Assembly (NCBI GenBank): GCA_010672825.2
Contig: JAAHFU020000004.1
Location: 310,001-374,000, forward strand
Direction: 5' to 3'
Source: Leptolyngbya sp. SIO1E4
Lineage (GTDB): Bacteria; Cyanobacteriota; Cyanobacteriia; Phormidesmidales; Phormidesmidaceae
Length of the DNA stretch: 64,000 nt
Below are positions 1 to 64,000 of the stretch, in pieces. A program made the position numbers and the translations under genes. The notes under the pieces are model-generated. The model worked only from the letters and a program-made list of their open reading frames with translations, was not told the origin of the DNA and made no database searches. How positions within the stretch are numbered: position 1 is the first letter of the stretch; every line of letters starts with the position of its first letter.

Positions 1-1095
1 TAAGGTGAGTTGCAGGCCCGAAGGCACCGAGGCGATCGCGACCTGGGTAGGGGCAATTCGCGCGATGGACGTGGGGGGATTTTGACCGTCATAGGGGGGG
101 CGATCGCTGACGATCAGACTAAATTCATCCGGGGCAAATTGTAGTTGGGCCGTGTCTCCCCAGATGGCTGTCAGCCAGAAAAGATCCGGCACATCGTTGG
201 GTGCCGTCATTTCCAGCGTCATCCACTGGGGCGGGCGCTGGCTTGGGGACACCGGCTGCGGTGATTGATTCAAAGGATGGGCCGGATTCAGATAACGGCT
301 GAGCTGATTCCAAGCCGTTATCCACCCCGCCGCTTCTGTCTCAACCAATCGGTCCTTTTCCGCTCGGAGTCTGAAGCCACCGGCAATCACCGCACCCGCC
401 TCGGTACGGTCCAGGTCTTGCGTCAGCAGAAAAGGCGCGTGTACTGGGGTGGCCTCTGGCGGCTGCCAGGGGAATCGGGTTTGACCATAGAGCGAGAGGC
501 CACTGCTGTGGACGGTGATTTCTCCCAGGAGCCGGGTTACCTGCGGCTGATTGGGATCCGGGGCTGGATGCCGACCCTGAAGCGCGGCTGCGGCTCGATC
601 AATCGGCAATGCCTGATAAAGCTGCGCGATCGCCCCGGCCTGTTCAGCCAATGCCTGCAGGCTGATTTCCCCGGCTAAACAGGTGAGCGAGGTCGGGAAA
701 AACGCATCCGTATCCGCACGCTCTGGCCAGGCGGTGGCATCGGCCTGGACTACCAGCAATGCTAACGTCCCGCTTCCCAGGTCTGCCTGCAACGCATCCG
801 GGGTTAAATTCGTGGGGGCCGCTTCCGCCTGCGATCGCTGCCACACGTAGCGGGTACCTGAATCAGGCGTGCCGTTGGGATGCACCACCACCCGCCGCGC
901 AAAACATAGCACCAGCAGCGTTCCGGGCAAGAAGACCTCAGACTGCCCGCGAAACGGACGAGGTGTGTTGTCTAAAAACAGGGTGCGAAAGGCCCAGTCC
1001 TGACCGTCCGTGACTTTTAAGACCTCGACCTCAGCTGACCAGAATGGCCCCGTGATCTGGACAGTGTTGAGAGCGTCTTCAGGGATGCGGGACAT
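1..1095 (-). CDS. Hypothetical protein, 3' end beyond left edge of window
   Basis: This frame stays open for 365 codons from an ATG at 1095 to the left edge, so the C-terminus is missing. The start is well supported: AAGGAG lies six bases upstream of the ATG. The protein begins MSRIPEDALNTVQITGPFWS and looks soluble, with no signal peptide or membrane segment. It is rich in short beta-strand-like stretches and has Ala/Gln/Pro-rich parts. I do not recognise a family. It is the last visible gene of a minus-strand series that includes the giant gene at 1593-12827. A 497-bp, repeat-filled gap separates the two, so co-transcription is possible but not shown. Base use and HIP1 sites match the giant gene. 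Confidence 0.8.
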   Translation of the reverse strand, partial: MSRIPEDALNTVQITGPFWSAEVEVLKVTDGQDWAFRTLFLDNTPRPFRGQSEVFLPGTLLVLCFARRVVVHPNGTPDSGTRYVWQRSQAEAAPTNLTPDALQADLGSGTLALLVVQADATAWPERADTDAFFPTSLTCLAGEISLQALAEQAGAIAQLYQALPIDRAAAALQGRHPAPDPNQPQVTRLLGEITVHSSGLSLYGQTRFPWQPPEATPVHAPFLLTQDLDRTEAGAVIAGGFRLRAEKDRLVETEAAGWITAWNQLSRYLNPAHPLNQSPQPVSPSQRPPQWMTLEMTAPNDVPDLFWLTAIWGDTAQLQFAPDEFSLIVSDRPPYDGQNPPTSIARIAPTQVAIASVPSGLQLTL

Positions 1096-1246
1096 GGTGG
1101 ACTCCTTATGGCGTCGGCGCAGAATTGGCGGATAGAAGCGAAATAAGAAGAGGCCCCCTAGAATGAGCCCCAGAACACTGATGAGAAAAAGGTCGAGACG
1201 GAGGTTCATAGACGGCAATCGTGCAGATTCGCTGATTTGTAGCTCT

Positions 1247-1343
1247 GTTCAGTTGAGTGCGGTACATCCGGCTGGGGTTTGGGGTTTGGGGTTTGGGGTC
1301 TGGGGTTTAGGGGCTGGGGTGTACGTTATTCAAATGCACGCTG
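1247..1343 (+). repeat. Dispersed G-rich repeat, family A, copy 1
   Basis: This copy starts GTTCAGTTGAGT and runs through several GGGGTTTGGGG units to GGGGTGTACGTTATTC and AAATGCACGCT. Similar blocks occur near 12960, 25391, 30046, 44099, 45401, 50286-50430, 59021 and 63251. This one has an expanded GGGGTTT tract. It is intergenic. Confidence 0.8.
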
Positions 1344-1398
1344 AATCAACATTTAGAAAATTGACCGTTCTTGAAGTCCCCCAGAATTGGGGGATTTA

Positions 1399-1513
1399 TA
1401 CCAGTTCTCATTTCTAAAGCGACAGATCAGGCCCCGCCCAGCCGCCCCTTGCCAAGGGGCGGTGCCGCAGGCGTTGGGGTGGCGATGTGTAGCGCTGATT
1501 TGGAGAATTGGTA
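1399..1513 (+). mobile_element. 115-bp MITE-like element, copy 1
   Basis: The element has terminal inverted repeats TACCAGTTCTC / GAGAATTGGTA and is flanked on both sides by TTA. It has no coding capacity. An element of the same 115-bp length and about 80% similar by eye lies at 49130-49244, and a deleted copy on the opposite strand lies at about 46446-46534. Removing this element with one TTA restores GGGGGATTTAGGGGGC, which is found uninterrupted at 46345-46360. An internal inverted repeat (CCGCCCCTTG / CAAGGGGCGG) could form a hairpin. Confidence 0.8.
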
Positions 1514-1592
1514 TTAGGGGGCGACGCAGAATCTAGCACTTTCATTCATTTCATTCCTCGATTCAGCAATACCAGGTCAAGGCTGAGGGTCG

Positions 1593-4500
1593 TTAACGCC
1601 CCAGATCGAAGGGCGGCAACCGTTCCAAATCGCTGGGTTTGGCGCTGCCACGACGGGACATTAGGCTAAGTTCACCTCCTTGCAAACTTTGGGTCATGGA
1701 AAGATTAAAGAGCGGTTGAATTGCCGGGCGATCGCGCTCCGCCACGGCCTCCCGCAGATCATTGGCCTCGGCGAGGGTCATCAAGCCGTGGTAGCGCAAA
1801 ATGGCTCCTGGCCCCAACCGCAGCTGCGATTCCAGCGTGATAGGCAGGGTGGGTGGGGAGCCTTGCCCCAGCACGATCGTTTCCACCGTGGGATCAACTG
1901 GGGCAGTGGGATCTGGGCGCGGCACCCGTTGCAGCAGCTCATCCAAGGCATCGATCAGGGCCGAATCCTCCAGATCCTTACGCCAGGTTTTGAAGGTTGT
2001 CTCGTCGTCGTCCGTCATCGCCCCCTGCCAAATCAAGGCGTAGTCGTGGGTGGCCTCAGGCAGAGAGGTGAGGGACACTTTGGCCTGTAGCGCGGCGGGT
2101 AAACGGCCCAGGTCAAAGGTGGCAGACAGGTAGACCTGCACCCACCAGCGACGGTAGAGCCTGTCGAGGGCTTGCCGGTCTTGTAGGTCAATGAAGAGGC
2201 GCTGCAGGGACTCTTGGGAGGGCTGACCCAGGGCGGAGAAGCGATCGCGCAGTTGCCCCCGCTCCGTTTCATTCAGCGATCGCGTGCCGCGCAGCAGCTG
2301 CCCCCGCACAATTAGATGCGATTGTAGGCTTTCAGACAGATCCCCCTGATAGGGTCGATAGTCAACGCGGGAAGCAACGCCCTCGATGGCCCCTGTCAAG
2401 GCATCAAAAGCCGTTTTGAAGGTGTCCAGCGAGCCATCGCTTAGGGTTTCAAGGGCTGATTGAACCGGGGTTTGCAGCGCAACAGCATTGACCCACCCAG
2501 CATCGTTCACATAAAGATTGCGCCAGACCACTTCTGAGGCGATCGGCTCAGTGGGAATCGTCAAGCGCGCCTCCAACCAATCGGCAACGGCGGTGTCGCC
2601 TTGAGACCGGAGCTGCTGCACCAAAACCGGCAGCGTGACTCGCCACAGCACCGTTGCGGTGTAGGGGGTGGTGAGAAAATCGCCACTGGCGGGCACCGCC
2701 GGAATCGCCGCCGCTTCTCCGGGAGACGTCAGCCCATCAAACTGAACCAGGGCTGCCGCCAGTCGTGCCTGAACGGCTGCCTCTTCTCGCCGTCGTTGCT
2801 CTGCAGCTGCTTCCAAAGCGCGGATTTGCCCTTCTAGATTTTGGATACTAGCCTGCAAATTCTGCTGGTTTTGACGCAAGTTATTCAGCTCGGCCTGTTC
2901 CTCTGAAGTCAGTGAGGGTTGGGCTTCCAGTTCTGCAATGCGGGGATTAATGGTGCTGTCCAGAGCTGACTGTATGCCGTTGATTTGCGCCTGTATGGGG
3001 GTAATCAGGTCGGCTGTCCTATCGTTTGCCACTGCATTCTCAAGCGCGGCTGCATAGGCTTTTTGCCCTGCCAGAACCTTCCTGAACAGGGCGATCGCCC
3101 CGCTTGGGTAGATTGCATCGTCTAGCAAATCATGAATGGTCACCATGGCGGCTGCCGTCAGCTCGCCCGTCCATTGCAATGTCCAGCTCAAGCCATCGCG
3201 GCTCGCGGTGATGCCATAGGTCTGAGCCAGATCAGCCGGAATCTCGGGGACAGCCGGAATGGTAGGCGGGGTGTACGGTTGACTGACCTGAGTGTTCTCC
3301 AGCGCTGTCTTGAGGCGATTGACCGCGCCATTAAAAATGAAGGCACGCAACGCAATTTCTTGGGTCGTACTGAGGGAACCCAGCCAGATCATCTCTGACC
3401 GCGTCGGGTCAAGCTGATCGGGTTGTTGGGGATAAAGCTGAACCTTGCCCTGCAGGCTGCTGGGGACATCGGTATTGGTGAGGAGTTGAACCGCCGCGAT
3501 CGCAAACGACTGATCCGGCGATCGCTCCACCGTTACCCCGTTGCTGTTACCGGGGGGACTGGTTTCCCCGAGCAACCGTCGCAAAGCAAACTGGAGTCTG
3601 GCGTCACACTGATCGGCCAGTGCCTGGAGGGTGGCGGTTTCGGCTGAGCCCGCCTTCAGCAACAGCAACGTCGCCGGAGCATCCTCATAGCTGATGCCTG
3701 CAATGTTGGGCAGAGAAACCGGTTCCACGCGGTCATCTTGCAGGAAGGTCTGCGTCGTCACCATGCGGCTGGCGTACCAAGCATTCAGCAGGGTTTGCTC
3801 CGTAGCCAAGCCAGCCGCAAGTAAGAGCCGCAACTCTTCAATGACTTGGGCCATCACCAGCCACAGCGCATCGCGATCTCGTTGGGTAAACACGCTCAGT
3901 ACCTGCAGCAGCTGGTCAGCCTCACTAAACGCCAGCTTGTCTCGGGTGGCGGCCGCCACTGTCGAAAAGTCATAGGGGCGCTGGAGCGGCACCTGGCTGA
4001 CCTGGCGAATGGTGAGATTTAACCCATAGTCCGTCTGGCCCTCGGTGGGCGGTTCCAGGGTGGTGATGTTCCCCAAGAAGAACTTGCCCAGTTGGCGCAG
4101 TTGGTACTGCTCTGAGTCTTCCTGCTGTTCGACAAAGGTCTCCACCTGCACTTCAATGTTGCCTTCCATCACCTGCACCAGCTGGTACACCACCTCCAAA
4201 TCAGGCAGGGCAGAGGGCGTCCGCTGGTTATTGGCGAGAATGTTGGGAGCCTCGCTGGGCCACTGATCACGGACGGATTGGGGCAGGCTGTCCCAAAGCT
4301 GGCGCAGCGAAATCCGCACCCGACGGCTCGGCAGGGTGGGATTGGGGCTGCCCAAACGCCCAAAGGGTTCTGGTACTGTCACCGTTTCCGGCACTTGGCC
4401 CACCATCCAGGCCGACGGTATGGGCGAGCGGTATTCAAAATCCTTATGAATCACGCTGTTCACCGGGGAAACGACGCGATCGCTCTGGGCAACGACCAAG

Positions 4501-7500
4501 AGCTGGTGCTGGTAGAAGAAAGGCAGCGTATCCCATTGCAGCACCAGGGCTCCTTGTTGGAAATTGCCCAACCGCAGCGGCAGGTCGATGCTGCGCAGAT
4601 CCGCGTCGATTTGCACCAGATCCTCAGCGGTGAGCTGGGCAAAGGCTTCATCGGTTTGGGGGATACGCTGGAAATCCAGATGATCGGGCAGGGGCGCATC
4701 CGCCGCAGTGGGCAGGCTGTCTGGATAATAGTCCTCCACCAATTTCAGACTTAGCGTGTGGTTAGCCCCAGGCGTTCCTTGAACTTGTATGAGATTTGAG
4801 ATGCGGCTGACCCAGTCATCGCCGTTGTTGGCGGTGTAGGCAAAGCGTCGCAGCAGGGCAAAGGCCACCTGACGGAATTGCAGCTGCCGCGCCAGGGTTT
4901 GGTTGCGCTCCATCAGCGTCTGCTCGGGATGCTGGGCAATGATGACTTCCCACGTGCGACCCGGCGGCACCGACTGGCCCGGAGCAGAGGGAGGATCCAG
5001 CCGAGCTGAGCTGAGAATCACCGGCATCGCTAAAGGACTGATGCGATCGAGCACCACATCCAGTCCCCCTTGGGTGGGATCGGGCACCGCTTCTGTGAGG
5101 CTGGCAGTGGCATTGCCGGTGGGGAATAGGGCCGGAGATTTCAGCAGGCTAGCCCAGAGCAGCCCATAGCGATCGTTGGGCCGGATGTAGTAGCGATAGG
5201 TGTGCGCCCACTTGTCCTGCAGCAGATGGTCGTACTGGAGGCGACCGCTGTCATCGGGGGTGGCAGGAGCGGGCGTGTCAGCCCGGGGATATGCCGTGGC
5301 TAGCCAGGGGCCAGCGGCAGTGCGACCCAAGCCTTGTTCATTGTCGGTGGGAACGGCAGCCGCATTGAAAAAGCGCAGTGACCACAACAGTACGTCCGGC
5401 AGGGCAGATTTGAGGGCATCGCCACTAGTCGGCACCTGGATTTTGGTGTCGGCATCGGTGCTGTTGAGGGCTTCGGCGTAGCGCTTGAAGCGCTGCCACT
5501 GGATAGTCGATGCTGATTCAGTTTCCGCATCCGGATCGCTCTGGAAGTCAGCCGCTAAGACATCCGGATCGGCGGTGAAATAGGTCGAGAGCGGATGGGT
5601 CACCGCCAGAGGACTGATCGACAGCGGCACCGCAATGTCATCTTGGCCGGGTTGCGAAACGATCTGGCTGACCTGAGGCATTTCAGCTGCCCGCAGCAGT
5701 AAATTCACCTGGCCGTTGAGGGGAACCGTGACCGTGCGCTCAATCGGTTTAGGCGCACCATTCTCGTCGAATTCAGGGGTTAACCGGATCTGGCTACTGT
5801 CGGGGTCAGACTGGTCAATCAGGGTGAAGGGCTGGCTAAAGTCAAACTTCAGCTTGGCTTGACTGTTGTTATCGCCTGCGATCGCCACTTGGCCGTATTG
5901 CTGCACCTGATGAATCACCGGTCGCAGGCTGATTTGAATAATCCCCAGCAGGCCGTCTAGGGGAACCGCCGCATTCGCTTCTAGACTGACACTCTGCCCC
6001 GCCTGGAACAACAGCTCGACATGGAGATGCGGATACAGGGTGGGATAGGCGGGGGCCAATTGCAGAATCACCCCTTGCACCGCTTCTAGCAGGGCCTGTC
6101 CGGCTATCACATCACCCGTTTCGGTATCGCGCAGGGAGAAGGTTGTGGTCAAGCCAAACCGCTGCAGAACACCCCAACCATAGGGATCGGCTTCGGCTGC
6201 AGTGGATTGCAAGAAGGTGGCTAAGGTTTGGGGCTGCAGCGGCGGGCTGGTCTGCAACGACACCAGATAGGTTTCCTGCAGGGTTTCCGTGAGCTGAGTC
6301 AAGAACGGATGCAGGGCCGTTGCCCGCTCCCCGTCCCCATCGGTGAGCCCTGCCCACTCTGGCCAGGCCAAAATCGACTCGCGCCAGGAATACCAGGGGC
6401 TTTCAGTAATGTCGGCACCGGAGACGGGGTTCGCCTGGTAGAGCCAGCGGCGGGCGATCGCGCTGGGATACCAGGCTTCCCACTGGTTCGTAGACAGGGT
6501 ATCCCCTGGGGTGAGCAGCAAGTCTGCTGCCGAGAGCATCTGCACTTCCTGGATTTGGCGCAGGGCTTGGGCCAGCTGGTCGCGATCGCGGAAGGTCTCA
6601 GTCGTATGGGCGTCAATGTCTAGCTCCAGCAGGTCATAGCTGGCGGTGAGGGCGATGGGATAGGCCGACAGGTGACTGGGGCCTTGGTTCCAGCGGAAGC
6701 GAATGCAGCGAATGCCGATGGGATGTTCCTGGTAGGCCAGATGGAGACTGCTGGCCGTGCCGTCAAAGGCAAACTTGAAGGCCGCAGCGTTGACCCCGGT
6801 CTCCGTTAGTTGGGTTGTGGGCATGGGGAAGTGGGCCGTCCCAGTCACCGCCCGCTGATCTTCCGGTGGCAGCAGGGCCAGGCGAAGCGGCTGGGGCAGC
6901 CACTCTAGCTCGGCTGGGCGGCGTTCTTCTACCTGGTCTGAATTGGCGGTGGCGGCTGAATTAAAGCGCAGCAGCAGCTGTACTGGGGCCAGTGCCGACG
7001 GCACCTGATTGACTGAAACCGTTTGGAAGAAGATCTTCCAAGCCTGGGATTGCCACTCAGCCGGTAAAATGCCGTGCTGGCGCAGTTCTGCTGCTGACAC
7101 GGTGGCGCTACGGGCGCGACGCAGCCCCTCGGGGGTGAGCTTAATTTTGATGTCGGTGGGCAGGGCACGGGAGTTGCTGGTGGGCAGCAGTTTGGTGCGG
7201 GGGCGCTGCGTCGAGCTATCGAGGCCATAGCTGCCGATGGGGAGGGTGGTCTCTTTGCGGAACACCAGGTAATAGTCTTGAATTGGCACCCGCACGCCGT
7301 TTTGAGCGTCGCTGGGTTCTGTCCAGGTGATGGTGCAGTTTTCAGGCTCCACCAGATGCGGCAGTGACGTGGCGCTAGTGGTCACGTCGGACAGGCCGGT
7401 ATTCGTCTCATCCAGCTGATAGTTGACTTGGAATTCCCCATCCACCGGCACTTGAGGCGGTTCATTGGGGTAGCGAGTGGCGACCAGGGTGAGGGGATGG

Positions 7501-10500
7501 CCAGCATTACCCGCAAAATCGTAGGGCGTGATGGTGTAGAGGTAGCTCAGCCCGTCCGCTGGCAGACTGACGATATCGTCCAGGCTTTCTTCCGTAAAGT
7601 GATCCACGACCTGGAAGCGGGGCTTGAGGATGCTGAGGGTCGATGACCCCTCGGGCCGATTCAAAACCGCTGCCCCCTTGACCTGGTACACCAGCTCCGG
7701 AGCCTGGCTGCTGAGGGAGCGTCGCCGCACTTCGTAGTGTTTGAGGTTTTGTTCGGGATCTTGCTGCAGGGGCGTCAGGGCCTGTTCTGGATCGGCCTGG
7801 AGAGTCGTGGGATAGGTTTGGACCAGATCCCAGGTAATGGCGATCGTGTTGGCGTCGGTGAAGTGTTTGACTCGCTGGAACTGGGGTGGGTTCTTAGAAA
7901 AGTCGGTGGCGAAGGTGTTAAAGGTGCGCAGATAGCGTTCTTGGCTAGTGGGCGTTAGTTCAGTGCGGCGATCGCGCTGCACCAATTTGGGGGCGTCACT
8001 CATGGAGACATTTTCATCCAGCCAGGGGGGGCGCTGGCCCTTGGGTACTCGGAACACCAGCCCCATCTGGAAGGCAACGGACTGGGTTGCCGTCTGTTGC
8101 CGTTCCGTGTCATTGGCCCCCGTGACGTAGGTCTGGAGGTCACCCGTCAGGTCATTGATCACCATGCTGCGTACCTGGTGAGCTTGTTGATGGGCGTCTA
8201 AGACCTGGTCGGGGTCGCTACTGGCCGTATCCCCCTCATAGATGGTCGTCTCTTCACTGAAGGCTTGCTCCAGGATTTGCTCATAGGCATAGTTGGGGTC
8301 GCGCTTAAAGAAAGGAGACCCGCGAAACTGTTCAGTGGCTCCCCGCACGGCGGCTTCAAAGGCATTGTCGGACGGATTTTGTACCCGCTCATCGGCGCGC
8401 AGATCCTCCTCCATCGCCAAAGACGCCGGATCATCAATGGGTTCCTGCGCATCGTTCAGGAGGTAGGCATTGCGCAGATAGTCTTGCAGGGTAATCGACT
8501 CTGTCGTCGGGTCGGGGACTTGAGAGCGGTCTCTAAAGGTCTGTTCATCCTCAAACTGATAGGCTTCCGCATCGTCGAATAGGGTTTGAGCCCAGTCAGC
8601 CCGCCAGGTCAGCCCATTGCTGGTTTGGGAGGCTTCGGCTTGATCCGGAGCGATCGCATCGACGGCTTGGAACGCATCCGTCACTGGATTAAACCACTGC
8701 AACCCTGCCGGTAGGCCGCTGGGGAAGCTCAGACTGAAATCGCGATAGCTGGCTGCGGTAAAGACCGGGGGGGCCTCGGCGTCAGGGTCAATGTTCGGGG
8801 GCGGTACCGGCAAAAATCCGGCCCGACCTCCATCGCGCATGGAGCGAGGAAATAGCACAAAGTAGGAAAAGTCGTCATGGGCATCCCGCACCACAAAGAC
8901 AGAGTAATCCGGCGTGTCAAAGGGTTCGATAGCAGAGACCTCAGCCGCCAGTTCTGCCCGCTCAACCACGGGGAGAGGCTCTGAAACGGCGTTGGGTTCT
9001 GCCGCGATCGGGGCTTCAGACCGCAGCGCTTCAGCAGGTACGTCCAACACCCCGGGCTCCGGCGACTCAAAGGCAACGGGTTGGGCCGCACTGGCCCGAA
9101 GTGCCGCCGGTGCCGCCCCCGCTGGTGCCGCTTGAGAAGCCGCGACGCGGGCCGCTGGGGGAGACGCATCCACCCCTGGAAGGGTGGTATCCACTTCGGT
9201 GGCTTCCAGCCCGATGTTGAGGTACTTTTCAGTGCGCTGGCGGGCGCGGGTGACCGCATCGGCATTGGCGCTCAGCTTCACGTTAAACTGCAGCCGGTGC
9301 CCCATGGCCGAGACAGATAAGGTGCCAGATCCCCGCAGACCCGCATCGCGCAAGCCATTCACGGCAAATTCCAGACCCGCCGTAAAGTTGATGTTGAGGC
9401 TAAAGCGATAGGACAGCCGAATGGTCTTGAAGATCAGCGGAATCTTGATCCACAGCGAAACGGACAGCCGAATCCGTAGTTCCAGCCCGATCGCCCCGTA
9501 GAGGGTGGGCTGATCATTGGCCCCAAAGCCCACAACGCCAATGTAGCGGGCTCCGTAAGCCGCATTGGCCTTAGCCGTCACGCTGGCTCCCACCAGTCCG
9601 AGATTAACGCTGGCGGAAATTTCCAGGCTGGCCCGCGCCAGGAAGCTGATGCCGATCACCATCTCTGTGGTGCTAATGCGGAAGATAAAGCCCCCGCGAA
9701 TATCAGCATTCAGCGGCCCCAGTTTATTCGACCAGCGCAGCATGTTGGGCCAGCCCAGCTCAAAGTGCATCAGCCCTGGCTCAATCAGCAAGGTGGCTGA
9801 GAACTGGGAACTGCGAATCGCCGACTGGGTGAATTCCGGCAGCGGCGGCTTGCTGCCCAGGTGACCGTTGGGGTTGGAGGCCAGGTGGGCCAGGAAGCGC
9901 TTCTGACGAGGCCACAGGAAAACAAAGCCACTGAAGAGCGGCTCTAAATCGTTGCCCTGATTCCGCTCTTTGACAAAAGCCCCGTAGCTGGTATTGATCC
10001 AGCCGCGCACGTTCATAAAGAAGGTGAGGTCGCTACGGAAGGCAATCACCGCGTCAAATAGATAGACGCAGGCTAAGGCTTCCTCTTTGGCCGCGTTCCA
10101 GGTGAGGGGGGACGGAGCCGCCGAGAGCTGGGCGATCATGGCCCGGAACACAATCGTCCAGCGCGGATCCTGCCCTCGATCTTCCACATCAATGGCCCAG
10201 CGATCGCGGCGCGATAAATCTCCCTGGGTACGCGACAGCACCTTCAGCTCCTGCAGGAGCTGGGTTAAACTCTCGGCTTCGTCTGCCCGCTTGATGCCGA
10301 CCAGGGTGTAGCGATAGCCAAACCCGAGGCCCACTTCCCGGATATAGAATTCGACAATGGGTACCCGGAAGCTAACCTGGCGAATTTCGATATAGATGAA
10401 CCAGGCCCGCACCCAGGGCTGATCTTCGCTTTTACGCACCCGATAGAAGCCAAAGCTGGCGGCGATGGGGGGCATGCCCTGAATTTCCAGAACCCCCTCG

Positions 10501-12827
10501 CCCTCAAAGCCCTTCAGCAGCTCGTCGTCTTTGAATTCAACCACCCCGTTGAGCTGGAAGGCTTCTCCGGCGCTGATATCCAGCGGCAGCTTATCCATAT
10601 AGAGCCGGGGCAAAAAGCCACCGGGCTCAGGCAAGCCGATAAACAGGGAATGCAGGTCGGGTTTGTCGCTGGCCACATCCCCTTTGCCCTGAGCAAACTT
10701 AATCTGGCCGCTGATCTGCATGGCCACATCATTACCAAAGGGCTCAAATTGCGGAATAAAGCCGATCGCCCGCAGCTCGAACTCGTAGGCCCCTAGGAAG
10801 GGGAAGGAAACGGGTTTCGGCAGCTCGATCAAGAACCTGACGTGCTTGGCAATGACGCTGGCATCCCCCGTGAGGGGGCAATCCACCAGGTCGATTTGAA
10901 TATTGGGCAGCATCGAGAGTGCCCCGTTTTGGCGATCGTCCCCTGACTGCAGGACGAAGCGAGCACTGCCAGTGAGGGTGAAGTAAATGTGGAAGCGATC
11001 GTCATTGACGAACTTCAGCCCCATGGCGTCAATGGAGAAGCGGAAGCGGGTGCCCTTGCAGTCGAGAATCTTGTTGCCCTGAATCTTGGCCGCCCCAGCC
11101 ACCAGCTTCAGGTTGCCCTCCACCTGCTTGAACTGCAGGGAGATATCCGCCATGGCATCGCCCACCAGCTTGGGCGGCAATGGCCCAGACCCGCTCAGGG
11201 TGAAATCCAGAATCTCATTATCGACAATGCGCAGCTGGCTGCCGTTGAAGCGATATTGGGTGTCGATGCCGTTGAGTCGTGCGGGGCGATCGCTCACCGT
11301 CGCCGTCAGGCTAATGCCCTTGGGCGAGATGGCAAAGTCCTCCACGATAAAGACAATCGGGTCGCGACTGGCCTTGGTGTAGGCAATCTCAATGCGGGCT
11401 CCGTCCGCCTGCTGAATCTGATAGTTGAAGTCCTCAGTCACCAGAGTGAAGTGATGGTAGAGGGGCTTTTCGGGATCAAAATCCGGCACCTTGACTCCAA
11501 AAAATTCCCATTCCAAGCCAAAGAGCTGAAATTTTTCCCGTTGGGGCTCGCCTGCCTTCTGGGGTGGCCGCAGTTTCTCCGTTTCAGAGAGCACTTCTAG
11601 CCCCGTTGGGTGGCTGACTTCAATGGCAAAGCGATCGATCGCAAACTTGACGGGCAATTTGCTGCGAAACTTCATGCCCCCGACCGTAATCGTGGCCGGA
11701 AAGCTGATTTTGATGAAGCTAGCCCCTGTGTCTGGGTCACTCTCAAAGCCCAGGTCAGTCGGCTTGCCGATCGCAATTTTTTGACTCAGCTTTTTCAGAG
11801 ATGAGCTTTGCTGTCCAGAATCTGCCGCCTGGGTTCGCGACAGCGCCCCGCCAGAGACCGCTCCCGTCTGAGCGTTAGCAGGGCCAGCGGGTTTAGCCGC
11901 CGGGGCCGTATCTTCCTCACCGTCTGCTTTGAGAAACGGAAACGTGAATTCTTCTGGGGCGGCTTGGGTGGTGGCCCCATTCCCTGGACTGTCCCCTAGG
12001 GAAACCGCGGGGGCCGCCACCGATGCCGCAGGCGCTGGGACAGACGGCGGCGCGGTAACGCTTGCACTTCCGTCAGCACTGGGAAGCGATAGCGGAAAAT
12101 CTTCGCCCAAAAACTGCAGCGTCAGCGCCCAATCCGTGGGCTCAAAGTCAACTAGGTATTTAGCCGCCCCGGCAGCGCCCAGGGTTTTATCCACCAGGGT
12201 GATCGCGATCGCTCGCTGGGCATTCAAAATCAGGCTAATGGCCTCAGCCGAAGACGCTTCTCCCTCTTTGGGCAAGTCCTCGTCGTTTTGCAGCTCCCGA
12301 AACGTGTCTAACCCCGGGATATCCCGCGTCCACGCCAGCGCACTGGAAATCACTAAGCGATCATTGGCGGGCATCGCCAGGGTCAGTAAAAAGCGCCCTT
12401 CCGTCACCTGCTGGCCTGCTTTGGAGACCCTTTCGCGCCTTAAGCTGAAGGTAAAGCGAATCCCTTCTGGCGGTTCAACGGTGACGCCCAAGAGGTCAAA
12501 CTTTTTGCCCAGGGCTAGAGTTGACTGGCCCGTAAACGCAAAATACTCGACGCCCTGCTCGTTGGTTTTGAGTTCGATATTGATATCCAGCAGGTGCAGA
12601 TCTGGGATGCCTGCGGGTAAGGTAAAGCCGCCGAGTTTACTCGCCAGCCCCAGCAAACTCACAGAAGATTCTTGCGCCAGGGCTCCCCGATAGATGTGCG
12701 TCGTCTGATTATTGAAGTCGCTTGAATAATCAGCTTCCAGCCGAATATCAACCCCCCCCAAGGAGCCGAGGATATAGGCCTGGGCGGAAACTGATTTACG
12801 AGAGCCAGAGGAGAGAGTCGCAGTCAA
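1593..12827 (-). CDS. Giant beta-rich multidomain protein of unknown function (3744 aa)
   Basis: One uninterrupted frame of 3744 codons. The start is probably TTG at 12827, with AGGAG six bases upstream and no nearby ATG; the next methionine is about 150 residues in. No signal peptide or clear membrane helix is seen. Regions: beta-rich domain (1-250); Ala/Pro linker (255-325); long beta-rich region (330-1190) ending in alternating amphipathic strands; Ala/Pro/Glu linker (1215-1300); fibronectin-III-like stretches around 1650-1930, including the motif YTITPYDFAGNAG; a long central part; a coiled coil (about 3265-3362). Four degenerate copies of a pattern like L-x-[WY]-x-G-x-[LM]-[ST] followed by a helix lie near 3144, 3212, 3600 and 3680. 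It follows two small related genes. Function is unknown; a large structural or surface/particle-associated role is only a guess. Confidence 0.85.
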   Translation of the reverse strand: MTATLSSGSRKSVSAQAYILGSLGGVDIRLEADYSSDFNNQTTHIYRGALAQESSVSLLGLASKLGGFTLPAGIPDLHLLDINIELKTNEQGVEYFAFTGQSTLALGKKFDLLGVTVEPPEGIRFTFSLRRERVSKAGQQVTEGRFLLTLAMPANDRLVISSALAWTRDIPGLDTFRELQNDEDLPKEGEASSAEAISLILNAQRAIAITLVDKTLGAAGAAKYLVDFEPTDWALTLQFLGEDFPLSLPSADGSASVTAPPSVPAPAASVAAPAVSLGDSPGNGATTQAAPEEFTFPFLKADGEEDTAPAAKPAGPANAQTGAVSGGALSRTQAADSGQQSSSLKKLSQKIAIGKPTDLGFESDPDTGASFIKISFPATITVGGMKFRSKLPVKFAIDRFAIEVSHPTGLEVLSETEKLRPPQKAGEPQREKFQLFGLEWEFFGVKVPDFDPEKPLYHHFTLVTEDFNYQIQQADGARIEIAYTKASRDPIVFIVEDFAISPKGISLTATVSDRPARLNGIDTQYRFNGSQLRIVDNEILDFTLSGSGPLPPKLVGDAMADISLQFKQVEGNLKLVAGAAKIQGNKILDCKGTRFRFSIDAMGLKFVNDDRFHIYFTLTGSARFVLQSGDDRQNGALSMLPNIQIDLVDCPLTGDASVIAKHVRFLIELPKPVSFPFLGAYEFELRAIGFIPQFEPFGNDVAMQISGQIKFAQGKGDVASDKPDLHSLFIGLPEPGGFLPRLYMDKLPLDISAGEAFQLNGVVEFKDDELLKGFEGEGVLEIQGMPPIAASFGFYRVRKSEDQPWVRAWFIYIEIRQVSFRVPIVEFYIREVGLGFGYRYTLVGIKRADEAESLTQLLQELKVLSRTQGDLSRRDRWAIDVEDRGQDPRWTIVFRAMIAQLSAAPSPLTWNAAKEEALACVYLFDAVIAFRSDLTFFMNVRGWINTSYGAFVKERNQGNDLEPLFSGFVFLWPRQKRFLAHLASNPNGHLGSKPPLPEFTQSAIRSSQFSATLLIEPGLMHFELGWPNMLRWSNKLGPLNADIRGGFIFRISTTEMVIGISFLARASLEISASVNLGLVGASVTAKANAAYGARYIGVVGFGANDQPTLYGAIGLELRIRLSVSLWIKIPLIFKTIRLSYRFSLNINFTAGLEFAVNGLRDAGLRGSGTLSVSAMGHRLQFNVKLSANADAVTRARQRTEKYLNIGLEATEVDTTLPGVDASPPAARVAASQAAPAGAAPAALRASAAQPVAFESPEPGVLDVPAEALRSEAPIAAEPNAVSEPLPVVERAELAAEVSAIEPFDTPDYSVFVVRDAHDDFSYFVLFPRSMRDGGRAGFLPVPPPNIDPDAEAPPVFTAASYRDFSLSFPSGLPAGLQWFNPVTDAFQAVDAIAPDQAEASQTSNGLTWRADWAQTLFDDAEAYQFEDEQTFRDRSQVPDPTTESITLQDYLRNAYLLNDAQEPIDDPASLAMEEDLRADERVQNPSDNAFEAAVRGATEQFRGSPFFKRDPNYAYEQILEQAFSEETTIYEGDTASSDPDQVLDAHQQAHQVRSMVINDLTGDLQTYVTGANDTERQQTATQSVAFQMGLVFRVPKGQRPPWLDENVSMSDAPKLVQRDRRTELTPTSQERYLRTFNTFATDFSKNPPQFQRVKHFTDANTIAITWDLVQTYPTTLQADPEQALTPLQQDPEQNLKHYEVRRRSLSSQAPELVYQVKGAAVLNRPEGSSTLSILKPRFQVVDHFTEESLDDIVSLPADGLSYLYTITPYDFAGNAGHPLTLVATRYPNEPPQVPVDGEFQVNYQLDETNTGLSDVTTSATSLPHLVEPENCTITWTEPSDAQNGVRVPIQDYYLVFRKETTLPIGSYGLDSSTQRPRTKLLPTSNSRALPTDIKIKLTPEGLRRARSATVSAAELRQHGILPAEWQSQAWKIFFQTVSVNQVPSALAPVQLLLRFNSAATANSDQVEERRPAELEWLPQPLRLALLPPEDQRAVTGTAHFPMPTTQLTETGVNAAAFKFAFDGTASSLHLAYQEHPIGIRCIRFRWNQGPSHLSAYPIALTASYDLLELDIDAHTTETFRDRDQLAQALRQIQEVQMLSAADLLLTPGDTLSTNQWEAWYPSAIARRWLYQANPVSGADITESPWYSWRESILAWPEWAGLTDGDGERATALHPFLTQLTETLQETYLVSLQTSPPLQPQTLATFLQSTAAEADPYGWGVLQRFGLTTTFSLRDTETGDVIAGQALLEAVQGVILQLAPAYPTLYPHLHVELLFQAGQSVSLEANAAVPLDGLLGIIQISLRPVIHQVQQYGQVAIAGDNNSQAKLKFDFSQPFTLIDQSDPDSSQIRLTPEFDENGAPKPIERTVTVPLNGQVNLLLRAAEMPQVSQIVSQPGQDDIAVPLSISPLAVTHPLSTYFTADPDVLAADFQSDPDAETESASTIQWQRFKRYAEALNSTDADTKIQVPTSGDALKSALPDVLLWSLRFFNAAAVPTDNEQGLGRTAAGPWLATAYPRADTPAPATPDDSGRLQYDHLLQDKWAHTYRYYIRPNDRYGLLWASLLKSPALFPTGNATASLTEAVPDPTQGGLDVVLDRISPLAMPVILSSARLDPPSAPGQSVPPGRTWEVIIAQHPEQTLMERNQTLARQLQFRQVAFALLRRFAYTANNGDDWVSRISNLIQVQGTPGANHTLSLKLVEDYYPDSLPTAADAPLPDHLDFQRIPQTDEAFAQLTAEDLVQIDADLRSIDLPLRLGNFQQGALVLQWDTLPFFYQHQLLVVAQSDRVVSPVNSVIHKDFEYRSPIPSAWMVGQVPETVTVPEPFGRLGSPNPTLPSRRVRISLRQLWDSLPQSVRDQWPSEAPNILANNQRTPSALPDLEVVYQLVQVMEGNIEVQVETFVEQQEDSEQYQLRQLGKFFLGNITTLEPPTEGQTDYGLNLTIRQVSQVPLQRPYDFSTVAAATRDKLAFSEADQLLQVLSVFTQRDRDALWLVMAQVIEELRLLLAAGLATEQTLLNAWYASRMVTTQTFLQDDRVEPVSLPNIAGISYEDAPATLLLLKAGSAETATLQALADQCDARLQFALRRLLGETSPPGNSNGVTVERSPDQSFAIAAVQLLTNTDVPSSLQGKVQLYPQQPDQLDPTRSEMIWLGSLSTTQEIALRAFIFNGAVNRLKTALENTQVSQPYTPPTIPAVPEIPADLAQTYGITASRDGLSWTLQWTGELTAAAMVTIHDLLDDAIYPSGAIALFRKVLAGQKAYAAALENAVANDRTADLITPIQAQINGIQSALDSTINPRIAELEAQPSLTSEEQAELNNLRQNQQNLQASIQNLEGQIRALEAAAEQRRREEAAVQARLAAALVQFDGLTSPGEAAAIPAVPASGDFLTTPYTATVLWRVTLPVLVQQLRSQGDTAVADWLEARLTIPTEPIASEVVWRNLYVNDAGWVNAVALQTPVQSALETLSDGSLDTFKTAFDALTGAIEGVASRVDYRPYQGDLSESLQSHLIVRGQLLRGTRSLNETERGQLRDRFSALGQPSQESLQRLFIDLQDRQALDRLYRRWWVQVYLSATFDLGRLPAALQAKVSLTSLPEATHDYALIWQGAMTDDDETTFKTWRKDLEDSALIDALDELLQRVPRPDPTAPVDPTVETIVLGQGSPPTLPITLESQLRLGPGAILRYHGLMTLAEANDLREAVAERDRPAIQPLFNLSMTQSLQGGELSLMSRRGSAKPSDLERLPPFDLGR

Positions 12828-12957
12828 AGGGGGCTCCTAAACGTTTCAAAGTTTGCAATTGATGCGGCCATACCACCAAACCAGCAAAGGCAACGACTGA
12901 CTGCCCATGAGGGAACGTTCGGCAAATCGCCAAGATTAAGGGAGAAGGCGGGACATT

Positions 12958-13003
12958 TCCGAGACCCGAGACCCCAAACCCGAGACCCCAAACCCCTCCC
13001 CCA
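12958..13003 (-). repeat. Partial G-rich repeat, family A
   Basis: A tract of CCGAGACCCCAAACC units, the reverse complement of the GGGGTTTGGGGTCTCGG core of family A. It lies between the giant gene and the small gene upstream of it. The outer arms of the repeat are missing. Confidence 0.6.
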
Positions 13004-13008
13004 CCGCC

Positions 13009-13467
13009 TCAAGACTTTGCTACTGGCTTGTAACACAAGCCCAATCCAACGTTTGTCCCGGCAATAATTTGAGTAATTTCGGGAGATAGATCCTGGGACT
13101 GAATGGCCATTTCAAAGTTGGCCTGAAATGCGATGGTGAATGCACCGCTGGCGGAAATGGAAAAGGCCGAAAGATCTACAGTCAACTGACTGAGTAAGTC
13201 ATTGAGAACCTCAGTCTTTGTCAGATCGAAGTTATTGCCCTCACTATTTTGCCGATCGCTCAACCACTGCCGGAGTGCGTCTAAATCAACGGGAACTGTT
13301 AAAGCAGGATCCAGATCGGGCCAACTTAAAGAAGCCTGGGCCGCGATCGCGGCCTGGAAATTATCCCCCAAACGGGCAATCTCCGCCTCAAGTTTTGAGG
13401 AATCTAGATCCTTCAGGTCAAGCACAATTGACTGACCATCAATCTGTAGGGTGAGTGACTCTATCAC
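13009..13467 (-). CDS. Small protein of unknown function, paralogue of the next gene upstream
   Basis: 152 residues with a likely GTG start at 13467; GGGAG lies 12 bases upstream, somewhat far. The protein is acidic and soluble, with no membrane segment. It shares its layout with the neighbour at 13487-13957: an N-terminal strand pair, a middle helical part with a DxxLLxxL-like stretch, then AFSISASGAFTIAFQ aligning with AFSISAKGEFTIAFE, and a C-terminal V-G-x-G-x-x-Y-K ending. The pair therefore looks like a tandem duplication. It stands 181 bp upstream of the giant gene on the same strand, with only a repeat tract between, so an operon is likely. Function unknown. Confidence 0.75.
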   Translation of the reverse strand: MIESLTLQIDGQSIVLDLKDLDSSKLEAEIARLGDNFQAAIAAQASLSWPDLDPALTVPVDLDALRQWLSDRQNSEGNNFDLTKTEVLNDLLSQLTVDLSAFSISASGAFTIAFQANFEMAIQSQDLSPEITQIIAGTNVGLGLCYKPVAKS

Positions 13468-13486
13468 GGATATTGTTCACTCCCTG

Positions 13487-13957
13487 CTAGACAGTTGCTG
13501 GAGCCGGTGTTGTCCCAGCCGCTGAATCCTTTTTATAAGAGAAGCCGATACCAATTTCCTTGACATCAATGATGTCTTTCAGGTCATCTGAAATATCTAG
13601 GTTCAACTCAATTTCAAAGGCGATAGTGAATTCTCCCTTGGCTGAAATCGAAAAAGCAGTGATGGTAATCACCGTATCGTCAAAAAGATCGGCCGCTGAG
13701 ACATCAAACCCTTTTCCACTGAGCCAGTCCAACAGTTCCTGCATTTTGACAGAAACGGTTTGCCCCTCAGGCAGACTAAACGATAATGCTTCCTTTAATG
13801 CGGCCTTAAACTTATCTTGAGCAGCCTGTCGGTTACCCTGATCTTTCAGTTGCTTAATTTCATCCAAAAGAGAATCAGGCAGGTCTGAAGAAGACAGCGT
13901 AATTTCTTTTCCTCCGATCACAAACGTGACGGAAAACTTAGGGACAACTGTTGCCAT
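13487..13957 (-). CDS. Small protein of unknown function, first gene of the giant-protein cluster
   Basis: 156 residues, ATG at 13957 with GGAG about ten bases upstream. It is soluble and acidic. It opens with a beta pair, then a charged helical part, then the core AFSISAKGEFTIAFE shared with the next gene, and ends in VKEIGIGFSYKK. Only 19 bp separate it from the following gene, so the two are probably co-transcribed and arose by duplication. The conserved strand-rich C-terminal half resembles the alternating strands of the giant protein. That hints at a shared fold or at a partner subunit, which is inference only. Confidence 0.8.
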   Translation of the reverse strand: MATVVPKFSVTFVIGGKEITLSSSDLPDSLLDEIKQLKDQGNRQAAQDKFKAALKEALSFSLPEGQTVSVKMQELLDWLSGKGFDVSAADLFDDTVITITAFSISAKGEFTIAFEIELNLDISDDLKDIIDVKEIGIGFSYKKDSAAGTTPAPATV

Positions 13958-14203
13958 CGTAGTTCAGCTCCAGTTTGAATTAATTTAATGAATAAAACGT
14001 CAAATCAAGGAAACTTATAGCGATAGATGACTAAAGTATCAATCCCAAAAGGGCAAAATCCTTAAAAAATACCAGTAAAATTCTTAAAAAGATACATGTC
14101 GTCATTCTAGTGGACGATGTTGTGTCCCCAATGGTAAGCGCGATCGCAGCGGGTTTCTAGAGACGATTCATGGGTTAAAAGAAGTGGGTTTCATGAGCGT
14201 ACT

Positions 14204-14231
14204 TCCCTTGCTCAGGTTGCTGAGCAAGGGA
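14204..14231 (-). terminator. Stem-loop downstream of the PTS operon
   Basis: Perfect 12-bp inverted repeat TCCCTTGCTCAG / CTGAGCAAGGGA with a 4-base loop, 14 bp beyond the ptsG stop. No strong U-run follows, so it may be a terminator or an mRNA-stabilising hairpin. Confidence 0.6.
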
Positions 14232-14244
14232 GAGGAACTGGGGG

Positions 14245-16131
14245 TTATGCCACCGCCCCTAGGCGTTGAGTAATTTCGCCTGCATATTGTTCAGCATTCA
14301 GCCCCACCACTAGGTGCAGTACCTGGTCTTGTACCCGCATCATGGCTTCAACGCCAGCTGCTTTGAGGGCGTCGTCATTAATGGCGGTCGGGTTAGTCAC
14401 CTCTACCCGCAGCCGGGTTAGCGCGACGGGGTCAACGGTGCGAATATTGCTGGCACCGCCCAGGGCCGCAACTATGCGCTGAGCTTTCTCAGCTGCGGCG
14501 GGGTCGGCCTCCACTGTCGGCAGGGCCGTCGCTGAGGTCATCGACTCCTCAGGGATGGGCGCAATCACCTCATCGGCTTCAGGCCCAGCCGTTTTGAGGT
14601 ATTCGATCATGTCGGTTTTCAGGTTTTCAGAGCGGGGGCCAAAAATGGCCTGGGCATTGTTGCCCACCTGAAGCACGCCCGATGCGCCTAAGGCTTTGAG
14701 GCGGGTGATGTTCACTTTGTCCATCGCTTTTACCCCAATGCGAAGCCGGGTAATACAGGCGTCTAAACTCTCAATGTTGCTGCGCCCCCCAAAGGCGAGG
14801 GTCAGCTCTTTTGACATGGCGGCGGCGTCTTGGGGCAGGCGGCTCACGACTTCTTGATCTTGCGCTTCTCGGCCTGGGGTCATCAGGTTAAAGCGCTTGA
14901 TCACATACCGGAAGCTGAAGTAGTAAAGGGCTGCGAAGAACGGGCCAAAGGCCAGAATCAGCCAAACCTTTGTTCCGAGCGGATAGAACAGGAAGAAGTC
15001 AATAAACCCATGGGAGAAGGTAAAGCCCATGCGCCCCCCCAGGATGGCAAACAAAAAGTCGGCAAAGCCTGCCAGCATTGCATGGAGCAAAAACAGAACC
15101 GGGGCAACGAAGACAAAAGAGAACTCCACAGGTTCGGTAATGCCTGTGAGGAAGGAGGTTAGGGCCGCAGACAGCATGATGCCGCCGATGACCTTACGGT
15201 TTTTGGGCTTGGCGCAGTGCCACATGGCAATGGCAGCGGCAGGCAAGCCAAACATTTTAAACAGATAGGCCCCGCCGATAATGCCCGCAGTCGGGTCGCC
15301 TGCAAAGAAGCGGTTGATGTCTCCTGTGACCGTCTCCTGGGTAATCGGATCAACGAAGGAGCCAATCTGGAAGAAGAAGGGCACGTTCCAGACGTGATGC
15401 AGGCCAAAGGGAATCAGCAGACGCTCAATGAAGCCGTAAATCGCCACGGTAATGGGGACGTTTCCCCCCTCGGCGGCGGCGGCGGCAAACCGGTCGATGG
15501 TGCCGCCAATGGGAGGCCAGATTAAACTCAGCAATATGCCAATGCCAATTGCCGCGAAGGCCGTAATGATGGGCACAAACCGTTTGCCCGCAAAGAACCC
15601 CAGATACTGGGGCAGCTTAATGCGGAAAAATCGGTTGAACAGGTAGGCCGCGACGCAGCCCATGATCAGCCCGCCGAAGACCCCCGTATCCAATGAGGGG
15701 ATACCCATGATGGGCTTTAAGGCCTCAGGGTCTAGGTTGAAAAACAGGATGGACGAAATGCCTAAAGAGGCCAGGAACACTACGAAGCCAACGATCGCAG
15801 CCAGTGCCGATACCCCGTCGTTAGCGGTGTAGCCAATGGCCACGGCGATCGCAAAAATGACGGGCAAATTGGCAAAAATCGCATCCCCTGAGTTTTTCAT
15901 GATTTCTGCCAGCGAGGCAGGCAGCCAGCCAAATTTAGCGCTGGTCAGGACGCCTTCCTGAATTTTCTGAATTTCAATCAGGCGAGCGCTGCCCAAGCCC
16001 AGCAAAATGCCTGCCACCGGCAGAACAGAGACGGGAAGCATAAGAGACTTCCCCATTTTCTGCAGGAGGTCAAAGGCTTTGTCGCGCCATTGTTGAGATT
16101 GGGAGAGCGGAGGGGAGGTGGTTGTTGTCAT
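14245..16131 (-). CDS. ptsG: PTS glucose-type EIICB component with extra EIIB-like tail
   Basis: Membrane permease of the phosphotransferase system, predicted to import and phosphorylate glucose or a similar hexose. Residues 15-400 form the EIIC domain, with PtsG-like motifs IPFGLHHVWNVPF, INRFFAGDPTAG and FLTGITEPVEFSF. EIIB follows with its phospho-cysteine in LDACITRLRI (Cys459). A second EIIB-like domain (about 545-628) has VDPVALTRLR where cysteine is expected, so it cannot carry phosphate; E. coli PtsG lacks this tail. The gene lies 118 bp downstream of the EIIA-HPr-EI fusion, so a complete phosphorelay is encoded by two genes. Most cyanobacteria lack PTS sugar permeases, so horizontal transfer is likely. 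Glucose over N-acetylglucosamine is favoured by motif match only. Confidence 0.9.
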   Translation of the reverse strand: MTTTTSPPLSQSQQWRDKAFDLLQKMGKSLMLPVSVLPVAGILLGLGSARLIEIQKIQEGVLTSAKFGWLPASLAEIMKNSGDAIFANLPVIFAIAVAIGYTANDGVSALAAIVGFVVFLASLGISSILFFNLDPEALKPIMGIPSLDTGVFGGLIMGCVAAYLFNRFFRIKLPQYLGFFAGKRFVPIITAFAAIGIGILLSLIWPPIGGTIDRFAAAAAEGGNVPITVAIYGFIERLLIPFGLHHVWNVPFFFQIGSFVDPITQETVTGDINRFFAGDPTAGIIGGAYLFKMFGLPAAAIAMWHCAKPKNRKVIGGIMLSAALTSFLTGITEPVEFSFVFVAPVLFLLHAMLAGFADFLFAILGGRMGFTFSHGFIDFFLFYPLGTKVWLILAFGPFFAALYYFSFRYVIKRFNLMTPGREAQDQEVVSRLPQDAAAMSKELTLAFGGRSNIESLDACITRLRIGVKAMDKVNITRLKALGASGVLQVGNNAQAIFGPRSENLKTDMIEYLKTAGPEADEVIAPIPEESMTSATALPTVEADPAAAEKAQRIVAALGGASNIRTVDPVALTRLRVEVTNPTAINDDALKAAGVEAMMRVQDQVLHLVVGLNAEQYAGEITQRLGAVA

Positions 16132-16249
16132 CGTTAAAGTCTTGTATTGGGGGGAGAGAGGAGAGTGAAGCAGCAGAGAATTACCGGGGAAGGGGTGACC
16201 GGGAGATGGGTCGATAATGTCCGGTGTCTGACTTCCGGCTGCTGATGCC

Positions 16250-18805
16250 TCATTCTTCTAGGGGAACCAGGTCACGCACAGCGGCGGCGGTTTCTAGCTG
16301 CAGCGCTTGGGTGGCTAAGGCTTGACAGCGGGTGAGGTCAAGCGATCGCACCTGGGCTTTAATGCTCGGGATCATAGACACGCTGGCGCTAAGTTCTTTA
16401 ACCCCCAGGCCAATCAAGATGGGAATTGCTTGGGGGTCGCTGCCGATGCCCCCGCAAACGCCGACCCATTTGCCATGGTGGGTTGCCCCTTTGACTGCCT
16501 GGTCAATCAGTCGCAGCACGGCAGGGTGCAGCCCGTCTAAGGAGGGGGCCAGTTTCGGATGGTCTCGATCCATCGCCAGGGTGTATTGGGTCAGGTCGTT
16601 GGTGCCAACAGAAAAGAAATCAACTTCCTGGGCAAACTGCTCGGCCATGACGGCTGCTGAGGGCACCTCGATCATGATGCCGACTTCAATGGGGGGTAGA
16701 TTGAGTTTTTGGCGCTCTTCTTCCACCATGGCTTTGGCCATCTTCAACTCTTCGATGCGGCCAATCATGGGGAACATGATCCGCATCTTGCCTGCCGTAG
16801 ATGCCCGCAAGATAGCTCTGAGCTGAGTGCGCTGCAGTTCCGGCTGATCGAAGCCGAAGCGAATACCCCGTTCGCCCAAAAAGGGATTCTCCTCATGGGC
16901 CATGGTTAGGTAAGGCAGCGGTTTGTCACCCCCAACATCCAGGGTGCGTATAATCATGGGTTTGTCAGGCCCCAAGACTTCGGCAATGCTGCGGTAAATG
17001 CCGGTTTGTTCATCCTCCGTTGGGGCCTGGGGCCGCTCCATAAAGATAAACTCGGTGCGCAGCAGCCCCACCCCTTCGGTGCCAAGGGCCACCGCTGCTT
17101 CAGCATCCTTAAGACTGCCAATATTGGCAGCCACCTCGACCTGATGACCGTCTTGGGTGATGGCGGGCTCAAAGGCCGATTCTAAATCCGCGGCCTGCTT
17201 GGCCTTGCGTTTAGCAATGCGGATTTGCGTGCGGGCAATTTCCTCCGCTGGGGCATTTAAGCGCAGGGTGCCTTTGGTGCCGTCAAGAATGACGGCCGTG
17301 CCATCGGCCAAGTCCAGCACCTGGGGGTCTGCTCCCGCGATCGCTGGAATACCCATGGAGCGGGCTAAAATCGCCACGTGGGACGTTGCACCGCCCGCCA
17401 AGGTGCAAAAGCCCATGATCCGCTCCCGGTCGAGGTTGACCATGTCAGAGGGGGTGAGGTCTTCTGCCACCAAAATCGTATTGTGGGGATATTTCAGCTC
17501 GGTGGCCTCAATGCCCGTGAGGATCCGCAGTACCCGCATGCCGATATCTCGAATATCGTTGGCGCGTTCGGCCAGCAGTTCATTATCGAGTTGAGCTAGC
17601 TGCGCTGCCTGCGTGGTGTAAGTTTGCTGCCAGGCAAAGGCGGCACTTTTGCCTTTGTTGATGGCGCTGGTGGCAATCTCTGCCAGTTCAGGATCGTCCA
17701 GAATTTCCTGGTGGGCGGCAAAAATCGCAGCCTTCCCCGGATTTCCGTGGCTGTGAACCTTGGCGCGGAGGGCTTCGATGTCTAGGGCTGCTTTTGCGAT
17801 CGCATCTTCCAACTTCCGCCGCTCTTTTTCGGGGGACTCGCCCACTTCAGCAACCGTGAGCGTTTGTTCCCTTACCCGGTAGGTACTCCCAACCGCCAGG
17901 CCAGAGGACGCGGCCACCCCCAGAATGATGTTGGGGTCTTGAGATTTAGGCCGGGGCGGTGGAGCCTTTAGATCAGATTGGGCAATGCTCGCCGGAGCGG
18001 CCGCTGGTGCGGCCCCCGCTTCACCCAAGCCCGATCGGACGGCTGCGGTCAACTCGGTAATTGCGGCCTTGGCATCATCCCCGCCAGCTGCCAAGGTGAT
18101 GATGTCGCCGTTGGCGACCTGTAGCGTCATGAGCGCCACTACACTTCTAGCGTTGGCGCGATCGTGCCCCCGTTGAAGCAAGACTTTAGACTGATACCGC
18201 TTGGCCAGGTTGGCTAACACGGCAGCCGGACGGGCGTGTAGCCCCAGCGGATTCGAAATCACAATGGGCTCTGACGTGACCCACTCGTCCACGACATCTT
18301 CAGCGGCTTCCTCGCTTTCGGCTAGCACCAATTCCAGGAGAATATCCTGTCCTGATTGCACGACCCCAGACTGGAAAACAAACTTTGCCACGCGATCGCT
18401 GTTCGCCACCACGACTTGAGTGAGTAGACTCTTGGCGTGGAGCGCCACATAGTCAATATCAAATTCCAGCAGCGCATCGCCGGTTTTAACCTGGTCGCCT
18501 AGGTTGACTCGGGGCGAGAATCCTTGCCCCCGCAGTTCTACCGTGTCGAGGCCAATGTGCATTAAAATTTCAAGCCCTGTCGAGGTCTTCAGTGTCACTG
18601 CATGTAGAGACGGATGAATCTGAATCACCTCACCCTCACAGGGGGCTCTTAAAACGTTGGAGGTTGGGTCAATTGAGATGCCCTCTCCCACCATCTTTTG
18701 CGCAAATACTGGATCAGGTACTGACTCAATCGGCCTTAAACAGCCAGAGAGTGGTGCGGTTAATCGGACGGTTGTGCGGACTTGTGAAATCGTGTCTAGA
18801 ACCAT
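16250..18805 (-). CDS. Multiphosphoryl transfer protein: EIIA(Glc)-HPr-EI fusion
   Basis: Soluble PTS phosphorelay protein of about 851 residues; it takes phosphate from phosphoenolpyruvate and passes it to EIIB. In order: EIIA(Glc/Crr) domain (about 10-145) with both histidines, SLHAVTL and ILMHIGLDTVEL (active His about 83); HPr (about 180-260) with NPLGLHARPAA (active His about 190); Ala/Pro linker; enzyme I (about 295-851) with GGATSHVAILARSMGIPA. An upstream in-frame ATG at 18829 exists, but ATG 18805 is preferred because GCAGGA precedes it and the EIIA domain starts soon after. The domain order matches fused PTS proteins known from some gamma- and alphaproteobacteria. It is the first gene of the operon with ptsG. 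Confidence 0.92.
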   Translation of the reverse strand: MVLDTISQVRTTVRLTAPLSGCLRPIESVPDPVFAQKMVGEGISIDPTSNVLRAPCEGEVIQIHPSLHAVTLKTSTGLEILMHIGLDTVELRGQGFSPRVNLGDQVKTGDALLEFDIDYVALHAKSLLTQVVVANSDRVAKFVFQSGVVQSGQDILLELVLAESEEAAEDVVDEWVTSEPIVISNPLGLHARPAAVLANLAKRYQSKVLLQRGHDRANARSVVALMTLQVANGDIITLAAGGDDAKAAITELTAAVRSGLGEAGAAPAAAPASIAQSDLKAPPPRPKSQDPNIILGVAASSGLAVGSTYRVREQTLTVAEVGESPEKERRKLEDAIAKAALDIEALRAKVHSHGNPGKAAIFAAHQEILDDPELAEIATSAINKGKSAAFAWQQTYTTQAAQLAQLDNELLAERANDIRDIGMRVLRILTGIEATELKYPHNTILVAEDLTPSDMVNLDRERIMGFCTLAGGATSHVAILARSMGIPAIAGADPQVLDLADGTAVILDGTKGTLRLNAPAEEIARTQIRIAKRKAKQAADLESAFEPAITQDGHQVEVAANIGSLKDAEAAVALGTEGVGLLRTEFIFMERPQAPTEDEQTGIYRSIAEVLGPDKPMIIRTLDVGGDKPLPYLTMAHEENPFLGERGIRFGFDQPELQRTQLRAILRASTAGKMRIMFPMIGRIEELKMAKAMVEEERQKLNLPPIEVGIMIEVPSAAVMAEQFAQEVDFFSVGTNDLTQYTLAMDRDHPKLAPSLDGLHPAVLRLIDQAVKGATHHGKWVGVCGGIGSDPQAIPILIGLGVKELSASVSMIPSIKAQVRSLDLTRCQALATQALQLETAAAVRDLVPLEE

Positions 18806-19579
18806 TGCAATCCTGCAACCTAAAAACATCTACAGAAAACTCAACGGGTGATGACGCGGGAACTGCGCCACCCGTAATGTTTGAAATTGGAAAGCAGTAG
18901 ATCTGAAGCAGTAATTCTGAATATAGATCTGGCGCTTGGGGCTGTCGGTTCCAGCCTTGATTCACTCAGGAGCACCTGGCTGTACGGAGAGAAGCTGACC
19001 CCGGCAGAGCGCGCCCCATTGGATTGAACTGCTTGCGATGGAGATACTGCTTTTTTGGGGAAATTAGTTGAATTAACTATCGATTGCTTGCAAAACTCCC
19101 TAAAATCAGCTCACAGATACAAAATCTTCTCCAAAAACAGGCGCTTATTGGGCGGTCCCTTACACTTCTTATTAAGCAATGCCTTACACTTCTTAAAACT
19201 GGCTCCTGCTTAACTGTAATTGAGTGAGGCTGACGCTAACAGCACGATTTATAAGCAGCAAGGCTTTACGGCATTGAGACCCCCTAGAAATCGCCGCTGC
19301 CCAGGAGAACACGCTTGAAATGATATCTGTTACAAACCGTGATTAATGAGGTAAAAACTTCATCTCTCGCGGTCATTGTGTCGATATCTGACCGCTTAAA
19401 AAAAGATAAAGATGATGGGTTCTGGTATGGCTAAATGCTATTGATTTAGGGACAATGGACACTGCCTAGTCTGCGAAATATGAAGACTTTTGGTAATTTA
19501 TAAAAGCTTAAATCAGCGCCGTTAAACGGTACAGGATTGATGGAAAAGGTCTCGTGATTGATCGATCGCGGAGTTCAGT
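18806..19579. other. Intergenic region without a supported gene
   Basis: About 0.8 kb upstream of the PTS operon. It is more AT-rich than its surroundings and holds two close copies of a short sequence, CCTTACACTTCTTA and CCTTACACTTCTTAA (about 19161-19198). It should contain the PTS promoter, but I cannot place one. No convincing reading frame was seen. Confidence 0.4.
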
Positions 19580-19713
19580 GGGGTGCACCCCAATTTTGCA
19601 AATGTCATTCTGAGGGCAGTGATAGCGAAGCGAAGCATCTTGGCATCTCACGCGATATAGAGATCCTTTACGACGCTCCGTTTCATTCAAAATGACAAAA
19701 CTGGGATGCACTC
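19580..19713. mobile_element. MITE-like element with long terminal inverted repeats
   Basis: The left end reads GGGTGCACCCCAATTTTG, then TGTCATTCTGAG. The right end is the imperfect reverse complement: TTCAAAATGACA, then AAAACTGGGATGCACTC. The roughly 134-bp unit has no coding frame of its own; a 67-codon minus-strand frame across it is an artefact. The interior carries GAAGCGAAGCATCTTGG, a sequence type common in bacterial dispersed repeats. I saw no second copy in this window. Confidence 0.55.
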
Positions 19714-19825
19714 GTTTAGTGTTCTGCCAATCGTACTAATAGACATTCCTTCATGAGTTCCCCAACTTTGTGTTCTACTCTAGGCAACATCTCTTGAGTA
19801 CACAGTAGTTGGGTGTACAAGGGCG

Positions 19826-20311
19826 ATGAAACATGATTCAAAGCCTCAATCGATTGATGTCAACATCCGGCGATGGGTTCTGATCAGCGCGTTTCGTCTC
19901 AGCATGGTTTGGGACTTGCTGACCACCTTTTTAGGCAGCCTGATCATTCTGGGAAGTGCCAGCTTTATTGCGTTGGGTCTGAGTCTGGTGGGTACCCTGA
20001 CGGTCGGGGCGTTTAACTTTTCCACAAAATCCATTTGGAAGCGCAGGCGAGTAAAGCGAGTCGAAATTGCCCTGCTGCAGTTAACCTGGATTTTTGCGAT
20101 CGCCTTTGATTTTTGGACATCCTTAACCTGCAACACCACCTATATTGCGCTGCAGCAGTTTAATTTAGGACAGTCAGGAACCTTGTCTCGGCTGTTTTCT
20201 CAACTGACGGTGGGGCAAGTTTTAATTGTGTTATTTGTAACCACCCTGACCACCATTAGCCCCATGATGGTAGGGGCCATCCGCGATCGCACCCTGGACT
20301 TTTTGACCTAA
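19826..20311 (+). CDS. Small integral membrane protein of unknown function
   Basis: 161 residues from ATG 19826. A short basic N-terminus is followed by hydrophobic segments near residues 28-62, 85-105 and 125-148, with a basic cluster (KRRRVKRVE) between the first and second. This suggests three to four transmembrane helices with a cytoplasmic basic loop. No catalytic motif is seen and I do not recognise a family. It is 70 bp upstream of the glycosyltransferase-like gene, but base composition differs sharply between the two, so they may not share an origin. Confidence 0.65.
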   Translation: MKHDSKPQSIDVNIRRWVLISAFRLSMVWDLLTTFLGSLIILGSASFIALGLSLVGTLTVGAFNFSTKSIWKRRRVKRVEIALLQLTWIFAIAFDFWTSLTCNTTYIALQQFNLGQSGTLSRLFSQLTVGQVLIVLFVTTLTTISPMMVGAIRDRTLDFLT

Positions 20312-20380
20312 TGATTTTTTGACCTAGGAATTACCGAAGGATACCAGCAATCCATATCGTCGCGATATTGGGGGGAAACA

Positions 20381-21220
20381 ATGAAGGCAATTGTCTTATC
20401 TTGTGACAGATATATCATGCTGGCAAACCATATGATATACACCTATCAGCAACTATGGCCAACGAATCATTTCAAGTTCCGAGTTCCTTATCAAGATAGC
20501 TACCCTGATTTCTTGATAAACCGGTATCCCGGCAAGGTTGAATTGATTAAAACAGAATCACCCATTAAATCGACAGCTTTGTCCTTGTTACATGATATCC
20601 CTGACGATGAATGGATCTATTGGTGTATGGATGATAGATACCTGATAAAAATAAGCTCGATAAAAGAAGTTGACGACCTATATCGTTGTGTCTTGGATAT
20701 TAAAGATAAAGATGTTGTCTCAGTGGCATTTCATAGAAATCGTGACAGATTTTCTGCTAATTCGAGATTGAATTTGCGCAGTAAAATCGTAACTGATGAA
20801 GGTCAGTCTGTGTTTGAAACAGTTCACACAAACATGACTAAGCTGCCTGTTGTCTGGAGTCATCATTTTATTAGGACAAAGGTGATGAGAAGGTTGTTCC
20901 AGAGTTTCCCAGACAGACCGTTTACGGCGAAAGAGATGGATTTCTTCAAGAAAGAAAAACTGCCAGGAGAAAAAATATACGTTTTGGAGAAGAATTTGGC
21001 TGTTTTTGGAGAAAGCACAAGTCGGGGTAAATTGACGGAAAATTGTGCTGCTAGTTTCAAGAAATGGGGATTAGAGATTCCTGAGAACTTCCAGATATCT
21101 AAAAAATATCATATTAAAGGAAAACTGCCTTATCGCTTATTCGGTATCGAGATAAAACTGCCTGCTAGAGTACAAAGATTGATGACTACCCTGGTTCGCT
21201 GGTATTGGCGAAATAAATAA
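20381..21220 (+). CDS. Glycosyltransferase-like protein (GT-A type), probably transferred
   Basis: 279 residues from ATG 20381. The N-terminus MKAIVLSCDRY followed by a nucleotide-binding-like strand pattern, and WIYWCMDDRYLI near residues 80-90, resemble a GT-A fold with a DxD-type metal site. An aromatic, basic C-terminus follows. There is no signal peptide or membrane anchor. Acceptor and donor are unknown; capsule, O-antigen or glycan synthesis would fit. It is clearly more AT-rich and poorer in HIP1 sites than its neighbours, which suggests recent acquisition. No other sugar-polymer gene is nearby, so it appears to be an isolated insert. Confidence 0.6.
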   Translation: MKAIVLSCDRYIMLANHMIYTYQQLWPTNHFKFRVPYQDSYPDFLINRYPGKVELIKTESPIKSTALSLLHDIPDDEWIYWCMDDRYLIKISSIKEVDDLYRCVLDIKDKDVVSVAFHRNRDRFSANSRLNLRSKIVTDEGQSVFETVHTNMTKLPVVWSHHFIRTKVMRRLFQSFPDRPFTAKEMDFFKKEKLPGEKIYVLEKNLAVFGESTSRGKLTENCAASFKKWGLEIPENFQISKKYHIKGKLPYRLFGIEIKLPARVQRLMTTLVRWYWRNK

Positions 21221-21500
21221 TCATCATCGCAAAAGGAATGCAGTCGTTTTAAGGCAGTTGATCCGTGAAGGTGACTTACCTGGCTGACGATAAATACCCT
21301 CGTTGAAACCTTATAAAATCCTAAAACTGGTTGCCTATCTACAGACTAAAATTTCCTGTCGTCAGCTTCATAACTTCCTCAAACTCTTTACTTATCCTCA
21401 GAATTGAAAGGCTGGCAGCATCCGGTTTTCGTCAGAAAAATCGGTGAGAAAGGTTTGGCTATTTCTGATGTCTGATTCAAAAAGCCTTGCCTGCTTGTAC

Positions 21501-21554
21501 TGCACCTGAAGTGCTGGTTAGGACAGTCGGATTTCCTGGAATCCTTATGCAGCA
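21501..21554 (+). repeat. 54-bp dispersed repeat, family B, copy 1
   Basis: Begins TGCACCTGAAGTGCTGGTTA and ends TTCCTGGAATCCTTATGCAGCA. The same 54 bp, with about six substitutions, lies at 28631-28684 in the same orientation. CACCTGAAGTGC is partly palindromic. Confidence 0.75.
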
Positions 21555-21559
21555 GGGTT

Positions 21560-21599
21560 TTGATTTCTGCCTTCTGCCTTCTGATTTCTGCCTTTTGCC
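21560..21599 (+). repeat. Short tandem TTCTGCC/TTTCTGCC repeats
   Basis: Imperfect heptamer repeats (TTTCTGCCTTCTGCCTTCTG, then TTTCTGCC, TTTTGCC) lie in the psbA leader region. Such short tandem repeats are common in intergenic DNA of filamentous cyanobacteria. Confidence 0.6.
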
Positions 21600-21641
21600 A
21601 TAGCTGTTAGCCAGACTCTCTTCACGAGAAGGAGGATAAGA

Positions 21642-22760
21642 ATGAATACAATACTGTATCGGCGCTCTCGCATTGATCACATCAGCCTGTGGGAGCGATT
21701 TCGGAACTGGATTACGAGCACCCAAAACCGTCTCTACATCGGTTGGTTTGGCGTACTCATGATTCCTACTTTATTAGCCGCAACCACTTGCTTTGTGTTG
21801 GCATTTGTGGCCGCGCCCCCGGTCGATATGGAGGGCATTCGTGAGCCAGTGTTTGGGGCCTTAATGACGGGGAACAACCTTCTCTCGGCAGCCGTTGTGC
21901 CGACGTCGGCCGCGATCGGCCTGCACTTTTATCCCCTTTGGGATGCCTCATCTGTGGATGAATGGCTGTATAACGGTGGCCCCTATCAGCTAATTGTGGT
22001 TCACTTTTTGATTGGCATTTGGTGCTATCTGGGGCGCTTGTGGGAACTGAGCTATCGTATCGGTGCCCGTCCTTGGATTGCGGTGGCTTTTTCGGCCCCC
22101 GTGAGTGCAGCAACGGCAGTTCTGCTCATTTACCCGCTTGGCCAGGGCAGCTTTTCTGAGGGGCTGCCTTTAGGGATTTCAGGAACGTTTCACTTCATGC
22201 TGGCATTCCAAGCCGACCACAACATCCTGATGCATCCATTTCATATGTTGGGGGTTGTTGGTATTTTTGGCGGGGCTTTGATGGCGGTACTCCATGGGTC
22301 TCTGGTGACCTCTAGTCTGATTCGCACCACCACCGAAGCGGAGTCTACGACCCTGGGCTATCGATTTGGCCAACTGCAGCCGACCTATCACTATCTGGCA
22401 GGCCACTATGGTTTTTTAGGTCGCCTGTTGATTCCTGGGTTTGGCAGTCAAAATCATCGCGCTTTTCACTTTATGATGGCGGCCTTGCCGACGATTGGTC
22501 TCTGGTTTGCGACCTTAGGTGTGGGAACGATGGCCTTTAACCTCAATGGCTTTAACTTTAACCATTCGGTGTTAGATAGCCAGGGTAAGGTTATGGCCAC
22601 TGAGGCCGATATTCTCAATCGTGCTGATCTCGGTATTCAGGTGATGCATGCGCCTAATGCCCATCATTTTCCCCTGCGCTTAGCCAGTGGTGAAGCCGTG
22701 CTCATCAGTGACGTTGCCCCCAGTATTGCCCCCAGTGTTGCCCCCAGTATTGATGGATGA
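21642..22760 (+). CDS. psbA: Divergent (rogue-type) photosystem II D1 protein
   Basis: 372 residues, ATG 21642 with a strong GAAGGAGG. Five D1 helices and most D1 signatures are present. Using standard D1 numbering (about three lower than here), Tyr161, His190, His332 and His337 are kept. Manganese-cluster ligands are changed: D170E ([12 protein letters not shown]), E189D ([13 protein letters not shown]), E333A and D342R ([15 protein letters not shown]). Position 130 is Leu instead of Gln/Glu. The QB loop has one inserted residue (GHYGFLGRL) and S264G/F265S. After Ala344 comes a 24-residue tail instead of 16. This pattern fits rogue D1 proteins, thought to form photosystem II unable to oxidise water. 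It does not fit chlorophyll f synthase as well, because several ligands remain. It overlaps the leader of the adenosine-kinase gene. Confidence 0.93.
22716..22751 (+). repeat. In-frame 12-bp tandem repeat at the psbA 3' end
   Basis: Three copies of GCCCCCAGT[A/G]TT encode Ala-Pro-Ser-Ile/Val repeats and lengthen the D1 C-terminal tail. This probably arose by slippage. Confidence 0.85.
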
Positions 22761-22776
22761 GGTGAGGCATTCTTTT

Positions 22777-23262
22777 ATGGAACTTCAGCGGGTTGATCTG
22801 ACGCTGCCCCTAGACAGCAATCTGATTTTGGGGCAGAGCCATTTCATTAAAACGGTGGAAGACCTGTATGAGGCCATGGTGAATGCCTCGGCTCAGCTCC
22901 AGTTTGGGCTGGCATTTTGTGAGGCCTCAGGCCCCTGTCTGATTCGAGCTGCCGGGAACGATGAGAGGCTCCAGAAGGTCGCTATAGACAATGCCACGGC
23001 GATCGCTGCTGGTCATAGTTTCATCATCTTGATGCAGCGAGGGTTCCCTGTAAATGTGCTTAACGCCATCAAACAGTGTCCAGAGGTCTGTCGCATCTAC
23101 TGCGCCACCGCCAATCCAGTGCAGGTGGTCATTGCTTGCAGCGAGCAGGGGCGCGGCATTTTGGGTGTGATTGATGGCGCATCTCCTAAAGGCACGGAAG
23201 GGCCGCAGGACGTGGCCGATCGCCAGCAGTTTCTGCGACAAATTGGCTACAAGCTTGGCTAG
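22777..23262 (+). CDS. Adenosine-specific kinase (DUF355 family)
   Basis: 161 residues. Recognised by the strongly conserved core NLILGQSHFIKTVEDLYEA, FGLAFCEASGPCLIRAAGND, AGHSFIILM, CPEVCRIYCATANPVQV and EQGRGILGVIDGASPKGTE. The family was characterised in thermophilic archaea as binding and phosphorylating adenosine; its cyanobacterial role is unknown. The start at 22777 is chosen because GAGGTGAGG lies nine bases upstream; in-frame starts at 22753 and 22687 would extend it into psbA. The ribosome site lies on the psbA stop codon (22758-22760), so translation is probably coupled to the rogue D1 gene. Confidence 0.88.
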   Translation: MELQRVDLTLPLDSNLILGQSHFIKTVEDLYEAMVNASAQLQFGLAFCEASGPCLIRAAGNDERLQKVAIDNATAIAAGHSFIILMQRGFPVNVLNAIKQCPEVCRIYCATANPVQVVIACSEQGRGILGVIDGASPKGTEGPQDVADRQQFLRQIGYKLG

Positions 23263-23351
23263 GGCTAGGGTTCCTATAAACAGCAGCCTTCATAAGTTCA
23301 CCAAGTTGTTGCCATAGGGTTGAAGATAGAAAACAGCCGGAGGCGCGTGAT

Positions 23352-23930
23352 ATGTCTGCCTGGCCTCATCGAACTGCTGTGATGAGTTTACTTGGCTGGC
23401 TGTTGTTTTCTAGCGCAGCGACGTTTCCGCTAATTGCTGTAGAACCTGTAGAGAAGGAGGATGAGGTGCGTCCACAACCCACCACAGAGGCACTCCTGGT
23501 GCATCTTGCCGATGGAGCTTATCAATTTTGTACGGAACCCGATCCCCTGGATTGGCGTGATGGAGCAGGGGTTTGCCTGAACTTTGTGAAACAGGGAACA
23601 ACGTTCCAGGGCTACTATGGTTATCCCCACAGCAATAGCTTCGTGTGTCTGCGAGGTCAGCTTTCTGAGGATTGGCTACAGGGCGAGGGGCTAGTGCTTG
23701 CCTGGGCCGGGCAGACCTGGCCTGAAATTCCTCAAGAGGAGTTCATTTGGGACACAGAAGGCCGCCTGTATCTGAGCCAGGGGGAAATCGTCCACAGCGA
23801 AAAAAGTGACGAAGGCTGGGTCTGCTGGATTCTCTTTCGACAGGCCAGATTAAACCTGGAGGGGTTGTATCGCTATGCTACCCCCCGCATGGTATCTCCA
23901 ACGCAGCTATGTGACTGGCAGTTTAATTGA
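23352..23930 (+). CDS. Conserved exported protein of unknown function
   Basis: 192 residues, ATG 23352 with GGAGG eight bases upstream. A signal peptide is visible: basic start, hydrophobic core MSLLGWLLFSSAATFPLIAV, cleavage probably near residue 30. The mature part contains four cysteines (YQFCTEPD, AGVCLNF, SFVCLRG, WVCWI) and many Trp and Tyr, which suggests a compact periplasmic or lumenal domain. I do not recognise a function. It follows the adenosine-kinase gene by 89 bp on the same strand and could be the third gene of that transcript. A hairpin terminator follows. Confidence 0.7.
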   Translation: MSAWPHRTAVMSLLGWLLFSSAATFPLIAVEPVEKEDEVRPQPTTEALLVHLADGAYQFCTEPDPLDWRDGAGVCLNFVKQGTTFQGYYGYPHSNSFVCLRGQLSEDWLQGEGLVLAWAGQTWPEIPQEEFIWDTEGRLYLSQGEIVHSEKSDEGWVCWILFRQARLNLEGLYRYATPRMVSPTQLCDWQFN

Positions 23931-23938
23931 GGGGCCAG

Positions 23939-23963
23939 GAGGGGCAGAGCTTTTCTGCCCCTC
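23939..23963. terminator. Bidirectional terminator between convergent genes
   Basis: GAGGGGCAGA-gcttt-TCTGCCCCTC forms a perfect 10-bp stem between the exported-protein gene (plus) and the alcohol dehydrogenase gene (minus). It touches the stop codon of the latter. Confidence 0.7.
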
Positions 23964-24982
23964 TACGATGCTTGCGATTGTCCCAACGCTGCTTCTGATG
24001 CCATCACTAACACGGCTGCGCCGTTAAATTTTCCCTGGCGCAGGGCCCCGAGGGCTTCGTTTGCCTGCCCTAGGGGAAAGGGCGTCACTTCAGTGTGAAT
24101 CGGTACCTGAGGGGCCAGTTCCAAAAAGGCTTCCCCGTCTTGGCGAGTCAGGTTAGCCACCGAGCAAATGCTGCGTTCGTGCCACAAAATGTCATAGGAA
24201 AATGCCGGAATCTGGCTCATGTGAATGCCAGCGCACACGACCTTCCCCCCCTTATCCACCGCTTTTAACGCGGCGGGCACCAGGGCGCCCACCGGGGCAA
24301 AAATGATGGCAGCATCCAACGAGTCGGGCGGGGTGTCGTCTGAGCCCCCTGCCCAAACCGCCCCCAGCTGGCGAGCAAATGCCTGACCTGGCTGATCTCC
24401 GGGTTTGGTGAATGCATAAACCCGGCGCCCCTGGTGGCGGGCGACCTGAATCAAAATGTGGGCAGCGGCTCCAAACCCATAGAACCCTATCTTTTCAGCA
24501 TCCCCAGTCATGCGATAGGAGCGGTAGCCAATCAGGCCCGCGCATAGCAGAGGTGCCACCTGCAAGTCTGGATACCCATCGGGTAAAGGAAAACAAAACT
24601 GGGCATTGGCGACAGCATAATCGGCATAGCCTCCGTTCAGGCTATAGCCGGTAAACTCAGCCTGGTCGCAGAGATTTTCTTGACCCGACAGGCAGTAGCG
24701 GCAGTGCTGGCAAGTTTGCCCCAGCCACGGCACGCCGACCCGCTGCCCCAGGGAAAATCCCCTCACCTGGTTGCCAATTTCGACCACCGTTCCTACAATT
24801 TGATGCCCCATGACAAGGGGCAGCTTAGGATGGCGAAGCTCGCCATCCAGGATATGCAGGTCGGTGCGGCAGATACCACAGGCATGCACCTTCAGCAGGA
24901 GTTGGTGACTGTTGGGGGTCGGCACTGGTAATGCCACAGCGCGCAGGGGGTGCTGTGGAGCCTCCAAGATCATGGCACGCAT
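23963..24982 (-). CDS. Zinc-dependent alcohol dehydrogenase, MDR superfamily
   Basis: 339 residues. Oxidoreductase that probably interconverts alcohols and aldehydes using NAD(P). Catalytic zinc site: CGICRTDLH (Cys) and GHQIVG (His-Glu region). Structural zinc site: CQHCRYCLSGQENLC, four cysteines. The Rossmann motif is modified to GFYGFGAAAH, as in the AdhA/propanol-preferring group. ATG 24982 is preferred over TTG 24997 because GGAG lies nine bases upstream of the ATG, and the family usually begins near MRAMILEAP. It converges with the exported-protein gene. About 590 bp upstream is free of genes. Substrate cannot be told from sequence. Confidence 0.88.
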   Translation of the reverse strand: MRAMILEAPQHPLRAVALPVPTPNSHQLLLKVHACGICRTDLHILDGELRHPKLPLVMGHQIVGTVVEIGNQVRGFSLGQRVGVPWLGQTCQHCRYCLSGQENLCDQAEFTGYSLNGGYADYAVANAQFCFPLPDGYPDLQVAPLLCAGLIGYRSYRMTGDAEKIGFYGFGAAAHILIQVARHQGRRVYAFTKPGDQPGQAFARQLGAVWAGGSDDTPPDSLDAAIIFAPVGALVPAALKAVDKGGKVVCAGIHMSQIPAFSYDILWHERSICSVANLTRQDGEAFLELAPQVPIHTEVTPFPLGQANEALGALRQGKFNGAAVLVMASEAALGQSQAS

Positions 24983-25334
24983 GGGCGATCGCTCCAATAA
25001 ACTGCCCCATCACGACGATAGTTAAAGTGTAAGTTTAAGTCACCCTGCGCTAGTTAAGTAAGGTAAATTCAGCGATAGGAAATTCCCAAAAAATAGGAAT
25101 TTGCTACTATACAAATTGAGGGTGTAGTTCATCCTCCTTCGACATAGAAAAAAGTGGCAACGCCTACCTGCAGGCAACGCTAAACAGGGATCTAGCAAGA
25201 GACTACTGTGTGAAGGGAAATGTAAGAACTACAGGCTCATCATTTAATTAGAAAGGTTCAGGAGGGAACCATTGAAAAACTCAATAAATATGGTTTAGCG
25301 GGTGTTGTTATGTATTAGCAATGCCCGTTAAATT

Positions 25335-25382
25335 TTTGCGCGACTCCACGTTTGCGCGACTCCACGTTTGCGTAACTCCATG
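25335..25382 (+). repeat. Three tandem 16-bp repeats
   Basis: Two identical units TTTGCGCGACTCCACG are followed by a diverged third, TTTGCGTAACTCCATG. They lie in the 590-bp intergenic region upstream of pbpC. No function is apparent. Confidence 0.8.
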
Positions 25383-25390
25383 CTTGCTAA

Positions 25391-25452
25391 TTCAGTGGCC
25401 TTATGGGGCAGGGCAGGGTCTAGGATTTGGGGTCTAGGGTGCACTGCAACCG
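25391..25452 (+). repeat. G-rich repeat, family A, degraded copy
   Basis: Contains the core GGGTCTAGGATTTGGGGTCT followed by AGGGTGCACTGCAACC. The left arm keeps only TTCAG from GTTCAGTTGAG. Confidence 0.65.
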
Positions 25453-25573
25453 GATCTGACAGCCGTATGAGCATCTTGCTCACATGTGTACTTGAGTGAA
25501 CTCACCTCATTATTCGGCAACATTCAATAGAGGGATAATGCAGACTAGGGGAGTATGGCTGAGTATTTAGGTG

Positions 25574-27949
25574 ATGCGCTCTTGGCAAAAAAGGCTATCC
25601 CATAAATCCAACCAGCTCTTGCGGTACTGTCATCGGCGATGGCGTCAACAGACTGGTTTCATCAGGATTGTGATCATTCTGGTTGCTGTGGGGCTGAGCC
25701 TTCGTAGCGCAGTCTATCTGGTCCCCATACAGGGTGAAAACTTGGCCCAGGTCGATCAGGCTGTAGAGTTTCGCGATCGCAACTTTCGTCCCCTTGGCAC
25801 TCTCCTCTCCCGCGATCAGGAGCATACGGCGGTTGTCCCGCTAGCGCAGGTGTCCCCTCACTTTCGCCACGCCATCCTTGCGGCTGAAGATCAGCGGTTT
25901 TACCAGCACGGGGCGGTAGATTTGCGTGCGGTTGTACGGGCCAGTTGGCAGGCCATTCAAGCCCGCCGTATTGTCAGCGGGGCTTCCACCATCACCATGC
26001 AGCTTGCCCGCATGGTTGATCCGGTTCCTCGTACTGCCTGGGGTAAAGCCCAACAGGTCTGGCAAGCCTGGCGGATCGCTGCAGGGATGAGCAAAGATGA
26101 AATCTTGGCCGCCTACGTTAACCGCTTACCCATGGGGGGCAACATTTACGGCGTCGAGGCTGCCGCGCGCGTCTACTTTGGGATTTCTGCAGCTGATCTG
26201 ACCGTTGCCCAGGCCAGCTTACTGGCTGCTTTGCCGAACGCTCCCACCGCCCTCAACCCCTACACCCACTGGGATGACTTGAAGCAGCGACAGCGCTACG
26301 TCCTCGATCGCATGGTAGTGGATGGCTATCTCACCCCGCCCCAGGCAGATCGGGCTCACGCTCAGAACGTCACCCTCCAGCCTCCAGATCAGAGTCTGCC
26401 CACGGCTCCTCACTTCCTCTTTTGGCTTGTCGACACTCTCCCGCCCGATCACCCTGCCCAGGTGCAAACCAGCCTTGATGCTGATCTGCAGCGTTTCGTC
26501 GAAGCCCAGGTGCGGCAGGCTGTGCAGGGCTTGGTTCAACACCAGGTGCGCCACGCCGCCGCCCTCGTGATCCACAATGCGACCGGTGACGTGTTGGCCT
26601 ACGTTGGTTCTCCGAGCTACTTTCTCCCTAACCAGGCAGGCCGCAACGATGGCGTGCAAGCGCTGCGTCAACCTGGCTCCACCCTCAAACCCTTTCTGTA
26701 TCAGCTGGCGTTGGAGCAGGGCGTCATTCAGCCCAATACGATTTTGGCAGACGTGCCCACCCACTACCCGATTCCCGGTGCCCAACTCTACAGCCCTACC
26801 GACTTCAGCGACACCTTTCAAGGCCCCGTGCGCGTCCGTGCGGCCCTGGGCAATTCCCTCAATATCCCCGCCGTGCGCATCCTCGAACAAGTCGGCGTTT
26901 CTGATTTCCTCGATCGCCTCCACCAACTCGGGTTCAAACATCTCGACCAATCCCCCGACTACTATGGCCTCGGCCTTGCCCTGGGCAGCGGCGAAGTCAC
27001 CCTGTGGGAACTGGCCCAAGCCTATCTAACCCTTGCTCACCAAGGCGATTCCACCATTTCCCTCTCCCCGCTCAAATTGAACACGCTGCCCGACATAGAA
27101 CCGCCCTCGACTAACCACCCTCCCACTTCCCCACTCCCTAGCTCCTCCACCCTCCCACTCTCCACTTCCCCCACCTGGCCGCTCATCACCCACATGCTCT
27201 CCGACGCCCACGCGCGCGCAACCGCCTTCGGCGTCGACTCTGTCCTCAACCTGCCCTTCCCAGCAGCGGTGAAAACCGGCACCTCTTCTGACTTCCGCGA
27301 CACTTGGACAGTCGGCTTCACAACGGACTACACCGTCGCGACCTGGGTCGGCAACTTTGATGGGGCGCCGATGCGGGAAGTCTCCGGCGTGACCGGGGCA
27401 GCGCCCCTCTGGCATCGGATTATGGTGCATCTACATGAGCAGGATGAGCCAGGACAATTACCGCCTCCTGCTGGCATGGTGAAGCGACCTATCTGTGCAT
27501 TGACTGGGCAAAAACCGACGCCCGATTGTGCTGCAGTGGTGCAGGAATATTTCTTTCCAGAAGACTTGATGGCCTATGAAAGCGGCAAATCTGAAGCCAC
27601 CGTGACAAGCAGTCAACTACAGACGGACTCAACGGCAAACGCTACCGGGCTCCACATTGTCTCCCCTAAGACGGGGAGTCGGTTTTTGCTCTACCCGTCT
27701 TCTGAGCAGGAGAATGATCAGCGACTGAAGTTTGCGATCGCCCCTTCCGCCCCCACAAGTCCTATCGAATGGCGACTCAATGGTGAACCCCTAGATGCCT
27801 CTGGCGAACCCTCACTATTGTGGCCTATGCGTCCAGGCCGCTGGACGCTGGCGGTGCAAAGCGGCCACCAGCAAGATCAGGTGCAATTTGAAGTGGAATT
27901 GGCGGCCGATCACCCTGCCCGCCGGGGATTTTCAGTCAGGTCAGAGTAG
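25574..27949 (+). CDS. pbpC: Penicillin-binding protein 1C
   Basis: 791 residues. Bifunctional peptidoglycan synthase anchored by one N-terminal helix (about 28-48). The GT51 transglycosylase domain (about 75-250) has AAEDQRFYQHGAVD with the catalytic Glu and GASTITMQLARM. The transpeptidase domain (about 310-620) has QPGSTLKPF (active Ser), GNSLNIPAV (SxN) and KTGTSSDFRDTW. A C-terminal BiPBP_C domain (about 690-790) is diagnostic of PBP1C. A low-complexity Pro/Ser/Thr stretch lies near 505-530. ATG 25574 is preferred to GTG 25571. The CPBP gene follows by 18 bp. PBP1C genes often sit beside an alpha-2-macroglobulin gene; here such a gene lies 10 kb downstream at 38245. Confidence 0.95.
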   Translation: MRSWQKRLSHKSNQLLRYCHRRWRQQTGFIRIVIILVAVGLSLRSAVYLVPIQGENLAQVDQAVEFRDRNFRPLGTLLSRDQEHTAVVPLAQVSPHFRHAILAAEDQRFYQHGAVDLRAVVRASWQAIQARRIVSGASTITMQLARMVDPVPRTAWGKAQQVWQAWRIAAGMSKDEILAAYVNRLPMGGNIYGVEAAARVYFGISAADLTVAQASLLAALPNAPTALNPYTHWDDLKQRQRYVLDRMVVDGYLTPPQADRAHAQNVTLQPPDQSLPTAPHFLFWLVDTLPPDHPAQVQTSLDADLQRFVEAQVRQAVQGLVQHQVRHAAALVIHNATGDVLAYVGSPSYFLPNQAGRNDGVQALRQPGSTLKPFLYQLALEQGVIQPNTILADVPTHYPIPGAQLYSPTDFSDTFQGPVRVRAALGNSLNIPAVRILEQVGVSDFLDRLHQLGFKHLDQSPDYYGLGLALGSGEVTLWELAQAYLTLAHQGDSTISLSPLKLNTLPDIEPPSTNHPPTSPLPSSSTLPLSTSPTWPLITHMLSDAHARATAFGVDSVLNLPFPAAVKTGTSSDFRDTWTVGFTTDYTVATWVGNFDGAPMREVSGVTGAAPLWHRIMVHLHEQDEPGQLPPPAGMVKRPICALTGQKPTPDCAAVVQEYFFPEDLMAYESGKSEATVTSSQLQTDSTANATGLHIVSPKTGSRFLLYPSSEQENDQRLKFAIAPSAPTSPIEWRLNGEPLDASGEPSLLWPMRPGRWTLAVQSGHQQDQVQFEVELAADHPARRGFSVRSE

Positions 27950-27967
27950 TGAAGTCTTTTCTGATTT

Positions 27968-28621
27968 ATGAGGCATGTTGCAACGTTTGTAGGGTTGGGG
28001 ATCGCACTGTTGGGGCCACCGATGATGGCTGCCCTAACCCCACGACTCTTGCGCGGGTTGTCTGCAACAAAAGCTAACCTTCTGGGTCAACTGGGGCTTT
28101 GGTGCCTGGGTGGGCTGATTGTAAACATCACCCTTTTCTGGGAGCAACGACCCTTGTCCTCATTGGGGCTGATCCGTCCCACTTGGCAGACGTTCCTGTG
28201 GGGGGCGATCATCGCTGCAGGGCTGCTTTATGTTGTCAGCCCTGTGGGTGCCTGGCTGGTTGGCTGGTTGAGGCTGCCTGATTTTGAATCTGGGCTATCA
28301 AAGCTCAGGGATATTCCAGCCAGTGTTCTCTTGTTGGGGGCACTCTCAGCGGGAGTGGTTGAAGAACTGCTCTATCGTGGCTATGCCATAGAGCGTCTTT
28401 CAGAACTGACGGGGCACCGGGTTTGGCTGGGGGCACTCCTGTCTCTTTTAAGTTTTGCCCTGGCTCACTGGCCGTTTTGGGGCCTCGGGTCAGTTGTATT
28501 CACGTTCATTGGGGGGAGTTGCCTGACGCTGCTGTACGTCTGGAAACGAGATCTCGGGGCCAATATGTTGGCCCACACGCTGACTGCAATTGTTCAGTTA
28601 TTGGCAATTTCTAATACTTAG
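27968..28621 (+). CDS. CPBP family intramembrane metalloprotease
   Basis: 217 residues with about six hydrophobic segments. It carries the CAAX protease / bacteriocin-processing (Abi) motifs: VVEELLYRGYAIERL (EExxxR), SFALAHWPFWG (FxxxH) and the late HTLTAIVQ. In other members the Glu and His residues bind the catalytic metal within the membrane. Substrate is unknown; relatives process prenylated proteins or give bacteriocin self-immunity. It starts 18 bp after pbpC, so the two are likely co-transcribed. This suggests, without proof, a link to the cell envelope. Confidence 0.88.
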   Translation: MRHVATFVGLGIALLGPPMMAALTPRLLRGLSATKANLLGQLGLWCLGGLIVNITLFWEQRPLSSLGLIRPTWQTFLWGAIIAAGLLYVVSPVGAWLVGWLRLPDFESGLSKLRDIPASVLLLGALSAGVVEELLYRGYAIERLSELTGHRVWLGALLSLLSFALAHWPFWGLGSVVFTFIGGSCLTLLYVWKRDLGANMLAHTLTAIVQLLAISNT

Positions 28622-28630
28622 AATATTTAT

Positions 28631-28684
28631 TGCACCTGAAGTGCTAGTTAGAACAATCAGATTTCCTGGAGTCCTTATGCAGCA
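28631..28684 (+). repeat. 54-bp dispersed repeat, family B, copy 2
   Basis: TGCACCTGAAGTGCTAGTTA ... CCTTATGCAGCA, matching 21501-21554 in the same orientation. It begins 10 bp after the CPBP stop codon. Confidence 0.75.
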
Positions 28685-28894
28685 AAATAGGGAGTAGACT
28701 CTACTTAATTCGACTGCATGTCGCTCTATGTTTGAGAGAGTATGTTTGAGAGAGAATGACTCTTTTTTACTGGAATATAAAGTTTGAAAATTTGGTTTGA
28801 ACGAAGCGATTTTCACACTCATTTCCATCAGAGATTGCGGACTCGATATACTGGAACGTAGCGCCTTTCTTACACTATTTGCGAGGCATACCCT

Positions 28895-30010
28895 GTGATA
28901 ACAGAGTTGACTCAACATCAGTTTTACCCTGAAAGCCCGTTCGATCTTTTCACCCTGAAGTTGCAGGGGACGCCCATTGAAATTGGTGAAGATCTGGCGA
29001 GGGTTGCGTGCGAGCGTCATCGGGTAGACCCGACTGCAATCTCCGACTCTGCTTTACAGACAAAACAGACGCTTGTATCTCGCTACTGTCCTGCTCTCGT
29101 TGATAGAGCTGCAGGTGTTTCTAATGTCTTGGACCGCGATCTGCAATCCTTTGATCCCTATTCGCTTTCTTTGGTTGAAACACCTCCCCCCTTCGCCTGC
29201 TCCGCCGCCTTTATCGGTGAACACAATGGGGGCCTGCTGTTGCGAAATTTCGACTTTACCTTACACTCATTTCCCGAGCTTCTGGGGGCCAAGGTTTCGG
29301 GGGTAAGGCCCATGGTCGATCCGATTTATCTCATGACGATCGCCCCAAAGGAGGGGTTTCGAAGCATCGCCGTGGTCTCCATGGATCTCTTTACAGGTGC
29401 ATTTGATGGCATCAACGATCGCGGGTTTTGTGTGGCTCTGCTTGCTCTGAGTAATGGGACAAGGCAAATTGCAGATGCGCGTTTTGACGCCTTTGACGAG
29501 AGCGCTATCCCGCGCATCTTGCTTGAAAGCTGCGAAACCGTTGAAGAGGCAATTGCGCTCTTTTCCGAGATGCCGAAGCAGACCCTGTTTATCCCGTGTC
29601 ACTACATTGTCGGCGATCGTAACGGGAATGCTGCGGTGCTGGAATGGAACGAGGCGTCGGGGGTTGGCATTGCTCGGCGGGAGAAATTGCAGCCGCTCCT
29701 CTGCACCAATCACTACCTTTCGCCGCTGCGCCATTCTGCACCGGAGGAGGGGCACGAGGCGGAATCGAAGCAACGGCTTGCGACCTTGGAGGCCCACCTT
29801 CCCCAATGCTCAGATGACGATGAGGGCCTTTGGAACGCTGCCGAGACGGTGCGACAGAACGCGGTGGGCGATGATGGGTCGGTTATCGGCGGAACGCTTT
29901 GGACAGCTCTGTACCGCACCCAATTGCCAGGCTTGGATGTCCGCTTTCTGATGCAAACTAGAGGCGCAGGCCCTGTGTATTCCCAGAAGTACTCCGTCCG
30001 ATTCGATTAG
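28895..30010 (+). CDS. C45 family / linear amide C-N hydrolase
   Basis: 371 residues. N-terminal-nucleophile hydrolase related to acyl-CoA:6-aminopenicillanic acid acyltransferase and choloylglycine hydrolases. The nucleophile is probably the Cys in PPFACSAAFIGEHNGG (about residue 111), followed by the family-typical LLLRNFDF. GAFDGINDRGFCVAL and LEWNEA are further family features. In this superfamily the Cys can be freed by self-cleavage, so the first 110 residues may be a propeptide. The GTG start at 28895 is supported by GAGG eight bases upstream. The substrate could be an N-acyl amino acid or acyl-homoserine lactone, but sequence alone does not decide. It is isolated from other genes. Confidence 0.8.
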   Translation: MITELTQHQFYPESPFDLFTLKLQGTPIEIGEDLARVACERHRVDPTAISDSALQTKQTLVSRYCPALVDRAAGVSNVLDRDLQSFDPYSLSLVETPPPFACSAAFIGEHNGGLLLRNFDFTLHSFPELLGAKVSGVRPMVDPIYLMTIAPKEGFRSIAVVSMDLFTGAFDGINDRGFCVALLALSNGTRQIADARFDAFDESAIPRILLESCETVEEAIALFSEMPKQTLFIPCHYIVGDRNGNAAVLEWNEASGVGIARREKLQPLLCTNHYLSPLRHSAPEEGHEAESKQRLATLEAHLPQCSDDDEGLWNAAETVRQNAVGDDGSVIGGTLWTALYRTQLPGLDVRFLMQTRGAGPVYSQKYSVRFD

Positions 30011-30045
30011 GCGTCTCTGCTTGAGAGATTCGGTAAGATACCTTT

Positions 30046-30130
30046 GTTCAGGTGAGTTCAGTACATCTGGGTCAAGACAGAGGCTAGGGTTTAGGGCCTG
30101 GGGTGTACTTTATCCAGATGCAAACGACTT
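30046..30130 (+). repeat. G-rich repeat, family A, complete copy
   Basis: GTTCAGGTGAGTTCAGTACATCTGGGTCAAGACAG ... GGCTAGGGTTTAGGGCCTGG, then GGTGTACTTTATCC and ATGCAAACGACTT. One of the best-preserved copies. Confidence 0.85.
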
Positions 30131-30208
30131 GAAACCGCTTCAATCAGATGACGGGACAGCAACAATCATCGAATGTGTATTCTTGAACCAGAAGAGAAGG
30201 AAACATCG

Positions 30209-31000
30209 GTGAAATACAAGCTTTACAAGCCAAGTAACGACCTGTCAGATTTTGTTAAATACTATTGGCAATTTGAACTCGACTCAATTCCACAGGAAAT
30301 TCATGCAAATAGGGTTATCCCCTCCGGCGAACTACAAATAATTTTTCACTACAAAACCCCTTTTAGAGAACTTGACAGATACCATCAAAGCTTCGTTCAG
30401 CCGCAATGTTTAATTTGTGGACAGCAAACAGACTATAAAGATATTTTCTCAGTTCAGGCTGCAGGAATGCTGGCTGTTGTTTTTCACCCTTATGCGCTCA
30501 GAGCATTCTTTCCTGCTCCGGTTAACGAATTTACAGATCAGAGCATTTCTCTAGATAACTTTTTCCGAACAGAGACAAAAGACTTGCAGGAACGGATTAT
30601 TGAAGCCAGTGATATCTATGCACGTATTCTGTTGGTCGAAAACTTCTTGCTGAACAGATTGTCGATATCTAATAGTTTTTCAGTGGCCAAAGAAGCAGTC
30701 AACATGATCACCAAAATGGGTGGGCAACTGACTGTGAGTGAAGCCGCTAACAAGCTGAATGTTAGCAAAAGACAATTCGAAAGGATATTTCTGGCAAATG
30801 TGGGCATATCGCCGAAGAAGTTTGGACGTATTGTCAGATTTAGCCATTCCATCAAACTTCTGACAAAACCGATTCCCTTGACAACACTTGCCTATGAAGC
30901 CGGGTATTCTGATCAATCCCATTTGATACATGATTTTAAGGCGTTTGCCGGATTGTCTCCCAAAGCGTTTGCTCGCCAAACTTGCCATACGCCGGAATAA
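30209..31000 (+). CDS. AraC family transcriptional regulator
   Basis: 263 residues. The N-terminal sensor part (about 1-150) resembles the DUF6597 domain seen in many AraC proteins (WQFELDS, VIPSGELQIIFHY). The C-terminal part (about 165-260) holds two helix-turn-helix motifs, LTVSEAANKLNVSKRQFERIF and TTLAYEAGYSDQSHLIHDFK, typical of AraC. GTG 30209 is preferred because AGAAGGA lies about seven bases upstream; another in-frame start at 30173 adds 12 unlikely residues. The gene is AT-richer than its surroundings. It precedes the M28 peptidase gene by 78 bp and may regulate it. Confidence 0.9.
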   Translation: MKYKLYKPSNDLSDFVKYYWQFELDSIPQEIHANRVIPSGELQIIFHYKTPFRELDRYHQSFVQPQCLICGQQTDYKDIFSVQAAGMLAVVFHPYALRAFFPAPVNEFTDQSISLDNFFRTETKDLQERIIEASDIYARILLVENFLLNRLSISNSFSVAKEAVNMITKMGGQLTVSEAANKLNVSKRQFERIFLANVGISPKKFGRIVRFSHSIKLLTKPIPLTTLAYEAGYSDQSHLIHDFKAFAGLSPKAFARQTCHTPE

Positions 31001-31078
31001 ATGTCGCGTTCTTACAATTTTTTGCGACAGGGTTGAGAGAGAGTGCAGACATGCCGTCACTTGATGAAGGAACCTGTC

Positions 31079-32296
31079 ATGCAAACCAGACATCAATACC
31101 TCAAGCAAATTCAGCAGCACATACGTGAATTGTCTGTAAACATCGGTGAAAGGCCAACAGGCTCTGCAGCAAATCACAGAGCAGAAAACTATATCAAGCA
31201 GATCTTGATGCGAAACAAGTTTCAGGTCGATTTGCAAAAATTTAACTGTATTGACTGGGAGAAAGGTGAAACAACGCTCAGCACAGGAGCTACTAGATTT
31301 CGTGCTGAACCTTCACCCTATTCATTACCCTGTGATCTTCAAGCCAACATTGAAGTGATAGAAAACATTGCTCAGCTTGAGCAGGTTGACTTATCAGGAA
31401 AAATCGCCTTATTGCGAGGTGAACTAACCCAAGAACCCCTGATGCCGAAGAATTTCAGGTTTTATAATCCCGAACACCATCAAAAAATTATTGGTCTACT
31501 CGAGGCAAAGAAACCGATCGCACTACTGACCGCTAGCTTGAGTGATGCACATCTGGTTCCTGTTTTTGAAGATGGAGACTTTGACATCCCGTCTGCTGTA
31601 GTTTCGACCTATGATGCCAACATCATTGCACAAAGCGATCTACCGATTCATTTAAAAATTACCAGTCGAAGGCAGCAAGCCATAGGCGCGAATGTCATTG
31701 CGAGAAAAAATCAGACGAGTCAAAACAAATTGGTTGTCACGGCTCATTTTGATACCAAGCCGGGAACGTCAGGGGCCCTTGATAATGCCGTAGGGGTGAC
31801 CGTATTGCTGACTTTGTCAGAAATGTTCAAAGATATCTCCCTAACAGACGTTGGCCTTGAACTCGTTGCCTTTAATGGCGAAGATTATTTCTCGACCCCT
31901 GGGCAAATATCCTATCTTGATGCATACGGGGGTGAATTTGACCGGATCAACCTTGCTGTAAATTGCGATGGATTAGGGTTGAATAATAGCAAAATCGGGG
32001 TATCCCTGATGGAATGCTCCGACAACTATGTCGCTCAAGTTGATTCCATCAATCAAGCATTTAGCAATATTGAAAAATTATCCCCTTGGTATCAAGGAGA
32101 CCACATGCTATTTGCTGCAGCACAGGTGCCGACTCTTGCGATAACTTCTACGGAGATATTCAACCTGATGGATACTGTGATTCATACTAAGCATGATCAG
32201 CCCAGCCTGGTTGATCCGGGGTTAGTGCTTGAGGCTTGCTTTTTTATAAAAGAGATTATGAATTTAAGAAAAGAACAAAACACACCGATATGCTAA
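31079..32296 (+). CDS. M28 family zinc aminopeptidase-like protein
   Basis: 405 residues. The N-terminal helical part and a PA-like insert (about 60-200) are followed by the peptidase core. Likely metal ligands: TAHFDTKPGTSGALDNAVG (His and Asp), FNGEDYFSTPG (Glu), VNCDGLG (Asp) and HTKHDQPS (His). The usual Glu-Glu pair is Gly-Glu-Asp here, so the general base may differ. There is no signal peptide, so it is probably cytoplasmic. ATG 31079 is chosen because AAGGA lies seven bases upstream; in-frame ATG 31064 and GTG 31043 lack a site. AT-rich like the regulator before it, the two probably arrived together. Confidence 0.85.
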   Translation: MQTRHQYLKQIQQHIRELSVNIGERPTGSAANHRAENYIKQILMRNKFQVDLQKFNCIDWEKGETTLSTGATRFRAEPSPYSLPCDLQANIEVIENIAQLEQVDLSGKIALLRGELTQEPLMPKNFRFYNPEHHQKIIGLLEAKKPIALLTASLSDAHLVPVFEDGDFDIPSAVVSTYDANIIAQSDLPIHLKITSRRQQAIGANVIARKNQTSQNKLVVTAHFDTKPGTSGALDNAVGVTVLLTLSEMFKDISLTDVGLELVAFNGEDYFSTPGQISYLDAYGGEFDRINLAVNCDGLGLNNSKIGVSLMECSDNYVAQVDSINQAFSNIEKLSPWYQGDHMLFAAAQVPTLAITSTEIFNLMDTVIHTKHDQPSLVDPGLVLEACFFIKEIMNLRKEQNTPIC

Positions 32297-32344
32297 AAGC
32301 CGCTGATGGGACAGAGTCAGTCCGCTATTTTGCGGCTTGATCGA

Positions 32345-32382
32345 AACAAGCCCCTGGTCTTGAAAGGGACCACGGGCTTGTT
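32345..32382. terminator. Hairpin between convergent genes
   Basis: AACAAGCCC-c-TGGTC ... GACCA-c-GGGCTTGTT forms a 14-bp stem with one mismatch, ending in TT. It is placed between the M28 gene (plus) and the AraC/GyrI gene (minus). Confidence 0.65.
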
Positions 32383-32494
32383 CATCAGGGCAGCCTCAAA
32401 CTAATCGCGATCGCCAGTATCGGTGTGGCATTTAGACCTCTGAAAATCTTTCACGGAGGATGGTCTATTTTGCCTTTTGCTTTTGCTACAAATT

Positions 32495-33508
32495 CTAGAG
32501 CGGCTTGACCGGTATATGGATATCCACAATGTGCTTGCCTTCTGGATGCTCTTTAGGATCATTCAGATAATCTTCAAAGCACAAGCCGTCTGCTGGCTGA
32601 TAGCCGCTCTCCGGTAGCCAAGCACCCATCAAAGCATTCCAGGCTGCCTCATACTGATCGCTGTTGATCTCAAAGTGACCGACTGCATAAGTCGCAGCGT
32701 GGATGACCATCTTGCCAATCTCACCCTCAACCTGGGTATCCTCAGGCACCGTCATGCAAACACTTAACCGCAGCTTGGCATCGTCGGTGATCTCTGGAGA
32801 ATCGTGATAGACAGACATCAGCTTAGAACCCGGCCTACCCAGCAACCCTCTGGGCCCTGCCCAAGTACAGAGCTTACCGAATAGTTGTCCGAACAACTCA
32901 GTATCTCCCTGGTAGGGACCGACATGTCGCACATAGGCAACCGTCATATCAGGCAGCGCTTTAACTTCGACATCAAAATTGAGATCTCTCTTAAGGTCAC
33001 TTGTCATCGTTAACCTCCACCGCAAATGATTTAGTGCATTACTACTGTAGAGAGCGACAACGTCATATTCTTGTTGCCAGTTGCGGAGCGTTTGCCCCTG
33101 TTTGCTATCTGTTTTGCAATTCTTGCGATCTATTTTGCCGTGACACTCGCGCCACTCGCTGGCAGTCAGCCCGAATTTGTCTCGAAAGGCTCTAGCAAAG
33201 GTGGCCGAACTGGAAAATCCGCAATCAATCGCAACTCGGGTGATGGGTTTGGCAAGGTTGTTGAGGAGCAACGCCGCTGCTTTTTCTAGTCTGACCCGTT
33301 GGACAAACTGGCTGGGTGTCTCGCCCACCATTGCCCGAAAGATGCGATGAAAATGGTAGGGAGAAAACATGGCTACCTCAGCTAGCTTAGAGAGCGCCAG
33401 TTCGCACCCCAAGTTGGCCTCAATGTAGTCAAGCACACGATTAATGCGGGACTGATACTCAGCTCTGAGTTGTATTTGCCTATCATGCATAGTTTGTGCA
33501 TAGCCCAT
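32495..33508 (-). CDS. AraC family regulator with GyrI-like effector domain
   Basis: 337 residues. The N-terminal AraC DNA-binding domain (about 10-115) has two helix-turn-helix motifs: LSKLAEVAMFSPYHFHRIFR and VAIDCGFSSSATFARAFRDK. The C-terminal GyrI-like domain (about 180-337; MTVAYVRHVGPYQGD, YAVGHFEI, GLCFEDYLND) usually binds small hydrophobic compounds, as in Rob and BmrR-type regulators. ATG 33508 is used; TTG 33511 is the alternative. It is transcribed in the same direction as the PaO-like oxygenase gene, 73 bp downstream of it. A role in sensing a tetrapyrrole breakdown product is conceivable but unproven. Confidence 0.9.
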   Translation of the reverse strand: MGYAQTMHDRQIQLRAEYQSRINRVLDYIEANLGCELALSKLAEVAMFSPYHFHRIFRAMVGETPSQFVQRVRLEKAAALLLNNLAKPITRVAIDCGFSSSATFARAFRDKFGLTASEWRECHGKIDRKNCKTDSKQGQTLRNWQQEYDVVALYSSNALNHLRWRLTMTSDLKRDLNFDVEVKALPDMTVAYVRHVGPYQGDTELFGQLFGKLCTWAGPRGLLGRPGSKLMSVYHDSPEITDDAKLRLSVCMTVPEDTQVEGEIGKMVIHAATYAVGHFEINSDQYEAAWNALMGAWLPESGYQPADGLCFEDYLNDPKEHPEGKHIVDIHIPVKPL

Positions 33509-33581
33509 CAATCCACCAATTGTATAAACTGACTACTCCCTGTGTGGACTGGGTATCTATTGCTTCATGATTGCCATCATG

Positions 33582-35081
33582 TTAATCATTGTCAGCATGT
33601 TCGAAGCGATAGACGTAAAAGAGCTGCCGGAGCTTTCTGAGTAATCCGGCGGCGATCGCCATCACCCCAGCACCGCCCATCAATCCCCAAAATGCCAGGG
33701 GCGGTGCAACCCATAACGATGCAGTGGTGGGGTTCATTACCGTGTGTGCAGCCATTGCTCGGGCATCTACCATCAGCCCTGCAATGAGGAGACCAACAGC
33801 AACTATCGTGGCGATCGCCGTCAGTCGGTCAATCCGCTTCAAGGCCGTCTGACAGTAGTGACAATGCTGAGTATGGGTAGACCACACATCAAAGAGCTTA
33901 TCCTTGTCGTGTTCTGCCGGGGGCAAGGTCGGGTCACAAGACTCATCCCAGGGCACCCCTCCCCCTGCCCGGTACTCTAACCATTGGCGGAAGGTAATAA
34001 TCATTTTGTCTTGGGGATTGGGAGTATATACTTCGTCGAGCCAGCGATCGCGCCCCCGTTGTCCCAATGTCCGTTCCTGATAATGCAGAAACACCAGGTC
34101 TTGATGCAAAAACAGGGAGGCTAGAATATGGCCGAACCATTGAGGCATCGGCAGCGCAAAAAAGCCCAGCCCTGGGGGTGTTTTGCCAGCTTCATTTTTG
34201 ACCAGGATTTGACAGCCAATGTGGCGGCACCAGCCGGGTCGGGTGGGGGTGGCATACAAGACTAAAATCAGCTGTCCCCCATCGGTGAAGGTGGAGGAAA
34301 TTTTCATCAAACAGGGGGGCTGAAAATCATGGCTTGCCGATACAACCGTCGACGACGTGGAGGTGACACCAAAGGCAAAGCCCTCTTGAGTGGAGACCTC
34401 TCGCAGGCGCGGCATGTCGTAATAGCTGGCATCGGTGTAGCGACTGCCCATAATGCCGTGATGGGAAACAGGCACATGGGCTGGGTCTGCCACATTTTCC
34501 ATGAAATAGTCCCACCCGTAGGGTAAATCTCGCTGGTTCCAAAAGAGCTTGATCACCCGATCCGACGACTCTTCTATCTCTGGAATCAGGCGGGGCGATC
34601 GCCCTTGGCTGTTGCTGACTCCCGATTCCCCGGCTTCTGGCCATACCCACAATAACCCCTGCTGCTCTTGGGTGGGGTAGGCGATCGCGCAGGCTTGGGG
34701 ACGACTACAGTTGGCGGCTTCAATTGTTTTGTCTTTCGATTGGGGAATGCTGACGCACTGCCCGTTCTTATCAAATCGCCAGGCATGATACGCACAGAGT
34801 AACGTGCCGTCAGCTTCTACCCGCCCTTCCGATAATGGCGCTAACCGATGAGGGCAGGCATCCTCAAAGCACTGCCACTGCTGCTGGGCGTCTCGCCAGA
34901 TCATGACGGATTTTCCTAACACTTGTAGAGCATGAGGGCGAGATGGATCAAGGGTTTCCACGACTGCGATGGGGTACCACTGTTGGGTCCATTGAAACGT
35001 ATCGTTAGCTGCCTCAGAGGTAACTTGGTCAGCAGGGGAGTTTGACTCAACAGCAGGAACGAATCTCACATCAGTGGTCAT
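33582..35081 (-). CDS. Rieske oxygenase of the pheophorbide a oxygenase (PaO/Tic55) family
   Basis: 499 residues. The Rieske [2Fe-2S] domain (about 35-145) has CPHRLAPLSEGR and CAYHAWRF. The mononuclear iron site is in DYFMENVADPAHVPVSHHG (Asn, Asp, two His). The PaO domain follows. The C-terminal motif HTQHCHYCQTAL carries the CxxC seen in plant PaO, PTC52 and Tic55. Two transmembrane helices end the protein, so it is membrane-bound. In plants the family opens pheophorbide or hydroxylates chlorophyll derivatives; the substrate here is unknown. ATG 35081 is chosen; an in-frame TTG at 35129 would add 16 residues. No clear ribosome site supports either. Confidence 0.9.
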   Translation of the reverse strand: MTTDVRFVPAVESNSPADQVTSEAANDTFQWTQQWYPIAVVETLDPSRPHALQVLGKSVMIWRDAQQQWQCFEDACPHRLAPLSEGRVEADGTLLCAYHAWRFDKNGQCVSIPQSKDKTIEAANCSRPQACAIAYPTQEQQGLLWVWPEAGESGVSNSQGRSPRLIPEIEESSDRVIKLFWNQRDLPYGWDYFMENVADPAHVPVSHHGIMGSRYTDASYYDMPRLREVSTQEGFAFGVTSTSSTVVSASHDFQPPCLMKISSTFTDGGQLILVLYATPTRPGWCRHIGCQILVKNEAGKTPPGLGFFALPMPQWFGHILASLFLHQDLVFLHYQERTLGQRGRDRWLDEVYTPNPQDKMIITFRQWLEYRAGGGVPWDESCDPTLPPAEHDKDKLFDVWSTHTQHCHYCQTALKRIDRLTAIATIVAVGLLIAGLMVDARAMAAHTVMNPTTASLWVAPPLAFWGLMGGAGVMAIAAGLLRKLRQLFYVYRFEHADND

Positions 35082-35230
35082 GGGTTGGGTCAGGATAGAG
35101 GACAACGATTCAGTGCAACCTATGGGCAAGCCAATGCCAACACGCTGTTGCTCAAAAAACGCATACGAAACTTAATATAGCAACCGTAGCGCGATCGCTT
35201 TTCTACTCAGGAGGGCGATGGTGCAATTCC

Positions 35231-35341
35231 TCAGGGTTTGGGAGATTGCAACACTGTGCCAGAATTCGACTGCTGGGTTGGCGTGCGATCGCGTAGATAC
35301 TCAGCTAAAAATCGCACCTTATCTTCTAATATCTGGAAGCT
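35231..35341 (-). other. Possible C-terminal remnant of a lost gene
   Basis: A 36-codon open stretch ends in TGA and reads ILEDKVRFLAEYLRDRTPTQ, with good coding character but no ATG. It may be the tail of a deleted gene. Apart from it, the 320 bp between the PaO-like gene and the acetyltransferase hold only HIP1 sites and nothing else I can name. Confidence 0.2.
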
Positions 35342-35404
35342 TCAAATGAGCCGGTTACTCGCGTTGGTATTCTTTTAAGAAAGGCTCATTCAGGGAGAAT
35401 CTTG

Positions 35405-35926
35405 ATGTACGCATTCAGGAAAGCTGGAGTGGAATCAATCGATACACTTGTGCATCTTTGGGCCGAAACATTTACCCAAGCCTATGACACCATCCATAGC
35501 CCGGAGAATATCCGTGCGTATTGCGCTAAAAACTATTCAAAAAAGGACGCGATCGCGGTTTTATCGAGTAACCAATTTGATTGCACGCTTGCATATCGCG
35601 AAAATTTGCCTGTGGGTTACTACATCCTTAAACACCAGCCGTGCCCAACGCAGCTAGATGGCGATTCATATGAGTTAAAACAGATATATATTCTGTCGAG
35701 TGAGTATGGAACGGGTCTCGGGAGGACGCTCTTTAAACATGCCTTTGAGGTTACCCGACAGGCAAACTGCAGATGGATATGGCTCTGTGTTTCTGATTCT
35801 AATTATCGAGCGCAGAAGTTCTATAAAAAGCTTAAGTTTGAGCCCATTGCCCCTGGGCCGTTTTTGGAGGTGGGGACGGATAAATTGGCATCAACGATCA
35901 TGGTCTTGCATATCGGAGAAGCCTAA
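35405..35926 (+). CDS. GNAT family N-acetyltransferase
   Basis: 173 residues. Acetyl-CoA-dependent transferase fold: the central strand ELKQIYIL precedes the pyrophosphate-binding loop EYGTGLGRTLFKHA (Q/RxxGxG/A type), followed by WIWLCVSDSNYRAQKFYKKLKF, the usual end of the domain. ATG 35405 is preferred over TTG 35402; GGGAG lies seven bases upstream. Substrate is unknown; such single genes often modify small molecules, peptides or antibiotics. It is a stand-alone gene in the accessory block, 66 bp upstream of the Rpn-like gene. Confidence 0.85.
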   Translation: MYAFRKAGVESIDTLVHLWAETFTQAYDTIHSPENIRAYCAKNYSKKDAIAVLSSNQFDCTLAYRENLPVGYYILKHQPCPTQLDGDSYELKQIYILSSEYGTGLGRTLFKHAFEVTRQANCRWIWLCVSDSNYRAQKFYKKLKFEPIAPGPFLEVGTDKLASTIMVLHIGEA

Positions 35927-35992
35927 CTTGGGCAAGTATTTATTCTTTACAGGTTATGGTATTTTTGATCTACCGCCTCTTGAAACTTAAAA

Positions 35993-36868
35993 ATGCGGCG
36001 TGATTCTATTTTCTATCGATTGTTTCAGCAGTCTCCAGCATTGTTGTTTGAGTTGCTAGATGACCCTCCCCCCAACGCTCAGGATTACCGCTTTGATTCT
36101 GTCGCGGTGAAAGAACCTAAGTTTGAAATTGATGGGGTATTCTTGCCACCGGAATCAGATGCACAGGGAGTGGTTTATTTCTGTGAAGTTCAGTTTCAAA
36201 AAGACGAGCAGCTTTATGAGCGGTTATTTGGGGAGTCGTTTCTATATTTCTATCGCAACCGCAGCCGCTTCAGTGACTGGCAAGCCGTGGTGATTTATCC
36301 GTCCCGAACGATAGAGCAGAATCAGATCTATCCCTATCGTGCATTGTTGAGAAGTGAGCAGGTACAACGGGTTTATCTGGATGAATTAGGTGCAATTGAA
36401 CAACTACCGCTTGGAGTTGCTCTGATGGCACTGACAACGGTGGATGAGGCTATTGCACCAGAAGTTGCGAGGGAACTGCTGACCCGTTCTCGTCGGGAGC
36501 CCCTTTCTGAAGCGGTCAGTCGCACCATAATGGACATGGTGACGACAATCATAGTTTACAAATTCACGAATTTAAGTCGGCAGGAGGTTGAAGCTATGTT
36601 GGGGCTGAACTTGCAGGAAACTCGGGTATATCAAGAAGCTAAAGCGGAAGGAGAACAGATTGGAGAACAAAGGGGGCTTGAGCAAGGGGAGCGATCGCTC
36701 ATCCTCCGCCAACTGACTCGTAAAGTCGGAGACATTCCACAAGAGCTGCGATCGCAAGTCGAGCAATTATCGTTAACTCAATTGGAATCTCTAGGAGAAG
36801 CACTGTTGGATTTCTCGACACGCCAGGATTTGATTGCTTGGTTAGAGGGCGATCGCGCAGAGGACTAG
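35993..36868 (+). CDS. Rpn-family putative transposase/nuclease (DUF2887/DUF4351 type)
   Basis: 291 residues. The N-terminus MRRDSIFYRLFQQSPALLFE and the core FEIDGVFLPP ... VVYFCEVQFQKDEQLYERLF carry a PD-(D/E)xK-like nuclease pattern (D, then ExQ). The middle is helical. The C-terminal region (about 225-290) has charged heptads and RQLTRKVGDIP ... QLSLTQLESLGEALLDF, typical of cyanobacterial members that occur in many copies. Rpn proteins promote RecA-independent recombination in E. coli; the role here is inferred. No inverted repeats bound the gene. Confidence 0.88.
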   Translation: MRRDSIFYRLFQQSPALLFELLDDPPPNAQDYRFDSVAVKEPKFEIDGVFLPPESDAQGVVYFCEVQFQKDEQLYERLFGESFLYFYRNRSRFSDWQAVVIYPSRTIEQNQIYPYRALLRSEQVQRVYLDELGAIEQLPLGVALMALTTVDEAIAPEVARELLTRSRREPLSEAVSRTIMDMVTTIIVYKFTNLSRQEVEAMLGLNLQETRVYQEAKAEGEQIGEQRGLEQGERSLILRQLTRKVGDIPQELRSQVEQLSLTQLESLGEALLDFSTRQDLIAWLEGDRAED

Positions 36869-36948
36869 CCAAGGTTGCATCTTGCAGTAGTTCTGTCTAT
36901 CGGCGATCACTCCATCAACGCCTTCAACCTCCTTTACATGACTACAAA

Positions 36949-37419
36949 ATGACGCCTCAAATACGGGTTGCCACAGACATGGATTTAGAGAACTTGGCTA
37001 GTCTGATTACTATTTTCCGAGATCATTTGGCTCAACAGACTCCTCATAAAGCTGCTATCTTAGCCTCCTTGAGAAAGCTATTAGCTGAAGACGATGTAGA
37101 GTTCTTAGTAGCTGATATCGGTGACGGTATTACTGCTGCATACACACAAACTCGGTACTATTATTCTCTATGGTCTACGGGTTTTGAAGCGCAAATCGAA
37201 GACGTGTTCGTAATGCCTACTGAAAGGAAGAAAGGTATTGGTGCGAGACTCGTTCAACGTGTCGTGTCTCGTGCCCGCGAACGCGGTTGTTGTTTGATTA
37301 CTTTGAATACCAACGAACGCAACGCTTTGGCGCTACACCTATATACTAAGGCTGGTTTTGTCGCTGAACGCTCACGATGGAAGGGTGGTCGTCAGCTCTG
37401 GCTTGAACTGCCTCTGTAG
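36949..37419 (+). CDS. GNAT family N-acetyltransferase
   Basis: 156 residues. GNAT features: N-terminal IRVATDMDLENLASLI, central strand AQIEDVFVMPTERKKGIGARLVQRV (acetyl-CoA loop RKKGIG), then ITLNTNERNALALHLYTKAGF. It differs from the acetyltransferase at 35405 and is not a close duplicate. A longer frame opens at 36838 inside the previous gene, but the family start and homologous region begin at ATG 36949. No clear ribosome site is visible. It lies 80 bp downstream of the Rpn-like gene. Confidence 0.85.
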   Translation: MTPQIRVATDMDLENLASLITIFRDHLAQQTPHKAAILASLRKLLAEDDVEFLVADIGDGITAAYTQTRYYYSLWSTGFEAQIEDVFVMPTERKKGIGARLVQRVVSRARERGCCLITLNTNERNALALHLYTKAGFVAERSRWKGGRQLWLELPL

Positions 37420-37491
37420 AAGCAGCTCAACAGTGAACCCCCTCTCAAAAGCCCCGAGCAGTATCAGCTGTAGCGGAAAGACTGTGCGCCA

Positions 37492-37812
37492 ATGGGATCA
37501 AAAAATATTGACCTACCCGTAGAGCAGCTTCAAGAATTTTGTCAGCGCCACCAAATTACTGAATTTGCGCTATTTGGCTCAGTTCTACGCGATGATTTTC
37601 GTCCCGATAGCGATATTGACGTGCTGGTTACCTTTGATCCCAATGCTAACCGTGGTTTGTCCGAAACCCTACAAATGAAAAATGAACTGCAAGTCATCTT
37701 TGGCCGCAAGGTTGACCTTATTGTCAAAGCAGCCATTGAACGCAGTGAAAACTGGTTGCGTCGTAAGAATATCTTGGAATCAGCGCAGGTGATTTATGCC
37801 GCGCGACCATGA
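37492..37812 (+). CDS. MNT-type nucleotidyltransferase antitoxin
   Basis: 106 residues. Minimal nucleotidyltransferase: ALFGSVLRDDF (GSxxR) and DSDIDVLVTF (DxD), with a later Asp in KVDLIVK as third metal ligand. MNT proteins act as antitoxins by adding AMP to their HEPN partner. The gene overlaps the start of the broken HEPN gene at 37796 by 17 bp, the usual arrangement. With the toxin truncated, this antitoxin may be an orphan or may act on another HEPN protein. Confidence 0.9.
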   Translation: MGSKNIDLPVEQLQEFCQRHQITEFALFGSVLRDDFRPDSDIDVLVTFDPNANRGLSETLQMKNELQVIFGRKVDLIVKAAIERSENWLRRKNILESAQVIYAARP

Positions 37813-38137
37813 GTTCTTAATTGATATTGAACGGATATCTAGACGCGTTCTTCGGTATGCGAGCGGCATTAATCGCGCCACTCTCGGAACAAATGATGAG
37901 AATGTGTCTGCTATTCTCTAGCAAATTACGTTTATCAGTAACGCATCTAAACGGCTATCTTCAGAATTTCGACAGCGACACCCGGAACTTTCCTGGCGCG
38001 AGATTGTCGGAATACGCAACGTAATTGTGCATGAGTATGACCAGGTTGATCTGGATGTTGTATGGGATGTTATTCAGACTAAACTGCCTGAACTTTTAGC
38101 TGTGTTGCAACCTTTATTGCCTGAAGAAAATGAGTGA
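37796..38137 (+). pseudogene. HEPN-domain (DUF86) toxin interrupted by an in-frame TAG
   Basis: From ATG 37796 the frame reads MPRDHEFLIDIERISRRVL and continues for 41 codons to TAG at 37919-37921. The same frame then runs without a break to TGA at 38135-38137. The downstream half is fully HEPN-like (ASKRLSSEFRQRHPELSWRE) and keeps the RNase motif RNVIVHEY (Rx4HxY). Intact homologues usually have a sense codon such as Arg or Gln at this place, so a single substitution inactivated the gene. Restoring it would give a 113-residue toxin. Read-through or a sequencing error cannot be excluded. Confidence 0.85.
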
Positions 38138-38244
38138 AGTTTCTTAACATAAACATCCCCAGGGATTAAGAATTGAACGCATTTCCGAAAACCCCAAAAC
38201 GGTGTTGGTTATGACAGAAAGACGATGCGCTAGCGGTGGTTGGG

Positions 38245-41200
38245 ATGTTTGGAGTGCGAAGACTGCGCAGATTATTGATGTATGGACTCATGGGTTTAGT
38301 CCTAGCGGTCAGTCTGGCAACCTGCGATCGCCCCGAATCTGCTAACCAGACTGAACCCTCCTCCGAACTCACTCCCTTAGCCGAGGTTGCAGAACTACCT
38401 GACCCCGAACTGCCCGAGTGGATTGAGGAGATTAGTCCCATGGGCAAGGCGAATACCCTGGCCCAAATCCGCATTCGGTTTACGGATCCTCTGGTGGCAG
38501 TCGAAAGCTTAGAAAGCCCAAACCGTACTGATGTCCTCGAAAAATTTGAGGTCTTCCCTGAAATTCCGGGGCAGTTCCGCTTCTTGACACCACGAATGGT
38601 CGGCTTTCAGGCCGATCGCGCCATTCCAAAGGCGACCCGTTTGCGCATCACTCTCAAATCGGGCTTAGCAGATCTTGCAGACCATCAGTTAGAAGAGGAT
38701 CTTGCCTGGACCTTTGAAACGGAACCCATTGAACTGACCAATCTGCCAGGGACTGAGAGGCTTTTAGGCTCTGAGGAAAATCCGATGGGGCTAGACCCCA
38801 CGCTGGAATTTAACGCCAATGTGCCCCTGGATTTATCATCTCTGCGTCAGCATCTCAGGCTGATTCCCGGGGGGCAGGCGACTGCGGAGGCGCAGGAAAC
38901 CTCAGAAGAACAAGCGGTCCCTGAAAATCAGGCCGAGGGCGTCTCCGTGCGGGTTGTCGAGGCGGTGTATGACGAAGATGAAACGGATCCATCCCCTCAA
39001 GCGCAGTTCGGGACGGCTGAGCGCCCCTGGAAATACCATGTCACCCCAGAGCAGCCGTTGGAAAAGGGAACCCGTTATTTCCTCGCGATCGCGCCGGGGG
39101 TGCGCCCAGCGGGGGGCAACCTACCGACCGCCAATAGCATCGACAGTCAGGTGATGACCTACAGTTCTCTCGCCTTTAAGGAGTTAGAACTGAGGGAATC
39201 TGGGGGACGCTTCACCAACGGTTGGGCGCAACTCAACTTCAATAACGGGCTGATGGCGGATTCCGTCGATGGGCAGATTACGGTTGAGCCTGCGCCTAAA
39301 GAGGGCATGCGCCTGGTACGGGCTTACGATAATAGTTCCTCCGTCAGCATCAACGCTTGGGCGTTAGAGCCGAACACGACCTACACCTTCACCCTCGGCG
39401 CCGACTTAGAAGACCGCTTTGGCCAAACCCTGGGTGAGCCCGTCACGGCTGAGTACACCACTGGCGACTTGAATGCCGAAATCTGGGCACCGACAGGGCT
39501 GAACATCTTTCCTGCCAGCCAAGACCTGCAGCTCAACCTATCCCTGGTGAACCTACCCGATGCCGCCTATAGAGCCGCCTATAAAGTGGTGCAGCCCACA
39601 GAACTGGTGAACACAGACACGGCCTATCCGCGCAGCGATCGCCCCAGCTTGCTGCCCGATAAAGGAACCTGGCAGTCATACCCCATCACCGCTGAGAAGA
39701 ACGAACTTCTCGATATCACCGTGCCCCTGCGGGAGCAGTTGGGTGGCACTGCTGGAATGCTGGCTTATGGGGTCACTGCTCGCACAACCCCCTATGACGA
39801 CAATGGCACCCAGCGCTGGCAAAACCCCGAATACTACGGCCTGGTGCAGCTTACAAACCTAGGTGTCTTTGCCCAGTGGTTCCCGGAGTCTGGCCTGGTG
39901 CGGGTACATCATTTGTCAGACGGCTCAGTAGTGAGCGGGTCTCCCGTTGCCATCTACCGGGCTTATTTCGATGACGAGACTCGTCCCACTGGCACACCTC
40001 AGCCTTGCGCCACCGGCACCACGGACGATACAGGCACGCTGCGGCTCGCGTCTCAAGCACTGCAAACCTGTATGGGCGGGGCTGAGAGTTTTGGAGAGCC
40101 ACCGGAACTGCTGGTGGTTGCCCGTGAAGGAGACGATTGGGCCTTTGTGCATACTCGATTCTTCAGTGGGGATTACGGCTACGGCATCTATGCAGGCTGG
40201 AACGGTGCTGGGCCAGAATCTCGCGGCACCGTGTTTTCCGATCGCTTCCTCTACCAACCGGGAGAAACGGCTCGGTTGACGGGTAATGCCTACTATCTCC
40301 AACGAGGTACGCTCAACCAGGATGCTAACACCGCCTACACCATTACGGTGACAGACCCCGAGGGAACTGCCATTGATTTGGGCACCCAGACTACCAATGA
40401 CTTCGGCACCTTTTCTGTGAGCTGGGATATTCCATCAGACCAGCCTCTGGGCTATTACACCATTGTGGCCAAGGCGGAGAACGGCGTTGAGCTGCAGGGA
40501 GAGCTGCGGGTGGCAGAATTTAAGCTGCCCAACTTCCAAGTCGATCTGACCCTCGATCAAGACTTTGCCGTGGCTGGGGAAAGTCTCGAAACGACCGTTC
40601 AGAGCAATTATCTATTCGGAGCGCCGGTACAAGGCGGCGACATCAACTACTACGTCACCCGTGAGCCGACAGCGATTGCCCCCGAGGGGTGGGATGGCTT
40701 CACGTTTGGCCCTCAATGGTATTGGCCTGAGGAGAAACCGACGATTCCCAGTGATGTGTTGGAGACGAGCCAAACCCTGGGAGCGCAAGGACAGAGCGAA
40801 CTATCCGTAGACATTGCTGATGATTTGCCCTATCCCATGACCTATCGGGTGGATGCAGAAGTGGTGGATGTTTCTAACCTGTCGGTGGCGGATTCTAAAA
40901 CGGTGAGGGTGCTGCCGGAGGATCGGGTGATTGGCCTCAAGAGCGACTTTGTCGCCAATGCTGAGCAGCCCTTTGATGTGCAGGTCATTGTGACGGATCC
41001 CGAAGGACAGGCGCAATCAGGTCAGTCCGTGCAGCTGGTGCTGGAGCGGATGGAATACAGCAGCGTTACTGAGGTAATTGAGGGCAGCGCCACCCCCAAC
41101 TATCAGGTGGAATACGAACAAGTCGATGACGTGTCGGTGCGGTCTGGAAATGAGGCCCAAACAGTTCAGCTGACGGCTCAAGAAGGCGGCTCCTATCGGA

Positions 41201-44046
41201 TTCGGGCAACCTTCTCTGACAGTGAGGCGCGATCGCCCACGGATACTCGCCTCTGGGTCACGGGGGATACCCCGGTCTACTGGGGGCGTCGCTACAACAA
41301 TGACCGTCTGGAAGTACAGCTCGATAAGGAGCGCTATGCCCCGGGTGAAACAGCAACAGCACTAATTCAGTCCCCCTATGAGGCTGGGGAATTGTACTTC
41401 GCCGTGGTGCGCAACAACACGTTGTACGAACAAGTTGTGCCGGTCAGTGGCGGGGCACCCCAGGTTCAATTCACGGTAACCCCTGAAATGCTCCCCAATG
41501 CCGCTGTGGAGGCGGTGCTGGTGCGTCAGGGAGACCCGGTAGAGACGTTAGAGCCAGGTAATTTAGAAGAACTGGTTGGGGTTGGCTTTGCCCCGTTTGA
41601 AGTTGACCTGGCCGATCGCTACCTCACCGCAGAGGTGACTCCGAGCCAAGCTGAACTTCCCCCCGCCACGGAGCAAACTGTGGAGCTGACCTTAAAGGAC
41701 AACCAGGGGCAGCCGATCCAGGGACAGTTCACGGTGATGGTGGTGGATGAGGCGGTGCTCCAGCTCAGCGGCCACCGACCGCCAGATCTAGTCGAGACGG
41801 TGTATGCCGAGCAAGCGATCGCGACGCGCTTTGCCGATAACCGCCGCAATGTGGTGCTGCAAAATCTCGTGTCTCCTTTGGCAAAAGGGTGGGGGTTTGG
41901 GGGCGGCTTTTCAGCCGGGGGCGAAAGCACCCGCATCCGCCAAGATTTTCAGGCATTGGCCTATTACAACGGTTCGGTGCTGACAAACGAGCAGGGAACG
42001 GCCCAGGTTAGCTTTACCCTGCCCGATAACCTCACCACCTGGCGGGTGATGGTGGTGGCAACGGACGGTAATTTACGCTTTGGCAACGGCGAGGCCACCT
42101 TTATCACCACACGACCGCTGATTACGGCCCCAGTACTGCCTCAGTTTGCGCGCCAGGGCGATCGCCTCATGGCTGGCGTGTCAGTGACCAGCACCCGCGA
42201 TCAGCGAGGCAGACTCAGGATTCAGGGGGACGTGGCGGAAGGGCTCACCTTTACGGAAGCCGAGGGCGATACTCAGACCCTCACCACCCGTTTCCGAGAA
42301 GGGACTCAGGTCTACCGGTTTCCAGTTGAGGTGACCGCAGCAGGAGAGGCCCAAGTCCGTTTCCAGGCCCAATTGGGAGACAACAGTGACGGTTTTCAAC
42401 TCCCCATACCCGTGGAGTCCTTGCAGATTACAGAGCAGGTGGTGACTGCAGGGACGACGCTGGAATCGCTGACCATTCCCCTCAATGTGGGAGAAGGCGT
42501 TGTGTCTGATGTCGGCGGACTGGACGTGTCGCTCTCCAGTACGCTGCTGGCAAATATCAAAGCGCCGGTACAGCAAATGGATTGGACAGACGCGTTGCCG
42601 AATTTATCCACGGCAGCAAGCCAGCTCACCATTGCCGCCAATTTACAGCTACTCAGTCAGCGGTACGGGCAGGTGCTAGACGGGTTCGATGCAGCAGCCC
42701 ATGCCAATGAAGCGATTCAGCGAATGCAGACGCTACGACGACCCGATGGCGGGCTGAGTGCCTGGCCCGGATCGGAGCAATCTGACCCGTTGGTGACCCC
42801 CTACGCCGCGATCGCGCTCGCAACGGCCCAATCCGCTGGATTCTCTGTGGATGGGGCAATGATCAGTCAGCTTCAAAGCTACCTATCGGCCATCCTGACC
42901 AATCCGGCACATGTGGATTGGTGTAAGTCCGATTCCTGTAAGCGTCAGGTGCGCCTGGAGTCTTTGCTGGCTCTGGCAGAACTCGGAGATGTCCGTCAAG
43001 ACTTTCTGACCGATTTGTACGAGCAGCGGGAAGCATTCGACACAGTCGGTCAACTCAAGCTCGCGCGGTATCTCTCCCGTTTTGACAACTGGCAGACAGA
43101 GGCCGATGCCCTGGCGAACCAAATTCAGGAAACGGTGTACGAAACGGCCCGGTCGGCAACGGTTAATTTGCCCACGGGTTGGCGCTGGTTTCACTCTCCA
43201 GTTGTGAATCAAGCGCAGAGTCTGGCGCTGTTTGTGGCGCGAAACAGCGATGCGGAACGGCTGGGACGGCTGGTGCAAGGACTGTTGGATTTGCGACGAG
43301 ACGGTGCCTGGCGAACGCCCTACGACAATGCTCAGGCCCTCAGCGCCCTGGTGGCATATGCTGGCTTGCTGCCGGAGCCGCCTAACTTTGAAGTGGCGGT
43401 GCAATTAGATGGCGAGTCGTTGGCGACTCAACAGTTCCAGGGCTACCAGCAACCTAATGTTGATCTTTCTGTGCCGATGGCAGATCTGCCTCAGGGGGAA
43501 TCGTCTCTGGTGCTGGATAAGTCTGCAGCGGGCATCTTGCACTACCTGACGACCTATCGCTACCGCCTTCAGGGCGATCCGCCAGGGCGATTACAGGGGC
43601 TACGGGTGACGCGCACGGTACGACCGGCCAATGGGGAGGAGGCACTGTATCAGATGGGGCTGAGTCCCATAGAAGATGCCCCGACCATGGACGTTGGGCA
43701 GGTCTTTGATGTGGGGCTAGAAATCATCACTGACCATCCAGTTCACCATGTCATCATCACCGATCCGCTACCGGCTGGATTGGAAACGGTAGATACCTCG
43801 TTCCAGACCAGTACGCCCTACTTCCAGCCGCAGCAGGATAGCTGGGAAATTGGCTATCAGCAGCTAGGGCGCGATCGCATCCGGGCCTATGCCAATAATT
43901 TCAACGCTGGGGTCTACAGCCTGCATTATTTAGTGCGGTCAGTAACGCCAGGAACCTTTCTCTGGCCAGGGGCTGAAGTACAGCTGGAGTACGCCCCAGA
44001 AGAATTTGGGCGATCAGCTGCAACCACACTGGAAATCCAAGAATAA
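38245..44046 (+). CDS. Alpha-2-macroglobulin family lipoprotein without thioester
   Basis: About 1933 residues. A basic start and hydrophobic core end in VSLATC, a near-lipobox, so it is probably a periplasmic or envelope lipoprotein. The bacterial macroglobulin layout is visible: N-terminal MG domains (from about residue 60), a GxxFSDRFLYQPGETARLTG region near 670 (MG3/MG4-like), PLITAPVLPQFARQGDR (A2M domain, about 1290), a helical domain (about 1430-1720) and C-terminal beta domain. The thioester CxEQ is absent: the position reads MDWTDALPNLSTAASQ. It thus resembles non-thioester members such as E. coli YfaS. Bacterial members trap proteases and often pair with PBP1C, encoded here at 25574. 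GTG 38236 is an alternative start. Confidence 0.92.
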   Translation: MFGVRRLRRLLMYGLMGLVLAVSLATCDRPESANQTEPSSELTPLAEVAELPDPELPEWIEEISPMGKANTLAQIRIRFTDPLVAVESLESPNRTDVLEKFEVFPEIPGQFRFLTPRMVGFQADRAIPKATRLRITLKSGLADLADHQLEEDLAWTFETEPIELTNLPGTERLLGSEENPMGLDPTLEFNANVPLDLSSLRQHLRLIPGGQATAEAQETSEEQAVPENQAEGVSVRVVEAVYDEDETDPSPQAQFGTAERPWKYHVTPEQPLEKGTRYFLAIAPGVRPAGGNLPTANSIDSQVMTYSSLAFKELELRESGGRFTNGWAQLNFNNGLMADSVDGQITVEPAPKEGMRLVRAYDNSSSVSINAWALEPNTTYTFTLGADLEDRFGQTLGEPVTAEYTTGDLNAEIWAPTGLNIFPASQDLQLNLSLVNLPDAAYRAAYKVVQPTELVNTDTAYPRSDRPSLLPDKGTWQSYPITAEKNELLDITVPLREQLGGTAGMLAYGVTARTTPYDDNGTQRWQNPEYYGLVQLTNLGVFAQWFPESGLVRVHHLSDGSVVSGSPVAIYRAYFDDETRPTGTPQPCATGTTDDTGTLRLASQALQTCMGGAESFGEPPELLVVAREGDDWAFVHTRFFSGDYGYGIYAGWNGAGPESRGTVFSDRFLYQPGETARLTGNAYYLQRGTLNQDANTAYTITVTDPEGTAIDLGTQTTNDFGTFSVSWDIPSDQPLGYYTIVAKAENGVELQGELRVAEFKLPNFQVDLTLDQDFAVAGESLETTVQSNYLFGAPVQGGDINYYVTREPTAIAPEGWDGFTFGPQWYWPEEKPTIPSDVLETSQTLGAQGQSELSVDIADDLPYPMTYRVDAEVVDVSNLSVADSKTVRVLPEDRVIGLKSDFVANAEQPFDVQVIVTDPEGQAQSGQSVQLVLERMEYSSVTEVIEGSATPNYQVEYEQVDDVSVRSGNEAQTVQLTAQEGGSYRIRATFSDSEARSPTDTRLWVTGDTPVYWGRRYNNDRLEVQLDKERYAPGETATALIQSPYEAGELYFAVVRNNTLYEQVVPVSGGAPQVQFTVTPEMLPNAAVEAVLVRQGDPVETLEPGNLEELVGVGFAPFEVDLADRYLTAEVTPSQAELPPATEQTVELTLKDNQGQPIQGQFTVMVVDEAVLQLSGHRPPDLVETVYAEQAIATRFADNRRNVVLQNLVSPLAKGWGFGGGFSAGGESTRIRQDFQALAYYNGSVLTNEQGTAQVSFTLPDNLTTWRVMVVATDGNLRFGNGEATFITTRPLITAPVLPQFARQGDRLMAGVSVTSTRDQRGRLRIQGDVAEGLTFTEAEGDTQTLTTRFREGTQVYRFPVEVTAAGEAQVRFQAQLGDNSDGFQLPIPVESLQITEQVVTAGTTLESLTIPLNVGEGVVSDVGGLDVSLSSTLLANIKAPVQQMDWTDALPNLSTAASQLTIAANLQLLSQRYGQVLDGFDAAAHANEAIQRMQTLRRPDGGLSAWPGSEQSDPLVTPYAAIALATAQSAGFSVDGAMISQLQSYLSAILTNPAHVDWCKSDSCKRQVRLESLLALAELGDVRQDFLTDLYEQREAFDTVGQLKLARYLSRFDNWQTEADALANQIQETVYETARSATVNLPTGWRWFHSPVVNQAQSLALFVARNSDAERLGRLVQGLLDLRRDGAWRTPYDNAQALSALVAYAGLLPEPPNFEVAVQLDGESLATQQFQGYQQPNVDLSVPMADLPQGESSLVLDKSAAGILHYLTTYRYRLQGDPPGRLQGLRVTRTVRPANGEEALYQMGLSPIEDAPTMDVGQVFDVGLEIITDHPVHHVIITDPLPAGLETVDTSFQTSTPYFQPQQDSWEIGYQQLGRDRIRAYANNFNAGVYSLHYLVRSVTPGTFLWPGAEVQLEYAPEEFGRSAATTLEIQE

Positions 44047-44098
44047 TTGACCCAGGACTCGGCCCATGGGGTATCCAGCGACTGATAGCTTTAGCCTT

Positions 44099-44181
44099 GT
44101 TCAGTTGAGTCCAGTACATCTGGGTCAGGACAGGGTCTAGGGTTTGGGGTCTAGGGTGTGCTTGATTAGCCTGCATACCGC
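44099..44181 (+). repeat. G-rich repeat, family A, complete copy
   Basis: GTTCAGTTGAGTCCAGTACA, then TCTGGGTCAGGACAGGGTCT and AGGGTTTGGGGTCTAGGGTG. This is the closest to a consensus of all copies and lies 53 bp after the macroglobulin gene. Confidence 0.85.
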
Positions 44182-44300
44182 TATATCTCTCTAAGCGGTG
44201 TCAACACAATTTCCTTTTGCTAGAGAATCATCCCTAGGGTCTGGGTGGGGCTTGAGCCGACTGCAAAATGAATTTGAGTGTAATGGATGGCGATGCTGTG

Positions 44301-45302
44301 CTAAGCAGACCGGTTTAATTGAGGCTGCTGAGATTCTGGTATAGAGCCAAAGATTCTATCCGTAAAGCGGACATACCAGGCAGCGGCCTGTACCTGAATG
44401 ATGTAGGCCATTGCAATAATCAAGGCAATCTCAGAGCCTTGCTCTTCACCAAAGGCGGTCATGGCGATCGCTAGGGCAATAGACAAGTTGCGCATTACAG
44501 TGCCATAAACCAGCGCGATCGCATCCCCGCGCTTGAAGAAAACCTTACCCACCAATGTACTGAGCAGGAAATTGCCCGTATACAAAATGGCGAGAGGAAC
44601 CAAAAACGAAAGCAGAACCAACGGGTTCGACACAATATCTTTGGCCTTGAGGGCCATTGCAACAAAAACAATGCCTAAAACGCCCAAAGTTGAGAAGGCT
44701 GGGAATTTCTTCTTAAGGGTTTTATTGTATTTATCAGCCCCAACGATTTGAACTAGGGAGATTCGGGTAATAAACCCCAGAACCATCGGCAGAAAAACAA
44801 TAATAATGATCTGCTTAAAGATACTCGCCAAAGGAATGGCTACCACGGCCCCCATTAACCATTTGGCATAGAACGGGGTCGCAATCGACCCTAAAATCAG
44901 ACCGATAACCGTCATCTTAATAGCCGCGCTGATATTACCCTTGGCAAACCCTGTCCAAGAAATTGTCATGCCGCTTGTGGGTAACAGGGAGGCTAGCAAT
45001 AGCCCGAGCGCCACCAAGGGTTTATCTGCGAAGAATACTCTGCCCATGCCAAAAGCAAAGAAGGGAATCAACCCAAAATTGATCAGCTGGGTGAGCAATT
45101 GAACGGTATAGTCTCCCCCCGACAGCACCTTCTGAATCTGAAGGTTAATCATCATGGGATACACCATGAGGAAAGTCAGGGGGATGATGAGAGATTTCAG
45201 GGGAGCTGGATTGGTTAAAGCACCGACAATGATGCCTGCCACCATAAAGGCTGGTATCGACCAAACAAGATTTTTTTGAATAAAGCCTAATATTTTCCAC
45301 AT
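44301..45302 (-). CDS. Bile acid:sodium symporter / ACR3-like transporter
   Basis: 333 residues with nine to ten hydrophobic segments. It belongs to the BART superfamily that includes arsenite efflux pump ACR3 and bile-acid symporters: LTFLMVYPMMINLQ, LLASLLPTSGMTISWTGFAKGN and ALVYGTVMRNLSIALAIAM. The conserved cysteine of proven ACR3 pumps is replaced (LLPTSGMT), so arsenite transport is doubtful and an organic-anion or other substrate is possible. ATG 45302 has GAGGAAA eight bases upstream. It precedes a Usp/ArsA/Rieske gene series in the same direction, but a 1.45-kb gap separates them. One AT-rich dyad box lies 605 bp upstream. Confidence 0.85.
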   Translation of the reverse strand: MWKILGFIQKNLVWSIPAFMVAGIIVGALTNPAPLKSLIIPLTFLMVYPMMINLQIQKVLSGGDYTVQLLTQLINFGLIPFFAFGMGRVFFADKPLVALGLLLASLLPTSGMTISWTGFAKGNISAAIKMTVIGLILGSIATPFYAKWLMGAVVAIPLASIFKQIIIIVFLPMVLGFITRISLVQIVGADKYNKTLKKKFPAFSTLGVLGIVFVAMALKAKDIVSNPLVLLSFLVPLAILYTGNFLLSTLVGKVFFKRGDAIALVYGTVMRNLSIALAIAMTAFGEEQGSEIALIIAMAYIIQVQAAAWYVRFTDRIFGSIPESQQPQLNRSA

Positions 45303-45400
45303 GGTGATGGTTTCCTCGAATGCTATAGGTCACTGATTAATGCCGGATGGGCCAGTGTTGATGGGCAAATGTTTTATGTGATGGATGGATATATCGCTTT

Positions 45401-45470
45401 GTTCAGTTGAGGCCAGGACAGCTGGGTCAAGATAGGGTCTAGGGTGTGCTTTATCCGAATGCAAACCGCT
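45401..45470 (+). repeat. G-rich repeat, family A, short copy
   Basis: GTTCAGTTGAGGCCAGGACA, GCTGGGTCAAGATAGGGTCT, AGGGTGTGCTTTATCC, then ATGCAAACCGCT. The middle GGGTTTGGGG unit is missing. Confidence 0.8.
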
Positions 45471-45906
45471 ATGCAGCATTTCCTTGCCTGGTGAGGTGCA
45501 TCACTTTACCTGAGCACAAGGGTTTCAGGTCGTTATTTGTACCTCACTAGCTTCAGAAACTCTGTATTTCGGCTGCTAACCCCTAAAGGCAACCATGCGT
45601 TTCGTCACGCCACCCTTTTGCCGGTGATATGAAGACACGTTAGTATCACGTCAATTCAGGGATGTTTGACCGCGATCGTTGCCTTCCACAAATTTCCGCC
45701 CAGTCATCACAAGACACCTGCACCGATATGTGGATTAGGAACAGAAGGCACAAACAATCCCCCATAGAGGCTTCACTCAATCGGGTTTGTCCACCAAGCA
45801 AGACGCGTTTTGTACGTTGAAGCAGGGTGGATTAATGCGGCATCATGGCTGACGGAGAAACGTTAAGAAGGGCTAGATTTGATTCGGTGACTTATTGATT
45901 CTATAG

Positions 45907-45922
45907 CTAAATAGTAATTTAA
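45907..45922. promoter_or_regulatory. AT-rich dyad box, possible ArsR-type operator
   Basis: CTAAATAGTAATTTAA within CTATAGCTAAATAGTAATTT. It closely matches the box at 50042 and more loosely the one at 50544 upstream of the ArsR gene. Operator function is inference. Confidence 0.35.
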
Positions 45923-46326
45923 TCAATCAATCCCTTATCTTCTTTGTCTCTCTTGTGTCTGCCAATGCTTCATGGTTGAGTTCCACTGCAGCAGAACTAA
46001 GGAGGCATAGAGATAGGCCGTAGCGATCGCCGATCCTTCAAGCTTCCCAGCAAGCGATCTACACCCTGTTGCTGCAACAAAATTGTGAAGCACGGCTCTG
46101 CTTTCTGTGAATCCTCTGAGAAGATGTCTCCAAAAGAAGCGATAACGATTGTGTCACGTATCCTTTCTTCCCCTTGCTTTTGGCGCAGCCTGTCCGGAGG
46201 GCTTAAGGGGAGAAAGGGATTTCCCTCCTTGAGAAGATACCAATGGCGAAATCAACAGTTAGAAACATTGGCAGTGGCATCAAGGTTTCCGAGGCCCCCA
46301 GCCCCCAAATTTGGGGGGGCAAAGGC

Positions 46327-46360
46327 CGGAAGTCTCCCAGTATTGGGGGATTTAGGGGGC
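46327..46360 (+). repeat. GGAAGTCcCCCAGaATTGGGGG repeat, uninterrupted copy
   Basis: Reads GGAAGTCTCCCAGTATTGGG, then GGATTTAGGGGGC. It shows the unoccupied form of the site that holds the MITE at 1399-1513, and is related to 49273-49356. Confidence 0.7.
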
Positions 46361-46445
46361 TTCCAGTAATTTCGCAAACTTGCGAAATTTTCGCCAGCAG
46401 TATCTTGAGAAGGAGGAATTAAGGGCGGTTATGCAGCATTGAGGG

Positions 46446-46534
46446 TCATCCATTTGAGATGTGTATCAGCGGCAGCCTTGCCAAGGGACGGTTGCGAGGG
46501 GGCTGATCTGTCGCTTTAGAAACGAGAACGGGTA
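46446..46534 (-). mobile_element. MITE-like element, internally deleted copy
   Basis: On the minus strand it begins TACCCGTTCTCGTTTCTAAA and follows the other copies through GCGACAGATCAG and CCCTTGGCAAGG. It then lacks about 25 bp before a degenerate right end, AAATGGATGA. The outer boundary is approximate. Confidence 0.6.
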
Positions 46535-46757
46535 TTATCCCCCTCGCATAGTTCGATTTTGTCCAATTGGTATCACGCGGTTTGGCTATCCACATCATGA
46601 CTATTATATGATGGATGCTAAAACGCCATTCAAGCCATTTATAGAAGGGTGGTTGTGGCAGGGATGCAGTAGTGATTGAGCATCTTTGTCCACAGCAAGA
46701 AGCCACTAGAAGCACAGACTGCTTGGGGCAGTCCATCCACGTTGATGCTGCAACGGC

Positions 46758-47234
46758 CTAGGCATTTCCCTGCACTACCAGCACTGAACAGGCAACATGG
46801 TGCAGAACATAATGACTCACGCTGCCTAATAACATCTCGGGTAACCCCCCCAGCCCTCGTCGTCCCATAATAATCAAGTCAGCTCCCCACTCCTGGGCCA
46901 AATCGCGAATCAAAGGGCCAGGGTGGCCGATGGCGCATCGAGATTGAATCGGAATATCTTGCTCTGCAGCTTTGTCCACGTAGCCCTTCAGCCAATGGCG
47001 AATCTCATTCAGCTTCTCATTCATTTGGGATTGCTGAAAATTGGCAAAAGCGCCCGATAAATCCGTTTCCATCTCAATGGCATCAAAAGACCCCAAACCC
47101 AGATGAAAATCCCAGTCTAGGGCGGTAAACATCATCAACTGACTGTGGTTGTCCAGCGCTGTTTTTACGGCCTTAGCAAAAACATCATCTGCCTGTTGAG
47201 AGCGATCCAGGGGAACCAAAATTTTGGTGAACAT
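46758..47234 (-). CDS. Universal stress protein (UspA family)
   Basis: 158 residues, ATG 47234 with AGGAG six bases upstream. Usp fold: ILVPLDRSQQADDVF at the start and the nucleotide-binding loop MGRRGLGGLPEMLLGSVSHYV (Gx2Gx9GS), so it probably binds ATP. Usp proteins help survival under starvation, redox or metal stress. It lies 53 bp downstream of the ArsA-type ATPase gene and is likely the last gene of an operon with it and the Rieske gene, which points to a stress role for the group. Confidence 0.92.
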   Translation of the reverse strand: MFTKILVPLDRSQQADDVFAKAVKTALDNHSQLMMFTALDWDFHLGLGSFDAIEMETDLSGAFANFQQSQMNEKLNEIRHWLKGYVDKAAEQDIPIQSRCAIGHPGPLIRDLAQEWGADLIIMGRRGLGGLPEMLLGSVSHYVLHHVACSVLVVQGNA

Positions 47235-47287
47235 CTCAATCTCCTATGGGATGACAGCAAACAAGTGATGAAGCTGATCAAATCAGG

Positions 47288-48487
47288 CTACGCAGCAGAT
47301 CGGATTGACGTATCGGCTGCAAATTGGATCATCAGATGTTCGCCTTCTAGCTGGGCACCTGCCGGTTGCAACGCTGCTAACGCTTGCGGCAGCACTAAAT
47401 TGCGACGATGATTGCCAATCCGAATGTTGAGTTCATCCCCTGTTTTGTACAGCTGGATTTGCGCTTTGGGGATATTGGGCAGGTACACGTCTAGGCGATA
47501 GCCTTCAGGTTGCTGCACGACCCGAATCGTCGTTTCCCGATAGTAAACCTGAGTCGGATCTTCATTGCCATAGAGGGTTTCTTTGAGTCGCTCTAGGGCC
47601 GCCAAACCACAGAGTTCTTCAGGATAAAGGGGAACTTCTTTGATAGGGAGCGGCTGAAAATTTTCCTGGATTTCTTGGCGATATTGCTGCTGCATCTCTT
47701 TCCAGCGGGTGAAAAACGGATCGCTGACCTGCTCAGGAATGATGCGATTGGCAATGACAAGGTCAGTCGCCACAGTGTACAGACTCAAATAAGCATGGGC
47801 TCGCAGGGATTCTTTAATCACCATTTTTTCGGGGTTGGTGACTAATCGCACTGTGGTTTGGCTGCTATCTGTGAGGACTCGTTCCAGGGCTTCAATTTGT
47901 TCGTAGAACTCATAGGGGGCATCCATCACTGCTTGGTCGGGCAGCGAGAAACCCGTTACCCGCTTGAAAATGGGTTCAAATACTGGGCTCAGCGTATTAG
48001 CCACCCCCTGGAAAGGTTTGTAAAAGCGGCGCATATACCAGCCAGAAATTTCTGGCAAGCTGAGCAGGCGCAATGCTGTGCCTGTCGGGGCCGAATCTAC
48101 AATCAAGACATCAAAATCATTCGCATCGTAGTGGCGCTTCATGCGCACTAGGGCAAAAATCTCATCCATGCCTGGCAGCACTGCTAACTCTTCTGCCTGT
48201 ACCCCATCCATGCCTTGAGCCTGGAGCACTTCTGTAATGTAGCGCCGCACCGCACCCCAATTTTGCTCCATTTCTCTTAAGGCATCTAGCTCTGCCCCCC
48301 ACAGATTCGGTTGAATCAGTTTTGGGTCATGGTCCAATTCCAGATCAAAGCTGTCTGCCAGTGAATGGGCCGGATCGGTACTCAACACCAGGGTGCGATA
48401 CCCGAGTTCTGCTGCCCGTAGGGCAGTGGCTGCCGCTACTGAGGTTTTACCGACTCCCCCTTTTCCGGTCATTAAAATAATGCGCAT
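47288..48487 (-). CDS. ArsA/TRC40 family ATPase with HSP20-like C-terminal domain
   Basis: 399 residues, ATG 48487 with GAGGG eight bases upstream. Deviant Walker [26 protein letters not shown] and [16 protein letters not shown] mark the ArsA/Get3 family. The last 90 residues ([20 protein letters not shown] onward) form the ArsA_HSP20-like domain common in cyanobacteria. The zinc-binding CxxC of eukaryotic Get3 is absent. Such single-domain proteins may handle tail-anchored or other membrane proteins rather than arsenite, and no arsenite gene besides a doubtful transporter is near. It lies 25 bp after the Rieske gene, so it is co-transcribed. Confidence 0.92.
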
Positions 48488-48512
48488 CGACCAAACCCTC
48501 TTGTTTCAAACG

Positions 48513-49046
48513 TTAGACCCACCAGGGTTGCTTACCTGTACGGGGGTCAGTTTCAGTCCACGGATAAATCCAGATAGCCTCCTCCTCAACGGCAACATGA
48601 ACGATTTTGAGGGGCAGGTTGGCTGGGCCTCGAACAACCACCCCGTCAGGGGTATAGCGTGACCCGTGACAGGGACATTGAAACTGTTGATCAAGGGGAT
48701 TCCAGGGGAACGTGCAGCCCAGGTGAGTACAGTTGTTGACAATGCCCATGGGGTTTAGGGTCCCTGCCTCTGTGACGGTTAAATAGGTAGGCTCACCCGC
48801 TAACCCTGCAATCAGAGCACGGGTGCCTGGGGGCTCAGCCAGAATTTGACTGGCCAGGATAGGGGTTCCCAGTTTGTCTTTAGCCAAAATGCCGCCGCTC
48901 TCGGTCACCTCCCGAGGGGGTACTAAAAACTTGGCGATGGGGTATAGGGCTGAACCCGCCGTTGCTGCAACCGTTGCCCCAGTCAGGAAATTCAGCAGTT
49001 GCCGCCGAGACAATGACGGATTTTCGTGGGAAATAATATGTTCCAC
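48513..49046 (-). CDS. petC: Cytochrome b6f-type Rieske iron-sulfur protein (PetC-like)
   Basis: 177 residues. An N-terminal SRRQLLNFLTGATVAATAGS is a twin-arginine-like signal anchor. The [2Fe-2S] site has both boxes, CTHLGC and CPCHGS. The protein normally passes electrons from plastoquinol to cytochrome f or plastocyanin. The start is GTG 49046, because a near-perfect GGAGGTGA lies eight bases upstream; TTG 49064 would place that site inside the gene. It is not next to petA, so it is probably one of the extra PetC paralogues (PetC2/PetC3-like) linked to stress. It heads a likely operon with the ArsA-type ATPase and Usp. Confidence 0.92.
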   Translation of the reverse strand: MEHIISHENPSLSRRQLLNFLTGATVAATAGSALYPIAKFLVPPREVTESGGILAKDKLGTPILASQILAEPPGTRALIAGLAGEPTYLTVTEAGTLNPMGIVNNCTHLGCTFPWNPLDQQFQCPCHGSRYTPDGVVVRGPANLPLKIVHVAVEEEAIWIYPWTETDPRTGKQPWWV

Positions 49047-49129
49047 GGCTGATTTCACCTCCAACCATTGTGGTGATTTTCAAAAGATAAAAAGCTTGAG
49101 GGGTGTTGGTGGAGAGATGGCAGGTGTTA

Positions 49130-49244
49130 TACCAGTTCTCGTTTCTAAAGCTACAGATCAGACCCCTCCTAGCCTCCCCTTGGCAAGGGGAGGTGCCGCA
49201 AGCGGTGAGGTGGCGATATGTCGTGCTGCTTTGGAGAATGGGTA
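49130..49244 (+). mobile_element. 115-bp MITE-like element, copy 2
   Basis: TACCAGTTCTCG ... GGAGAATGGGTA, exactly the length of the copy at 1399-1513. It is flanked by TTA on the left and TCA on the right. It lies just upstream of the petC-like gene and may carry or disturb its promoter. No coding capacity. Confidence 0.8.
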
Positions 49245-49272
49245 TCAAGGATGGAAATTCTGAGGATGCAAA

Positions 49273-49356
49273 GGTCGGAAGTTCCTCAGAATTGGAGATT
49301 TAAGGGGCGATGCAAGATTGAGCACTTTCCCCCATTCACGTCTAGATTCAGCAACA
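49273..49356 (+). repeat. GGAAGTTCCTCAGAATTGG repeat, uninterrupted copy
   Basis: Corresponds to 1373-1398 joined to 1517-1571: GGAGATTTAAGGGGCGATGC, then GATTGAGCACTTTC and GATTCAGCAAC. It shows that the host repeat of the first MITE extends on both sides of the insertion. Confidence 0.7.
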
Positions 49357-49406
49357 CCCTATAGGTGACAGGGGTGATGGGTAGCGCTGCCAATACAAGA
49401 CGTTCC

Positions 49407-49619
49407 CTAAGGGGTTTGATCAGTCTTGCAAGTGTTGATGCCGAACAAACCATATAGGGCGCAAGTGCCAAATAACCCCGTTAGGGCCAACACAGCCCCC
49501 ACAATGTCAAGACCCATCCCCAACCCTGAATTGGCGTAGGTGTTTAACCCTAGATAGAGCAATCCAACGGCTAGAAGTAAGCGGATCAATCGATCAATCA
49601 TGCCAACGTTGTTAAACAT
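49407..49619 (-). CDS. Small membrane protein, DUF2892 (YgaP-like transmembrane domain)
   Basis: 70 residues. Two transmembrane helices, LIRLLLAVGLLYLG and MGLDIVGAVLALTGLFG, followed by TCALYGLFGINTC. This is the typical DUF2892 pattern, in which the two late cysteines are conserved. In YgaP the domain anchors a rhodanese, so a link to sulfur or redox chemistry is suggested. ATG 49619 is chosen because GGAGG lies eight bases upstream; a longer frame to 49694 lacks this support. It lies 360 bp upstream of the petC-like gene on the same strand, with the MITE between. Confidence 0.85.
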   Translation of the reverse strand: MFNNVGMIDRLIRLLLAVGLLYLGLNTYANSGLGMGLDIVGAVLALTGLFGTCALYGLFGINTCKTDQTP

Positions 49620-50041
49620 GGATTTACCCTCCAAATACTGCATCAAAGTTGACGAAACATTTCTCACCACAACCCTCACAACCGTCACAGCCATTACAGT
49701 CAGCCATCAAATAGTTTGAACGCGAAGAAAATCAGCCTCTGGCGATGAGACCCTATCGCAGGATGCATTCGTAATGGGTATCAGAATTGGGGGGTAAGGG
49801 GGGCCAAATCATCCGTCTATTATGCAACGCCCAAAAGTGCTTCAAACTGGAATGAGAAGCGCTTCTGCTCGTTTCTGATAACCGCCTGTCTGTCTGGATA
49901 GCAGTCGTCAGCTCGATTAGAACAAGACTGCGAACCATTCTGATGCTGTGCTCAGCATCAGAGCAATACTCAGTGCCTTAATCAAAATGGCCAACGGTAT
50001 GGATAACGGTTCAGACTGTTTATTCTTATTTCATTAGATAA

Positions 50042-50057
50042 CTAAATGGTAAATTAG
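50042..50057. promoter_or_regulatory. AT-rich dyad box, possible ArsR-type operator
   Basis: CTAAATGGTAAATTAG, flanked by TTAGATAA and TCAAGTAA. It matches 45907-45922 at 13 of 16 positions and beyond. It lies in the divergent region between the DUF2892 gene and the ArsR gene. Confidence 0.4.
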
Positions 50058-50285
50058 TCAAGTAATTCTTCCAGGCCATGGCAGGGTTGCTGGTAATGGT
50101 AAGTTTCAAGGCGCTAGGCGGGCTGCCAAAAATAATGTGTCTAGGAACCCGGTTGTGCTTAAACCCCGACCATTGTTTGGTTAAGCTTTGCAGAAACCGG
50201 GATCCTATCGCTGGTAATGCTGGTATCAAAGATTGATAGCCGTTTGCCTTGGGGTAAAGCACGCTCTATAGCGTTTCTCACTCTG

Positions 50286-50430
50286 ATGAAGTACTCGCCT
50301 TAGACCCCAAACCCCAGACCCTAGACCCTATTGCGACCAGGATGTAGCTCACTCAGCTAAAAAAGGCTGTAGATCCCATGCCCTAGCCCCTGGCTTGCCC
50401 TAAATGTACTGGATTCAACTGCGCCAGGCT
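50286..50430 (-). repeat. Two adjacent family A repeats in inverted orientation
   Basis: The first (about 50286-50358) contains ACCCCAAACCCCAGACCCTA, and the second (about 50361-50430) CCCTAGCCCCTGGCTTGCCC followed by AATGTACTGGATTCAACTG. Together they fill much of the space between the DUF2892 and ArsR genes. Confidence 0.75.
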
Positions 50431-50543
50431 ATCCGGTATCGGCATTGAGCCATCTCACACGAACCGGCGGCCAATTCTCTTTGCGCAATGGGTTGCAATA
50501 TGGAGTTGACAGAATAGAGGCTTAAGTAATTATCATTGTATAG

Positions 50544-50561
50544 CTATCAAGTAAAATTTAG
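50544..50561. promoter_or_regulatory. Possible ArsR operator upstream of its own gene
   Basis: CTATCAAGTAAAATTTAG lies 70 bp before the ArsR start, a usual place for autoregulation. It resembles the boxes at 50042 and 45907 loosely. Confidence 0.35.
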
Positions 50562-50630
50562 TGGCGTTGCCTGGATGAAAGCTCAGGGGACTGTAGCTCC
50601 TAGAGATATTTTTCAAAAATCCGTGGACTT

Positions 50631-51077
50631 ATGATCACCAAATCCTATCGAGCAACCATCGATGATGATGACGATGATCAGCCATTTGATGATTTGGCGG
50701 AGCGCTTTAAGCTGCTGAGCGAGCCCAGTCGCTTGCGCATTCTCGCAATTCTCTGCAAAGACGAGCGCAACGTCACCGAAATCTGTACGTTAACTGGGTT
50801 AAAACAGGCCAATGTGTCAAAACACCTGCGGTTGCTCAGAGCAGCAGACATCGTTACCTGTCGTCGGGTGGGGATCTGTCGCTACTATCGCATCACCGAC
50901 AAAGATTTACTGGCGCTCTGCGCTCAACCTTTGGCTGCCATTGAAAACCTCCCCCCTTCACTGACTATGATTCAGAAAAGTATTTGTGATCAAAGGGCGA
51001 TCGCACCGCCTTCTAGGGATGCCCTTGATTGCCCTGATACCCATCTAGACTCCCGCGATCGCCTGAGTCCCATCTAA
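50631..51077 (+). CDS. ArsR/SmtB family transcriptional regulator
   Basis: 148 residues. An acidic N-terminal run (DDDDDD) is followed by a winged helix: FKLLSEPSRLRILAIL, then NVTEICTLTGLKQANVSKHLRLL as recognition helix and VGICRYYRI as wing. Cysteines lie at AILCKDE, TEICTL, VTCRRVGIC, LLALCAQ, and later CDQ and DCP. The classic metal motif ELCVCDL is replaced by TEICTLT, so the inducer could be a metal or a thiol/sulfide-type redox signal. It stands 68 bp upstream of the CRP-AAA+-ferredoxin gene and divergent from the DUF2892/Rieske/ArsA/Usp series, so it probably regulates one or both. Confidence 0.9.
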   Translation: MITKSYRATIDDDDDDQPFDDLAERFKLLSEPSRLRILAILCKDERNVTEICTLTGLKQANVSKHLRLLRAADIVTCRRVGICRYYRITDKDLLALCAQPLAAIENLPPSLTMIQKSICDQRAIAPPSRDALDCPDTHLDSRDRLSPI

Positions 51078-51145
51078 CCTACGCAGCGCGTAAACAAGCT
51101 CGCAAAAGCGGTGTAAGAACCGGGACTGAACATGAGGGTTATGCG

Positions 51146-53845
51146 ATGACAGAGTTAGCGAGTGTATCTGCCCAGGTATCTGCAACGGTACCGCGTCCCC
51201 TGGGAAGTGAGCTATCGACGACTCAACCGTTGGATCAGCAGGCCGTTTCAGAGTGCTTAAACTGGCTGAGTTTCCATCGCGTCTGGGGGAAGTTAAATGA
51301 GGCGGTTCTGCAAGCGCTCAGCCACGCCCTGCAGTTGTTGCCTGTCGCACCCGAAGCTGAAATCTATCGAGAAGGGCAAACGGCCATTGGTCTCTATTTG
51401 GTGAAGTGGGGGTCGGTTGAAATCTACCACGCGTCGTCTGTGGGGAGGCTGCATATTCGCTATCACAGTGCCGGTGATTTGTTGGGGTATATCCCTCTGG
51501 TTGAGGCCTCAACGCAGGCAAAATATCAGGCAAGTGCGATCGCCCTAACCACCAGCGAGATTTGGTTTCTCCGGCAAGCTGACTTTGAGTACTTGCTGCA
51601 GACCTTTCCCGAGATGCAAAGCCTCATCAACCAGCTCCTGGCGCAAGACCTGATTCAGTTTGTCCGGCGCATCTCTCAAGAGCAAGTTCGGATTCAGGGG
51701 TTGCAGGCCTATATTCGCCCCGTGCCCCTGGAGGAACCCCTGATCCATTACAGTAAGGCGAGCCAGAAACTGGCTCGACAGATTGAAAGCGCAACTTCAG
51801 ACCTGGCGCCTATTGTGTTTCAGGCGGCACCGGGTACAGGTAAGACCTTTTTGGCTGGGTATATTCATCGCTACTCTGGTCTGCGTCATCGCCCCTTTGC
51901 CGAAATCGACTGTGCGCAACTGCCCCGCGATGAAGCAGGTGTGACGCAATCTGATCAACTGTTTGGCCGAGGAGAAGACAGGCCAGGGGTGATTGAACTG
52001 TTAGAACGGGGGACGTTGTTGATTGAGAATGCGCAGCTGCTCTCGTCTCGCGATCGCGATCGCTTAATTCGCTATGTGCAAACGGGAACCTTCACGCGAA
52101 ACCATGATGACCCCAATGGCGATATTCCCTTGCCTGCACAGTCCTCCCACCCTATCCCGGTAGAAGCCTGGGTCCGATTGATTTTCGCCAGACCTACAAA
52201 ACTTGCATTGCCAGACAGGCCGTTTCACGTCATCAAGCTATTTAATCTGACCCAACGGAAAGAAGATATTCCTTATTTTGCTCAATACTTCTTGCAGCAA
52301 TTTTGTCAGGAGCTGAGACGCCCACCTTTAACCCTGGATCAAACGGATCTGCGGCGCTTGATTGGGTATCCTTACCCGGGTAACCTCAGCGAATTGGCCA
52401 GTATTCTCAAGCGGGCCACCCTGATGACGCCAGTTGGCCAACCTACCATCTCGGAGCAGGTGCTTTGGTCAGTGCAGTCAGAGAAAAATGCCTTTCGCCT
52501 CGATCTGTTAGATCAACTGCCCTGGTTACGCCAGGTTCTCCTGAGTCAATGGTGGCCAGAACGGGTCTGGTTGCTGATGATGGCAATTTTTGTCCCGGTG
52601 ACGGTGATCGGGCTCATCGGGCCACAGTCTCGGGACAGCAGCCTCACCCTAAATCTCTTTTGGGCCTGGTGGTGGCCTTTTTATCTGCTTCTGTTTGCAT
52701 TTGTCGGTCGCCTTTGGTGTGCGGTGTGCCCGTTTATGATCACGGGCGAATGGGTTCGCAAACTCTCTCTTTGGATCTGGCCTCGTAAGCTACAGCCCTG
52801 GCCCCTCAAGTGGCTAAACCGTTGGGGTGGGTGGGTTTTATTTGCTGGTTTTGTGACGATTTATTTGTGGGAACACCTTTGGGATTTGCCCCACACGGCT
52901 TATCTCTCAGCCTGGTTGCTGATCACCATTGCGGCGGGGGCGGTGATCGGTAGCCTAATTTACGAGCGGCGTCTCTGGTGTCGCTATTTGTGCCCGATTG
53001 GGGGTATGAATGGCATGTTTGCCAAGCTATCCATGGTAGAAGTGCGCTCTACTCAACAGGTCTGCGGGAGCCAGTGCAGTACCTTTGGCTGCTACAAGGG
53101 AAGTGGGGCAACCCCAGTCACCTTTGCTCAGGCTCTACCCACTGAAGGTCAAGCAACCTCTGGCTGTCCCCTTTACTCTCATCCTGCCCAGCTGCAGGAT
53201 AATCGAGATTGTGTCTTGTGTATGACGTGCCTCAAAGCCTGTCCGCATCGGTCGGTGCAGGTAAATTTGCGATTTCCAGCCTCGGATTTACTCGAAAATC
53301 ATCAGAAATCTTGGGCTGAGGCGGCCCTGCTGCTCCTTTTATTTGGGGGCGTGTTCATGCACCACGACCACCAAATTTTAAGCTGGCTGGGATACCCCCA
53401 TCTGCCGGTTGATGCCGCGCACCTCTGGATCGGGATACCGATTGTCGCCATGCTTTTGAGCATTCCAGGCGTGCTCACCTACCTGGCTCATGCGATCGCC
53501 AGGCTCATCGACCAAGAGATGCCGGATTATCTCTCCGTGGTTTATGCTTATCTGCCCTTTGCCCTGGCAGCCAACCTGGCTCATTACATCCCAGCTGCCA
53601 TCACGGAAGCCGGTCAGATTTTGCCCGTCGCAGCCCGCACGCTCGGCTATAGCGGCGCGGGTTTACCCACCCTGACCTGGAGTCTGGATGTCGCCCATTT
53701 CCTGCAGGGGGTGACCCTGCTTTCAGCCTGGGCATTCAGCGTTTATCCCCTGTTGCGGATTACCCAACGCCCCTGGCTGAGTAATTTACCCCACCTCTGC
53801 TTAATGGCAGGTTTAACCGTGCTGTGTTTCTATTTGCTGATCTAA
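51146..53845 (+). CDS. CRP-like/AAA+ fused to membrane polyferredoxin (NapH/NosR-like)
   Basis: 899 residues, ATG 51146 with GAGGG seven bases upstream. Domains in order: cyclic-nucleotide-binding CRP-like domain (about 40-175); AAA+ domain like those of sigma-54 activators (about 205-440) with Walker A APGTGKTF and YPYPGNLSEL; then six or more transmembrane helices with iron-sulfur motifs (about 465-899): LWCAVCPF, CRYLCPIGGMNG, CGSQCSTFGC and CVLCMTCLKACPH. The Walker B region reads TLLIENAQ, lacking the usual Asp-Glu, and the GAFTGA loop is absent (LFGRGEDRPG). No DNA-binding domain is seen. Cyanobacteria lack sigma-54, so it is not a normal activator. A membrane redox sensor or electron-transfer protein gated by a small ligand is a reasonable guess. 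Confidence 0.88.
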   Translation: MTELASVSAQVSATVPRPLGSELSTTQPLDQQAVSECLNWLSFHRVWGKLNEAVLQALSHALQLLPVAPEAEIYREGQTAIGLYLVKWGSVEIYHASSVGRLHIRYHSAGDLLGYIPLVEASTQAKYQASAIALTTSEIWFLRQADFEYLLQTFPEMQSLINQLLAQDLIQFVRRISQEQVRIQGLQAYIRPVPLEEPLIHYSKASQKLARQIESATSDLAPIVFQAAPGTGKTFLAGYIHRYSGLRHRPFAEIDCAQLPRDEAGVTQSDQLFGRGEDRPGVIELLERGTLLIENAQLLSSRDRDRLIRYVQTGTFTRNHDDPNGDIPLPAQSSHPIPVEAWVRLIFARPTKLALPDRPFHVIKLFNLTQRKEDIPYFAQYFLQQFCQELRRPPLTLDQTDLRRLIGYPYPGNLSELASILKRATLMTPVGQPTISEQVLWSVQSEKNAFRLDLLDQLPWLRQVLLSQWWPERVWLLMMAIFVPVTVIGLIGPQSRDSSLTLNLFWAWWWPFYLLLFAFVGRLWCAVCPFMITGEWVRKLSLWIWPRKLQPWPLKWLNRWGGWVLFAGFVTIYLWEHLWDLPHTAYLSAWLLITIAAGAVIGSLIYERRLWCRYLCPIGGMNGMFAKLSMVEVRSTQQVCGSQCSTFGCYKGSGATPVTFAQALPTEGQATSGCPLYSHPAQLQDNRDCVLCMTCLKACPHRSVQVNLRFPASDLLENHQKSWAEAALLLLLFGGVFMHHDHQILSWLGYPHLPVDAAHLWIGIPIVAMLLSIPGVLTYLAHAIARLIDQEMPDYLSVVYAYLPFALAANLAHYIPAAITEAGQILPVAARTLGYSGAGLPTLTWSLDVAHFLQGVTLLSAWAFSVYPLLRITQRPWLSNLPHLCLMAGLTVLCFYLLI

Positions 53846-53849
53846 TACT

Positions 53850-53870
53850 GTCCCCCTTAGCAAGGGGGAC
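53850..53870 (+). terminator. Hairpin after the polyferredoxin gene
   Basis: GTCCCCCTT-agc-AAGGGGGAC, a perfect 9-bp stem five bases past the stop codon. No U-run follows, so it could also be repeat-derived. Confidence 0.5.
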
Positions 53871-53990
53871 TACAGGGTTAGGGCTGATTCTCTAATGAGG
53901 GGAAATCTCGTTGATGTTACCTAGAAAAATAGATAATACCTCCGGCGAGGAGGGTAAGACGAACATTCAGGGGCTGCGTAGTCAGGTTGA

Positions 53991-54047
53991 CTGGGGGCAT
54001 TTCGCTGCCCCCAGACCCGCCTCGACCAGGACGTTCCGCCGTCCTGG
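53991..54047. other. Two adjacent perfect stem-loops upstream of cysK
   Basis: CTGGGGGCA-tttcgc-TGCCCCCAG (53991-54014) and CCAGGACG-ttccgc-CGTCCTGG (54026-54047) lie 12 bp apart. They could be the end of a degraded insertion sequence (IS200/IS605-like ends carry such hairpins) or a structured RNA. A 102-codon minus-strand frame over the region looks non-coding. The remaining 400 bp hold nothing else I recognise. Confidence 0.5.
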
Positions 54048-54259
54048 ACCTCGCGGAAGGGAGGGATTGATGAGGTCGTTCTAACGGATGGTTCTAGCTC
54101 AATATCGGTTTGGTTATTCGAGGCGAAGCGGAGGTTGGCCTTCGCGGAAGCACTGAAAATATCTTCTCTGTTGAAGGGGTTATCCCTGGCCGACAGGGGG
54201 GCGATCTGTTCCGACAAAATCAGTATCACTGTCTCTTCAAAAAAGGCTAACCACGCTTT

Positions 54260-55204
54260 ATGGCTATCTACGATACGATCACCGAGGTCATTGGCCGCAC
54301 CCCACTGGTTCGGTTACAGCGGCTTCCCAAGCAGTTTGGATGTGTCGCTGAGATTGCGCTGAAGCTAGAAGGCATGAACCCAGCTTCCTCGGTCAAAGAT
54401 CGCATTGCCGCTAGCATGATCGAAGAAGCAGAACAGGCAGGTCTGATCCAACCCGGTTTATCCACGCTGATAGAAGCCACCTCAGGCAATACCGGAATTG
54501 GGCTGGCAATGGTTTGTGCGGCTAAAGGCTATCGCTTGATTCTGACCATGCCAGAAAACATGAGCCAAGAACGGCAGCAGATTGTGCGGGCCTATGGAGC
54601 GGAGGTGGTGTTAACCCCCGCTGAAGCTGATATGGCGGGGGCGATCGCCCGGGCAAATGAACTGCTAGCCAGCCTACCCAATGCATTTTCACCCCAGCAG
54701 TTTAGTAATCCTGCGAATCCTAAAATTCACTATGAAACCACTGGCCCAGAACTCTGGAAAGATACGGCAGGGCAAATGGATGTTCTGGTTGTGGGGGTAG
54801 GCACTGGCGGCACTCTAACGGGGGCAGGGCGGTATCTTAAACAGCAAAAACCCTCCCTCAAAATCGTTGCGGTTGAACCCTCTAGCAGTGCAGTGTTAAG
54901 CGGCCAGCCCGCCGGATTACATAATCTCCAGGGGCTGGGTGCTGGCTTTATTCCAGACGTCCTCCGGGTAGATTTGATCGATGAGATTATGACCGTTAAG
55001 GATGAGCAGGCCTACGAGCTGAGTCGTCAGCTGGCTCAATCAGAAGGGATTTTAAGCGGCATTTCTACCGGGGCGGCCCTTTATGCTGCTTTACAAGTGG
55101 CCAAACGGGTGGAGCATACAGGGCAAACGGTGGTCGCTGTGCAACCCAGCGCGGGGGAACGTTACCTGAGCACGCCGATGTGGCAAAAACCCATAACGGT
55201 TTGA
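54260..55204 (+). CDS. cysK: Cysteine synthase A (O-acetylserine sulfhydrylase)
   Basis: 314 residues. PLP enzyme making cysteine from O-acetylserine and sulfide. The PLP lysine is in NPASSVKDRIA, the substrate loop in EATSGNTGIGLA, and the phosphate-binding loop in GVGTGGTLTGAGRYL; GISTGAA completes the site. Length and motifs are standard for CysK. It lies 414 bp downstream of the CRP-AAA+-ferredoxin gene on the same strand, with hairpins between, so it probably has its own promoter. Its presence supports a sulfur- or thiol-related theme for this region, though cysK genes are often found in several copies and the link may be chance. Confidence 0.95.
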   Translation: MAIYDTITEVIGRTPLVRLQRLPKQFGCVAEIALKLEGMNPASSVKDRIAASMIEEAEQAGLIQPGLSTLIEATSGNTGIGLAMVCAAKGYRLILTMPENMSQERQQIVRAYGAEVVLTPAEADMAGAIARANELLASLPNAFSPQQFSNPANPKIHYETTGPELWKDTAGQMDVLVVGVGTGGTLTGAGRYLKQQKPSLKIVAVEPSSSAVLSGQPAGLHNLQGLGAGFIPDVLRVDLIDEIMTVKDEQAYELSRQLAQSEGILSGISTGAALYAALQVAKRVEHTGQTVVAVQPSAGERYLSTPMWQKPITV

Positions 55205-55383
55205 TGATAGAGTCTAAAACGGGTTAATAATAGAGTCTAATCAAGACTACCCCACTGACTCTGGCACTGGCACGTTGTTGCTTGCCAGCGATTTAGTGTA
55301 AGCACCCATATCTGGGGTTTTTGAGGGATCCTAGTCTGCTTCAGCCCTGATTCCTCAAAAGCTGAAAAGATAGGACTTTAATA

Positions 55384-56112
55384 ATGAACGTTGATGAAAT
55401 TCTGAAGAAATATAGCACTGGAGAACGGAATTTTTCTGGCCTGACATTGTTGGAAACTGAGCTGCTTCAACTTGACCTCAGCGATACCAATTTTAGTCAG
55501 TCAGATTTAAGACAGTCTCGTTTAGGTCGCACCCACTTTTGCCGTGCCAACTTTGAGCACAGCAATTTGAGTGAATCAATTCTTTGGGGCAGTGATTTTA
55601 GGGACGCAAATTTGACCGGTGCTCAGTTGAGAGAAGCTGATTTTAGCGGTGCCATCCTGACAAACGCCACCCTAGAAAAGGCCAATCTGATCAAAGCAAT
55701 TATGTCTGGGGCTAACCTGCACGGCGCTAACTTAGCTGCAGCCTGCCTGCTAGAGGCTGACTTACGGCCAACGGCTGATCAAAGTACCGATCTGGGGCAG
55801 GCCAACCTGAGTTATGCCGATTTAAGCTACGGGCTCTTAAACGGCAGTGTTTTGTGTGGTGCCAACCTGGCCCATGCCAAACTCTCTCGCGCTAAATTAG
55901 GCGAATGCTATAGCTCAGGGGCTTTTCCAACGGAGCTGAGCGCTGCTAACCTGCAGGGTGCAGATCTGAGCCATGCAGATCTGAGCTATGCAGATCTGAG
56001 CGGAGTTAACCTGAAAGAGGCAAATTTGAGCGGGGCTGACCTCACCGGCACCCTTTTAGATCGCGCTAATTTGTATCATACGCTGATGCCAGACGGGCAT
56101 CGCCATAATTAA
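55384..56112 (+). CDS. Pentapeptide repeat protein
   Basis: 242 residues built mostly of A[DN]LxX repeats from about residue 28 to the end (for example ANLHGANLAAACLLEADL). These should fold into a right-handed quadrilateral beta-helix. The run is broken near 135-140 (RPTADQSTDLGQ) and near 175-188 by short loops. There is no signal peptide or membrane segment. Some pentapeptide proteins mimic DNA and protect gyrase; most cyanobacterial ones have no known role. It is a single gene, 180 bp after cysK. Confidence 0.92.
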   Translation: MNVDEILKKYSTGERNFSGLTLLETELLQLDLSDTNFSQSDLRQSRLGRTHFCRANFEHSNLSESILWGSDFRDANLTGAQLREADFSGAILTNATLEKANLIKAIMSGANLHGANLAAACLLEADLRPTADQSTDLGQANLSYADLSYGLLNGSVLCGANLAHAKLSRAKLGECYSSGAFPTELSAANLQGADLSHADLSYADLSGVNLKEANLSGADLTGTLLDRANLYHTLMPDGHRHN

Positions 56113-56131
56113 CCGTTCATGTTTTGATCGG

Positions 56132-57046
56132 TCATTTAGCCGCTTGAACCTGCTCAAAAACGGATAAAATCCAGCTTTTCATAATATGAATTTGAGTCTT
56201 TAAGTCAATTGCTTTGACTAAAGAATGGATGCTCCCTGTTTCTCTAAAATCGCGGTTGCACTGATCAATTTCAGCAAGGCAGGCATGGGCTAATGCAGGG
56301 CAAATTGCCAGGGGCATCTCTGGCGCTGCGAGATAGTACGGTCGAAAATGGTGGGCCACAAACGCGAGTGAACTACCAGGGGCAGGCCCCTCTAATGCTT
56401 GAATATTGGGAATCTCTAGCTCAAAGAAGCCTGATGCCAGCATTTTTTGGGAGAGCCCAGTTGGATCTTGACGTAGCAGCGGAATCCAATCTGGAGTGGC
56501 GGCAGCTACCTGCTCGGCAACTTGACTGACCCAAGATGGATTCGATGTCTGGCCAACATAAAAAAATAGACCTGGGCTAATGCAGTGGGCAGAATGCAAA
56601 GAGAAGTAAGCCTCAATGTGATCGAACTGCGCTATCCATTGACGAATGGCGACGCATTCAGGATAGGTATCCGCCATGAAATGCCCCTCTAGGTCTCGCT
56701 GGTGATTGAGCTTGAGTAAAGCCTGTAAAGTAACGGTTTCAGGTAGCTCGTGGGCATTGTGGGCGACACACTCTGGGTCGGCCACAGGCACAATGCAAAG
56801 TCGTACGTCAGGAAAGGAACGAGGGTTGAACGTTTGGAGAAGCGATACAGCCGTCAGGGGGGCGATAATCTCAGCCCCATGCAGCCCTGCAATAATCACG
56901 ACGGTTCGGGAGGCCTGTGGGTCTCCCACCGTTACCCCATACAGCGATCGCCCGTCACCCGAAATCCCAATTTCCTCAACATGGGCTCCCAAAACTTCGG
57001 TCTGCTGAATTAACCTGTCTAGCTGTTTCAGATCACTCCATTCCAT
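56132..57046 (-). CDS. Zinc carboxypeptidase-like protein (M14 / aspartoacylase type)
   Basis: 304 residues from ATG 57046. The M14 core is visible: VVIIAGLHGAEIIAP supplies two zinc ligands (His and Glu) and AYFSLHSAHCISPG the third (His). The late ALEGPAPGSS may supply the catalytic Glu. The substrate is unknown; M14 members remove C-terminal residues from peptides or cleave peptidoglycan stems. An upstream in-frame GTG at 57196 would add a 50-residue extension of low quality, so the internal ATG that starts the conserved part (MEWSDLKQLDRLI) is used. It converges with the pentapeptide gene, 19 bp away. Confidence 0.8.
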   Translation of the reverse strand: MEWSDLKQLDRLIQQTEVLGAHVEEIGISGDGRSLYGVTVGDPQASRTVVIIAGLHGAEIIAPLTAVSLLQTFNPRSFPDVRLCIVPVADPECVAHNAHELPETVTLQALLKLNHQRDLEGHFMADTYPECVAIRQWIAQFDHIEAYFSLHSAHCISPGLFFYVGQTSNPSWVSQVAEQVAAATPDWIPLLRQDPTGLSQKMLASGFFELEIPNIQALEGPAPGSSLAFVAHHFRPYYLAAPEMPLAICPALAHACLAEIDQCNRDFRETGSIHSLVKAIDLKTQIHIMKSWILSVFEQVQAAK

Positions 57047-57234
57047 CGCGTCGCTACTATGCTTCTCTTTGAGGGTAGCGATTGAGGGAAGGGTTCCGCC
57101 TGGTGCAGAAAGGCACCCCACCCTTCGGCGAGGGTGGCCCAACGGTAAGGAATATGAGGTTGCAGCATAATTGCACCCTGCGAGCGACACAACCACTGCG
57201 TGCTAGGCGTGTAGGGGGCTGATTGAGGGGCTGG

Positions 57235-57531
57235 TTAGGCGTTACGCCTATTTGAAGCCAATTTCCTATAAAAAAAGGCTAATAGCCCCATATTTAGAAT
57301 GAGAAATATGAATCGTAAATAAAGACTCAAGGAGACCATATACCATTCCCCTTGGGTCGAAGTCCAATTGGGTAAATCCTCACTCAAAGATATTTTTAAA
57401 TCATTGAGAATATACTCGCTGACATAGTCTTGTTTAATGTCACCTAATGCTGCAAAATCTAAGACCGTTAGAATCAAGATCAGCCCACAGAACAGTAAGG
57501 TGATGATTGTGGCAGCTTTCAGAATTTTCAT
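57235..57531 (-). CDS. Small membrane protein of unknown function
   Basis: 98 residues from ATG 57531. Two hydrophobic helices (about 6-27 and 68-88) flank an acidic, probably extracytoplasmic loop with DYVSEYILNDLKISLSEDL. A longer frame from 57612 exists, but its first 27 residues are unlike the rest. The ribosome site is weak. I do not recognise a family. AT-rich, and flanked by about 190 and 310 bp of gene-free DNA. Confidence 0.55.
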   Translation of the reverse strand: MKILKAATIITLLFCGLILILTVLDFAALGDIKQDYVSEYILNDLKISLSEDLPNWTSTQGEWYMVSLSLYLRFIFLILNMGLLAFFYRKLASNRRNA

Positions 57532-57841
57532 TGATCTAATAGCCCTGTGATCTAAGAATCCTTGACGATCAAGATAACCCTTAAAGGTGATAGAGGCAAC
57601 TAGATTTCTCAAGTTTTTGCAATCCCTTTCTTTATGCTTCTAAGAGAAAATCAAGAATATTTTTTGGCAGTTAGAAAGGAGTAAAATCCCCTTCTCTGGA
57701 AGCAATTTTTGTTCAGCTTCAGTAGATGAAACCGTGCGATCGCGAATCATGTAGGAAAGCTCAGATACGGAGATAAAGAGGAGATTATCCATGCCTATGC
57801 TCAGCGGAGCGCTATGATCGCGATCGTAGATGATCAGCCTT

Positions 57842-58372
57842 CTAATTATTGGGACTTGCTTGGCTTTTCACTGAACTGGGTCTTCTCCCCCAGGGCTTGA
57901 GTACCGAGATGCTAATGATAACCACAAGAAAAAGAACTTGAACTAATGTCCCAATTAAAACCCCTTGAGCATCGAACAAGTAAACACGATTACTGAATGC
58001 CTGCAACCCCTCGTGCATAGAAATATCCTCTGCGACATTTCCCCAGGGAAATAGCCAGAAAGTCCCAAATATGACCAGGCCAGTTGTCAAAACCCACTTT
58101 GAGATCACCCAGTAGAATTTGGTAAACCCGTAGTTCGTTGTCCAGCAAAGCAGCGTTGCTGTTAACACCGAGCCGATCGCTGAGGGAATCACAACAAAAT
58201 CATCGAGCAGGGTAATGGCTGAGTTAAGCGCATAAAGCGCTTCTGCATTTGCAGCTTTCATGTTTCGCAGTGATAACAGAAACATGCTTAAGACGGTTCC
58301 AGTCCAAAGAGCTGCAAACCCAACGTGAGCGGATAGCAACCAGTTTTTCTGCTGAATACTTAACTTCGGCAT
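57842..58372 (-). CDS. Four-helix membrane protein (DUF2269-like)
   Basis: 176 residues from ATG 58372, with GGAG six bases upstream; TTG 58384 is the alternative. Four hydrophobic segments (about 10-30, 48-72, 80-105, 135-158). A conserved-looking His in LLSAHVGFAALWTG opens the first helix, as in heme-containing or DUF2269 proteins. Exact function is unknown. It lies in the same direction as the MarR-type regulator, but a hairpin separates them, so it may be a separate transcript. Confidence 0.7.
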   Translation of the reverse strand: MPKLSIQQKNWLLSAHVGFAALWTGTVLSMFLLSLRNMKAANAEALYALNSAITLLDDFVVIPSAIGSVLTATLLCWTTNYGFTKFYWVISKWVLTTGLVIFGTFWLFPWGNVAEDISMHEGLQAFSNRVYLFDAQGVLIGTLVQVLFLVVIISISVLKPWGRRPSSVKSQASPNN

Positions 58373-58410
58373 TGTTTTCTCCAAGTATGAGACCTTAAAC
58401 CACGCGAATC

Positions 58411-58436
58411 TGAACCCTGCAGAGGGACAGGGTTCA
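58411..58436 (-). terminator. Hairpin downstream of the MarR-type gene
   Basis: TGAACCCTG-cagaggga-CAGGGTTCA, a perfect 9-bp stem 80 bp after the regulator's stop and just before the next gene on the same strand. Confidence 0.5.
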
Positions 58437-58515
58437 CGACTGGCGATTAGTTGCTGTATTGATAGTCAATATATTAAGTAATTGCCGTGACTGCAACTCC
58501 GAATGACTGAAATCT

Positions 58516-58983
58516 TTAGAGCATGTTGTGGACGATTTGATCTAATAGCTTCGAAAGCCTTTCCTGCTCTGCCTTTGACATGCCTGTGGTGGCGCGCTCA
58601 ATCGTCTCTGCGCCAATAGGGGGAAGGGTTCGCATCAACTGTTTGCCTTCATCCGTTAGCCAGATACGAACAACACGGCGATCGCTCGGATCACGCTCTC
58701 GATAGACAAGGGTGCGACCTTCCATGCGATCGACGACTCCAGTGAGGGTTGCCCCAAGCTGTTTGAGCTTGTCGGCAATTCCAGAGGTTGATAGTCCATC
58801 CTCTTCCCATAAACAACATAGGACGAGGTAATGGAATGGCGTGAGCCCATAGGGCTCTAGTCGCTCTAAAAAATCTCGATACATTAATTGGGATACGAGT
58901 TTGACTTTATACCCGATGTTGTAAGGCGCGAGGGCGTGATGCCATTGCTGAAGAAATTCAGCGGTTGATGATGAGTCAGGCAT
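58516..58983 (-). CDS. MarR family regulator, probable ChlR-like activator
   Basis: 155 residues from ATG 58983; TTG 59004 is the alternative. MarR winged helix: LTPFHYLVLCCLWEEDGLSTS, LKQLGATLTGVVDRMEGRTL (recognition helix) and the wing ERDPSDRRVVRIWLTDEGK. A Cys-Cys pair (LVLCCLW) lies in the second helix and could be an oxygen or redox sensor. In Synechocystis, the MarR-type protein ChlR activates the low-oxygen set chlA(II), ho2 and hemN. Here the regulator sits next to exactly those three genes, which strongly suggests the same role. It is 289 bp from the acsF stop on the same strand. Confidence 0.88.
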   Translation of the reverse strand: MPDSSSTAEFLQQWHHALAPYNIGYKVKLVSQLMYRDFLERLEPYGLTPFHYLVLCCLWEEDGLSTSGIADKLKQLGATLTGVVDRMEGRTLVYRERDPSDRRVVRIWLTDEGKQLMRTLPPIGAETIERATTGMSKAEQERLSKLLDQIVHNML

Positions 58984-59020
58984 TGTAGTGCAAACTTTTC
59001 CCAAGCCAAACAGTTAATAC

Positions 59021-59095
59021 GTTTGAGTCTAGTACAGCTTGGCCAAGACAGGGGCTAGCGTTTGGAGGTTAGGGGGCGATTGATCCAAATGTAAC
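59021..59095 (+). repeat. G-rich repeat, family A, diverged copy
   Basis: GTTTGAGTCTAGTACAGCTT, GGCCAAGACAGGGGCTAGCG, then TTGGAGGTTAGGGGGCGATTG and ATCCAAATGTAACC. It lies just upstream of the MarR gene and may include its promoter. Confidence 0.7.
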
Positions 59096-59170
59096 CTGCG
59101 ATAACTCCAGATTTCTAGGGAGTGATACCGCAGATTTGAGAGGGGGTGCTAGTTCTTTTTATCCGTTGCT

Positions 59171-59211
59171 TTTGCTAGATAACACCCCATATAAGCGTGT
59201 TATCTAGCAAA
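59171..59211. terminator. Long hairpin downstream of acsF
   Basis: TTTGCTAGATAACAC and GTGTTATCTAGCAAA form a perfect 15-bp stem with an 11-base loop, 61 bp beyond the acsF stop. It probably separates acsF from the MarR gene. Confidence 0.6.
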
Positions 59212-59272
59212 GCCTAAGACACCTCCAATATGGCTGCGATCCTCTGCCATCTCAAGGCAAACTTGCCTTCAA

Positions 59273-60343
59273 CTACCGCACAGTTTCGCGGATCGCTTCG
59301 GCATCAATGGGTTTAATCAAATACAGCCGGAGCAGGTCGCCGACAATGCCCGCCACTAGTGGCACCTTCCGTAAGGTTTTCCAGATCTTAGTGCCTGCTC
59401 CCTCCGCAATTTCCTTCAGCTTGAGGTTGCGATCAGCACAGCGATCTAAGCGCTTGAAGAATTCTGGGTGATCCACATCCAGAATGACCGGAAACGCCCG
59501 AGCGGAGGTGTCATTGGTTTGGCGAATCACTTCCGCATCAAACTCGGTCGCATCTAGGCCCAGCATCTCGTAGAATTTGGCCCGTTCATGGACGGTTAAG
59601 CTGTGGGTGGCAAAGACCGATAGCAAAAAGAAGCGGCTCCAGAGGCGAGACTGCCAGGTTTTCCACATTTGGGGCTGCGATCGCAGCAGGGCCTTAAAAA
59701 TATCGCCATGGCGATTTTCATCCTGACACCAACTCTCAAAATAGTTAAACAGCGGATAAAAACTGTGTTCAGGGTGCTGCTCTAAGTGGCGATAAATCAA
59801 GATATAGCGCCAATAGCCAATTTTCTCCGAAAGATAGACGGCATAGATAATCCACTCCACGGGAAAAAACGTGTAAGTGCGCTTTTTCGTGAGCTTTGCG
59901 AGATCTAGCGTCACATCAAAATCAGCCATGGCCTTATTGAGAAAGCCCGCATGACGAGCCTCATCCCGCGCCATCAGAGAAAACATTTCCGCCAGGATGG
60001 GGCTGCGCTGCTTGAGGCGACGCGACAGTTCCTTGAACAACAAAAAGCCTGAAAACTCCGACACACAAGAGCGCTCAAGATAATCGACAAAGGCCTGTCG
60101 CTCTTCTCCTTGAATGGTGTTCCAGGCTTGCTGGAATAAATCATCGCGCACAAAATGATGGCGATTATAATCAGCCCGCATTTCTGCCAGCATCGCCTCA
60201 AGATCTGCCTTGCCTGCTGACAGGTCTAAACTAGCCGCCCGCTCAAAGTCAGTCGTGTAAAAACGCGGAGTCAATAGATTTTCTTCAACCGCAGACTTTG
60301 ACCTCGACGGTGCTTTTCCTGACGATGGCACAGTGCTGACCAT
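59273..60343 (-). CDS. acsF: Mg-protoporphyrin IX monomethyl ester oxidative cyclase
   Basis: 356 residues. Diiron enzyme that closes the fifth (isocyclic) ring of chlorophyll using oxygen. Diiron ligands: SLMARDEARHAGFLNKA and CQDENRHGDIFKAL (both ExxH) plus upstream Glu residues. ATG 60343 is chosen because GGAGG lies five bases upstream, giving the normal family length; ATG 60391 has no ribosome site. Cyanobacteria often carry two versions; this one is likely the low-oxygen form (ChlA-II) because it stands with ho2 and hemN. Unlike in Synechocystis, where the three form one operon, here acsF is divergent from ho2-hemN across a 481-bp shared region. Confidence 0.95.
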   Translation of the reverse strand: MVSTVPSSGKAPSRSKSAVEENLLTPRFYTTDFERAASLDLSAGKADLEAMLAEMRADYNRHHFVRDDLFQQAWNTIQGEERQAFVDYLERSCVSEFSGFLLFKELSRRLKQRSPILAEMFSLMARDEARHAGFLNKAMADFDVTLDLAKLTKKRTYTFFPVEWIIYAVYLSEKIGYWRYILIYRHLEQHPEHSFYPLFNYFESWCQDENRHGDIFKALLRSQPQMWKTWQSRLWSRFFLLSVFATHSLTVHERAKFYEMLGLDATEFDAEVIRQTNDTSARAFPVILDVDHPEFFKRLDRCADRNLKLKEIAEGAGTKIWKTLRKVPLVAGIVGDLLRLYLIKPIDAEAIRETVR

Positions 60344-60433
60344 AGAGTCCTCCAATTCAAAGCATTCTTTAATAGCTAAAGAGTTATCCATTAAGAATAC
60401 GGCAAATCACTGTAGGCACAATCGAGGTTACAA

Positions 60434-60472
60434 TTTTTGACGGTCTGGCAGTGGGGTACCCTGCGTCAAAAA
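60434..60472. promoter_or_regulatory. Inverted repeat in the acsF-ho2 divergent region
   Basis: TTTTTGACG ... CGTCAAAAA, perfect 9-bp arms with a 21-base spacer, 91 bp upstream of the acsF start. A candidate binding site for the MarR-type regulator; no site consensus was available to compare. Confidence 0.4.
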
Positions 60473-60585
60473 CCTTACTAAGCAGCACTTTAACGCTTTA
60501 TCAGGATGCAGGAGCCGTTCCATTGCGTATCCTTGCTCCCCTTGAAAAAACGTGAAGTTTTGAAACTACGAATAAAGTGAATCGC

Positions 60586-60607
60586 TTAATCGCTATATGG
60601 TGATTAA
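60586..60607. promoter_or_regulatory. TTAATC-N10-GATTAA dyad in the acsF-ho2 region
   Basis: A 6-bp dyad nested in a wider AATCGC / GCGATT pair, midway between the divergent genes. It has the size expected of a MarR-type operator, but this is inference. Confidence 0.35.
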
Positions 60608-60824
60608 AGTGCGATTTACGACTGCTGCATCAGTGTTAGCCCCTGGCCTTGGGCTGTCGCTTTTATTTCCTCTCCGGTGCCTAACGCTCAAGTTACCCTC
60701 CTCTCGAGGGTCGCACTTCAAGCCCTGTGGGGCACTTGCCTAAGCAGTCGCTTTCTCTGTTTCAGACTCTCCTCTCAAAATTGTTTTTGCTTGCACATCA
60801 AGTGATCTATCGAGGTGATTTACA

Positions 60825-61577
60825 ATGACTCACGATTTAGCTATGCGTCTGCGAGAAGGGACCAAACAGTCTCATACCCTGGCGGAAAATACGGCCTTTA
60901 TGAAATGCTTTCTGAAGGGCATCGTTGAGAAAGAGCCATTTCGCAAGTTGACCGCAGACCTCTACTACGTCTACCGCACCTTAGAGGGCGAGATGAAACG
61001 TCATCGCGATCATCCCGTTGTTGGCCCGATGATCTTCCCTGAGCTGGAGCGCACTCAAAAGTTAGAAGAAGACCTGGCCTTTTACTACGGTGACAACTGG
61101 CGCAATGAAATTGCTGCCTCGCCGGAAGGTGAGAAATATGTGACCCGCCTCCGCGAAATCAGCAGCACTCACCCAGCCCTACTGGTTGCCCACGCCTATG
61201 TTCGCTACATGGGAGATCTCTCTGGGGGGCAAAGTTTGCGCAACATTACGCGCTCAGCTCTAGATCTGCCGCCCGATAAGGGGACTGGACTGCATGAATT
61301 TGATCAGCTCCCCACGGTTGAGACCAGACGCGCCTTTAAGATGCTCTACCGAGATGCCCTGAACTCCCTGCCGGTAGATGCAGAGACGATTGAAGCGATT
61401 GTGGTGGAGGCGAATGAGGTATTTGCGCTCAACCGCAATGTCTTCCATGAGCTGGAGCCAGACGTGAGAGCTGCGATCGGAGAGCACGTTTTTGACTTGA
61501 TCACGCGTCAAGATAAACCGGGCAGTACAGAACGCGCACCGGGCAATACGGCTGTCGAACTGGTTGCGGCTGAGTAA
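60825..61577 (+). CDS. ho2: Heme oxygenase (low-oxygen type)
   Basis: 250 residues, ATG 60825 with GAGGTG seven bases upstream. Opens heme to biliverdin, CO and iron, the first step of phycobilin synthesis. The proximal heme His is in REGTKQSHTLAENT, and the distal helix has YVRYMGDLSGGQSLRN. Ho1 and Ho2 cannot be told apart safely by eye; the neighbours acsF, hemN and a ChlR-like regulator make the low-oxygen form likely. A perfect hairpin follows before hemN, 98 bp downstream, so hemN may be expressed by partial read-through. Confidence 0.93.
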   Translation: MTHDLAMRLREGTKQSHTLAENTAFMKCFLKGIVEKEPFRKLTADLYYVYRTLEGEMKRHRDHPVVGPMIFPELERTQKLEEDLAFYYGDNWRNEIAASPEGEKYVTRLREISSTHPALLVAHAYVRYMGDLSGGQSLRNITRSALDLPPDKGTGLHEFDQLPTVETRRAFKMLYRDALNSLPVDAETIEAIVVEANEVFALNRNVFHELEPDVRAAIGEHVFDLITRQDKPGSTERAPGNTAVELVAAE

Positions 61578-61589
61578 TTAAAACATTTT

Positions 61590-61618
61590 GTCGGGGCATC
61601 GCATTGCGATGCCCCGAC
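61590..61618 (+). other. Perfect 29-base palindromic hairpin between ho2 and hemN
   Basis: GTCGGGGCATCGCA, one base, then TGCGATGCCCCGAC: a 14-bp stem, 12 bp after the ho2 stop. It is preceded by ACATTTT rather than followed by a U-run. It could end most ho2 transcripts, protect the mRNA end, or be a protein site. Confidence 0.7.
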
Positions 61619-61674
61619 TGCAAACGCCTCATGACAATTCTGGTTTCACGCCAGTCTCCATTCGCCATTGCTCT

Positions 61675-63075
61675 ATGAACACCCTGACGCTAACCCCGAC
61701 CTTTGATTCAGCGTTGTTGAAAAAATACAACCAGCCGTTGCCCCGCTACACCAGTTATCCCCCCGCGACTGAATTACGAGAAGGGTTTGGGAAAGCTGAC
61801 TTTGAAACCGCGATCGCCGTGGGCAATTACAAAAAAACGCCGCTCTCTCTTTATTGCCACATTCCCTTTTGCGAGGCTGCGTGTTACTTCTGCGGCTGCA
61901 ACACCATCATTACCCAACACAAGGCGGTTGCAGAGCCTTACCTCAAGTATCTGATCAACAACATTGAACAGGTGGCGGCCCTCAGCGATCGCCGCCGGGT
62001 TGTCAACCAGATGCATTGGGGGGGAGGTACCCCCAACTATTTGAACCTGGATCAAGTGGATCGGTTGTGGACAGCCCTGTCTCAGCATTTCCAATTTGCT
62101 GACGATGCCGAAATCTCCATTGAAGTCAACCCCCGCCAGTTGGATCGCAACTATGTGCTGGGGCTCCGGCAGATTGGCTTTAACCGTATCAGCTTTGGCA
62201 TTCAAGACTTTAACCCCCGGGTGCAAGCCGCCATCAATCGCATTCAACCCGAGGAAATGTTGTTTCAGGGTATGGCCTGGATGCGGGAGGCTGGCTTTGA
62301 GAGCATCAACGTGGATCTGATCTATGGTTTGCCCTATCAGACCGAGGTCACCTTCCGGGATACCATCCGCAAAGCGATCGCCCTGGACCCCGACCGCATT
62401 GCCCTCTTCAATTTTGCCTATGTGCCCTGGATGAAGCCTGTCCAGAAGAAGCACATCGATCCCACGCAGTTACCCTCCCCGGCAGAGAAGCTCAACATTT
62501 TTCATCTCAGCATTGATGAACTCACTGCCAATGGGTACCAGTTCATTGGCATGGATCACTTTGCCAAGCCAGATGATGAGCTGACCCTGGCCCAGCAGGC
62601 CGGGCAACTGCATCGCAACTTCCAGGGATATACCACCAAACCAGAGTCCGACCTCCTCGCCTTTGGCATGACCTCTATCAGCATGCTGCACGATGTCTAT
62701 GTGCAAAACCACAAGCGGCTCAGAGACTTTTATAAAGCGATGGATGCCCATCGGCTACCCATCGAACGTGGGGTTATTCTCAGCCGGGATGATGTGTTGC
62801 GGCGAGCCGTGATCATGGAATTGATGTGCCAATTTGAGCTGTCTAAGGCGGCTATTGAGTCTAAGTATCATCTCAGCTTTGATCAAGACTTTGATGAATA
62901 TTTTGCTCAAGAGCGACAAGACCTGAAAGCGTTAGAGGCCGATGGCTTGGTGCGCCTGACCCCCAACCACATTGAAGTCACCTCTGCCGGGCGATTACTC
63001 ATTCGCAACATTGCAGCGGTGTTTGATACCTACCTGCGCCATAAGCGAAACCGCCAGTTTTCTCAGTCGGTTTAA
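61675..63075 (+). CDS. hemN: Oxygen-independent coproporphyrinogen III dehydrogenase
   Basis: 466 residues. Radical SAM enzyme that decarboxylates coproporphyrinogen III without oxygen, feeding heme and chlorophyll synthesis under low oxygen. The cluster motif is CHIPFCEAACYFCGC, SAM motif HWGGGTPNY, followed by EVNPRQLDRNYV and FNRISFGIQDFNPRVQ. It is HemN proper rather than HemW: the C-terminal MELMCQFELSK region and full length are present. ATG 61675 is used; a frame to 61588 would run through the hairpin. It is the second plus-strand gene of the low-oxygen locus and is followed by a terminator. Confidence 0.95.
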   Translation: MNTLTLTPTFDSALLKKYNQPLPRYTSYPPATELREGFGKADFETAIAVGNYKKTPLSLYCHIPFCEAACYFCGCNTIITQHKAVAEPYLKYLINNIEQVAALSDRRRVVNQMHWGGGTPNYLNLDQVDRLWTALSQHFQFADDAEISIEVNPRQLDRNYVLGLRQIGFNRISFGIQDFNPRVQAAINRIQPEEMLFQGMAWMREAGFESINVDLIYGLPYQTEVTFRDTIRKAIALDPDRIALFNFAYVPWMKPVQKKHIDPTQLPSPAEKLNIFHLSIDELTANGYQFIGMDHFAKPDDELTLAQQAGQLHRNFQGYTTKPESDLLAFGMTSISMLHDVYVQNHKRLRDFYKAMDAHRLPIERGVILSRDDVLRRAVIMELMCQFELSKAAIESKYHLSFDQDFDEYFAQERQDLKALEADGLVRLTPNHIEVTSAGRLLIRNIAAVFDTYLRHKRNRQFSQSV

Positions 63076-63144
63076 TGCGCATCCGATATCCAGCGTCCCC
63101 AACAGGTTTTTCTGTTTTGCTCCAAAGACCCCATGGAGTTTACA

Positions 63145-63186
63145 GTTTCAGTGGTGAGACAAGGCAGGCTTACCACTGAAACTTTT
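63145..63186 (+). terminator. Terminator after hemN
   Basis: GTTTCAGTGGT ... ACCACTGAAAC, a perfect 11-bp stem with a 16-base loop, followed directly by TTTTC. Located 69 bp past the hemN stop. Confidence 0.75.
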
Positions 63187-63250
63187 CTCATCGAGATTCC
63201 GTAGGATGGGCATCGCCCGCTGCCTCTAAGGCAATACCATGGGGTTATAC

Positions 63251-63340
63251 GGCGGCTTGCATTCGGATAAAGTACAACCCAGGCCCCCAAACCCAAGCCC
63301 CTGGCTTGACCGAGACGTACTGGACTCAACTGAACAAGGC
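63251..63340 (-). repeat. G-rich repeat, family A, inverted complete copy
   Basis: On the minus strand: GTTCAGTTGAGTCCAGTACG, TCTCGGTCAAGCCAGGGGCT, TGGGTTTGGGGGCCTGGGTT, then GTACTTTATCCGAATGCAAG. Well preserved at both ends. Confidence 0.85.
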
Positions 63341-63435
63341 TATGTAGGCCCGGGAGTTATTTTCCGGGACTATTCCTTAGAGATTGTATGACTGTATGAT
63401 TATATAATCTAAAAATCCAGGTACGGTTATCTCTG

Positions 63436-63657
63436 ATGATTGCACCCATGAATACCTCGTTTCTTTCTGCCACGGCCATCACCGTGATCCTGGCTTACCT
63501 CAGTATTCGCAGCCAGGCCATTTTGGCTTTACTTGCGCTTGTGCTTGCTTTCTTTATGCTGCTGCTCAGCTTAGCGCTTGCTCCGAATTGGGTAAGAATC
63601 CTGCTCTTGCTTATGGGGCTGTGGTGGTGTTACCAACGCTCTGATTCAACCTCCTGA
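63436..63657 (+). CDS. Small two-helix membrane protein (tentative)
   Basis: 73 residues from ATG 63436, or 69 from ATG 63448 (MNTSFLS). Almost the whole chain is hydrophobic, forming two helices (about 8-25 and 28-48) and perhaps a third ending in LLLLMGLWWCYQRS. No ribosome site stands out and no family is recognised. The composition is plausible for a membrane peptide but could also be a chance frame, so confidence is modest. Confidence 0.4.
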   Translation: MIAPMNTSFLSATAITVILAYLSIRSQAILALLALVLAFFMLLLSLALAPNWVRILLLLMGLWWCYQRSDSTS

Positions 63658-63815
63658 TTCAACCTCAAGCCGCTGACGGCGACGCCCCGTGTAACCGATT
63701 GCTCGCGACCCTCTGATTCAGAAACGGGCTTATGAAAGTGTGGGGATACGGTGAGGTTTCCAGGTGGCTGATCAAAACTGTTGATCAAACCTATAGATCT
63801 CAGGCGGTATTTGCA

Positions 63816-64000
63816 TTAGATCTCAATCGGTATTTGCAGTCGAGCATCGACATATTTTTTAGCCCGTTTGATGGCATCTTCTCGGGTAAAGGCGCAGGGG
63901 ACAGCCACAGCACATCCGGCATCGTGATTTGCCCACACGGCATACAAAACTTGGCCGTCTTCTTCGCTTTGCTCAACTTCTAATTGCCACCCCCGGTATG
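63816..64000 (-). CDS. Hypothetical protein, 5' end beyond right edge
   Basis: An open minus-strand frame enters from the window end and stops with TAA at 63816-63818, giving at least 60 residues. The sequence YRGWQLEVEQSEEDGQVLYA ... FTREDAIKRAKKYVDARLQ has strong coding character: a strand pair followed by an amphipathic helix that ends the protein. It resembles the many small cyanobacterial proteins with a YRGW start, of unknown function. The plus-strand frame over the same place (63732-63983) is its shadow. An 11-base direct repeat (CGGTATTTGCA) lies at its stop codon. Confidence 0.7.
   Translation of the reverse strand, partial: YRGWQLEVEQSEEDGQVLYAVWANHDAGCAVAVPCAFTREDAIKRAKKYVDARLQIPIEI

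Follow-up and report, generated by a model that had tools for sequence, protein, structure and literature searches.

A fusion gene and its neighbors in Leptolyngbya sp. SIO1E4

The window that we analyzed is a 64,000-nucleotide stretch of contig JAAHFU020000004.1 from the cyanobacterium Leptolyngbya sp. SIO1E4, and all coordinates below refer to it. At 51146..53845 on the + strand, beginning with ATG, the window encodes a protein of 899 amino acids that belongs to clade A of a family of CRP-AAA+-polyferredoxin membrane fusions. From its N terminus to its C terminus, the protein contains a CRP-like domain, the core of a sigma-54-activator-type AAA+ domain, an AAA+ lid, and a membrane part that resembles NapH or NosR and has 12 cysteines. 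(All of these features are on the + strand.) Among the 10 Pfam families listed for the protein at E = 0.1, there was no helix-turn-helix (HTH) or other DNA-binding family, and no kinase, catalytic domain, or other output domain.

According to profile searches, an ArsR/SmtB family regulator (50631..51077, + strand) is encoded 68 nt upstream of the fusion gene, and a cysteine synthase (54260..55204, + strand) is encoded 414 nt downstream. Given the 414-nt gap, we are not sure if the cysteine synthase is co-transcribed with the fusion gene. We do not call the ArsR-type protein a sulfide sensor, as it scored 43.8 bits against the model for the sulfur-sensing BigR (cut-off 155). Farther upstream, on the - strand, are the cytochrome b6f Rieske subunit PetC (48513..49064; NF045928, 287.6 bits, cut-off 250) and a YgaP-like or DUF2892-type membrane protein (49407..49694; profile search). 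Farther downstream are a MarR-type regulator (58516..59004, - strand; profile searches) that we do not equate with ChlR, an AcsF-type Mg-protoporphyrin monomethyl ester cyclase (59273..60391, - strand; TIGR02029, 529 bits, cut-off 192.5), a neighboring heme oxygenase (60825..61577, + strand), and the oxygen-independent coproporphyrinogen oxidase HemN (61588..63075, + strand; TIGR00538, 702 bits, cut-off 325). Using the ChlR motif as given in passages of PMC5295598 and PMC13421787, we found a perfect match, with 3-base spacing, at 58038-58051, and not at the fusion gene. Matches with at most one mismatch numbered 20 (12.9 expected) and 12 (12.7 expected) in two counts, so we do not treat ChlR sites as a signal. 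Few clade A loci have a perfect palindrome with arms of at least 7 nt upstream of the fusion gene, and no palindrome is common to them. The source genome also encodes a paralog of the fusion protein, and it has no match to sulfide:quinone reductase (SQR) at E = 1e-20.

The fusion belongs to a phylum-wide family

The preliminary description of this DNA, which was made from its sequence, reported a CRP-like domain, an AAA+ domain, and a membrane iron-sulfur part in one protein. It suggested a search for the same fusion, and it raised the concern that two genes had been joined by an assembly error. The open reading frame is unbroken, with no internal stops, and it does encode all three parts. Homologs of the fusion were present in 103 of 386 genomes sampled across the phylum. 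Although broken or split copies occur in some draft genomes, intact clade A copies are found in a genome that is one single contig (G286), on a complete chromosome (L111), and on a complete plasmid. These observations rule out a two-gene join, and we consider the chance that an assembly error or frame shift created the fusion to be negligible. We also considered a natural two-gene version, as two genomes (G436 and G425) have split copies. These open reading frames resemble the frame shifts of draft genomes, and we make no claim about them.

One set of loci that we used was the best 80 among 521 relatives that were confirmed. Alignment A1 has 40 rows (L042 was left out), and alignment A3 has 68 homologs and the window's protein, as 12 of the 80 listed homologs were outside of 780-1000 amino acids. 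From one further homolog alignment, we excluded L029, which reaches a stop after 290 amino acids. In a phylogenetic tree, a branch with support of just 84/79 separates clade A from the rest. The picocyanobacterial proteins form clade C, with support of 100/100, and clade B is unresolved. This cyanobacterial family is real and, as a search of the literature found no description of a CRP-AAA+-polyferredoxin family, apparently undescribed.

The cytosolic half resembles a disarmed sigma-54 activator

Residues 67-153 (51344..51604) match the cNMP_binding family (PF00027; 53.4 bits, cut-off 27.5). We assigned the positions of key residues of CRP by eye. Of 51 clade A rows, 50 have aspartate or glutamate at the position of E72, and all 51 have tyrosine or histidine at the position of Arg82, which binds the phosphate of cyclic nucleotides. 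The preliminary description called this a ligand-sensing domain; the CRP-like domain is clearly present, but the replacement of Arg82 means that binding of cyclic nucleotides is not supported. The domain is missing from all 10 of the clade C proteins that we examined.

The AAA+ core, at residues 200-318 (51743..52099), matches Sigma54_activat (PF00158; 43.4 bits, cut-off 20.2), and the lid, at residues 370-440 (52253..52465), matches AAA_lid_14 (48.3 bits, cut-off 27). In a fold search with the whole structure model, all of the 50 matches listed were activator-type AAA+ proteins, including 1ny5, 1ny6, and PspF. As the preliminary description had noticed, the GAFTGA loop is missing and Walker B is altered. 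The AAA+ domain no longer has what it would need to act on sigma-54. In alignments to NtrC4 and DmpR, GAFTGA is replaced by other residues (DQLFGR against NtrC4); alternatively, if LFGR is set on the LFGH that precedes the GAFTGA loop, then about 8 residues are deleted. Walker B is TLLIENAQ (52013..52036), with asparagine at the position of the catalytic glutamate. At this second acidic position, 48 of the 51 rows from clade A and all 18 from clade B have asparagine.

Walker A (QAAPGTGKTF; 51821..51850) is better preserved in clade A, with GK in 51 of 51 rows and the threonine in 50 of 51, whereas in the clade B and C rows of A1, its threonine or serine is replaced by aspartate. The sensor II stretch reads GNLSEL, with serine in place of the usual arginine. 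This arginine is mostly lost across the 51 clade A rows, and 9 of the 10 clade C proteins retain it. An intact Walker A combined with loss of the Walker B glutamate and of the sensor II arginine is the pattern of a protein that binds ATP without hydrolyzing it. Judging from these motifs, the cytosolic half of clade A proteins probably binds ATP without hydrolyzing it.

The membrane half contains 12 invariant cysteines

The membrane part contains four groups of cysteines, in agreement with the four iron-sulfur motif groups that were first reported for it: C525/C528 (CAVCP; 52718..52729), C612/C616 (CRYLCP; 52979..52993), C640/C644/C649/C674 (53063..53167), and C689/C692/C695/C699 (53210..53242), which has the ferredoxin-type pattern CxxCxxCxxxCP. 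None of the 12 cysteines varies, either in the 40 rows of A1 or in the 69 rows of A3, which was drawn from the best 80 of 521 relatives. By their number, they could hold up to three [4Fe-4S] clusters. They are followed by a C-terminal helical bundle (residues 723-898; 53312..53839) with five long helices in the structure model, in which Y800, E821, and G823 are invariant in both alignments. The structure model has nine long helices, and the stretch where we expect the cluster ligands (residues 637-689) has pLDDT below 50.

Fer4_5 (PF12801) matches above its cut-off (32.9 bits versus 22; best stretch 589-628), and a match to Fer4 at 686-701 is under its cut-off. For the membrane part alone, the best listed NCBIfam match was to napH_ (TIGR02163; E = 4.8e-9), at 36.1 bits versus a cut-off of 213.05, and the NosR model gave 20.6 bits versus a cut-off of 1000. 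Foldseek found no match to the membrane part below E = 0.001, and no solved structure clearly matched it by sequence or by Foldseek. A second structure comparison (VIA) gave Z scores of up to 6.1 that were spread over unrelated helical proteins, and we treated it as uninformative. Stand-alone homologs of the membrane part, without the CRP-like or AAA+ domains, are found in Deinococcus and in haloarchaea. The 12 cysteines do not vary, while some lineages have lost or changed the CRP-like domain and Walker A, so what the family conserves at its core is the membrane module with its iron-sulfur motifs.

Clade A genes are often next to cysteine synthase

To describe the gene neighborhoods of clade A, we compared 24 markers between 59 clade A loci and a control set of 40 clade B loci. 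(The controls were 21 of the best-80 loci and 19 from other genomes; two genomes contributed two loci each, and L072 was left out.) Of the 59 clade A loci, 35 have a cysteine synthase close by, compared with 1 of the 40 clade B loci (P = 1.3e-9; for this and the other markers, P is uncorrected for the 24 tests). In 31 of these 35 loci, it was on the same strand and within 500 nt downstream, and in 26, it was within 150 nt. The other 24 clade A loci had no cysteine synthase nearby. Among the other markers, rhodanese was near 15 of 59 clade A loci and PetC was near 11 of 59, versus 0 of 40 clade B loci for both. Five markers were near 7 of 59 and 0 of 40 loci each: PsbA, persulfide-dioxygenase-like and CydA-like proteins (labels with scores under the NCBIfam cut-offs), and nitronate-monooxygenase-like and NifX-like proteins (labels from the names in plasmid records and our own reading). 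SQR-like proteins, which also scored under the NCBIfam cut-off, were near 5 of 59 and 0 of 40 loci, which is not significant singly. Nor were the differences for TauE, heme oxygenase, HemN, and AcsF in these 59 and 40 loci, and ArsR-type genes were not more common near clade A (7/59 versus 3/40, P = 0.74). None of the 24 markers were found in 16 of the 59 clade A loci; some of these are on short contigs, and others span 18 kb (L095, L100, L101, and L103). These counts are from a marker tally that was separate from our single-linkage clustering of loci, whose clusters were mixed (such as a 17-locus persulfide-dioxygenase-like set).

Two plasmids carry the fusion gene with cysteine synthase, petC, and psbA, and one plasmid with a clade A gene and sulfur or low-oxygen genes was typed as conjugative. 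The window's cysteine synthase is 70-85% identical to 32 clade A-linked synthases from elsewhere (of the 35 linked synthases, 32 were long enough to use) and is 60, 58, and 40% identical to the three other copies in its own genome. The linked synthases formed a single clade in just 4% of 200 bootstrap trees.

At the level of genomes, SQR co-occurs with the family: among 386 genomes, 29 of the 40 with SQR have a homolog of the fusion (10.7 expected). However, hydrogenase, which we picked as an unrelated control, co-occurs as well (64 of 110 genomes, 29.4 expected), and it is present in 11 of 11 clade A genomes. (The 110 genomes exclude weak matches; 118 had hits above the cut-off and 131 had hits at E = 0.001.) Also, among genomes with homologs, SQR was not enriched in clade A (5/11 versus 24/92, P = 0.28). 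Both associations may reflect only that these genomes are larger. We therefore rejected a genome-level link to sulfide oxidation, and we rely solely on the local gene neighborhoods for the tie to sulfide.

Proposed function

Our best explanation, to which we assign a probability of roughly 55%, is that the fusion is a membrane-bound electron-transfer protein with iron-sulfur clusters, regulated or scaffolded by its cytosolic front half, and that clade A serves life with sulfide or low oxygen. Three [4Fe-4S] clusters would lie on the cytosolic side of the membrane and would relay electrons between a carrier in the cytosol and either the quinone pool or the opposite side of the membrane. For clade A proteins, binding of ATP without hydrolysis might gate or assemble the complex. 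The clade A protein would then handle sulfide or persulfide under low oxygen, together with the cysteine synthase that is often encoded just downstream. Several of the observations above weigh against this explanation: the clade A loci with no markers or no cysteine synthase, the nonspecific co-occurrence of SQR and its lack of a match in the source genome, the sensor II arginine of clade C, and the low pLDDT around the expected cluster ligands. A more specific version, which we offer as speculation, is an ATP- and ligand-gated transmembrane conduit between the plastoquinone or ferredoxin pools and sulfane sulfur, operating in sulfidic or oxygen-poor light, with sulfide delivered to or drained into the linked cysteine synthase. 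We know of no earlier case of a disarmed sigma-54-activator ATPase that gates an electron-transfer protein.

Alternatively, the protein might be a membrane redox sensor whose clusters read the quinone or ferredoxin pool and whose CRP-AAA+ half signals to a partner protein instead of to DNA. The preliminary description had suggested either a membrane redox sensor or a nucleotide-gated electron channel. The signaling-type domains at the N terminus, the lack of any catalytic domain that we could find, and the ArsR-type regulator that lies so close upstream in the window are consistent with this. Also, according to parts of PMC5928378, both roles have been proposed for NosR: it was read at first as a regulator and subsequently as a participant in electron transfer. 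But it is the sensor half that is less conserved, the Pfam families listed include no output domain such as an HTH or a kinase, and in our judgment, 12 invariant cysteines and nine long helices seem beyond what a sensor needs. Because the cysteines are invariant (in the 40 rows of A1), the CRP-like domain is missing from the 10 clade C proteins, and the threonine or serine of Walker A is lost in clades B and C, the sequences lean towards electron transfer, and we think that a sensor is somewhat unlikely. The location of PetC and PsbA near clade A genes and not near clade B genes raises another alternative, a factor for assembly or maturation under low oxygen, which would transfer electrons or sulfur as PetC-type Rieske proteins, photosystem II, or other iron-sulfur proteins are built. 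AAA+ proteins do have frequent roles in assembly, but without the Walker B glutamate, ATP-driven remodeling is not expected, and clade A's most common neighbor, cysteine synthase, is no assembly gene. This role seems quite improbable.

An atypical transcription activator is less plausible still. Two plasmid records do name the protein as a "nitrogen assimilation regulatory protein" or a "sigma 54-interacting transcriptional regulator," and sections of PMC3162934 describe homologs without GAFTGA that use sigma-70 (TyrR, DhaR, and HupR). But the same paper lists neither sigma-54 nor an activator for 29 cyanobacteria. Sigma-54 (PF04552) had no match at E = 0.001 in the source genome (control matches were found in 4 of 14 genomes), and it was above the cut-off in just 2 of the 386 genomes from the phylum, clearly in one and barely in the other. 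With no RpoN, no GAFTGA, and no DNA-binding domain found, the fusion is not a standard activator, as was argued from the start, and the membrane helices in the model also make an atypical one very unlikely. The regulator names in some public records are probably misleading for organisms without sigma-54.

If the fusion is an electron-transfer protein as we propose, then a widespread membrane redox protein of cyanobacteria has been overlooked, and one mobile subfamily of it is tied to sulfide and anoxia. This would be relevant to how cyanobacteria carry out anoxygenic photosynthesis and to how a transcription ATPase can be reused. The fusion protein and the cysteine synthase are a directly testable gene pair in culturable strains; Nodosilinea nodulosa PCC 7104 and Leptolyngbya sp. 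PCC 6406 are two carriers of the fusion gene.

Comparison to known systems

The front half of the fusion combines features of two families of regulators. Like the CRP/FNR family, it has a cNMP_binding domain above Pfam's cut-off, but it lacks their C-terminal HTH (none was listed at E = 0.1), and the phosphate-binding arginine is absent from all 51 clade A rows. Like the NtrC family (bacterial enhancer-binding proteins), it has an AAA+ core and lid above Pfam's cut-offs and a matching fold. In contrast, NtrC-family activators have GAFTGA, an intact acidic pair in Walker B, a DNA-binding domain, and RpoN in the genome.

The gene neighborhoods resemble cyanobacterial islands with sqr, arsR, petC2, and psbA, as described for Geitlerinema, for deep-branching metagenome-assembled genomes, and for the low-oxygen clusters of Acaryochloris. 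The relevant parts of PMC5061849, PMC11304991, and PMC5295598 list arsR, petC2, a psbA variant, rhodanese, tauE, and acsF-ho-hemN, and these kinds of neighbors are shared with clade A loci. The same parts of those papers mention neither the fusion gene nor an adjoining cysteine synthase.

The membrane half resembles NapH/MauN, which are membrane proteins with two CxnCP motifs followed by further cysteine groups for [4Fe-4S] clusters; however, the score for TIGR02163 is far under its cut-off, and the fusion adds the C-terminal helical bundle and the CRP-AAA+ front. NosR/NirI (and RdhC) are, like the fusion, membrane iron-sulfur proteins with a large extra domain. In NosR/NirI this is an N-terminal FMN-binding domain, which was not listed for the fusion (Pfam, E = 0.1), and in the fusion it is CRP-AAA+. 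With its match to PF12801, the fusion probably belongs to the membrane polyferredoxins in the wide sense. What is new here is the linkage of clade A to cysteine synthase and its frequent setting among genes for sulfide and low oxygen.

The fusion protein and its relatives

The open reading frame at 51146-53845 (+ strand) runs uninterrupted from ATG to stop, for 899 codons. The preliminary description of this protein as a CRP-like domain and an AAA+ domain that are fused to a membrane iron-sulfur protein, with no DNA-binding part, agrees with our Pfam search. Above the curated cut-offs, we found a CRP-like cNMP_binding domain (residues 67-153), a sigma-54-activator AAA+ core (residues 200-318), an AAA+ lid (residues 370-440), and Fer4_5 iron-sulfur motifs (best stretch, residues 589-628); no DNA-binding domain was among the domains listed. 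For the isolated membrane part, the top NCBIfam model listed was NapH/MauN, far under its cut-off.

An AlphaFold model of the whole protein, built with 69 sequences, had a mean pLDDT of 82 but a pTM of 0.56, which suggests that the individual domains are credible and that their relative arrangement is not. The membrane part has nine long helices (469-491, 500-517, 554-578, 585-605, 723-739, 757-788, 795-832, 847-873, and 878-898), which probably span the membrane. If so, and if the AAA+ half is cytosolic, then all four cysteine groups would lie on the cytosolic side. Residues 637-689, which hold five of the 12 cysteines, were of low quality in the model. Neither sequence nor structure searches identified a solved structure that is clearly like the membrane part.

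The possibility that two genes had been joined by an assembly error is not borne out, as homologs are present in 103 of 386 genomes sampled across the phylum (E 1e-30). They are also present in 57 of the 63 genomes from the window's own taxonomic family. The fusion is a genuine family and not an accident. A scan of species genomes found at least 521 confirmed relatives; the best 80 of these, which we used, are apparently all from cyanobacteria (by record titles).

The family contains three groups, which we call clades A, B, and C. Clade A includes the window protein and, among the best 80 of the at least 521 relatives, is 57-72% identical to it. This clade is accessory: by hand counts of rows, it occurs in 11/386 phylum genomes and 12/63 family genomes, and one further family genome holds a fragment. 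Clade B is a common group (about 36-41% identity to the window protein) and includes a second copy within the window's own genome. Two clade B genes, L175 and L176, have apparent frame-shift breaks in draft genomes of the window's family. Clade C is 33-35% identical to the window protein, and we take its hosts, which are small-genome relatives, to be picocyanobacteria. Clade C proteins have just 24-73 residues at the place of the CRP domain, which is also missing in single members of clade A (L041) and clade B (L072). A membrane-part tree gave support of 84/79 for clade A and 100/100 for clade C. Relatives of the membrane part that stand alone, annotated as "4Fe-4S binding protein," are found in Deinococcus ficus and haloarchaea (22-29% identity).

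Conserved cysteines and an altered front half

The four iron-sulfur motif groups noticed earlier correspond to 12 cysteines, which are invariant in 40/40 aligned homologs that represent all three clades, and likewise in all 69 rows of a larger alignment (the window protein and 68 homologs of 780-1000 amino acids). As also noticed, the AAA+ domain lacks GAFTGA and has an altered Walker B: the glutamate position is asparagine in 48/51 clade A rows and 18/18 clade B rows. Clade A has kept its Walker A (GK in 51/51 rows, T in 50/51), but the clade B version is G-E-P-G-x-x-K-D (18/18 rows). Most clade A and clade B rows have another residue at the position of the sensor II arginine (R in 3/18 clade B rows), which 9/10 clade C proteins retain. 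The phosphate-binding arginine of CRP, whose position we assigned by eye, is missing in all 51 clade A rows. The AAA+ domain thus retains its fold but is disarmed. For an AAA+ protein, the pattern in clade A suggests nucleotide binding without hydrolysis, while the patterns in clades B and C suggest weak or no nucleotide binding. Because the cysteines are invariant and the front half is altered, we consider the membrane iron-sulfur module to be the core of the protein and the front half to be a regulator or scaffold.

Gene neighborhoods of clade A

Around 59 clade A loci (848 kb of DNA) and 40 clade B loci (712 kb, or more per locus), we looked for 24 marker proteins and compared their frequencies with Fisher tests. 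Given near-copy loci and 24 tests, only cysteine synthase (nearby in 35/59 clade A vs. 1/40 clade B loci, p = 1.3e-9) and perhaps rhodanese (15/59 vs. 0/40, p = 0.0003) and PetC (11/59 vs. 0/40, p = 0.003) hold up individually. Persulfide-dioxygenase-like proteins (a metallo-beta-lactamase match plus a below-cut-off match to bifunctional sulfur transferase/dioxygenase), PsbA, and nitronate-monooxygenase-like, CydA-like, and NifX-like proteins were each near 7/59 vs. 0/40 (p = 0.04). SQR-like proteins (below-cut-off matches to an SQR model) were near 5/59 vs. 0/40 (p = 0.08), TauE near 6/59 vs. 0/40 (p = 0.08), and heme oxygenase and HemN near 4/59 vs. 0/40 (p = 0.15). No difference between the clades was seen for ArsR-type genes (7/59 vs. 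3/40, p = 0.74). By hand count, 28/59 clade A loci have a marker besides the synthase and histidine kinase, and 16/59 have none of the 24. Heterodisulfide-reductase-like genes of the HdrB and HdrC types lie near the SQR-like gene and the fusion gene at L110 and at L081 (1109-3978; Cyanothece sp. BG0011), which has an HdrA-like gene too; all of these Hdr matches are below NCBIfam cut-offs.

In all 35 linked clade A loci, the synthase and the fusion gene share a strand. The synthase is at most 500 nt downstream in 31 of them and at most 150 nt in 26; in the window, the distance is 414 nt. At L086, the synthase is instead 10 kb upstream. Identity to the window's synthase is 70-85% for the linked synthases (32 used) and 60, 58, and 38-40% for the other three cysteine synthases in the window's genome. 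In a synthase tree, the linked synthases were not proven to be one clade.

The window's setting is similar to that around other clade A loci. One side of the fusion gene has an ArsR-type regulator, which lies 68 nt upstream, together with PetC, a YgaP-like protein, and ArsA; the other has cysteine synthase, followed by AcsF, heme oxygenase, and HemN. L120, from Acaryochloris sp. IP29b_bin.176, has much the same gene order: the fusion gene, cysteine synthase, an ArsR type, a pentapeptide-like protein (by eye), AcsF (on the opposite strand), heme oxygenase, and HemN. The island is also found on two plasmids, so it is sometimes mobile. On Aulosira laxa NIES-50 plasmid2, which is typed as conjugative, the fusion gene (L153) is named "nitrogen assimilation regulatory protein" and the synthase is 17 nt past it; petC_2 and a psbA, which are mobile photosynthesis genes, are also present. 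Pseudanabaena galeata pPg_03 carries the fusion gene with cysK, DsrE, rhodanese, petC, psbA, an SQR-like oxidoreductase, and ArsR.

Within the window, a MarR-type regulator, an AcsF-type cyclase, heme oxygenase, and HemN are grouped at 58516-63075. Together they make up a low-oxygen tetrapyrrole cluster like those at loci under ChlR control. A 14-base palindrome at 58038-58051, away from the fusion gene, matches the published ChlR motif perfectly (3-base spacing); matches with one mismatch were near chance in the window. Two very long reading frames lie at 1593-12827 (- strand; 3744 amino acids) and 38236-44046 (+ strand; 1936 amino acids).

Relation to sulfide, low oxygen, and sigma-54

Several results count against the reading given below. 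Among them are the 414 nt that separate the synthase from the fusion gene in the window and, for the membrane part, the low model quality of residues 637-689 and the lack of a clearly similar solved structure. At the level of genomes, a link to sulfide is less clear. The window's genome has no match to SQR at E 1e-20. Across the 386 genomes, the family is present in 29/40 genomes with SQR (10.7 expected), but co-occurrence with hydrogenase, which we chose as unrelated, was equally striking (64/110, 29.4 expected). Among the genomes with homologs, SQR was not enriched in those with clade A (5/11 vs. 24/92, p = 0.28).

As far as we know, the phylum lacks sigma-54. One phylum-sample genome has a clear match (62 bits) to the sigma-54 DNA-binding domain (G125:C1:411956-412339), which may be contamination. 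Passages of PMC3162934 report that 29 cyanobacteria lack both sigma-54 and its activators; candidates were filtered on GAFTGA, so the fusion family would have dropped out.

According to passages of the relevant papers, sqr clusters with arsR, petC2, and tauE, and sqr-adjacent petC2 genes are induced at low oxygen (PMC11304991); psbA and arsR are close to sqr (PMC5061849); and psbA1, petC, acsF, heme oxygenase, and hemN of Acaryochloris marina are strongly induced microoxically (PMC5295598). None of these passages names the fusion gene. Our literature search, mostly of papers outside subscription journals, found no description of the fusion, and a 2026 review of cyanobacterial redox signaling (PMC13421787) has no match to "cyclic nucleotide" or "AAA."

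Clade A is a partly mobile companion of sulfide or low-oxygen genes and cysteine synthase. As for the protein itself, its role may be sensing instead of electron conduction. Our best reading is that it is a membrane electron-transfer protein similar to NapH or NosR, and that a disarmed activator-type AAA+ domain, along with a CRP-like domain in many members, would form a controlling front. NosR itself was first called a regulator and is now thought to be part of electron transfer, according to passages of PMC5928378.
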